From: a virus
IMG/VR virus record: IMGVR_UViG_3300044729_004302
Location: 1-22,009 of that record
DNA length: 22,009 nt
Direction: 5' to 3' (one strand)
Shown: one piece after another, positions 1 to 22,009 of the stretch
How the letters are laid out: every line of letters begins with the position of its first letter
Numbering within the stretch: the first letter of the stretch is position 1
The notes under the pieces: generated by a model
Seen by the model: only the letters and a program-made list of their open reading frames with translations
Told to the model about the DNA's origin: nothing
Databases searched by the model: none
Made by a program: the position numbers and the translations under genes

Positions 1-333
1 TTTAACGAGGATGATCTTGCCGCAGCCTATACAGGCTCTGCTTGCAGAGTATGGCTCCCCTCGCTGCTGCTGCCCCCTGTCTCTCTGGTAGGTCATCATG
101 TGCGCATAGTAGCACTCCCAGCCACAGTAGATATGCGAGCTCCTTGTGGATGCAAAGGGCGCCTTGCACTGGGCACAGGGGCGTGTCTGTGGCCACTGCA
201 CTGCTCGTCGCCTATAATAGGCAATGGTATTGATAGCATTGTCATGCTGCCTACGACACTCTGCATCCTTGCAGACCTTGCTAGTCGATCGTGGTGGGAC
301 AAAGTCTTTGCCACAGTATTGACATATTATCAT
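1..333 (-). CDS. Zinc-module protein, C-terminus cut by window edge
   Basis: Open reading frame of 111 codons that runs off the left edge with no stop, so the C-terminus is missing. It contains repeated zinc modules: C4-x2-C7 with C21-x4-C26, C53-x2-C56-x13-C70-x3-C74, and the start of a third at C101-x2-C104. The modules resemble those in the next three zinc genes upstream. The start at 333 overlaps the stop of the upstream gene by four bases (ATGA) and is preceded by a GAGGAG ribosome binding site about five bases away. The spacer segments are basic and the Cys pairs suggest FCS/MYM-like or treble-clef folds. That could mean nucleic acid or protein binding, but no function is recognised. 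It is the last leftward gene visible. Confidence 0.7.
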   Translation of the reverse strand, partial: MIICQYCGKDFVPPRSTSKVCKDAECRRQHDNAINTIAYYRRRAVQWPQTRPCAQCKAPFASTRSSHIYCGWECYYAHMMTYQRDRGQQQRGEPYSASRACIGCGKIILVK

Positions 334-575
334 GCTGTCTCCTCTCTGCAGGCCTCCGAGCATCTGGCCTGCCCTTGCACCCCAAAAAAGTCATCTCCGC
401 ACCACTCGCACTCTTGACGCACTGTTTCACGAGGGGGCAGCCCCTTGCGCCTCTGTGCCTGCCGAGTGCGGTGCTCACTACGGCAGACCCAGTCGCAGAT
501 CTCTGCGAGGGCATAGGGCGTGTCAAAGGGGCGGCCGCAGATCTTGCATGCTACCCTGATGCGATCTCCCCTCAT
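330..575 (-). CDS. Small two-module zinc protein
   Basis: An 81-residue protein made almost entirely of two zinc modules: C10-x2-C13-x13-C27-x3-C31 and C56-x2-C59-x12-C72-x3-C76, the second with the typical CxxCGxxF start. A basic linker joins them. The start overlaps the preceding gene's stop by four bases, and the stop overlaps the next start by four, so it sits in a translationally coupled chain. There is no signal peptide or membrane segment. It is a paralogue of the neighbouring zinc-module genes. Function unknown; nucleic-acid binding is a guess from the fold and charge. Confidence 0.7.
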   Translation of the reverse strand: MRGDRIRVACKICGRPFDTPYALAEICDWVCRSEHRTRQAQRRKGLPPRETVRQECEWCGDDFFGVQGQARCSEACREETA

Positions 576-1081
576 CGTGCCCCCTGTCTCTGGCGATCTG
601 CGATGTCATCCCAGCGGCACTCGTCGCTGCAGTACGCATCATCGTGTAGCCCCTCAAAGTCCTCTCCGCACCATGTGCAGGTCTGCATGTCATCTGGCCT
701 TGGTACTACCGCCAACAGCATCCTAGGAGCCCTTGCCTCCTTGGGCGGCTTGCTCGCAGCAGCCTCCTGCCTGCGCTGCTTTGCTAGTGCTCGGTACTCT
801 GGCGTGCGGTACTTGGCATTGTAGCCCTTAGTCAGCTCCCTCTTGCGCCTCAGTGCGCACGCCTCAGAGCAGGTCTTTTGCCCCCCTGAGTACGTCGAGA
901 GGTGATAGGCCTTGCCGCACACGATGCAGTCTTTGTGCCCTATGCGCTTGCGCTTGGCGCGCGCCACATTGTGAGCACGCTGCATGCAGATCCTGCTGCA
1001 GTACACCTGCTGTCTGCCCCCCTGCCCATGGCGTGCGGCAAAGCCCTTGGTGCAGGTGGGGCATGTCTTGATGACAGCCAT
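572..1081 (-). CDS. Three-module zinc protein
   Basis: A 169-residue protein with three zinc modules: C7-x2-C10-x17-C28-x3-C32, C52-x2-C55-x15-C71-x3-C75, and C135-x2-C138-x12-C151-x3-C155. A long Lys/Arg-rich segment (about residues 76-120) separates modules two and three. The pattern CxxCGxxF...YCSxxC matches the sibling genes on either side, so the block probably grew by module duplication. Its start lies one base after the stop of the gene at 1083-1796. Cytoplasmic by lack of signals. The basic linker suggests DNA or RNA contact, but no catalytic motif is seen. Confidence 0.72.
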   Translation of the reverse strand: MAVIKTCPTCTKGFAARHGQGGRQQVYCSRICMQRAHNVARAKRKRIGHKDCIVCGKAYHLSTYSGGQKTCSEACALRRKRELTKGYNAKYRTPEYRALAKQRRQEAAASKPPKEARAPRMLLAVVPRPDDMQTCTWCGEDFEGLHDDAYCSDECRWDDIADRQRQGAR

Positions 1082-1082
1082 G

Positions 1083-1796
1083 CTACGCCCTACCTGTCAG
1101 GAGCTCCTGAAAGATCCCATCTCGGCATTTGTCAACCTTGATGAGACCAATCTCTACAGAGGCAAGCTCTGCATTGAGGTCTTTTTTGCGAGCCTCAAGA
1201 GTACGCTTTTCCATGTCTTTTGCATTGAGCTGATGGAGCAGGTCCTCTACGCGCTCTCTGGTCAGCTCTCTATGCGCTGCCAAAGCCTGCACAGGCAGCG
1301 TCATCTGTACTGCCTTGGTCACCTCGTCTTTGGGTTGCAGCTGCTGCTGCAGGCACTCGATGACCCTCATGGCATAGCCTGCATCTGGATAGTCGCCATT
1401 GATCATCGGTAGTCTGTGACCATCCTCGGATGACCCGAGAGGCATCCTCTCCTGCAGCGCCTTGAGTGCGTCTGCCATCGAGATGCACTGGGCATATCCA
1501 GAGCGCAGGCCCTTGCTGCCTTTGGGCAGATCAACAGTGGCGCTCAAAATATTGTGCTGATGTGAGATGTGGACAGTGACCCGACTTGCAAGCTGGCGCA
1601 CGATGCTGCATGTGCGCGGATCCTGTGCCTTATAGTGTGGCAGATAGAGCCCATTAACCAAGTGCTGTGTGATCAGCAGTGGCTCTGCAATACCCTGCGC
1701 ATGCACAAGCACAAGCAATTTGTTGGTGCCCTCTAGGCGCACTGCAATGATAGGGCGAGATGATTGGATTGTGTCTGGTCTCAGTGTCTTTGTCAT
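1083..1796 (-). CDS. Uncharacterised protein with C-terminal coiled coil
   Basis: I do not recognise the family. The start at 1796 is chosen over an upstream in-frame ATG because AGGAG lies eight bases before it and the longer form would overlap the preceding gene deeply; this gives 237 residues. The N-terminal two thirds look globular and beta-rich, with few cysteines. The last ~60 residues are highly charged and helical (ELTRERVEDLLHQLNAKD, then an EKRTLEARKK region), consistent with a coiled coil for oligomerisation. It is the only long gene in this stretch without zinc modules. A phage early accessory protein is the most that can be said. Confidence 0.6.
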   Translation of the reverse strand: MTKTLRPDTIQSSRPIIAVRLEGTNKLLVLVHAQGIAEPLLITQHLVNGLYLPHYKAQDPRTCSIVRQLASRVTVHISHQHNILSATVDLPKGSKGLRSGYAQCISMADALKALQERMPLGSSEDGHRLPMINGDYPDAGYAMRVIECLQQQLQPKDEVTKAVQMTLPVQALAAHRELTRERVEDLLHQLNAKDMEKRTLEARKKDLNAELASVEIGLIKVDKCRDGIFQELLTGRA

Positions 1797-1818
1797 GACT
1801 CTTGCTCCTTGTGTTTTG

Positions 1819-2448
1819 TCAGGCCTTATAGGCGGCCCTTGCCTTGCCTGCACATGACAGGCTGCATGTGGTGCGACTCGTGCCATCCATGGGGAGTGGC
1901 CCAAGACAGACCTTGCACACAGTGCGATGCTGCACTGTGCCTTGCTGCTTGCGCACAGAGTACGACTCACTCCCCTTGCGCTTGATGATGGCGTCGATGT
2001 CAGGGTCTTGTGCAGCAGCGTCGATCTTGCTCTGCCGTGTGCGCTCTCGAGAGCGCAGGTAGCTACACTCCGGAGAGCAGGTCACTGCGCGCATGCGGTG
2101 ACCTGACGCCTCAAAGAGGGCTCCGCAGACCAAGCAGGTGCGCACTCTGGGTGTGGCTCTCGACAGCGTGCCGTACCAGGTGGCCTTGGTCTGCCGATGC
2201 CTCTCCTGCTTGCACTCGTCAGAGCATGCGCCCTGTGACCCATGCGACGGCACAAAGGCCTTGCCGCACGCAGCACAGGTGCGCTCTGTCTTGAGAGGCT
2301 TGACCTTTGCTCGGTATGCCCTTGCCCTGTCTCTGGCGGCAGCCTCGCAGCATCCTGCGGTGCAGTACTTGCCATTGAGTGCAAGAGGCCGATAGTGCCG
2401 GCCACACCATGCACAGTCTCTGGGCTGTGGTTGCTTGACAAATCGCAT
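1819..2448 (-). CDS. Four-module zinc protein
   Basis: A 209-residue protein with four modules: C12-x2-C15-x13-C29-x3-C33, C58-x2-C61-x13-C75-x3-C79, C105-x2-C108-x15-C124-x3-C128 and C178-x2-C181-x13-C195-x3-C199. Linkers are Arg/Lys rich. The start at 2448 is set by a TGATG junction with the upstream gene's stop; a longer in-frame form exists but would overlap that gene. It is the largest member of the local zinc-module family. The fold is probably treble-clef or FCS/MYM-like; the role is unknown. The near-regular module spacing makes a modular binding protein plausible. Confidence 0.72.
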   Translation of the reverse strand: MRFVKQPQPRDCAWCGRHYRPLALNGKYCTAGCCEAAARDRARAYRAKVKPLKTERTCAACGKAFVPSHGSQGACSDECKQERHRQTKATWYGTLSRATPRVRTCLVCGALFEASGHRMRAVTCSPECSYLRSRERTRQSKIDAAAQDPDIDAIIKRKGSESYSVRKQQGTVQHRTVCKVCLGPLPMDGTSRTTCSLSCAGKARAAYKA

Positions 2449-2975
2449 CAGATGACCCCTCTGCATGCTAGCTTGTGCAGTGCCATCAGGTGCTCGATCT
2501 TGACCCTCTTGGGGAGCTCGGTGCGCCATAGAAAAAGTAGCGCATACGAGACTCCGAGGTACTCTGCGAGCGACTTGAGGGTGCCGATCCCACCCTTGCC
2601 ATAGGCGTCAAGGGCACGCTGTAGCAGAGCAAGGCCCTCCTCTGGAGTCTCTGGCAGGCTGCATAGGTAGTCTATCAGATGGCTAGCAGATGCTGCTGCT
2701 GCGCCGAGCGAGACCAGCTCGCCCTGCTGCGCATGCTTGACCTTGGTGAGGAGGGTGCTGTGCTTGACCTCTAGCAGCTGCGCAGCAATGCTAGTGCCGT
2801 GGCCCATGGCTGCTAGTCTCTCAACGATGCGGCAGAGCATGTCTGTCTCTGCTTGCAGCTGCCTCTTGTCGGGCTCTGGCCTCGGAGGCCGCAGGCTCTT
2901 GATATGTGCATCGACGACGGGATCTGCAGGCTGTGGCGCAGCCTCCACTGTTAGTGTGGCCTTGATAGTCATCAT
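2448..2975 (-). CDS. Probable helix-turn-helix DNA-binding protein
   Basis: A 175-residue protein without cysteine modules. The C-terminal third reads as a Cro/YdaS-like helix-turn-helix (LKSLAEYLGVSYALLFLW followed by a basic segment ending in an ALHKL helix). A second possible HTH lies mid-protein around GHGTSIAAQLLEVKHSTL. The first ~50 residues are Pro-rich and probably flexible. Two adjacent ATGs (2975 and 2972) lie behind a GAGGTG site; 2975 gives a four-base overlap with the upstream stop and 2972 a one-base overlap. It may be a regulator of the leftward block, but no operator can be assigned. Confidence 0.6.
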   Translation of the reverse strand: MMTIKATLTVEAAPQPADPVVDAHIKSLRPPRPEPDKRQLQAETDMLCRIVERLAAMGHGTSIAAQLLEVKHSTLLTKVKHAQQGELVSLGAAAASASHLIDYLCSLPETPEEGLALLQRALDAYGKGGIGTLKSLAEYLGVSYALLFLWRTELPKRVKIEHLMALHKLACRGVI

Positions 2976-3373
2976 GGCTGCACCTCGATGGTGTGCGCCT
3001 TGCTGCGTGCCCACTCGCACTCTTGGCTGTGCAGGGCCTGGATCTCCTGCCAGCCTTGGGAGGCCTCCACATCCCAAGGCACTCTGGCATCACAGTAGAT
3101 GCAGAGTGTCACGCCATCATCGACACAGAGTGGATAAGGGTGCTCTGCATCATCCTCGCACTCTGCCCAGCCTGCCTGCTCGCAGCACCAGTCAAGCAGG
3201 GCATCTGCCTCGCTGTCGAGCAGCGAGATCGCCTGCTTGCCATCCAAGATGGGGTGCAGTGCGAGAGGCACTCGCTTGCGAGGCATAGCCTGCACTTTGG
3301 TCAGCCAAGCCTCTCCGGTGTGTAGGTGGTCGATATAGATCAGGGTCTGTCTGTGGTCTGTGGTCATGGTCAT
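2972..3373 (-). CDS. Small acidic zinc-finger-like phage protein
   Basis: A 133-residue protein with a C-terminal C2HC site, C91-x2-C94 and H115-x3-C119 (CIYC...HSQEC), a form common in small phage proteins where the His-Cys pair follows a Trp/Asp-rich loop. Additional cysteines (CC at 63-64, C72, C83) precede it. The start at 3373 has AGGAG five bases upstream. That start also coincides with the stop expected for the restored reading frame of the interrupted gene upstream (ATGA overlap). Function unknown. Confidence 0.62.
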   Translation of the reverse strand: MTMTTDHRQTLIYIDHLHTGEAWLTKVQAMPRKRVPLALHPILDGKQAISLLDSEADALLDWCCEQAGWAECEDDAEHPYPLCVDDGVTLCIYCDARVPWDVEASQGWQEIQALHSQECEWARSKAHTIEVQP

Positions 3374-3547
3374 GATCTCTCCTGCTTGGCCCTGCAGTCA
3401 TCGCAGGGTGTGGTTTTTAGGTGCCTTGTAAGTGCCTGTATTGCCTGCTTTTTCTGCCCCCCCCCCCCCCTCCAGCTTGACTAGGAGAAAAGAGCTCATG
3501 TCGTGCAGTCTCTGATGTCCGCACGCGTGCTTGATGCGCTTGGTCAC
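3370..3547 (-). pseudogene. Small CGH/CxxC zinc-ribbon gene split at a G14 tract
   Basis: A GTG start at 3547 overlaps the stop of the upstream gene (GTGA) and has GGAG five bases before it. The frame encodes a CGHQ motif at residues 9-12 and then enters a run of 14 G (plus-strand C, 3457-3470). In the frame as given it ends at 3398 after 49 residues of unrelated tail. With one G fewer, the frame continues without stop for 29 more codons to a second motif TPCDDCRAKQ. It then ends at 3370 in an ATGA overlap with the next start. The pair CGH...C-x2-C is typical of very small phage zinc ribbons. The intact form would be 58 residues. The interruption may be phase variation, mixed tract length, or a homopolymer sequencing error. 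Confidence 0.6.
3457..3470. repeat. 14-base C/G homopolymer
   Basis: Fourteen consecutive C on the plus strand, 14 G in the coding sense of the leftward gene that spans it. It is by far the longest homopolymer noticed in the window. It sits exactly where the reading frame of that small zinc-ribbon gene must shift by one base to stay open. Confidence 0.95.
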
Positions 3548-3723
3548 TCGCACTCCATGGCAGCGATCTGCCTCTGCCTGCTAGTGTCTAGGTCTATCTG
3601 CTCAGCACAAGCTGCGCACACAGGAGCTGGGTATAGATATCTATAGTGCTGCCCCTCGATCTCCCTTGTGTCTATAGCCTCTGTGGTCAGTCCGTATCTG
3701 CTGCATAGGGTGCATGTGGTCAT
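3544..3723 (-). CDS. Small zinc-ribbon protein
   Basis: A 59-residue protein with two Cys pairs, C4-x2-C7 and C36-x2-C39, the classic two-knuckle zinc ribbon. The start at 3723 is preferred to an in-frame ATG six codons upstream because AAGG lies seven bases before it and nothing resembling a ribosome binding site precedes the longer form. Its stop overlaps the GTG start of the next small zinc gene (GTGA). Function unknown. Confidence 0.6.
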   Translation of the reverse strand: MTTCTLCSRYGLTTEAIDTREIEGQHYRYLYPAPVCAACAEQIDLDTSRQRQIAAMECE

Positions 3724-3756
3724 GACGTGCCTTGCTCTCATTTTTGTTATTTACGG

Positions 3757-3806
3757 GGCTTTGGGGTCGTGAGGCGACCCTGACTATGGGTCGCCTCTAA
3801 AAAGCC
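3757..3806 (-). other. Intergenic hairpin, not a canonical terminator
   Basis: A perfect 10-bp inverted repeat, GAGGCGACCC (3771-3780) and GGGTCGCCTC (3788-3797) with a 7-base loop, is flanked by a second pairing of GGCTTT (3757-3762) with AAAGCC (3801-3806). It fills the only gap in this part of the leftward operon. No U-run follows it on the leftward transcript, so an intrinsic terminator is unlikely; RNA processing, pausing or protection of an mRNA end is possible. Confidence 0.6.
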
Positions 3807-3814
3807 TGCTGTGC

Positions 3815-4000
3815 CTACGACAGCATGCTGTACTCATCACGAGTCTTGATGTACGCCTCTGCGGTCTTGATGATGACATCTGCAGGCAGACCGCTTGCCT
3901 GCAGAGTCTCGACGATGAGCAGGTAGCTCTGCCACTCTGCCGCATCCAGATGCGCTCCCAAGATCGAGAGCTCCATCACCAGCTGTATGTCTGTCATCAT
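3815..4000 (-). CDS. Small hypothetical phage protein
   Basis: A 61-residue protein, largely helical in appearance (LVMELSILGAHLDAAEW, then an ADVIIKTAEAYIKT segment), with no cysteines, signal peptide or membrane segment. The start at 4000 has an excellent GGGAGGTG ribosome binding site and overlaps the stop of the upstream 57-residue gene by four bases. No family is recognised. Followed by the hairpin at 3757-3806. Confidence 0.6.
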   Translation of the reverse strand: MMTDIQLVMELSILGAHLDAAEWQSYLLIVETLQASGLPADVIIKTAEAYIKTRDEYSMLS

Positions 4001-4170
4001 AGGACACCTCCCTTGAGCCAGTAGTACATGCGGCTCTCTGCGTGCGCTTGGCGCTCTGCCTCAAGCTCTGCCAGCCACTCCTCGCGTGTCATGCAGTCTG
4101 TGGGCTCTGACTCCCAGTCTGCCTCGATCTCTCGCTCTTGCTCTCTCTCCAGGTATGCATACATGCTCAT
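3997..4170 (-). CDS. 57-residue charged small protein
   Basis: Short gene starting at ATG 4170 with AAGGAG ten bases upstream and ending at 3997 in an ATGA overlap with the next start. The product is rich in Glu and Arg (MSMYAYLEREQEREIEAD at the N-terminus; later REEWLAELEAERQAHAES) and ends in a short aromatic/hydrophobic tail. It probably forms one long helix. The ribosome binding site, the coupled stop/start and the fit into the operon make it a real gene despite its size. Function unknown. The 73 bases upstream (4171-4243) hold nothing recognisable. Confidence 0.6.
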   Translation of the reverse strand: MSMYAYLEREQEREIEADWESEPTDCMTREEWLAELEAERQAHAESRMYYWLKGGVL

Positions 4171-4243
4171 GACTCTGACTCTCCTTGATGGGCTGTGGTG
4201 ATGCAGGAGGCAGGCGGCCCAAGTCTGCCTCCGTGTTAAGGTC

Positions 4244-5317
4244 TTACCACTCGCAGTTGGCGTAGGTGGCTCTCTCAGCCAACACTAAGAGGCGATCGCT
4301 TGTGTCTTGGAGCTGGCGCTTGATGGACTGCATGGCGTCTCTGGCATCACGCACCAAGCGCACGTGCTTGCAGTGTCCATGGGCCTTGTGGCCTGGACAC
4401 GTGCAGGTGCCCTCGTAGGCGCGCACTGTGTGTAGCCCGGTGCTGCCATTGATCTTGTGGATACCAAGGGCGCTGTTGCCACCCACAGAGGCGTACACTG
4501 CGCTGTAGGCCTCACGGAGCTCGTCGATCTTGGCGTTGAGTTTGGCGGCCTTGGTCTGACGTCGCTTGTCGAGAGACATGGCGATCTTATCTTGGAGGGT
4601 GCGCAGCAGCTCTGGATCCTGTGCGAGAGTGGTGCACCATGGATAGTGAGCGATCTCTGTGGCCAAACTCTTGGTGCGTCGGCAGCAGTCGCTGCAGCGC
4701 ACTGTGAGTCGGTAGAGCTCCAAGGTCTGTGCAGGTGCTGCGTCGGAGACAGTCTCTGTGGCAGTCTCGATAGCAGCCTCGGAGGCGGCGATCTCTGCAG
4801 CCTCTGCGGTCTCGGCTGCCTCTACCTCTGCCTCTGCAGCTGCGAGCTCTGCCTCGCTTGGATCTGCATCGTTGAGCATGTCGATCCAGTCTTGGTCACA
4901 GCAATGACGGTGAGATACTCCGTAGGTCTTGCGGCTCTGACGACGTGCAGGCTTGGCCTCAACAACCTCAAGTGCGTCTGCGGCAAAGACATCAACCTCA
5001 ACAACCTCAGCCTTGGGAGCCTCAACAACCTCAGCCTTGGGAGCCTCAACAACCTCAGCCTTGGGAGCCTCTGGCAGTGGGATCACAACACCAGTCTTGC
5101 GCTCCCACTGTGCGTTGTCGCGGACCCAGCCCATGCCGTCTGCCTTGGTGTAGCAGCAGCCGTCGTCATGGCGATTTTGCCACTTGGTGCCACCAGTGCG
5201 GCTGTCAACAACTTGCTCGGCAAGGCCGTTGCCGCGGCGGACAGTGCAGCCACAGCGATAGCAGCGGCCCTCGAACTTGTTGATGATTGTGCGGATGATG
5301 TTGGTCTCGGTTGTCAT
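4244..5317 (-). CDS. SWIM-type zinc-finger protein with internal repeats
   Basis: A 357-residue protein starting at 5317, behind AGAGGAG. Domains in order: an N-terminal zinc ribbon (C19-x2-C22, with H50/C54 as likely partners); a flexible region with three identical copies of APKAEVVE (residues 84-107); a long Ala/Glu-rich stretch (about 155-195); a C208-x2-C211-x12-H224-x3-C228 site; and a SWIM zinc finger C305-x-C307-x8-C316-x-H318. SWIM fingers in other proteins bind DNA or partner proteins. It is the first gene behind the strong leftward promoter at 5360-5388, so it is probably highly expressed. It could be an abundant DNA-associated early protein; no exact family is recognised. Confidence 0.65.
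   Translation of the reverse strand: MTTETNIIRTIINKFEGRCYRCGCTVRRGNGLAEQVVDSRTGGTKWQNRHDDGCCYTKADGMGWVRDNAQWERKTGVVIPLPEAPKAEVVEAPKAEVVEAPKAEVVEVDVFAADALEVVEAKPARRQSRKTYGVSHRHCCDQDWIDMLNDADPSEAELAAAEAEVEAAETAEAAEIAASEAAIETATETVSDAAPAQTLELYRLTVRCSDCCRRTKSLATEIAHYPWCTTLAQDPELLRTLQDKIAMSLDKRRQTKAAKLNAKIDELREAYSAVYASVGGNSALGIHKINGSTGLHTVRAYEGTCTCPGHKAHGHCKHVRLVRDARDAMQSIKRQLQDTSDRLLVLAERATYANCEW
4998..5069. repeat. Three perfect 24-bp tandem repeats
   Basis: Three uninterrupted identical 24-bp units (4998-5021, 5022-5045, 5046-5069) encode the repeated APKAEVVE peptide of the SWIM protein. Identity at the DNA level, including synonymous positions, points to recent expansion by slippage or recombination. 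There are no spacers, so this is not a CRISPR array. Confidence 0.9.
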
Positions 5318-5359
5318 GTTGTCTCCTCTGCAGCCGTCTCGTCGCTGCGTCATGAGATA

Positions 5360-5388
5360 TATATAGGGGGTCTCTCACATAATGTCAA
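5360..5388 (-). promoter_or_regulatory. Strong sigma-70-like leftward promoter
   Basis: On the minus strand TTGACA (5388-5383) is separated by 17 bases from TATATA (5365-5360), a near-consensus sigma-70 promoter. It lies in an AT-rich gap just upstream of the SWIM-protein gene starting at 5317 and would start transcription near 5353. It should drive the whole leftward zinc-protein block independently of the cas operon behind it. Confidence 0.75.
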
Positions 5389-5428
5389 ACTTTTTTTTTG
5401 CATATCTAAAAATATTTTTTACATTATG
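5378..5428. promoter_or_regulatory. Inverted repeat over the promoter, possible operator
   Basis: CATAATGT (5378-5385) and its exact complement ACATTATG (5421-5428) flank an A/T-rich stretch with runs of T. The left arm covers part of the -35 element of the leftward promoter. Such a placement would suit a dimeric repressor or looping operator. No repressor can be assigned. Confidence 0.4.
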
Positions 5429-5453
5429 CGCAAAGCCTTATGCCAAGCGGCTC

Positions 5454-6266
5454 TCAGGCGTGTCGCGAGACGGTGGGGATGATCTTGGTGAGAGAGGAGT
5501 AGAGGCTGGGGTAGTAGTGTCGGAGCCAAGCGACGGCTCCTCGGTGTGCGTGGGAGGTGCTGACCCACCACGACTTGCGGATGCGAGAGGGATCGTCGCT
5601 GTCCATGAGTGCGCAGCACTTGTACATGGGCAGCAGCTCGATGTCTCTTGCTGCGCAGTAGGCATAGACGTCGATGCCCTGCCAGTCACCAAGCGGCGTG
5701 CAGACCCACTGCCCCGCTTTTTTGCGGTACAGCTTGCCGTGGGTAGCGCGGTTTTTGGCGCGATGCTTGCTCTCGCCAGCGCGCAGCCCGAGAAATGCCC
5801 CGTCGTACTGCTCGCTAAACGCCTCCACGACCCCATAAAAGCAGGCTTTGGAGAGGCCCGCGGCTCGGCTGTGCATGTTGGTGTTGCCGTGCAGCTCTTC
5901 AGCATGCTCTCGGAGCCACTGCTGCGGAGACACTGGCGGGCGCAGGATGTGCAGATCCCACCCATACTGCGCAGCCTGCTGCACCAAGTGCGCCTCCTCG
6001 CCCGGGAAATCGAGGTCATCTTTCTCGCTACCCACGGGCAGGGATAGGCCCATCTCCGTGCACACGAGGTGCGTCATGGCGGTAGAGTCTTTGCCGCCCG
6101 ACGACATCACGCACCACCGAGGAGCTGCTGCCAGTGCCTGCTCGATGTCGCGCTTGGCCATCTCAATACGCCTCTTGTGCGCAATGGTACGCGACCAAGC
6201 AAGGGCCTCAGCCATCCACTCCCCCCAACGACGGAGATCCTCTGGTCGCAAAATCGGCTCTACCAT
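5454..6266 (-). CDS. CysH-like PP-loop protein of the type IV-B module
   Basis: A 270-residue member of the PAPS-reductase/CysH PP-loop family. It has the ATP-binding loop SSGGKDSTA at residues 55-63, a LGLRAGES motif at 159-166, a TPLGDWQGIDVYAY segment typical of the C-terminal half (about 190-203), and a Cys pair at 217-218. Relatives in sulfur metabolism reduce activated sulfate, and DndC-type relatives act in DNA phosphorothioation. CysH-like proteins of unknown role accompany type IV-B CRISPR-Cas loci. It overlaps the end of csf3 by seven bases with GGAG five bases before the start, and it is the last gene of the leftward cas operon. Enzymatic substrate not deducible; involvement in the complex is inferred from linkage. 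Confidence 0.85.
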   Translation of the reverse strand: MVEPILRPEDLRRWGEWMAEALAWSRTIAHKRRIEMAKRDIEQALAAAPRWCVMSSGGKDSTAMTHLVCTEMGLSLPVGSEKDDLDFPGEEAHLVQQAAQYGWDLHILRPPVSPQQWLREHAEELHGNTNMHSRAAGLSKACFYGVVEAFSEQYDGAFLGLRAGESKHRAKNRATHGKLYRKKAGQWVCTPLGDWQGIDVYAYCAARDIELLPMYKCCALMDSDDPSRIRKSWWVSTSHAHRGAVAWLRHYYPSLYSSLTKIIPTVSRHA

Positions 6267-6919
6267 TGTGGCTCCGGTAGGGCCACCCAGTCGCGCCCCT
6301 GCTGCATCCAGTACGGATAGGTTAATCTGCCATCAGCAATGTATGCATCCTCGGCAAGGCCTGGCGTGTCAGTGGGCAGCGGCCGCAGTGGGTAGCCCCC
6401 TCGCAGCACAGGATAGCCTGCCCACGTCTCGCACTGCTGCACAGTCCACTCTGCCACCTCGCCCTTGCCGACGGCAGCACGCTTGCCTAGATGCGTAACC
6501 ATGCGCAGCAGCCGCTCGATCTCGTCTGCATCACCAACACACCACCACGTCAGCAGATCCCCCTTGACCCAGCCTGTCGCAATGGGCAAGCGCCATGGCT
6601 TGCTGAGCCCTGCGCTTGTCTCGATGCGTACCTTGCTGCTCCCAAACAGCTGTGCTGCAGCTACTGGGGACGGGCGATTGACCCAAGTGCTCTCTCTCTC
6701 CTCCCACTCGTACTCGGCTGCGGAGGCTAGGTGGTACCGCCCACACTCGCTTTTGGCCACAGGGATGACGATCTCTGTGGGCTGCAGTGTCGCGACAAAT
6801 CCTGCGTCTGCGCCCTGCTCTCTGGCCACCACAGAGGCCAAGAGCGAGTCGAGCATCAGGGGCAGGCCAGGCAGGGAGATCGCTGTCTTGATGCGTGCTT
6901 GCACGCGTAGCGGGGTCAT
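6260..6919 (-). CDS. csf3: Csf3, Cas5-like subunit of type IV complex
   Basis: A 219-residue RAMP-fold protein. Its N-terminus reads as the first RAMP strand followed by a helix (LRVQARIKTAISL...LMLDSLLASVVA). The middle carries VIPVAKSE, and a glycine-rich loop LGKRAAVGKGEV sits at 144-155, followed by an EWTV strand. These are the features of Csf3, which takes the Cas5 place and caps the guide-RNA 5' end in type IV complexes. The start overlaps the csf2 stop by four bases. Length is in the usual range. The partners are Csf2, Csf1 and the Cas11-like protein from the same operon. Confidence 0.82.
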   Translation of the reverse strand: MTPLRVQARIKTAISLPGLPLMLDSLLASVVAREQGADAGFVATLQPTEIVIPVAKSECGRYHLASAAEYEWEERESTWVNRPSPVAAAQLFGSSKVRIETSAGLSKPWRLPIATGWVKGDLLTWWCVGDADEIERLLRMVTHLGKRAAVGKGEVAEWTVQQCETWAGYPVLRGGYPLRPLPTDTPGLAEDAYIADGRLTYPYWMQQGRDWVALPEPQW

Positions 6920-7911
6920 GCGTTGACGTCCCGTAAAAATGCCTTGATCTCTGCAGCCTGCTCTTTGACGTGGCGGAAAAATACGCTACCTACCTCGCCT
7001 CTCACCACCATGTCACCAGGCATCGGCACAGCCTCTTGGCGGGCGATCTCCCATCGGTAGTCAAAAGCCTTGAGACAGCGCAGGCCCCCGTGCCCAGAGC
7101 CCCGCTTGCCACCCACGCTGGCGTTGGCGAGGAAGGTCGCGATCATGACATTGAGGGTATCCTCATCGAGCTCGGTCTGCACGAGCGCCGAGACCTGCCA
7201 AAAGAAGAGTGATCCCTGCACGATGCGCTCAAAACTGCGTGGCATCATGGTGCTCTTGCTGTCGTCGCGGAGCTTGGCGTCGTCGATCTCGTGCGCCGTC
7301 TCCGATTTTTTGAGGCGCCCCTCGAGCTGCTTGCGCGAGTCGTCAGACAGCAAGAGCCTCTTGGCGGGGTCTAGTGTCGGGTCCATGCGCACTCTCTGTG
7401 TCTCCTCGACGTAGGCTCGGTGCGTCTCGATCTGCTGTCCCTCCTCACGCAGCCAGCCCATCACCTCGGGGGGCAGGTAGTGCAGAGTCTCCTCGCAGAT
7501 GAGCTGCGCCTGTGAGACGGAGAGCTTGCCTGGTACGCACCGATTGCCCACGCAGCCACCCAAGAGGGAGAGCTGCGGGAAGACCTTGACCATGCGGTGA
7601 TAGTCGTCGATCTTGACCACGTCTCCACCTGTGCCTCTGCCAGTCAGCATGCCGCCGGCAAAGAGCAGGCGCAGCGCGCCCTCGGAGAGATCAGCTCCGA
7701 TCTCGGCTGCATGGATGTACGAGAGGGCGATGGCCTCTCGCAGCTGATGGCGCATGGTGTCGCCAGTGAGGTAGGGGATCCGCTTAAATGTGCCGTCCTT
7801 CATCCGCACTTTGGATCGCTGTATGAGAGAGACATTGCCTTGGGTCTCGCTGTGGTGTGCTATGGGCTCGCGAGCCTCGAGCACAAAGCCGTACTTGATC
7901 TGCTTCATCAT
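6916..7911 (-). CDS. csf2: Csf2, Cas7-like backbone subunit
   Basis: A 331-residue protein with hallmarks of Csf2: an N-terminal RAMP strand with a conserved loop (GFVLEAREPIAHHSETQGN, residues 8-26), IPYLTGDTMRHQLRE at 45-59, LFAGGMLTGRGTGGD at about 83-97, and a late glycine-rich GGKRGSGHGGL at 267-277. Csf2 polymerises along guide RNA to form the filament of type IV effector complexes. Two ATGs (7911 and 7908) are possible; 7911 overlaps the cas11-like stop by four bases. This is the strongest single marker for a type IV CRISPR-Cas locus here. Confidence 0.88.
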   Translation of the reverse strand: MMKQIKYGFVLEAREPIAHHSETQGNVSLIQRSKVRMKDGTFKRIPYLTGDTMRHQLREAIALSYIHAAEIGADLSEGALRLLFAGGMLTGRGTGGDVVKIDDYHRMVKVFPQLSLLGGCVGNRCVPGKLSVSQAQLICEETLHYLPPEVMGWLREEGQQIETHRAYVEETQRVRMDPTLDPAKRLLLSDDSRKQLEGRLKKSETAHEIDDAKLRDDSKSTMMPRSFERIVQGSLFFWQVSALVQTELDEDTLNVMIATFLANASVGGKRGSGHGGLRCLKAFDYRWEIARQEAVPMPGDMVVRGEVGSVFFRHVKEQAAEIKAFLRDVNA

Positions 7912-8267
7912 CCTTTTACGATCACCTTTCTCTCGTCTGCCTCAGCACGTAGTGTCGCCATCAAAAAACCATTCTCGCGGTCTACCATCTCCAGCCACTC
8001 ATCGACGTCTCTTTGGCTTGCTAGGTGGCTCTGCAAGACCAAGGCTGCCCCAGAGACCCAGCTGTCCGGTGTGTCGATCTGCAGTGTGCGACACATCGAT
8101 GTCAGCCACTCCTCGAGCCCCGCGGATGTCCGTGCTGCTGCTCGGCTGCGGGTCGCTAGCTGCTCCCAGTGTTTGAGTGGGCTGCAGCTCGGGGTCTTGA
8201 GATACTGCGCTCTCAGGGCTCCGAGCAGCTTGATCGTCGCCTGTCTTTTTGCCTCTACTTTTTCCAT
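7908..8267 (-). CDS. cas11: Cas11-like small subunit
   Basis: A 119-residue, mostly helical protein starting MEKVEAKRQATIKLLGAL. Position between csf1 and csf2, size and helical character fit the small subunit Cas11 of type IV-B. The start at 8267 is supported by AAAAGGAGG nine bases upstream; that site lies inside the csf1 reading frame. Longer in-frame forms exist but extend deeper into csf1 without a better ribosome binding site. It overlaps csf1 by 269 bases in a different frame and csf2 by four bases. Cas11 proteins are poorly conserved, so the call leans on context. Confidence 0.68.
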   Translation of the reverse strand: MEKVEAKRQATIKLLGALRAQYLKTPSCSPLKHWEQLATRSRAAARTSAGLEEWLTSMCRTLQIDTPDSWVSGAALVLQSHLASQRDVDEWLEMVDRENGFLMATLRAEADERKVIVKG

Positions 8268-9021
8268 CCTTTTTGGCCTCCTTTTCCGCGGCCATACGTG
8301 CCGCGACCCTCTCCTCATCACGCTGCGCCAGCCAGATGGCAAGAGCAAAAAACGACCCGCCTCTCTGGCTTGACCATCTAGCCTCAAACTGCCTGATTGC
8401 CTCTCTGCATCGCAGGATGCTGCCTGCCTGATAGTCTCCCGTCTGTATCTCCTCCTTGGTTGCGCCTGCTGTCAGCGTCTCTGTCATGTCATCAACCATT
8501 GACCAGTCTCCGAGGCGCACGACTGTATCGTCAAAGAGCACGGTGCCATTGGTTGTGCGGCACACTGGCGCCCATGGGATCACGTGCTTTTGCCCGGTAT
8601 CAGCGACAGCACACCACCACATGCCTTGCTTTGGCTTGCGCAGCCAAGCAAGCAACACAGGCTTGTCTCCCTTGCTTGCGTTGATGTACTCAACACTGCC
8701 GTCAGGTCTCTGCCACCACCCATGGCTATAGTTGCGATAGTTGCCGCCATAGCTCTTGCCCTCCTTGGGTGGTCTACCAAGCACTGGAGAGACTCGGCTG
8801 CAGATGTGTACGCAGGGCTCACAGACCCACTGTGACTGCGGAGACCTGACCCTGTTTTGCGACGTAAAATTGCCTGGCATCCACTTGGCTACCAAGATGC
8901 CATTGCCCTGCCATTGACCGCCGCAGACCCAGCAGGCAAAGGGATCGGCAATCTTGCTGCACTCTGCCTGACTAGGGCTGCCAAGCGCTGTCTGCCACAG
9001 CAGTTGTGTCGCACTATGCAT
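7999..9021 (-). CDS. csf1: Csf1, zinc-binding Cas8-like subunit
   Basis: A 340-residue protein with a Csf1-type zinc finger: C30-x2-C33 and C67-x2-C70 around a KWMPGNFTSQNRVRSPQS segment. A core rich in Trp, Tyr and Gly follows. Csf1 is the Cas8-like subunit of type IV complexes. The start at 9021 overlaps the cas6-like stop by eight bases and follows GAGGGAG; a longer upstream form would overlap that gene more. The conserved part ends near residue 250. The remaining ~89 residues are Ser/Pro/Asp-rich, look disordered and overprint cas11. A stop in the -1 frame at 8257-8255 falls just inside the cas11 start, so a frameshift, real or sequencing-derived, would give a more usual ~253-residue Csf1. 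Confidence 0.82.
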   Translation of the reverse strand: MHSATQLLWQTALGSPSQAECSKIADPFACWVCGGQWQGNGILVAKWMPGNFTSQNRVRSPQSQWVCEPCVHICSRVSPVLGRPPKEGKSYGGNYRNYSHGWWQRPDGSVEYINASKGDKPVLLAWLRKPKQGMWWCAVADTGQKHVIPWAPVCRTTNGTVLFDDTVVRLGDWSMVDDMTETLTAGATKEEIQTGDYQAGSILRCREAIRQFEARWSSQRGGSFFALAIWLAQRDEERVAARMAAEKEAKKDGKSRGKKTGDDQAARSPESAVSQDPELQPTQTLGAASDPQPSSSTDIRGARGVADIDVSHTADRHTGQLGLWGSLGLAEPPSKPKRRR

Positions 9022-9685
9022 GCTCCCTCTCGATCTTGATGCGGCCAAAGCCATAGGCTCTGAGGCCTCCGATGCCGACGAGCTCTGCGCAGCGCAGCAC
9101 CCAAAGCGCCATCGGAGAGCAGTCAAGCACCATGCCCCCTACCCACCCGATGACTGCTCCTCGCTCTGCAGTGCCTCTCGAGACGTGACCTCCTATCACA
9201 GTGCGAGTGCCGATGACTGCTGACGAGACCATCTCAAGACCGCCCATGCGCTCACAGTCTACCCCAAGACCTAGGCCATCAGACACGCGCTGGATGGCTC
9301 TGGTCATGTGCCCGAGGTCTGGTGCGACGCAGCTGCGAGTGTGGTCTTTGGCTGTCATCACAACGGGTGTCAGAGTGCTCAGCACGACGCGGCCTCTTGC
9401 TGCGGAGATCGGCGGCAGCTCTAGCTCTCTGATGCCCACGGGCGAGAGACTCACTGGGCGGCCATTGGCGAGCACTGGCCACGAGGCTCTGTCTGCCATC
9501 CACACAGGGCGGGCGCCCTGTATGATGACGTGCCAGTCTCCGTCGTGATGATGCAGCGCAAAGAGGGGGATCTGCGAGGTGTGATCTTGGCCGTGCAGTG
9601 TCGAGATGATGCCGTGCATCATGGTCGCGTCACGGTGCCATGGGTGGGTGAGTCTGGGGGTGATCTTGATGCGGGCTTGCCACAT
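9014..9685 (-). CDS. Cas6-like RAMP protein, possible guide-RNA nuclease
   Basis: A 223-residue protein with RAMP features. It opens with strand ARIKITPRL and a His-rich loop (H14, H17, H24, H31). A C-terminal glycine-rich motif GIGGLRAYGFGRI at 204-216, followed by a basic strand, is typical of Cas6 and Csf5. Cas6 enzymes cut CRISPR repeats to release guide RNAs, often with a histidine. The start at 9685 (AGGAG five bases upstream) is preferred over 9718, which overlaps the upstream stop by four bases but lacks a ribosome binding site and adds 11 residues before the first strand. It directly precedes csf1. Type IV-B loci normally lack cas6, so it is unusual. It could instead be another RAMP subunit without cleavage activity. 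Confidence 0.65.
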   Translation of the reverse strand: MWQARIKITPRLTHPWHRDATMMHGIISTLHGQDHTSQIPLFALHHHDGDWHVIIQGARPVWMADRASWPVLANGRPVSLSPVGIRELELPPISAARGRVVLSTLTPVVMTAKDHTRSCVAPDLGHMTRAIQRVSDGLGLGVDCERMGGLEMVSSAVIGTRTVIGGHVSRGTAERGAVIGWVGGMVLDCSPMALWVLRCAELVGIGGLRAYGFGRIKIEREHA

Positions 9686-9714
9686 GCGCTCTCCTGTCAC
9701 GGAGAGCGGTGGTA

Positions 9715-10116
9715 TCATGCTTTGGAGAGGGAATCAATCCTCGGGGTCATCTTTTTTATATCCTCGATGACAGCGGGGGGAGCGGGCCTCGTGCCCATCA
9801 CATAGTGCTGCAGTGTCGCCTGAGGCAGACAGAGCAGCTTGGCCAGCCCTCGCAGGGAGAGGCCAAGCTGACCTTGCACCAGGGAGATCGTGCGCACCTG
9901 CTCGATGATGTGTGCTGCAGGGCGAGGCTCTCTCGACCTCACCTCGGTCTGCACCCACTGGGCTATCATGGGGAGATCGCACACCTTGACCCACCACCCC
10001 TTGGATGGCGGCTCTTTGTGCGCTGGGAGCTCCCCGGAGAGCACGCCCCTGTAGAGCACATGGTAGGGCGTGCGGAGCTTGTGGGCGGCTTTGGTGAGGC
10101 GGAGAGAGTCACTCAT
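9715..10116 (-). CDS. Protein with two possible DNA-binding segments
   Basis: A 133-residue basic protein. Residues 1-55 resemble a MerR/excisionase-type winged HTH (LRLTKAAHKLRTPYHVLYRG, then a Trp-rich strand). Residues about 84-120 form a Cro/CI-type HTH (LSLRGLAKLLCLPQATLQHY). The pairing suggests a sequence-specific regulator, perhaps of its own operon from the divergent region. No clear ribosome binding site precedes the start at 10116, seven bases from the upstream stop. It lies between the ssDNA-binding-like gene and cas6-like, so it is co-transcribed with the cas genes. An accessory role in the complex cannot be excluded. Confidence 0.6.
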   Translation of the reverse strand: MSDSLRLTKAAHKLRTPYHVLYRGVLSGELPAHKEPPSKGWWVKVCDLPMIAQWVQTEVRSREPRPAAHIIEQVRTISLVQGQLGLSLRGLAKLLCLPQATLQHYVMGTRPAPPAVIEDIKKMTPRIDSLSKA

Positions 10117-10122
10117 GGTGGG

Positions 10123-10728
10123 CTAAAATGGGATCTCGTCAGGCTCTGCGGAGGGCACAAAGCCCTTGTCTTGCGCCTTGATGCCAACAGCTGCAGTGGC
10201 TGCACGAGCTGCACCAGAGGGCGCAGCAAAGGCGCCCTTGACACGCTCTGTCATGGCTGCGCCCTGCTGCATGGCGATGCGCTCCATCAGGCGGCCCTTG
10301 GTCGCCTCGGCGTCGTAAGAGCCTGTGGCCGTGACCTTTTTCTTCGGCTTGAGGATCTTGTCGACAGAGGCGTACGACATGCCCTCGCGCTCAAAGTGGG
10401 TGACTAGGAGCTGGCAGCACTTGCCTACGAGCTGCTCGAGGTCAAAGCCTCGCATCTCCTCTGGAGACAGCTCGACTCCGCCACGCCATGCCTTGAGGTC
10501 CTGGGCAAGCTTGGCCTTCTCATGCAAACTGGCTGCGTACCTCTTGCTGAGGTGGTACACCATGCCCTCATCACTGCGCACCTCCCACAGGATCTGCAGC
10601 TGGTGCTTGTCGCCATAGGCTGTTGGCACTGTACCAAGGTCAATGACATCGACGCAGATGGCGTCGTAGAGCCCCTCGGGGCATGGGGTGCGGTTGCTGC
10701 TGCTCTCTCGTCTCAAAATAAGTGGCAT
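10123..10728 (-). CDS. Phage ssDNA-binding-like protein
   Basis: A 201-residue protein starting at 10728 behind GAGG. The N-terminal two thirds carry a pattern common in phage replication-operon proteins of the ssDNA-binding/DUF669 type: GLYDAICVDVIDLG, a WEV strand, YHLSKRYAASLHEKAKLAQD, then GFDLEQLVGK and YASVDKILKP. An Ala/Gly-rich linker leads to the C-terminal tip AEPDEIPF, which closely matches the acidic DDDIPF tail by which bacterial SSB recruits replication and repair proteins. It is the first gene of the leftward operon and lies opposite the replication genes. Role inferred: coating ssDNA during phage replication. Confidence 0.65.
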   Translation of the reverse strand: MPLILRRESSSNRTPCPEGLYDAICVDVIDLGTVPTAYGDKHQLQILWEVRSDEGMVYHLSKRYAASLHEKAKLAQDLKAWRGGVELSPEEMRGFDLEQLVGKCCQLLVTHFEREGMSYASVDKILKPKKKVTATGSYDAEATKGRLMERIAMQQGAAMTERVKGAFAAPSGAARAATAAVGIKAQDKGFVPSAEPDEIPF

Positions 10729-10846
10729 GGATACATCCTCTCTGCTGCCGTCTCTGGGCAGTGGAGTAGGGCTATCACACTTGTGAGGGGATTGCAATAG
10801 CAAAAATAATTTTGACAATTGATTGATGATCAGGTAGGACAAAAAA
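10729..10846. promoter_or_regulatory. Divergent promoter region with palindrome
   Basis: This gap separates the leftward cas/SSB operon from the rightward replication operon. It holds TCACA-CT-TGTGA (10775-10786), an operator-like inverted repeat. An AT-rich stretch (10799-10830) includes a perfect rightward -35 TTGACA at 10812-10817, but the base pairs 17 further on read TAGGAC, a poor -10. No convincing leftward -35/-10 pair was found, so activator dependence or a phage-specific promoter is possible. The two-segment DNA-binding protein encoded nearby is a candidate regulator. Confidence 0.45.
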
Positions 10847-10874
10847 ACCTGCAGCGCGGTCAGGCGCTGCAGGT
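10841..10874 (-). terminator. Leftward intrinsic terminator
   Basis: Perfect 11-bp GC-rich inverted repeat (ACCTGCAGCGC at 10847-10857 and its complement at 10864-10874) with a 6-base loop. It is followed on the minus strand by a run of seven T. This is a textbook rho-independent terminator for leftward transcription, yet no leftward gene lies to its right. It would stop antisense transcripts entering the cas operon. On the rightward transcript the same hairpin falls just upstream of the first ribosome binding site. Confidence 0.8.
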
Positions 10875-10891
10875 CTCACACGGAGGATGAT

Positions 10892-11047
10892 ATGGAGACC
10901 CTACTAGCACACCCCACAGCCAATGACAAGACCCCAAAGACAAGCACAGCCAAAGGCATCAAGTGGGGCGCACAGCGCGAGCCCGGCAAGCCACTGCGTG
11001 TCTATGCTCTGCTCATCAAGCCAAGCGCACCAAAGGCGGGCAAGTGA
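10892..11047 (+). CDS. 51-residue small protein, first rightward gene
   Basis: Starts at ATG 10892 behind a strong GGAGGA site and ends at 11047 in a TGATG junction with the RusA-like gene. The product is short, Lys/Thr/Pro-rich and probably disordered (METLLAHPTANDKTPKTSTA at the N-terminus). The ribosome binding site and translational coupling support it as a real gene. Function unknown; a small early regulator or a leader for the replication operon is possible. Confidence 0.6.
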   Translation: METLLAHPTANDKTPKTSTAKGIKWGAQREPGKPLRVYALLIKPSAPKAGK

Positions 11048-11418
11048 TGGTACAGGTGACGATCCCCATGCGCTTGGTCTCGGAGGCCAACAGCCGAGAG
11101 CACTGGCGCGTCGTAGCCAAGCGTAAAAAGCTGCAGCGTCGTGCAGTGTGGCTGGCGCTGCACTGCACCAAGCAGCTGCCGATCCCGGTACCATGCACCG
11201 TGACCTTATGCAGATGGTCTCCGAGGCAGCTTGATACTGACAACCTCTCCTCGGCCTTCAAGGCCGTGCGTGATGAGGTGGCAGCGTGGCTTGGCATCGA
11301 CGACCGCAGCCCACTGGTGCAGTGGGTGTATGAGCAGCAGCCAGTCAAGCTCTTGCCACAGTCTGTGAGGGTGGGCGATCATATGATATCTATCACCATC
11401 ACAGGCACCCCATCATGA
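11047..11418 (+). CDS. RusA-like Holliday junction resolvase
   Basis: A 123-residue protein carrying the RusA signature: an N-terminal segment with ANSREHWRVVAKRKK (about residues 14-28), then D63-x-D65-N66-L, D76 and D85-D86 in a LDTDNLSSAFKAVRDEV...GIDDRSP arrangement. The acidic residues bind the metal used to cut four-way DNA junctions. Length is typical for phage RusA. The start is coupled to the 51-residue gene (TGATG) and the stop to the exonuclease gene (ATGA). Likely resolves recombination or replication intermediates before packaging. Confidence 0.82.
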   Translation: MVQVTIPMRLVSEANSREHWRVVAKRKKLQRRAVWLALHCTKQLPIPVPCTVTLCRWSPRQLDTDNLSSAFKAVRDEVAAWLGIDDRSPLVQWVYEQQPVKLLPQSVRVGDHMISITITGTPS

Positions 11419-12020
11419 CCAAGCCAAGGTACCGCTCCGCACAGCCAGACGACACATACTGCTACACTGCATGGGTGAGATACGAGAGCAAGATCCCTCT
11501 GGAGATGCTGCTCGACTCACCCTTGTGTTTTATCGACACCGAGACGACAGGGCTTGGTCACGATGACCGCATCATCGAGATCGCACTCTGTCGGGTCGAG
11601 AGGGGATCTCTCGATAGGTGGATGACGTCTCTGGTCGACCCGGTGTGGGCAGTGCTGTCTCCCAAGGCCAGCGAGGTATCAGGCATCACCAAAGACATGC
11701 TTGCAGAGGCTCCACTCTTTGAGAGCCTCGCAGAGGAGATCGCTGCCATGTGCTCCGGAGCCTACATGGTGGCGCACAACGCAGCATTTGACCGTCGCAT
11801 GCTAGAGGCCAGCTTTGCCGATGTCGGCATGCAACTGCAGCCCAAGGGTTGGGTCTGCACCCAGCAGCTCTCCAGAGAGCATGTCACGGGTCTCAAGTCG
11901 TACAGCCTGCAGTCGCTCGTCTCGAGCCTCTGCCTACCACAGCATACAGCTCACAGAGCAGAGGGTGATGTGCGTACCCTTATGGCTCTGTGGGCACACA
12001 TCACACGAGGATATAGATGA
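11415..12020 (+). CDS. DnaQ-like 3'-5' exonuclease
   Basis: A 201-residue DEDDh exonuclease of the DNA polymerase III epsilon type. ExoI is FIDTETTGLG with D41 and E43; ExoII is AHNAAFDRRML with D126; ExoIII is HRAEGD with H180 and D185. All catalytic residues are present. The first ~35 residues precede the domain and are not conserved in an obvious way. It sits between the resolvase and the primase-helicase with four-base overlaps at both ends. Likely role is proofreading, end trimming or nucleotide scavenging during phage replication. Confidence 0.85.
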   Translation: MTKPRYRSAQPDDTYCYTAWVRYESKIPLEMLLDSPLCFIDTETTGLGHDDRIIEIALCRVERGSLDRWMTSLVDPVWAVLSPKASEVSGITKDMLAEAPLFESLAEEIAAMCSGAYMVAHNAAFDRRMLEASFADVGMQLQPKGWVCTQQLSREHVTGLKSYSLQSLVSSLCLPQHTAHRAEGDVRTLMALWAHITRGYR

Positions 12021-14833
12021 CCATCGATATAGACATCTCACACGCTGCCGCAGAGTGGGCAGCAAGAGGCCTCAAGGTGCTGCCCTTGCACTGGCCTATC
12101 TCAAGCACCCAGTGCAGCTGCAGCAAGATCGACTGTAAGAGTATCGGCAAGCACCCCATCTCAGAGCTCACCAGACATGGTCTCAAGGATGCCACAAGAG
12201 ACCCAAGGCAGATCTCCGCTTGGTGGCAAATCTACCCAGAGGCCAATGTCGCTGTCGTGACAGGCGGGGGGATCGTCGTGCTCGACGAGGATGTGCCGGG
12301 GTCTCTGGGCACCTTTGCCGCAGGGCGAGATCTGCCAAGGACCTTTGCCGTCTCGACAGGCCGTGGCATGCATCACTACTACCGCATCGACGGTCCGGTC
12401 AAAAACAGAGCTGGCCTCGCACCAGGATTGGATGTCAGAGGAGACAATGGCTACGTGGTCGCGCCTCCATCCATCCACTACACAGGCATCCTCTATGAGG
12501 TGGCAGATGACTCGGAGATCGCTCCGTGCCCTGCTTGGCTGGTCGATGTGCTGCAGCCCAAGGCGCAGGCGATCCCTCAGGCTGCCATGCGCACAGGGCT
12601 AGTCATCAGAGGCGTCGTGTCAAGCAGCGAGCAGGCGCGGCTGCAGGTCTATGTCGACAGAGCCATCTCGCAAAACTGCCAGATGATCTCGACCACCGCA
12701 GAGGGTGGGCGAAACCACACCCTCAATGACATGGCTTTTCGCTGCGGCACTTTGCTCTCGGCCCCATGGGCCATGGGCCTTGTGCCCTCTCGCAGCGAGG
12801 TGGAGAGCAGGCTACTGCAGGCTGCTCTGGCCTCTGGTCTCACCGAGCGCGAGTCTGTGCGTACCATCAAGAGCGGCCTCGACAGCGGCATCAAGCGCCC
12901 TCGCATCGCACCTCCTCAAGACAGGCAGAGCCTCGCAGCCTACGTCAAGCACACAGCCATGATGGAGACAGCACGCGAGCAAGGGCAGGAGACAAGCAGT
13001 GCACCGACCATGACAGAGCAGGAGGTGGTCGAGGTGCGCAAAGAGATCTTTGGGGCGCTTGCTCTCGATCCCAAGACCGGCAAGCCATGCCGCACCCCAA
13101 GTAACCTCTATCGCATCCTGCAGGCCGAGCCTCTCTTGCAGGGCTGCATCGTGTACAATGCCTTTGGCCGCACCGTCTGCTCTCTCCGTGAGCCTCCAGC
13201 ACCCCAAGGGCTTGGCTGTGCTGAGCCGTTTTACAGGGGCAAGCCATGGTCTGATACCGACAGCAGCAGGCTCCGAGTGTGGCTGCACGACACCTATGGT
13301 GTCACGTGGTCTCTCGATGACATCCACAGCACCATCGATGCAGTGGCAGACTCTCGGCACTGGCACCCCGTAAAGGAGCGCCTAGAGGCCCTAGAGTGGC
13401 ACGGAGAGCCCTTGCTCGACCGATGGCTAGTCGACTACCTAGGTGCCGATGACACGCCCTATACAAGGGCAGTCTCGCGCAAGTGGCTCATCTCCGCAGT
13501 GGCTAGGGTGTATGAGCCAGGGTGCAAGGCAGAGTGCATGCTAGTGCTAGAGGGCGAGCAGGGGATCGGCAAGAGCACTGCCATCAGAGTACTCGCTCTC
13601 GATGGCGCGTGGTTTAGCGACTCGGAGCTCTCTCTTGACGACCCTGCGCAGAGCGCGCAGGCTCTCCATGGCAAGCTCATCGTCGAGGTGCCAGAGCTCG
13701 CTGCGCTATCCAAGAGCCAGGTCGAGACCATCAAGGCCTACCTCTCCAGGCAGACCGACCACTACCGAGCACCCTACGACCGCAGACCACAGAGCATCCC
13801 ACGCCAGAGCGTCTTTGCCGGCAGCACCAATGACACCCAGTATCTCAAGGACAGCACAGGCAATCGCCGCTTTTGGCCCATCAGATGCTCTCCAGCGTCA
13901 GGGCGTGCAGACATCCAAGGGCTCCAAGCAGTCTCCGAGCAGCTGTGGGCAGAGGCTCGTCAGGCGTACCTCACTGGCGAGACATGGTGGCTCGATGACA
14001 CCGACCACGAGGCGCTAGCCATGGCAAAAGATGTGCAAGAGTCGCGCACTGAGGATGACCCTTGGGTCGATATCCTGCGCTCTCGCCTCCCACAAGGCCT
14101 GCCATACTACATCACCGATGACGTGGCAGAGGCTCTTGGCATCGACCTAGCCAAGCTCGACCCTCGCACAGCCTCGCGCTTTGCCCGTGTACTCAAGGTC
14201 CTAGGGCTCACCAAGCAGCGCATCAGAGTCGACGGACAGAGGCGATGGGTCTACTGTCCTACCCTACCAGAGGATGTCCTACCCTTGTCCCACCCTACCG
14301 ACGTTGATAGGGTAGGCCAAGCTAACCACACGATATCACACGATGTCCCAGAGGTGGCCTACCCTGTCCTACCCTCTCCCTATAAGAGAGAGAGAGAGAA
14401 AGAGGAAGTAGTATACCGCGCGCGCGAGGACAACGGTGGGCAGGGTGGTCAGGGTAGGATCTTGGACGGTAAGGGTAGGACAGGGGTGGACAGTGATGGT
14501 AAGCCCACGCAATCACAAGACAATGGGCGGCCTACCCTAAGGGTGGTCCAAGGGTGGACCGGGGGTAGGACAGAGGGTGGGCAGGGTAGGACAGAGGCCC
14601 AAGAGGGGTATGTGGATGGCGAAGAGGACCCTGATGTCCGGTATGCACGAGAGGAGAGAGAGGCGATACAGGCAGAGGCAGCCTATGGGGAGCAGGTGGC
14701 TGCACCTGCACCTACCCCACCTCAGCAAAAAAAGAGCCCCTATCCTCCAGAGGATGTCATCAGATACCGCAGATGGCATGAGATCAATGGCCTTCCGATC
14801 CCCCCAAAGGGCGGCAAGGGGAGCGGCAAGTAG
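12017..14833 (+). CDS. Primase-polymerase / VirE-type helicase fusion
   Basis: A 938-residue replication protein. An N-terminal archaeo-eukaryotic prim-pol domain (about 1-190) has zinc ligands C33, C35, C40 and H45 (CSCSKIDCKSIGKHP), metal-binding D90-E-D92, and STGRGMHHYY at 113-122. A middle region (about 190-440) probably holds the primase C-terminal and linker domains. The VirE/DUF5906-like P-loop helicase has Walker A GEQGIGKS at 513-520, Walker B-like LIVEVPEL near 554-561, and a NDTQYLKDSTGNRRFWPI sensor region. The C-terminal ~190 residues are low complexity and overlap a dense DNA motif cluster. The protein should prime and unwind at the phage origin. Start coupled by ATGA to the exonuclease gene. 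Confidence 0.88.
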   Translation: MTIDIDISHAAAEWAARGLKVLPLHWPISSTQCSCSKIDCKSIGKHPISELTRHGLKDATRDPRQISAWWQIYPEANVAVVTGGGIVVLDEDVPGSLGTFAAGRDLPRTFAVSTGRGMHHYYRIDGPVKNRAGLAPGLDVRGDNGYVVAPPSIHYTGILYEVADDSEIAPCPAWLVDVLQPKAQAIPQAAMRTGLVIRGVVSSSEQARLQVYVDRAISQNCQMISTTAEGGRNHTLNDMAFRCGTLLSAPWAMGLVPSRSEVESRLLQAALASGLTERESVRTIKSGLDSGIKRPRIAPPQDRQSLAAYVKHTAMMETAREQGQETSSAPTMTEQEVVEVRKEIFGALALDPKTGKPCRTPSNLYRILQAEPLLQGCIVYNAFGRTVCSLREPPAPQGLGCAEPFYRGKPWSDTDSSRLRVWLHDTYGVTWSLDDIHSTIDAVADSRHWHPVKERLEALEWHGEPLLDRWLVDYLGADDTPYTRAVSRKWLISAVARVYEPGCKAECMLVLEGEQGIGKSTAIRVLALDGAWFSDSELSLDDPAQSAQALHGKLIVEVPELAALSKSQVETIKAYLSRQTDHYRAPYDRRPQSIPRQSVFAGSTNDTQYLKDSTGNRRFWPIRCSPASGRADIQGLQAVSEQLWAEARQAYLTGETWWLDDTDHEALAMAKDVQESRTEDDPWVDILRSRLPQGLPYYITDDVAEALGIDLAKLDPRTASRFARVLKVLGLTKQRIRVDGQRRWVYCPTLPEDVLPLSHPTDVDRVGQANHTISHDVPEVAYPVLPSPYKREREKEEVVYRAREDNGGQGGQGRILDGKGRTGVDSDGKPTQSQDNGRPTLRVVQGWTGGRTEGGQGRTEAQEGYVDGEEDPDVRYAREEREAIQAEAAYGEQVAAPAPTPPQQKKSPYPPEDVIRYRRWHEINGLPIPPKGGKGSGK
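14258..14590. repeat. Iteron-like 8-bp motif cluster, possible origin
   Basis: CCTACCCT occurs at 14258, 14278, 14358, 14368 and 14531. Its complement AGGGTAGG occurs at 14309, 14451, 14472 and 14583, with a one-base variant at 14562. The copies fall in all three codon phases of the primase gene, so they are not explained by a protein repeat. The cluster also contains an (AG)n tract near 14385-14400 and an alternating CG run near 14416-14428. One further copy was noticed at 17800 in the terminase gene. Position in a primase gene suits an origin or initiator-binding array; this is inference. Confidence 0.55.
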
Positions 14834-15034
14834 ATGCGAGGGAGCCTTAGGAGATGGCTGGTGCCCCTGCTCTATCGGCAGCAGGGCGACTATCGCAGGC
14901 TCCCTATCGAGATCAGAGAGAGGCTCGACCTACAGGCACAGCCTGCACCCAGAGCCTCTCTCTGGTATCACCCAGCGCTTGGCATCCTCGCTGCCCTCTT
15001 GGTGCTAGGATGCCTCGTGTGGGCAGTGCTATGA
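14834..15034 (+). CDS. Small C-terminal membrane-anchored protein
   Basis: A 66-residue protein starting directly after the primase stop. The N-terminal ~40 residues are basic (MRGSLRRWLVPLLYRQQGDY). Residues about 46-66 form one hydrophobic membrane segment (ALGILAALLVLGCLVWAVL) ending at the C-terminus, so it is probably a tail-anchored inner-membrane protein with its basic part in the cytoplasm. No family recognised. It lies far from any visible lysis genes, so a holin role is not supported. Confidence 0.55.
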   Translation: MRGSLRRWLVPLLYRQQGDYRRLPIEIRERLDLQAQPAPRASLWYHPALGILAALLVLGCLVWAVL

Positions 15035-15057
15035 TGGATGGCAGACAGGAGGTAGAC

Positions 15058-15456
15058 ATGGACATCATACAGACGATCATGGATGTGCTGCAGTATGTGG
15101 CGATGACAGACACAGTGAGGCCCCCCAAGGGCGTCAGGGAGGCAGCGGCTCTTGGGCTGCGGCTTCGTGAGAGACAGCCTCCGAGCAATCGGGCAGGCAC
15201 TCCCGTAGGCCTTGCCAGAGCGCGTGACCTTGCCAATGGGCGGCCAGTGTCGTACGCCACCATGAAGCGAATGAAAGCCTATTTCGACCGCCATGAGGTC
15301 GACAAGCAGGCTAGTGGATGGCGCCCTGGTGAGGAGGGCTACCCGAGCAAAGGGTACCAAGCATGGCTCTTGTGGGGTGGCGACGAGGGGCAGAGATGGG
15401 TACTCTCGGAGCTGCGCAAGGCCAAGCTCGTAGACAAGGATGGCAACACCCTATGA
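15058..15456 (+). CDS. Uncharacterised phage protein, KGYQAWLLWGGDEG motif
   Basis: A 132-residue protein. The start at 15058 is chosen for the AGGAGG site five bases upstream; an ATG at 15031 (ATGA overlap with the previous stop) would add nine residues. The second half has GLARARDLANGRPVSY, then a YFDRHEVDK and a PSKGYQAWLLWGGDEGQRW stretch. I recall this pattern from phage proteins where it appears alone or fused to head-maturation or structural proteins. The function of the motif is not established to my knowledge. Here it stands alone among replication and metabolism genes. Confidence 0.6.
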   Translation: MDIIQTIMDVLQYVAMTDTVRPPKGVREAAALGLRLRERQPPSNRAGTPVGLARARDLANGRPVSYATMKRMKAYFDRHEVDKQASGWRPGEEGYPSKGYQAWLLWGGDEGQRWVLSELRKAKLVDKDGNTL

Positions 15457-15478
15457 CAGCAGACAAGGAGAGGGTCAC

Positions 15479-15820
15479 ATGAAAATCAAGAAGAGGCTAA
15501 CGATGCTTGAGAGCATCCGCACAGAGTGGGCGTACAACGACGATGGCACCAAGACACGCTGGCATGTGCACAAAGACTTTGGCCCATGGGCAGTCAAGTT
15601 TGTACCTCGGGGCTGGATTGTGCTTGAGCACACAGAGGAACTCTACCACATCGACTGGAATAGAGCTCATGAGTCAGACTGGGTTGATCACATCTGTGGC
15701 AAGATCTGGGGACGGCCCACACGAGCCGACCTCGTGGAGGGCTTGACCTACCTGCGCCAGCTTATTGCAAAGCTCAAGGCGACTGGAGTCATAGGAGAGC
15801 ACTATGCACGACATCACTGA
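15479..15820 (+). CDS. Hypothetical phage protein
   Basis: A 113-residue protein starting at 15479 behind AAGGAG at eight bases. It is rich in Trp and His, with a beta-rich N-terminal half (TRWHVHKDFGPWAVKFVPRG) and a helical end. No cysteine pairs, signal peptide or known catalytic motif is seen, and I do not recognise the family. Its end overlaps the MazG-like gene by 17 bases. Confidence 0.55.
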   Translation: MKIKKRLTMLESIRTEWAYNDDGTKTRWHVHKDFGPWAVKFVPRGWIVLEHTEELYHIDWNRAHESDWVDHICGKIWGRPTRADLVEGLTYLRQLIAKLKATGVIGEHYARHH

Positions 15821-16070
15821 GATAGAGGGTTTTCTCCAAGACACTCTCGACGAGGTCACCACAGCCCGTCAGAGGTACCCAGAGAGGCCTACCATGGCTG
15901 TTTTGGTCGAGGAGGTGGGCGAGGTGGCAAGGGCTCTGCAAGACCAAGGGCGCAAGGAGCTCTACGCCGAGTGTGTGCAGGTGGCAGCGATGGCTATGCG
16001 CATCGCTCTTGAGGGTGCCAGAGAGTACCCAGTCTCTTGGTCTGACAACGTGCGGAGGCTGCCGACATGA
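15804..16070 (+). CDS. MazG-like NTP pyrophosphohydrolase
   Basis: An 88-residue all-helical protein with the MazG-type metal motif EEVGE inside LVEEVGEVARAL, followed by a second helix ELYAECVQVAAMAMRIALEG. In MazG and dUTPase-like relatives these helices bind magnesium and hydrolyse NTPs, and phage copies adjust nucleotide or alarmone pools. The second motif reads E-x2-Q where E-x2-D is usual, so activity is uncertain. Start has AGGAG six bases upstream. Stop overlaps the next gene by four bases. Confidence 0.68.
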   Translation: MHDITEIEGFLQDTLDEVTTARQRYPERPTMAVLVEEVGEVARALQDQGRKELYAECVQVAAMAMRIALEGAREYPVSWSDNVRRLPT

Positions 16071-16420
16071 GGTACCAGATTGTCGACTGTCATGTGGTAT
16101 ACGAGACAGACAGCAGAGAGCAGGCACTCATCGCACAGCGCACTGCATGCATTCCAGAGGGTTGCGACCTCAGGCATCGTATCACAGAGCGCACTCTCCA
16201 TGGGCAGCGCGAGGTCTGGCAGCCTGTCGTGGAGTCGTCGCACTCTGTGTGGCAGGAGGTCATCAGAGACATGCAGGAGCGGGAGCTTGTTGGGCTGCGC
16301 AAGTATGGCAGATACCTCACGCCAGAGAGCAAGGAGATGGGGCTGCGTGAGGCGTACGAGGAGGCTCTCGACCTCTGTGTGTATCTGCGCAAGGCCCTCA
16401 TCGAGATGGAGGGCAAGTGA
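16067..16420 (+). CDS. Uncharacterised phage protein, EAYEEALD helix
   Basis: A 117-residue protein with a short beta-rich N-terminal half and a helical C-terminal half: QERELVGLRKYGRYL, then LREAYEEALDLCVYLRKAL. The latter stretch is widespread in small phage proteins of unknown function; the acidic helix recalls MazG-type proteins and the gene follows one. ATGA and GTGA overlaps on both sides place it in the same translational chain. A nucleotide-metabolism role is only a suggestion. Confidence 0.6.
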   Translation: MRYQIVDCHVVYETDSREQALIAQRTACIPEGCDLRHRITERTLHGQREVWQPVVESSHSVWQEVIRDMQERELVGLRKYGRYLTPESKEMGLREAYEEALDLCVYLRKALIEMEGK

Positions 16421-16641
16421 GGTGTGAGCATGACGAGGCAAGACTGGCTGGACCTGTGTACCTAGTCAGGGTGCCGCATGCCAATGCCGGCTCAGAGAGA
16501 TACAAGCCCTTTGACCTACGCCCTCTCTGCACCGAGTGCTATGAGGCGCATGGTCGGCCGATGGCGGTCTATGTCATGTGGCCCAAAGACGATGGCGGGT
16601 ACATACTGCAGATGGGGTGGGACGAGAAAGTGCCCTCGTGA
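16417..16641 (+). CDS. Small zinc-binding-like protein, GTG start
   Basis: A 74-residue protein starting with GTG at 16417, overlapping the upstream stop (GTGA) with GGAGGG just before. It carries CEH near the N-terminus and LCTECYEAHGRP at about 37-48, a plausible C-x-H ... C-x2-C-x3-H zinc site similar to small HNH-like or zinc-ribbon phage proteins. It lacks a full HNH catalytic triad. Function unknown. Confidence 0.55.
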   Translation: MRCEHDEARLAGPVYLVRVPHANAGSERYKPFDLRPLCTECYEAHGRPMAVYVMWPKDDGGYILQMGWDEKVPS

Positions 16642-16691
16642 GGCGAGTCAAACCCCACGAGGGCGAGGCCCCAAGGAGAAAAGGCCTTGGG
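16632..16691 (+). other. Two hairpins before the packaging genes
   Basis: GCCCTCGTG (16632-16640) pairs with CACGAGGGC (16656-16664) across a 15-base loop. CCCAAGG (16670-16676) pairs with CCTTGGG (16685-16691). Both lie in the 69-base gap between the early block and the small terminase region. No T-run follows, so neither is a clear intrinsic terminator. A packaging-site, attenuation or mRNA-processing role is possible. Confidence 0.45.
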
Positions 16692-16710
16692 CATGATGAT
16701 GGAGGAGGCC

Positions 16711-16887
16711 ATGATAGTCAAGAGAGGTGCAGGGTGGATGCTGCTCACCAAGGCGGGAGACCGCGTCTTGGGCGGCCCATACAAGACCAGAGAGCAGGCA
16801 GTCAAGAGAGAGCAGCAGGTGCTCTTGATCAAGCGATTGCGAGAGCTTGAGGCACAGGCAGAGGGAGGGACAGATGGCAAGGGCTAA
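16711..16887 (+). CDS. 58-residue hypothetical protein
   Basis: Starts at ATG 16711 behind GGAGGAGG; an in-frame TTG upstream is less likely. The first half reads as a small beta unit (VKRGAGWMLLTKAGDRVLGG) with YKTREQAVKREQQ next, similar to the short 'DUF' modules often placed beside phage terminases. The second half is a charged helix. It overlaps the small terminase gene by 14 bases. Function unknown. Confidence 0.5.
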   Translation: MIVKRGAGWMLLTKAGDRVLGGPYKTREQAVKREQQVLLIKRLRELEAQAEGGTDGKG

Positions 16888-17368
16888 AGGGCCAAAGCCT
16901 CCGACGACACCACAGACTGTTGCACAGGCAAAGGCAGCAGGCGTAGTGCCAGGCAACATCACGTCACTCAAGGAGGCCATGCAGCGCAAGCAGGCGCGTA
17001 CGAGATCGGAGATCCTCGACCGCATCGTTGAGGCACTGCGCATCGGTGCGAGCCCAGAGGCAGCGTGCGCCTATGCAGGCATCTGTCGCAGTACCTACTA
17101 CGACTGGCGCAAAAAAGACCCGGTCTTTGCCGAGGAGACAGACCAAGCGCAGGCAGCCGCAGAGGTGCAGCTACTGATGGAGATCCGAGCGGAGACGTCG
17201 TGGCAGGCAAAGGCGTGGATACTCGAGCGCAGATGGCGTGAGAGGTGGGGCCGAGAGGCAAGACAGGACACGTCTCAAGACGCACCCAAGATCGTCTTGA
17301 CGTGGGGTGACGAGGGCTCAGTACAGGCTCCAGTGACCGCAAAGACAGGCACGACCGATGAGGGCTAG
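16874..17368 (+). CDS. Terminase small subunit
   Basis: A 164-residue protein whose position directly before the large terminase and whose HTH (ALRIGASPEAACAYAGICRS, then TYYDWRKKDPVF, residues about 54-86) match phage small terminases, which recognise the packaging site and load DNA onto the large subunit. A coiled-coil-like helix (ETDQAQAAAEVQLLMEIRAE) follows for ring assembly, and a disordered Thr-rich tail ends the protein. The start at 16874 has GGAGGG four bases upstream. It overlaps the large subunit gene by 11 bases. Confidence 0.8.
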   Translation: MARAKGPKPPTTPQTVAQAKAAGVVPGNITSLKEAMQRKQARTRSEILDRIVEALRIGASPEAACAYAGICRSTYYDWRKKDPVFAEETDQAQAAAEVQLLMEIRAETSWQAKAWILERRWRERWGREARQDTSQDAPKIVLTWGDEGSVQAPVTAKTGTTDEG

Positions 17369-18641
17369 CAAGCAGCTCACCATACAGGGACCGTCTCTGC
17401 ACCCCAAGCAGGCCGAGATCTTTGCGCACTCGGCAAGGTACAAGGTCTTGGCCTGTGGCCGGCGATGGGGCAAGACTCGCATGGGCGTGGCTGTCGCCAT
17501 AGACCAGCTACTCAAGGCGCACAAGACAATGTGGGTGGCTCCAACCCATGCAGTCTCGCGCCTTGCTTGGGCTGCGTGCAAGGCAGCTCTGCGCCCACTG
17601 ATATCACAGGGCATGGTAGAGGTGCGTGAGGCCGAGAAGATCCTGAGAGCTGGGCTTGGCGAGGTCATTTTCAAGTCGGCCGAGAAGGGCAATAATCTCC
17701 GAGGCGATGGTCTCGACATGATCATCTTTGACGAGGCTGCATACTTAGATGGCGATGAGGTGTGGCATGAGGTACTGCGCCCCTCTCTTGCAGAGCGCAA
17801 GGGTAGGGCGATCTTCATGTGCAGCCCGAGGCGTGAGCAAGACTGGTTTCACCGTCTTTACCTCAAAGGCCAAGACGATGCAGAGCCTGACTATCAGTCG
17901 TGGCAGCTGCCATCGTGGACCAACCCGTTTCTGGACCCCACAGAGATCGAGGCAGCGCGTCAGGACATGTCACAGACTGACTACCGGCGCGAGTTTGGTG
18001 CAGAGTTTGTCTCGGCTGAGGGAGCACTCATCAGGCCAGAGTGGGTCAAGTACGCTCCGCTTGACGAGGCAGCACTGGGCGGTGCTGTCGCCATGGGCGT
18101 CGACCTTGCTGTGTCCACAAAAGACCACTCCGACTACACAGCCATCGTGGTCTTGCGCAGAGCGGCAGATGGTAGGGTGTATGTGGTGGCAGCACAGAGG
18201 GCTCGCCTCCCCTTCCATGAGGTCTTGGGATTCATACAGCGCATGGCCAGAGCGCACTCTCCGCAGATCATCGCAGTGGAGCAGGTGCAGTATCAGGCTG
18301 CAGTGGTGCAGGAGCTCCATCGCCTCACCACACTGCCCGTCGTGCCCATCAAGCCAGAGGGCGACAAGGTCTCCAGATTCTCGGGTCTGCAGGCCAGATA
18401 CGAGCAAGGTCTGGTCTATCACTGCGCTGGACTGCCCCGTGACTTCGAGAGTGAGGTGCTCTCGTTTCCGGATGCGCCACATGATGATCAAGTCGATGCA
18501 ATGTCTTATGCGTGGATAGGGCTTGCAAGACTCTCACAACAGGTGCTATATAGAGGCACTTCTATAAGTGCTTCTAGGTCTGCTCCCTTTGGGCAGCCTG
18601 TTGCACGCAGCAAGGGCAGACTGTCGGGGTACGTCAGATGA
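17358..18641 (+). CDS. Terminase large subunit
   Basis: A 427-residue packaging motor. ATPase: Walker A-like ACGRRWGKTR at 32-41, Walker B MIIFDEAAYL with D125-E126, and a CSPR coupling motif near 155-158. RNase H-type nuclease: GVDLAVSTKDHSDYTA with D249, IIAVEQ with E308, and HDDQVDAMSYAW with D380. All catalytic residues appear intact. Length is typical. It cuts concatemeric DNA and pumps it into proheads through the portal encoded next; starts and stops overlap the neighbours. Confidence 0.92.
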   Translation: MRASKQLTIQGPSLHPKQAEIFAHSARYKVLACGRRWGKTRMGVAVAIDQLLKAHKTMWVAPTHAVSRLAWAACKAALRPLISQGMVEVREAEKILRAGLGEVIFKSAEKGNNLRGDGLDMIIFDEAAYLDGDEVWHEVLRPSLAERKGRAIFMCSPRREQDWFHRLYLKGQDDAEPDYQSWQLPSWTNPFLDPTEIEAARQDMSQTDYRREFGAEFVSAEGALIRPEWVKYAPLDEAALGGAVAMGVDLAVSTKDHSDYTAIVVLRRAADGRVYVVAAQRARLPFHEVLGFIQRMARAHSPQIIAVEQVQYQAAVVQELHRLTTLPVVPIKPEGDKVSRFSGLQARYEQGLVYHCAGLPRDFESEVLSFPDAPHDDQVDAMSYAWIGLARLSQQVLYRGTSISASRSAPFGQPVARSKGRLSGYVR

Positions 18642-20008
18642 GCATATGGCAGCGACTCTTTGGTACAGGTAGCAAGGTGGAGACACTGTCTCTGCCATCG
18701 CCCAAGGTGTATGCCGCCCCTGTTTTCTCACAGCTCGGTCGCCCTGCCCCCAAAGACATCACGAGATGGCCTGAGTATGCGACAGCAGGCCTCACCCCAC
18801 AGAAGCTCATCAACGTCACGCGTCAGGCAGACCAAGGTGTCTTGCAAGACCAGATGGCTTTGATGCAGGAGATCGTCGGTAAGGATGGTCTGGTACAAGG
18901 TCTCCTCACCACGCGACTCTCTGCACTGTCTCGCAAGCAGGTCAAGGTCGAGCCAGCCAAGAGTGACCGAGACGAGGTCAGAGCAAAAGCTGTGGCAGAC
19001 TACTGCCAAGGCATCCTTGACGAGCTCCGCATGGCAGAGCCTCAGGTGGATGGCACCTATCGATACACAGGCAACCTGTCGAGCATCATCGAAGCCTGCG
19101 CCATGGCAGCATGGTATGGACTCGAGGTGCTCTGGGTGCACTGGGGTACCAAGCAGGGCGAGAGCATCGCTCGGCCCATGTACCTAGAGGCTCTCGACGA
19201 GAGGCGGTATGCCTATGACGTGCAGACCCAGACGACGCATCTCTCTACAATAGACAGCCCAGTCTACCCCGGCACAGCCCTCACCGAGTACGACCCAGCT
19301 CTGTATGTCGAGGTGCGCAACACTCGCCTCACTCCGAGGCTCTCACAGTGCGGCTCTGGTCGTGCAGTGCTGCTCTCGTATGCACTGCGTCTTGGGGCAA
19401 TGAAAGACCTGTTGACCTATGCAGAGGTGTGGTCACTACCAGGCATCATCGGCAAGATGAGCAATGAGATCTCAGGGGCTTTTAGCCCTGAGGCAGTAGC
19501 AAGCTTTCAGGCGATGCTCTCAGAGTTTGCCGGAGACTCTCGGCAGATCTTGCCTCCAGGCTTTGACGTGGAGGTGCTGTCTGCAGTGGCTGGCGGCGAG
19601 CGAGTCTTCGAGCTGCTCGACAAGATGACCGAGCGGCAGATTCAATTTGCCATCGTAGGTCAGGTGTCGACAGCCTCTGGTGACACATCGAGCTATGCCA
19701 GCGCAGCTGTTGGCATGCAGGTTCAGCAGACACTGACAGCAGGTGATGAGCGCATGGTGGGCGAGGCTCTGGAGAGCTTGCTAGCCTACTCTGTGCGCCT
19801 TGCCTTTGGCCCCTCTGTGCCGACACCCAAGGTGGTCTTTGCGAGCGAGACTGGTCTTGCTGCAGCCAAGGAGCGTGGAGAGATCTTGGCAAGGGTGACG
19901 CCTGCTCTTGTGGCGCTGCTTGACAAGGGCGTACCTATCGACATCGAGGCCCTTGCTAGCATGTACGAGATACCTCTCAAGCAAGAGGCTCCCAAGGTGA
20001 TACCATGA
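18638..20008 (+). CDS. Portal protein, DUF935 (Mu gp29-like) family
   Basis: A 456-residue protein in the portal position, with the DUF935 features MALMQEIVGKDGLVQGLLTT, a following LSALSRKQVKVEP strand, a YTGNLSSIIEACAMAAWYGL region, and a long C-terminal helical part. It forms the dodecameric ring through which DNA enters the head. It follows the terminase with a four-base overlap and is followed at once by the protease gene. The MuF-type minor head gene found between the two in Mu is not here. Confidence 0.85.
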   Translation: MSIWQRLFGTGSKVETLSLPSPKVYAAPVFSQLGRPAPKDITRWPEYATAGLTPQKLINVTRQADQGVLQDQMALMQEIVGKDGLVQGLLTTRLSALSRKQVKVEPAKSDRDEVRAKAVADYCQGILDELRMAEPQVDGTYRYTGNLSSIIEACAMAAWYGLEVLWVHWGTKQGESIARPMYLEALDERRYAYDVQTQTTHLSTIDSPVYPGTALTEYDPALYVEVRNTRLTPRLSQCGSGRAVLLSYALRLGAMKDLLTYAEVWSLPGIIGKMSNEISGAFSPEAVASFQAMLSEFAGDSRQILPPGFDVEVLSAVAGGERVFELLDKMTERQIQFAIVGQVSTASGDTSSYASAAVGMQVQQTLTAGDERMVGEALESLLAYSVRLAFGPSVPTPKVVFASETGLAAAKERGEILARVTPALVALLDKGVPIDIEALASMYEIPLKQEAPKVIP

Positions 20009-21279
20009 TTAAGCAGAGCTATGCCATGACGGCTCCTGATGGCCTGATACAGCTTGCCCGTACCGGCAGATTTTATCGAGAGGATCACGGAGGCAGCTTT
20101 ACTGTCACCAAGAGACAGCTGATGGAGATGCGCGACAATGCAATCGACAGAGGCCTTGATCTGCCGATAAAATACACGCACGCAGGGGAGACCTATGCCG
20201 CAGGGTGGATAGACTGTATGTCGCTCTCTGTGCAGCCTGTAGGCACTCATGGGCACGGTCTCTTTGGCAAGGCTCGGTGGACAGCAGAGGCCAAGTCACA
20301 GCTCGAGGCAGGTGCCCTCAAGTACATCTCACCCGAGATCGTGTGGGCAGCCAAGCGCATGGCAGACAGCAAGCGCGGCATGGCTGGCGAGAGTGTAGGT
20401 GCAATGATGGTAGGGGCAGCACTAGTGCTCACCCCGTTTTTTGACATGGCTCCGGTGAGCCTATTTTCTGCCCTGACAAAGGGCGCACGAGGTACAAAGA
20501 TGTATAGTCACATGATGGCACTGGTGAGCCCTGAGAGGGTCGCAGAGGTCTCGGCTATGCTCGTGGCCAATGGCGTTGCAGAGGACAAGAGCATGGGCGT
20601 CGCAGCCCAAATGCTGCTTGGCCTTGTGCGCGACATGATCAAGGGCAGCGAGGAGAGCTACAAAGAGGAGCCAGAGGCAGAGGTAGAGGGTGAGAAGCTC
20701 GAGGTAGAGCTTGAGATGCCAGCCATGGAGATGCAGGCAGAGGGTGAGCTCCCAGCGGTCGCAGAGACCAAGGACCTCATCGAGCCGACTGCAGAGGAGA
20801 TGATGCCATCTCTCGCAGCCTCTATGGACAAGATCAAGAAGGCGTTTGGCCTCAAGGCCACAGCCTCCACCGAGGCTCTCATCGCCACAGCCGAGGCGCA
20901 GCGCAAGGCATACAGCACGCTGCAGTCGCGTGTGGTTGGCCTCGAGAAGGCAGAGGCAGAGCGCAAGCAGTCGGCTGCTCAGGCAGTCTTTGCCAAGTAC
21001 GAGGGTCGCTTCCGCTTCCAGAGCACAGACAAAGACCCCAAAGGTCTCGACGCGGCCAAGAAGATCTTTGACAAGGGCATCGATGTCTTTGAGGCAGTCT
21101 TTGGTGCAGTACAGCCCCTCTCGACCTTTGCTGCAGCTCCTAAGGCTCCAGCAGCCCCAAGCGCAGGCAAGCGCTTTGTCGACCCAACAGCAGTGCCAGC
21201 CTCTGAGATCCAGAGCTACATGGCGCAGCATAACGTAAACTACGGCGAGGCTCTCAAGGCCCTGCTCAAAGGCAAGTAA
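20005..21279 (+). CDS. Mu-I-like head protease / scaffold fusion
   Basis: A 424-residue protein. The N-terminal ~150 residues resemble the Mu I-type prohead protease: GRFYREDHGGSFTVTKRQL, DLPIKYTHAGETYAAGWID, then LFGKARWTAEAKSQ, YISPEIV, and an LTPFFD segment. After about residue 165 the sequence becomes Ala/Glu/Lys-rich and helical (several E-x-E runs around 215-250 and a coiled region around 300-330), fitting an internal scaffold removed during maturation. It sits before the decoration and capsid genes as expected. Confidence 0.78.
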   Translation: MIKQSYAMTAPDGLIQLARTGRFYREDHGGSFTVTKRQLMEMRDNAIDRGLDLPIKYTHAGETYAAGWIDCMSLSVQPVGTHGHGLFGKARWTAEAKSQLEAGALKYISPEIVWAAKRMADSKRGMAGESVGAMMVGAALVLTPFFDMAPVSLFSALTKGARGTKMYSHMMALVSPERVAEVSAMLVANGVAEDKSMGVAAQMLLGLVRDMIKGSEESYKEEPEAEVEGEKLEVELEMPAMEMQAEGELPAVAETKDLIEPTAEEMMPSLAASMDKIKKAFGLKATASTEALIATAEAQRKAYSTLQSRVVGLEKAEAERKQSAAQAVFAKYEGRFRFQSTDKDPKGLDAAKKIFDKGIDVFEAVFGAVQPLSTFAAAPKAPAAPSAGKRFVDPTAVPASEIQSYMAQHNVNYGEALKALLKGK

Positions 21280-21291
21280 TCAGGAGGCACT

Positions 21292-21690
21292 ATGTCGCTC
21301 AACCTCTCTCCAAACACACTCGGCGTAGAGCGTGCGTACATCGCAGACGGCTCTATCACACAGTACGCAGTCGTGGTGCGCAGCACCGACACATCAGACG
21401 GTCTTGACCCACGCGTCAAGCTGCCTGCAGCCACAACAGACGCTCCAGAGGGCATCGCACAAAACAGTGCCTCCGCAGGCGAGGTAGTGCGCGTGCGCAT
21501 CTCTGGCGAGTCTTTCGTCATCGCCAATGGCCCATACAGCGTAGGCGACCAGCTCTCCATCGCAGCAGTCACTGGCAAGGTGGATACTGCAGGATCTGGC
21601 GACCGCTTGGTCGGCGTAGCACGCGAGGCAGCAGCAGCAGCCAATGACATCAAGGTCGTAGACCTCGACCTCAAGAGCACCCTGCCGTAA
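21292..21690 (+). CDS. Head decoration protein, DUF2190-like
   Basis: A 132-residue beta-rich protein starting behind AGGAGG. Features include SITQYAVVVRSTDTSDG, then VKLPAATTDAPEGIAQN, a VRISGESFV strand and a GDQLSIAAVTGKV turn region, which resemble DUF2190 capsid-decoration proteins that bind mature heads at symmetry axes. Placement between protease and major capsid gene supports this. No signal peptide, membrane segment or catalytic motif. Confidence 0.75.
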   Translation: MSLNLSPNTLGVERAYIADGSITQYAVVVRSTDTSDGLDPRVKLPAATTDAPEGIAQNSASAGEVVRVRISGESFVIANGPYSVGDQLSIAAVTGKVDTAGSGDRLVGVAREAAAAANDIKVVDLDLKSTLP

Positions 21691-21718
21691 CGGTGGGTAG
21701 CATATAGGAGACTTTACC

Positions 21719-22009
21719 ATGGCAGAGCTCAACCAACTTTTTAGTCCGCAGACACTACAAGATGTGTCTATCCAGTACCGCAATGCGCAGTACATCGGCG
21801 CGCAGATCTTCCCGATCATCAAGGTACCCAAGCCAGCAGGCCGTTTTTTCAAGTATGGCCAAGCTGACTTTTTCACCTACGTGAACGATCTCGCCGACCA
21901 CCGCAGCAACGTGCAAGAGGTCGAGGTCAACTACGAGACAGCGAGCTATGCTACTGAGTTTCATAGCAATTTCTCGTTTGTCTCCAATGATGAGATCGAG
22001 GCAGCCGAT
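21719..22009 (+). CDS. Major capsid protein, C-terminus beyond window
   Basis: First 97 residues of an open frame that runs off the right edge. The N-terminal pattern (LNQLFSPQTLQDVSIQYR, then YIGAQIFPIIKVPKPAGRFF and KYGQADFF) resembles HK97-fold capsid proteins in which a Q(Y/F)xNxxYIAxxxFPxVxV segment precedes the shell domain. The gene order after the decoration protein supports it. AGGAG lies ten bases before the start. Without the rest of the gene the subfamily cannot be decided. Confidence 0.75.
   Translation, partial: MAELNQLFSPQTLQDVSIQYRNAQYIGAQIFPIIKVPKPAGRFFKYGQADFFTYVNDLADHRSNVQEVEVNYETASYATEFHSNFSFVSNDEIEAAD

Follow-up and report, generated by a model that had tools for sequence, protein, structure and literature searches.

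The window analysed here, 22,009 nucleotides in length, is one entire IMG/VR record (IMGVR_UViG_3300044729_004302) of the linear class, and such records are often fragments. PHROGs profiles identified a primase/helicase, TerL, a portal and a head protease on its plus strand between positions 12017 and 21279, with smaller ORFs interspersed, which bears out a preliminary description of the DNA as belonging to a tailed phage. On the minus strand are genes for a phage replication initiation protein of the NGO0469 family (10123-10842; NCBIfam 112.2 bits, cut-off 75) and for a small protein with a weak, below-cut-off helix-turn-helix match (9715-10116; Pfam HTH_31, 6.7e-4), the latter lying directly upstream of the cassette that is our subject. 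This cassette is a single leftward operon (5454-9685) whose genes are, in order, a Cas6-like gene, csf1, cas11, csf2, csf3 and a CysH-like gene, all on the minus strand. The same six genes are present on a second phage contig of 51,474 bp (G001), where the flanking genes match those of the window on both sides and in the same order with one exception (window 15440-15820); neither of the window genes at 9715-10842, the next two upstream of the cassette, has a counterpart there. That the cassette sits among mostly the same neighbours in G001 argues against a misassembly of the window and speaks for the joining of the block to phage genes, as originally described. Scans of genome contigs with Csf2 and Csf3 found no relative.

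The order csf1-cas11-csf2-csf3-cysH was recovered by PADLOC and Pfam searches much as it had first been read. Csf1, the Cas8-like subunit of type IV (340 aa, 7999-9021), was matched by PADLOC at 8.2e-17 and Cas11 (119 aa, 7908-8267) by its typeIV_Cas11 family at 1.1e-7, the starts of both having been set against G001, whose own Cas11 matched at 6e-10. Csf2 (Cas7-like, 331 aa, 6916-7911) was matched at 2.1e-42, and its profile also picked up the solved IV-B Csf2, 7jhy, at 8.7e-6, while Csf3 (Cas5-like, 219 aa, 6260-6919), which is 95% identical in G001, was matched at 4e-33. On these profile matches, the three Csf proteins are members of type IV families, an assignment that the searches had the power to overturn and did not. 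All three fall far under the NCBIfam equivalog cut-offs (Csf1 23.9 against 140 bits, Csf2 31.6 against 130 and Csf3 72.8 against 140), so that they are relatives, but divergent ones. The small subunit expected of IV-B, Cas11, is present, as is a CysH-like PP-loop protein (270 aa, 5454-6266; Pfam PAPS_reduct 1.7e-10, 41.7 bits, cut-off 22.5), the gene of which adjoins csf3. Its SGGKDS loop is kept in all ten aligned rows of IV-B-associated CysH, and the catalytic cysteine, the position of which was taken from the account in PMC8175902, is missing. No cysteine was invariant across the rows of this alignment, which holds no bona fide CysH.

The first gene of the operon, at 9014-9685, is the ORF at the right edge of the interval that had been singled out, and it encodes a protein of 223 aa (or of 234 aa from an alternative, longer start at 9718) for which seven of the eight PADLOC families listed were Cas6, the best at 1.1e-5. 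The G001 copy is 56% identical and matched Cas6 in seven of seven families. With the Pfam CRISPR_Cas6 profiles, the window protein scored 21.5 and 18.5 bits and that of G001 22, below the gathering cut-off of 25. No solved structure was matched by sequence, and a profile of the protein matched the IV-D Cas6 of L019 and phage Cas6e no better than controls, the sole Cas6 that it matched being that of L044 (1.8e-4, probability 48%). AlphaFold models had pLDDT values of 42.2 and 32.9, too poor for a fold search. Across the systems collected, matches to Cas6 families were found in 7 of 15 viral records, including the window and G001, and in none of 17 plasmids (Fisher P 0.002); matches over the cut-off were found in five of the 15 and again in none of the plasmids (Fisher P 0.015). 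In this count, PF08798 was left out for the window, G001 and the L018 and L019 plasmids, and two matches were not tallied, a 15.7-bit PF10040 scrap in G003 and, in the L018 plasmid, a match of 11.4 bits that falls on its Csf3. For the same reason, the "Cas6" of T. nautili (L018) was dropped as a precedent. The preliminary description had named five genes, all of which are there, but the operon has a sixth. Its assignment to subtype IV-B holds for gene set and order; IV-B is described in PMC8175902 as having no crRNA processing enzyme, and since the operon begins with a Cas6-like gene in the window and in G001 alike, this trait is apparently lacking.

The absence of an array from the window, also noted at the outset, was upheld: scans of the window for tRNAs, Rfam families and CRISPR arrays found none, and no array, repeat or guide was found in either the window or G001, both of which may be fragments. 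This absence is what would be expected of IV-B. A search of the two contigs for a solo repeat resembling those of L037 and L046 gave best matches at 17 and 18 of 28-29 positions. Short repeat arrays do lie beside IV-B genes in two viral records, L037 and G008. A search of the phage collection for targets of the spacer in L037 and of the array in L046 gave best E values of 0.6 and 2. A 24-nt tandem repeat at 4996-5071 of the window was considered as an array and dropped, as it is inside a coding frame (4244-5353). Repeat pairs in SPI1, L025, L039, L042/L049 and L063, like that at window 4996, were read by eye as tandem or coding.

Csf1 ends in a C-terminal tail of approximately 90 residues that is encoded out of frame over cas11, the overlap being 269 nt in the window (7999-8267) and 260 nt in G001. 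The joint probability of the similarity and the open frame, given the constraint imposed by Cas11, was 0.018, a second joint estimate was 0.030, and the P values for dual coding itself were marginal (0.09 and 0.17), so that dual coding of csf1 and cas11 is supported only modestly by the sequences. Within the tail is the peptide QLGLW (codons at 8050-8064), which is QLDLF in G001 (the Csf1 tail of L043 has QLGLF), and the peptides of the window and G001 resemble the motif by which proteins bind the beta sliding clamp, suggesting that Csf1 may do likewise. The clamp-motif consensus is given as QL[S/D]LF or QxxLF in PMC12309361, and transposases are described with a C-terminal QLxLF in PMC4549789. 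QLDLF is an exact match to this consensus; QLGLW departs from it, with W replacing F and a Gly at position 3, a residue reported in PMC12309361 to weaken clamp binding in E. coli. Within the last 30 residues, a strict QLxL[FW] was found in 6 of 63 Csf1 and Cas11 tails and in none of 2512 other ORFs, the latter called mechanically, whether real or not; the length of the tail examined (25, then 30 residues) was fixed after the first motifs had been seen and the motif consensus independently. None of 20,000 shuffles gave a count as high. With G001 and L037 removed, the count is 4 of 59 tails, and the looser QxxL[FW] occurs in 7 of the 63 tails and 6 of the 2512 ORFs. The tails come from 34 fetched systems (15 viral and 19 plasmid, one of them, L019, being IV-D), Cas11 tails having been obtained for 29, and are not a census; the plasmids were hand-picked from 71 matched records plus another search. 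Excluded as repeats were L038 and L040 (on the contigs that also carry L025 and L026), L042 (no difference from L043 in 7409 bases), L005-L007, L020 and L024 (G001). The majority of IV-B tails have no clamp-like motif, and where it does occur it recurs in separate lineages, overlying different parts of cas11 in the window and in L027, and being carried on Cas11 itself in the plasmid system of Rhodovastum. Searches of the open-licence PMC literature turned up no paper seen to link type IV or Csf1 to the clamp; of two hits, one had the clamp term solely among its references and the other concerns Cas4. A parallel with archaeal PCNA motifs was dropped, as only the Csf1 of T. nautili, with MQGTLLEYL, resembles such a motif and those of L034-L036 do not.

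The carriage of IV-B by a phage or virus is not in itself new. IV-B has been described in archaeal viruses, in a paper citing type IV from plasmids, prophages and several lytic phages (PMC10848311; PMC11656645), and 12 further viral IV-B systems were found in this analysis. Among isolated tailed phages, Skermania phage SPI1 (KR011061.1, orf40-44) has csf1, cas11, csf2, csf3 and cysH, annotated as hypothetical proteins, but its Csf1 has no tail and PF08798 and PF10040 had no Cas6 match anywhere in its record. The Bathyarchaeia virus Fuxivirus likewise has a virus-borne IV-B with CysH and without adaptation genes, but it is an archaeal virus with a two-repeat mini-array, and Cas6 goes unmentioned in the available text of PMC10848311. 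Plasmid IV-B of Rhodococcus and Mycobacterium, including the Csf complex of Mycobacterium sp. JS623 (PDB 7jhy), has the same csf1-cas11-csf2-csf3 order, a CysH-like gene whose product has the SGGKDS loop, and no array in view; to this the window adds the leading Cas6-like gene, the overprinted, clamp-like Csf1 tail and a phage genome, and it forms a deep branch in the Csf2 tree. A type IV effector with a Cas6-family protein is also found in IV-D (L019) and, as described in PMC8175902, in IV-A, but these have a DinG or RecD-like helicase. No gene of the window operon has been named as such a helicase, and the operon has Cas11 and CysH instead. The window system is thus best read as a IV-B variant with an added Cas6-like gene and a clamp-like tail motif, neither of which was noticed in the preliminary description.

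Our tentatively preferred explanation, held with somewhat less than even confidence, is a phage-borne effector operon derived from IV-B that encodes a Cas6-like protein of its own and whose product is probably tethered to the clamp. Csf2, Cas11, Csf3 and Csf1 would assemble a helical RNP on RNA, like the published JS623 complex, and the Cas6-like protein would cut or hold a repeat-type hairpin RNA supplied in trans, its source being either an array of the host or a mini-array in an unseen part of the phage, such as the related phage contig L037 has. The Csf1 tail would dock in the pocket of the DnaN clamp, positioning the RNP on newly replicated DNA, where guide pairing, together with the CysH-like PP-loop protein, may block or mark the replication of a competing element; that the module serves to compete with the host or with other elements, as suggested earlier, is plausible. 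The type IV profiles, the two Cas6-like copies, the viral excess of Cas6, the L037 and G008 arrays and the tail motifs support this explanation. It is weakened by the sub-threshold Pfam score of the Cas6-like protein and its lack of a match to any solved structure, the off-consensus QLGLW, the many IV-B tails that have no such motif, the modest case for dual coding and the arrays not found in the window or G001, and by the published IV-B complex, in which, according to PMC7937560, crRNA was not enriched although a Cas6 and an array of type I-E had been provided. Doubtful, with some chance of being right, is the broader proposal that non-actinobacterial, mostly phage-borne IV-B-like systems are RNA-guided replication blockers acting between mobile elements, tethered to the replication fork by a clamp-binding C-terminal peptide of Csf1 or Cas11 (in some via cas11 overprinting) and supplied with guides by a recruited Cas6. 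The role of IV-B is poorly understood; as described in PMC7937560 and PMC11656645, most of the RNA in the solved complex was something other than crRNA, and neither a maturase nor an array is present in plasmid loci. Phage variants with Cas6, sometimes an array, and a clamp-like end offer two handles on it, namely which RNA is bound when the system has its native Cas6, and whether replicating DNA is where the RNP is located.

A sponge or counter-defence role for the same parts, in which the Cas6-like protein and a Csf filament trap host crRNAs in an inert complex and so disarm host CRISPR, with the clamp motif secondary, is in our view unlikely. Such a role for IV-B has been proposed in PMC8175902, CASTs obtain host crRNAs via Cas6 according to PMC11656645, and the lack of an array in both contigs would fit, but it leaves the clamp motif and CysH unexplained, L037 and G008 have arrays of their own, and the JS623 complex of PMC7937560 was without enrichment of the co-expressed crRNA. 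Judged about as unlikely is a IV-B complex of the ordinary sort, with non-specific coating of RNA. The first gene would then encode a RAMP protein that is inactive or unrelated, and QLGLW and the overlap would be accidents. The random RNA of the solved complex in PMC7937560, the Cas6 match under the cut-off, the marginal dual-coding values and the off-consensus motif are all consistent with it; against this, the tail motif recurs across separate lineages while being absent from the 2512 other ORFs, and Cas6 genes over the cut-off recur in related phage loci. A takeover of the host through the clamp, in which the host DnaN pocket is occupied or hijacked by the tail of Csf1 to slow host replication or favour that of the phage and RNA guidance is secondary, would suit a pocket common to polymerases and repair proteins (PMC12309361, PMC4549789) and an operon that adjoins replication genes, but is improbable, as a clamp poison needs no set of six CRISPR-type genes and the motif is present on the Rhodovastum plasmid system too.

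The window record, a complete IMG/VR entry of 22,009 bp in the class linear (a class that often means a fragment), carries minus-strand ORFs that in its ORF map span 9.7 kb to 5.45 kb leftward. In this operon PADLOC placed a Cas6-like gene (9014-9685, adjoining csf1; 1.1e-5), a type IV csf1 (8e-17), cas11 (start 8267; 1e-7), csf2 (2e-42) and csf3 (4e-33), and the final gene is cysH-like by a Pfam PAPS_reduct match. To the right, NCBIfam and PHROGs profiles revealed a phage replication initiation protein, primase/helicase, TerL, portal and head protease. The preliminary description of a type IV Csf set on a phage contig was thus upheld, with Csf1, Cas11, Csf2 and Csf3 all placed by PADLOC and phage genes adjoining; the five genes it listed, including the cysH-like one, were all there, and it had missed the sixth, the Cas6-like gene. 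Window Csf1, Csf2 and Csf3 all fall under the NCBIfam equivalog cut-offs and are therefore divergent proteins. With the Csf2 profile, the solved IV-B Csf2 (7jhy, 8.7e-6) was found, as was 11fs (4.8e-7), a chain that bears the name Cas7c.

The IV-B-like system of the window is genuine and divergent. It is a phage-borne variant that has a Cas6-like protein and, putatively, a tether to the DnaN sliding clamp. Being on a phage is by itself nothing new: the sections consulted of two papers already place IV-B on viruses (PMC10848311, PMC11656645), and those of the second, a 2024 review, describe IV-B without arrays (PMC11656645). The consulted text on a Bathyarchaeia virus IV-B system reports a mini-array and leaves Cas6 unmentioned (PMC10848311). 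In the portions of the literature searched, no description was found of a clamp link for Csf1 or type IV, or of Cas6 in phage IV-B, an earlier notice of Cas6 being possible.

All six cassette genes recur in a second phage record, G001 (IMGVR_UViG_3300033981_002534; 51,474 bp), and both cassette flanks are collinear between the two except at window 15440-15820. This makes the cassette part of the phage and corroborates its joining to phage genes, as first described. The two genes directly upstream of the window cassette have no match in G001. Because csf3 and cysH (window 5454-6919, G001 32533-34019) are far closer between the phages, at 95% and 91% identity, than the other genes (56-79%: Cas6-like 56%, Csf1 69%, Cas11 64%, Csf2 79%), the cassette looks mosaic, part of the operon apparently having been exchanged recently.

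The first gene of the window operon is best termed Cas6-like, its status as a Cas6 being unproven. Among the PADLOC families listed, 7/8 for the window gene are Cas6 (the eighth is Cmr3), as are 7/7 for the G001 copy, and Csf3 is encoded separately in the operon. Pfam scores (21.5 and 18.5 bits for the window, 22 for G001) lie below the cut-off of 25. In profile comparison, the glycine loop at the C-terminus aligned with the Cas6 of one relative, L044 (hhalign E 1.8e-4, probability 48%); matches to the Cas6 of L019, a IV-D plasmid locus (0.058), and to the phage Cas6e set (0.18) were no better than the controls (Csf3 0.064, Csf2 0.18, CysH 0.43). Sequence searches with the protein matched no solved structure, and two structure predictions were of poor quality (pLDDT 42 and 33).

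Scans of viral contigs with Csf2 alignments yielded 3, then 13 loci, that is, 13 contigs besides the window and G001, or 12 systems without L042, which is identical to L043; these 12, the window, G001 and the isolated Skermania phage SPI1 made up 15 viral records, and 19 plasmid loci, one of them IV-D, were examined alongside. PF08798 (Cas6e) was above cut-off in 3/12 viral records (G005, G007, G010), placed in each between csf2 and csf3, and PF10040 was above cut-off in G006 and G008 and below it in the window and G001. One or other family was above cut-off in 5/15 viral versus 0/17 plasmid records (Fisher P 0.015), or in 7/15 versus 0/17 when the below-cut-off matches of the window and G001 are counted too (P 0.002). 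An NCBI-annotated 'Cas6' at 6845-7588 of L018, a Thermococcus nautili plasmid IV-B locus, is by profile Csf3 (1.7e-50). In SPI1 itself (L003, 7846-11479), csf1, cas11, csf2, csf3 and cysH are annotated in GenBank as hypothetical proteins. ParB-type genes and second PAPS-reductase genes (DUF3440 or DndC-like) occur near IV-B genes on plasmids and a phage (L004, L034, L035, L041).

Two relatives have short arrays beside phage IV-B-like genes, which are candidate native guides for the family: two identical 28-nt repeats around one 35-nt spacer at L037 127-217, directly before csf1, and four ~30-nt repeats of 61-nt period in G008 (locus L046; 39813 to about 40025), where the Cas6 match lies at 40587-40919. 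The other records scanned, G001 included, gave no convincing array, and the window gave none either, as originally reported. Searched against 50,697 phage records, the spacers had no credible target.

The putative tether lies in the tail of Csf1. In the window, cas11 starts at 8267 and the csf1 frame is open to 7999, and comparison with G001 (260 nt) points to 269 nt of double coding; the Csf1 proteins of SPI1 and of the Rhodovastum plasmid lack such a tail. Its motif is QLGLW in the window and QLDLF in G001, and a separate lineage, L027 and L037, has a similar overlap with QLALF, at a different position over cas11 in L027 than in the window. L043 ends in QLGLF, L048 in QQELF, and Rhodovastum has QLELF close to the Cas11 end. 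According to the text consulted, the bacterial clamp-binding consensus is QL[S/D]LF or QxxLF, the QLDLF of Pol III alpha has a KD of about 7 nM, and a Gly in the third position makes binding weaker (PMC12309361); C-terminal QLxLF is also noted in transposases (PMC4549789, in part). The strict motif, QLxL[FW] within the final 30 residues, occurred in 6/63 tails (34 systems) versus 0/2512 other ORFs, a count that 0/20,000 shuffles reached (mean 0.022); with G001 and L037 dropped it was 4/59, and again 0/20,000 shuffles were as high. It was absent from 13 actinobacterial plasmid loci, SPI1, L025, L026, 4 archaeal plasmids and viral L039, L041 and L044-L047. When the constraint imposed by Cas11 was allowed for, the similarity of the csf1 frame and its openness had a joint P of 0.018 for window/G001 (singly 0.09, 0.17) and 0.030 for L027/L037 (singly 0.07, 0.43), modest support for dual coding of the csf1 tail over cas11. 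Csf1 of L018 (4903-5577) begins MQGTLLEYL, which we take to resemble the archaeal PCNA-binding box.

In a Csf2 tree of 25 rows, a long branch (support 100/100) unites the window with G001; its position is unsure (89/87 for grouping with archaeal plasmids and L047). Actinobacterial sequences, L027/L037, and Rhodovastum with L043-L046 and L048 form distinct groups, and the Cas6 genes and the motif therefore occur in more than one lineage.

The consulted part of a study of IV-B describes a Csf2/Cas11 filament built on RNA, mostly non-crRNA despite a supplied I-E array and Cas6 (PMC7937560). The Cas6-like protein might provide the guide selection missing from plasmid IV-B, the Csf1 tail would dock the RNP on the clamps of DNA that is being replicated, and the RNP so tethered could block or mark a competitor. 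We tentatively read the operon as a phage-borne, IV-B-derived effector with its own Cas6-like protein and a probable clamp tether, our odds being tempered by a Cas6 assignment that stays under the cut-off and by the lack of a match to known Cas6 profiles other than that of L044. It is more doubtful that non-actinobacterial, mostly phage IV-B-like systems in general are fork-tethered effectors, with a clamp peptide on Csf1 or Cas11 and Cas6-supplied guides, that block replication between mobile elements. The main rival, that the operon is a sponge for host crRNAs, we consider unlikely; in its favor, the review text consulted reports that CASTs take host crRNAs via Cas6 (PMC11656645). As for the last operon gene, CasCysH is described, in the portion consulted, as lacking the catalytic cysteine, with ATP alpha-phosphate chemistry proposed (PMC8175902), and by alignment the window protein retains SGGKDS.

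After cysH lies a 369-aa ORF (4244-5353, minus strand) with a 64% identical counterpart in G001 and a coding 24-nt tandem repeat at 4996-5071; its CxC...CxH pattern is presumably SWIM-type. Further left, minus-strand ORFs at 1-363, 330-575, 572-1081 and 1819-2529 show, by eye, repeated CxxC zinc-ribbon-like pairs.

Follow-up and report, generated by a model that had tools for sequence, protein, structure and literature searches.

A two-armed iteron array inside a PrimPol-VapE initiator gene as the predicted replication origin of a phage

We propose that an array of short repeats, contained within the phage gene for a primase-polymerase fused to a VapE-type helicase, is very probably the replication origin of that phage: an iteron origin of the PICI/SaPI type, with predicted origin activity, that is bound by the gene's own initiator product. 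The array lies at 14258-14590 of a 22-kb contig fragment (the ‘window’, by which we mean the whole stretch of DNA analysed), the features of which are collected in Table 1. The contig is taken to be phage or prophage since the genes neighbouring the initiator encode a large terminase, a Mu-type portal and a cement protein, along with RusA-like and exonuclease proteins. An earlier, sequence-only reading of the same DNA had put the array forward as a candidate origin; the position of the winged helix, an independent set of phages, the facing two-armed layout and the turnover of the motif with the protein now all lend support to that proposal.

Table 1. Coordinates of the origin array, its initiator gene and the type IV CRISPR-Cas genes in the window
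Feature	Position	Strand	Basis or remark
Initiator gene, 938 aa: PrimPol, VapE-type helicase, winged helix and C-terminal tail	12017..14833	+	ORF; PF09250 E=4.5e-32, PF05272 E=3.6e-77; phrog DNA helicase/primase families
Primase-polymerase (PrimPol) domain	12047..12538	+	Pfam PF09250, residues 11-174
VapE-like AAA+ helicase domain	13382..14044	+	Pfam PF05272, residues 456-676; PDB 7pds by sequence
C-terminal winged helix, putative origin-binding domain	14060..14260	+	AlphaFold pLDDT 85-88: three helices, then two strands
Left arm of iterons	14255..14375		Orientations + + + - + +; six sites
Central spacer, 75 bp	14376..14450		Purine (GA)n 14384-14408, then (CG)5 14417-14426; putative strand-opening site
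Right arm of iterons	14451..14593		Orientations - - + - - -; six sites
Protein tail past the array	14594..14830	+	C-terminal peptide RYxRWHExxGLPIP at 14762-14803, conserved in alignment with L001
CysH-like PAPS reductase	5454-6266	-	Adjacent to the effector genes
Csf3/Cas5	6260-6919	-	
Csf2/Cas7	6916-7911	-	
Cas11-like	7908-8387	-	
Csf1/Cas8	within 7999-9126	-	
Weak Cas6-like protein	9014-9718	-	

The array is built from nine exact copies of CCTACCCT/AGGGTAGG (14258+, 14278+, 14309-, 14358+, 14368+, 14451-, 14472-, 14531+ and 14583-), with TGTCCTACCCT as the extended consensus. This is the number given in the sequence-only reading, which had however counted a single variant, where we find three one-mismatch copies inside the interval (14289+, 14562- and 14574-) and two more just beyond it (14711 and 14739). 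Its further statements, that the exact copies occur in either orientation and in every codon phase (0, 1 and 2), and that the window holds just one other copy (17800-), are borne out. No two-strand 8-mer, of whatever sequence, exceeded four copies when 14200-14760 was dinucleotide-shuffled 1000 times. Adjacent copies are often spaced by 9-12 bp, and the two arms into which they are grouped mostly face each other across the central spacer. The purine and CG tracts, already remarked upon as lying nearby, are real, with (GA)n at 14386-14399 and (CG)n at 14417-14426; both sit in the gap between the two groups of copies, and they are the only tracts of such length in the window. Spacer AT content is 0.43 as compared to 0.41 for the window, with a left half that is purine- and A-rich, and the mirror pattern of this one array, considered alone, is not significant (P=0.07).

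Whilst the gene had been described as that of a primase, and a primase-polymerase domain is indeed present, it is fused to an initiator helicase of the VapE type. Residues 346-755, modelled with AlphaFold at a mean pLDDT of 90.5, end in three helices followed by a two-stranded wing (residues 337-403 of the model), and the closest solved relative is PriRep1 in complex with dsDNA (7pds; sequence E ~1e-58, and fold E 1.5e-32 from Foldseek with the whole model). The start of the array at 14258 coincides with the end of this winged helix (~14260), and the winged helix, lying just upstream of the array, is likely to be the DNA-binding part of the protein.

Elsewhere on the contig, 5454-9718 of the opposite strand is taken up by an effector operon of type IV CRISPR-Cas, the organisation of which recalls type IV-B loci. 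No CRISPR array came up when 1-12000 was searched for repeats, and the available DNA of a relative (L089) carries neither type IV effector nor CysH-like genes.

Is the coincidence between winged helix and array peculiar to this phage? For each of a series of VapE loci we scored the place of the strongest two-strand 8-mer cluster in the whole locus against a 1-kb interval at the end of the VapE domain. The cluster fell there in 15 of 32 non-redundant loci making up the first set (10% expected, P=1.8e-7). Three new searches supplied a further 58 non-redundant loci, sharing under 80% identity with the first set, and in 34 of these the cluster lay immediately 3' of the VapE domain (9% expected, P=3e-21). 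When this independent set is restricted to arrays with at least five two-strand copies, 28 loci have theirs at the VapE-domain end and three elsewhere, all of them 3' of the VapE gene. The survey includes complete phage genomes with an array after the VapE gene; a sizeable share of the VapE loci, at the sensitivity of the survey, is without a clear cluster, and a few have one 1-4 kb further 3'. Arrays of a similar two-strand type at this greater distance are seen in L011 (9108-9337), L040 (10483-10776), L045 (10054-10219) and L193 (8452-8807).

The two-armed arrangement also extends beyond the window. Pooled over the first set, left arms carry 78 plus and 41 minus copies and right arms 24 plus and 57 minus (Fisher P=8e-7); in the independent set, both mirror symmetry (85, as against 70.4 +/- 3.0 in orientation shuffles) and the difference in orientation between arms (16.3, as against 9.6 +/- 1.2) exceed expectation. 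Spacers in the independent set are AT-richer than the loci that contain them (P=5e-9), and alternating purine-pyrimidine tracts are enriched in both sets; such runs, with potential to form Z-DNA, reach 32-48 bp in the array spacers of L009, L014 and L021, longer than in any other part of their loci. A separate branch, comprising L175, L177, L179, L199, L216 and L219, has near-palindromic words (TGTNNACA/TGNNNACA) just 3' of the VapE stop codon, with paired copies ~9 bp apart, a spacer of ~95-105 bp and an arm pattern unlike that of the window.

Two stricter or additional signals were set aside. A precise arm grammar (+1-3, -, +2-3 / -2-3, +, -1-3), defined post hoc, describes six of 20 arrays including that of the window (0.064 expected) but only one of 31 in the independent set (0.018 expected), and is therefore not general, whereas facing arms and mirror symmetry did replicate. 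GC skew, proposed as a check in the sequence-only reading, gives a suggestive cumulative minimum at 14380, inside the window's array; this is absent in relatives, and as only 10 of 20 arrays shift in the same direction, we have dropped skew as general evidence.

The motif differs from phage to phage. Arrays with other words follow the VapE gene, immediately on its 3' side, in Marinobacter phage PS3 (GGTCACCCC), Paenibacillus phage Bob (TACTGCAACA) and Streptococcus phage Javan405 (GTTGCCTA), and motif similarity follows protein similarity with a Mantel r of 0.42 when the C-terminal part is compared and 0.34 when the helicase core is; a small difference, with shared descent explaining part of both. 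The only close relative found, L001, is 63% identical over the whole protein, with the same domain order and a frame that is open at the same place; a search of a genome collection for relatives found none. The array word of L001, CCTCCCC/GGGGAGG, was missed by the automatic k-mer test because it consists of two letters only, and was thus tested separately: five of its six copies in 14.7 kb lie at the place of the array, a count that none of 2000 shuffles reached. The motif, then, is not conserved between the two phages but the cluster stays in place. The sequence-only reading would have counted loss of the motif from close relatives against an origin; this is the wrong test, as a co-evolving pair of initiator and iterons predicts a changed motif within a retained cluster. 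A doublet of the window's own motif occurs near the end of another viral contig (L002), in which no VapE gene was recognised.

Other functions for such an array have to be weighed against these observations. The repeats might serve as an operator, bound by a phage regulator of the downstream genes or of the initiator's own expression; iterons can also autoregulate, two-strand repeats are typical of operators, and an operator role would likewise select for DNA over protein. We nonetheless consider this unlikely, given that the array keeps its position at the end of the initiator's winged helix across dozens of phages whose downstream genes differ, that the window's array lies within coding sequence and near the 3' end of the gene, and that two facing arms around a spacer of 70-110 bp suit an origin better. 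That the motif instead marks sites of primer initiation by PrimPol on single-stranded DNA, and not duplex sites for the winged helix, strikes us as very unlikely, except perhaps as an additional function. Arrays of this kind are also found behind VapE proteins whose N-terminal part differs (L003 and L004, for example), and the motif is tracked slightly better by C-terminal similarity than by the helicase core.

It is more improbable still that the repeats have no function as DNA and reflect just a low-complexity protein tail, or repeat expansion. The tail is admittedly rich in G, R, Q and P, and slippage can yield (AG)n and (CG)n tracts; against this, the copies lie on both strands and in three phases, and different words recur at the same place in unrelated phages. 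A true protein repeat elsewhere in the window (4996-5071) is confined to one strand with a period of 24; it consists of three perfect 28-nt direct repeats, in phase within ORF 4244-5353, that encode an APKAEVVE repeat.

Under the preferred reading, an origin bound by its own initiator, the distinctive feature is a reading frame that continues through the array. There is no in-frame stop over 579 nt in the window, or over 519 nt in L001, an outcome seen in none of 5000 shuffles for either, and the other two plus-strand frames have 3-14 stops. In most relatives a stop codon precedes the array or falls at its start; the frame passes through in the window, L001, L015 and L010. In a 20-residue stretch around the peptide RYxRWHExxGLPIP, eight of 12 residues identical between the window and L001 are specified by different codons. 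Taken together, a motif on both strands and in three phases, an open frame and a C-terminal peptide in common with L001 make it appear that the words are under selection as DNA, in a frame that is itself retained as protein. With no stop ahead of the origin in the window's lineage, the iterons would also encode a low-complexity linker to the conserved C-terminal peptide. As part of a wider reading, which as a whole we regard as possible but somewhat short of probable, the origin has turned coding in this lineage, such that transcription and translation of the initiator's tail through the origin couple synthesis of the initiator to the state of the origin.

By analogy with SaPI Rep, SCCmec Cch2 and the PICI origins, we envisage that the C-terminal winged helix would bind the TGTCCTACCCT iterons of the two facing arms, and that the initiator would assemble upon them, probably as two hexamers. 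The spacer that holds the purine and alternating CG tracts may then melt, allowing the VapE motor to unwind outwards and the PrimPol domain of the same protein to prime; synthesis would presumably be completed by host or other enzymes.

Several elements of this scheme have counterparts in known systems. For the initiators of SaPI, PICI and SCCmec elements, iteron origins directly 3' of the gene have been shown or proposed (PMC7581432, PMC6092414); SaPI Rep and Cch2 recognise their repeats through the C-terminal domain, with Rep apparently acting as two hexamers (PMC7581432). The Rep or Pri-Rep module of PICI/SaPI shares with the window a VapE/PriRep1-type helicase (a PF05272 domain related to 7pds in our case) with a C-terminal DNA-binding domain, and two sets of iterons (six sites per arm here) that flank a spacer right after that domain (PMC6092414, PMC7581432). 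The differences are that we are dealing with a phage contig bearing terminase and portal genes, with an initiator fused to PrimPol, another iteron sequence, a spacer that is purine/CG rather than clearly AT-rich, and an array inside the reading frame. The element as a whole is no PICI, given its large terminase, Mu-type portal and cement protein; and, since the stop codon at 14833 lies 3' of an array that begins after the winged helix, the predicted origin here follows the DNA-binding domain while still lying ahead of the gene's end.

Cch2 is likewise a proposed self-loading helicase and uses its C-terminal domain to bind direct repeats immediately past its gene (PMC7581432), but it belongs to the D5/Primase_Cterm family instead of the VapE type, and its origin, which is putative, has just three iterons and lies beyond the stop codon. 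In pRN1 ORF904, PrimPol, helicase and a C-terminal winged helix are combined in one protein, with an origin 3' of the gene (PMC4234260); that origin is a 100-bp stem-loop without iterons.

What emerges is a rule of position for the origins of phages with VapE-type initiators, namely that the DNA immediately following the winged helix should be examined for a two-strand word repeated in two facing arms. With such a rule, origins become predictable for many phages, as does the specificity of their initiators, and the origins of phages are linked with those of the PICI satellites; the rule also supplies many natural pairs of winged helix and iteron from which a recognition code might be read. Earlier descriptions of such origins in single phages (of Streptococcus thermophilus, for instance) may exist, our literature search having covered open-access papers. 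To this rule the window adds the case of an origin that is also protein-coding.

The nearest precedent for that case is lambda, whose O protein is neither a helicase nor a primase, and whose origin, with longer iterons than those described here, is placed midway along a small gene. In ori-lambda an iteron origin sits within the gene for its own initiator (PMC6022878), as is proposed for the window, where the frame runs open across the array and is retained as protein. What is unusual here is mainly this: the initiator gene is read straight through an origin-like array, as is gene O through ori-lambda.
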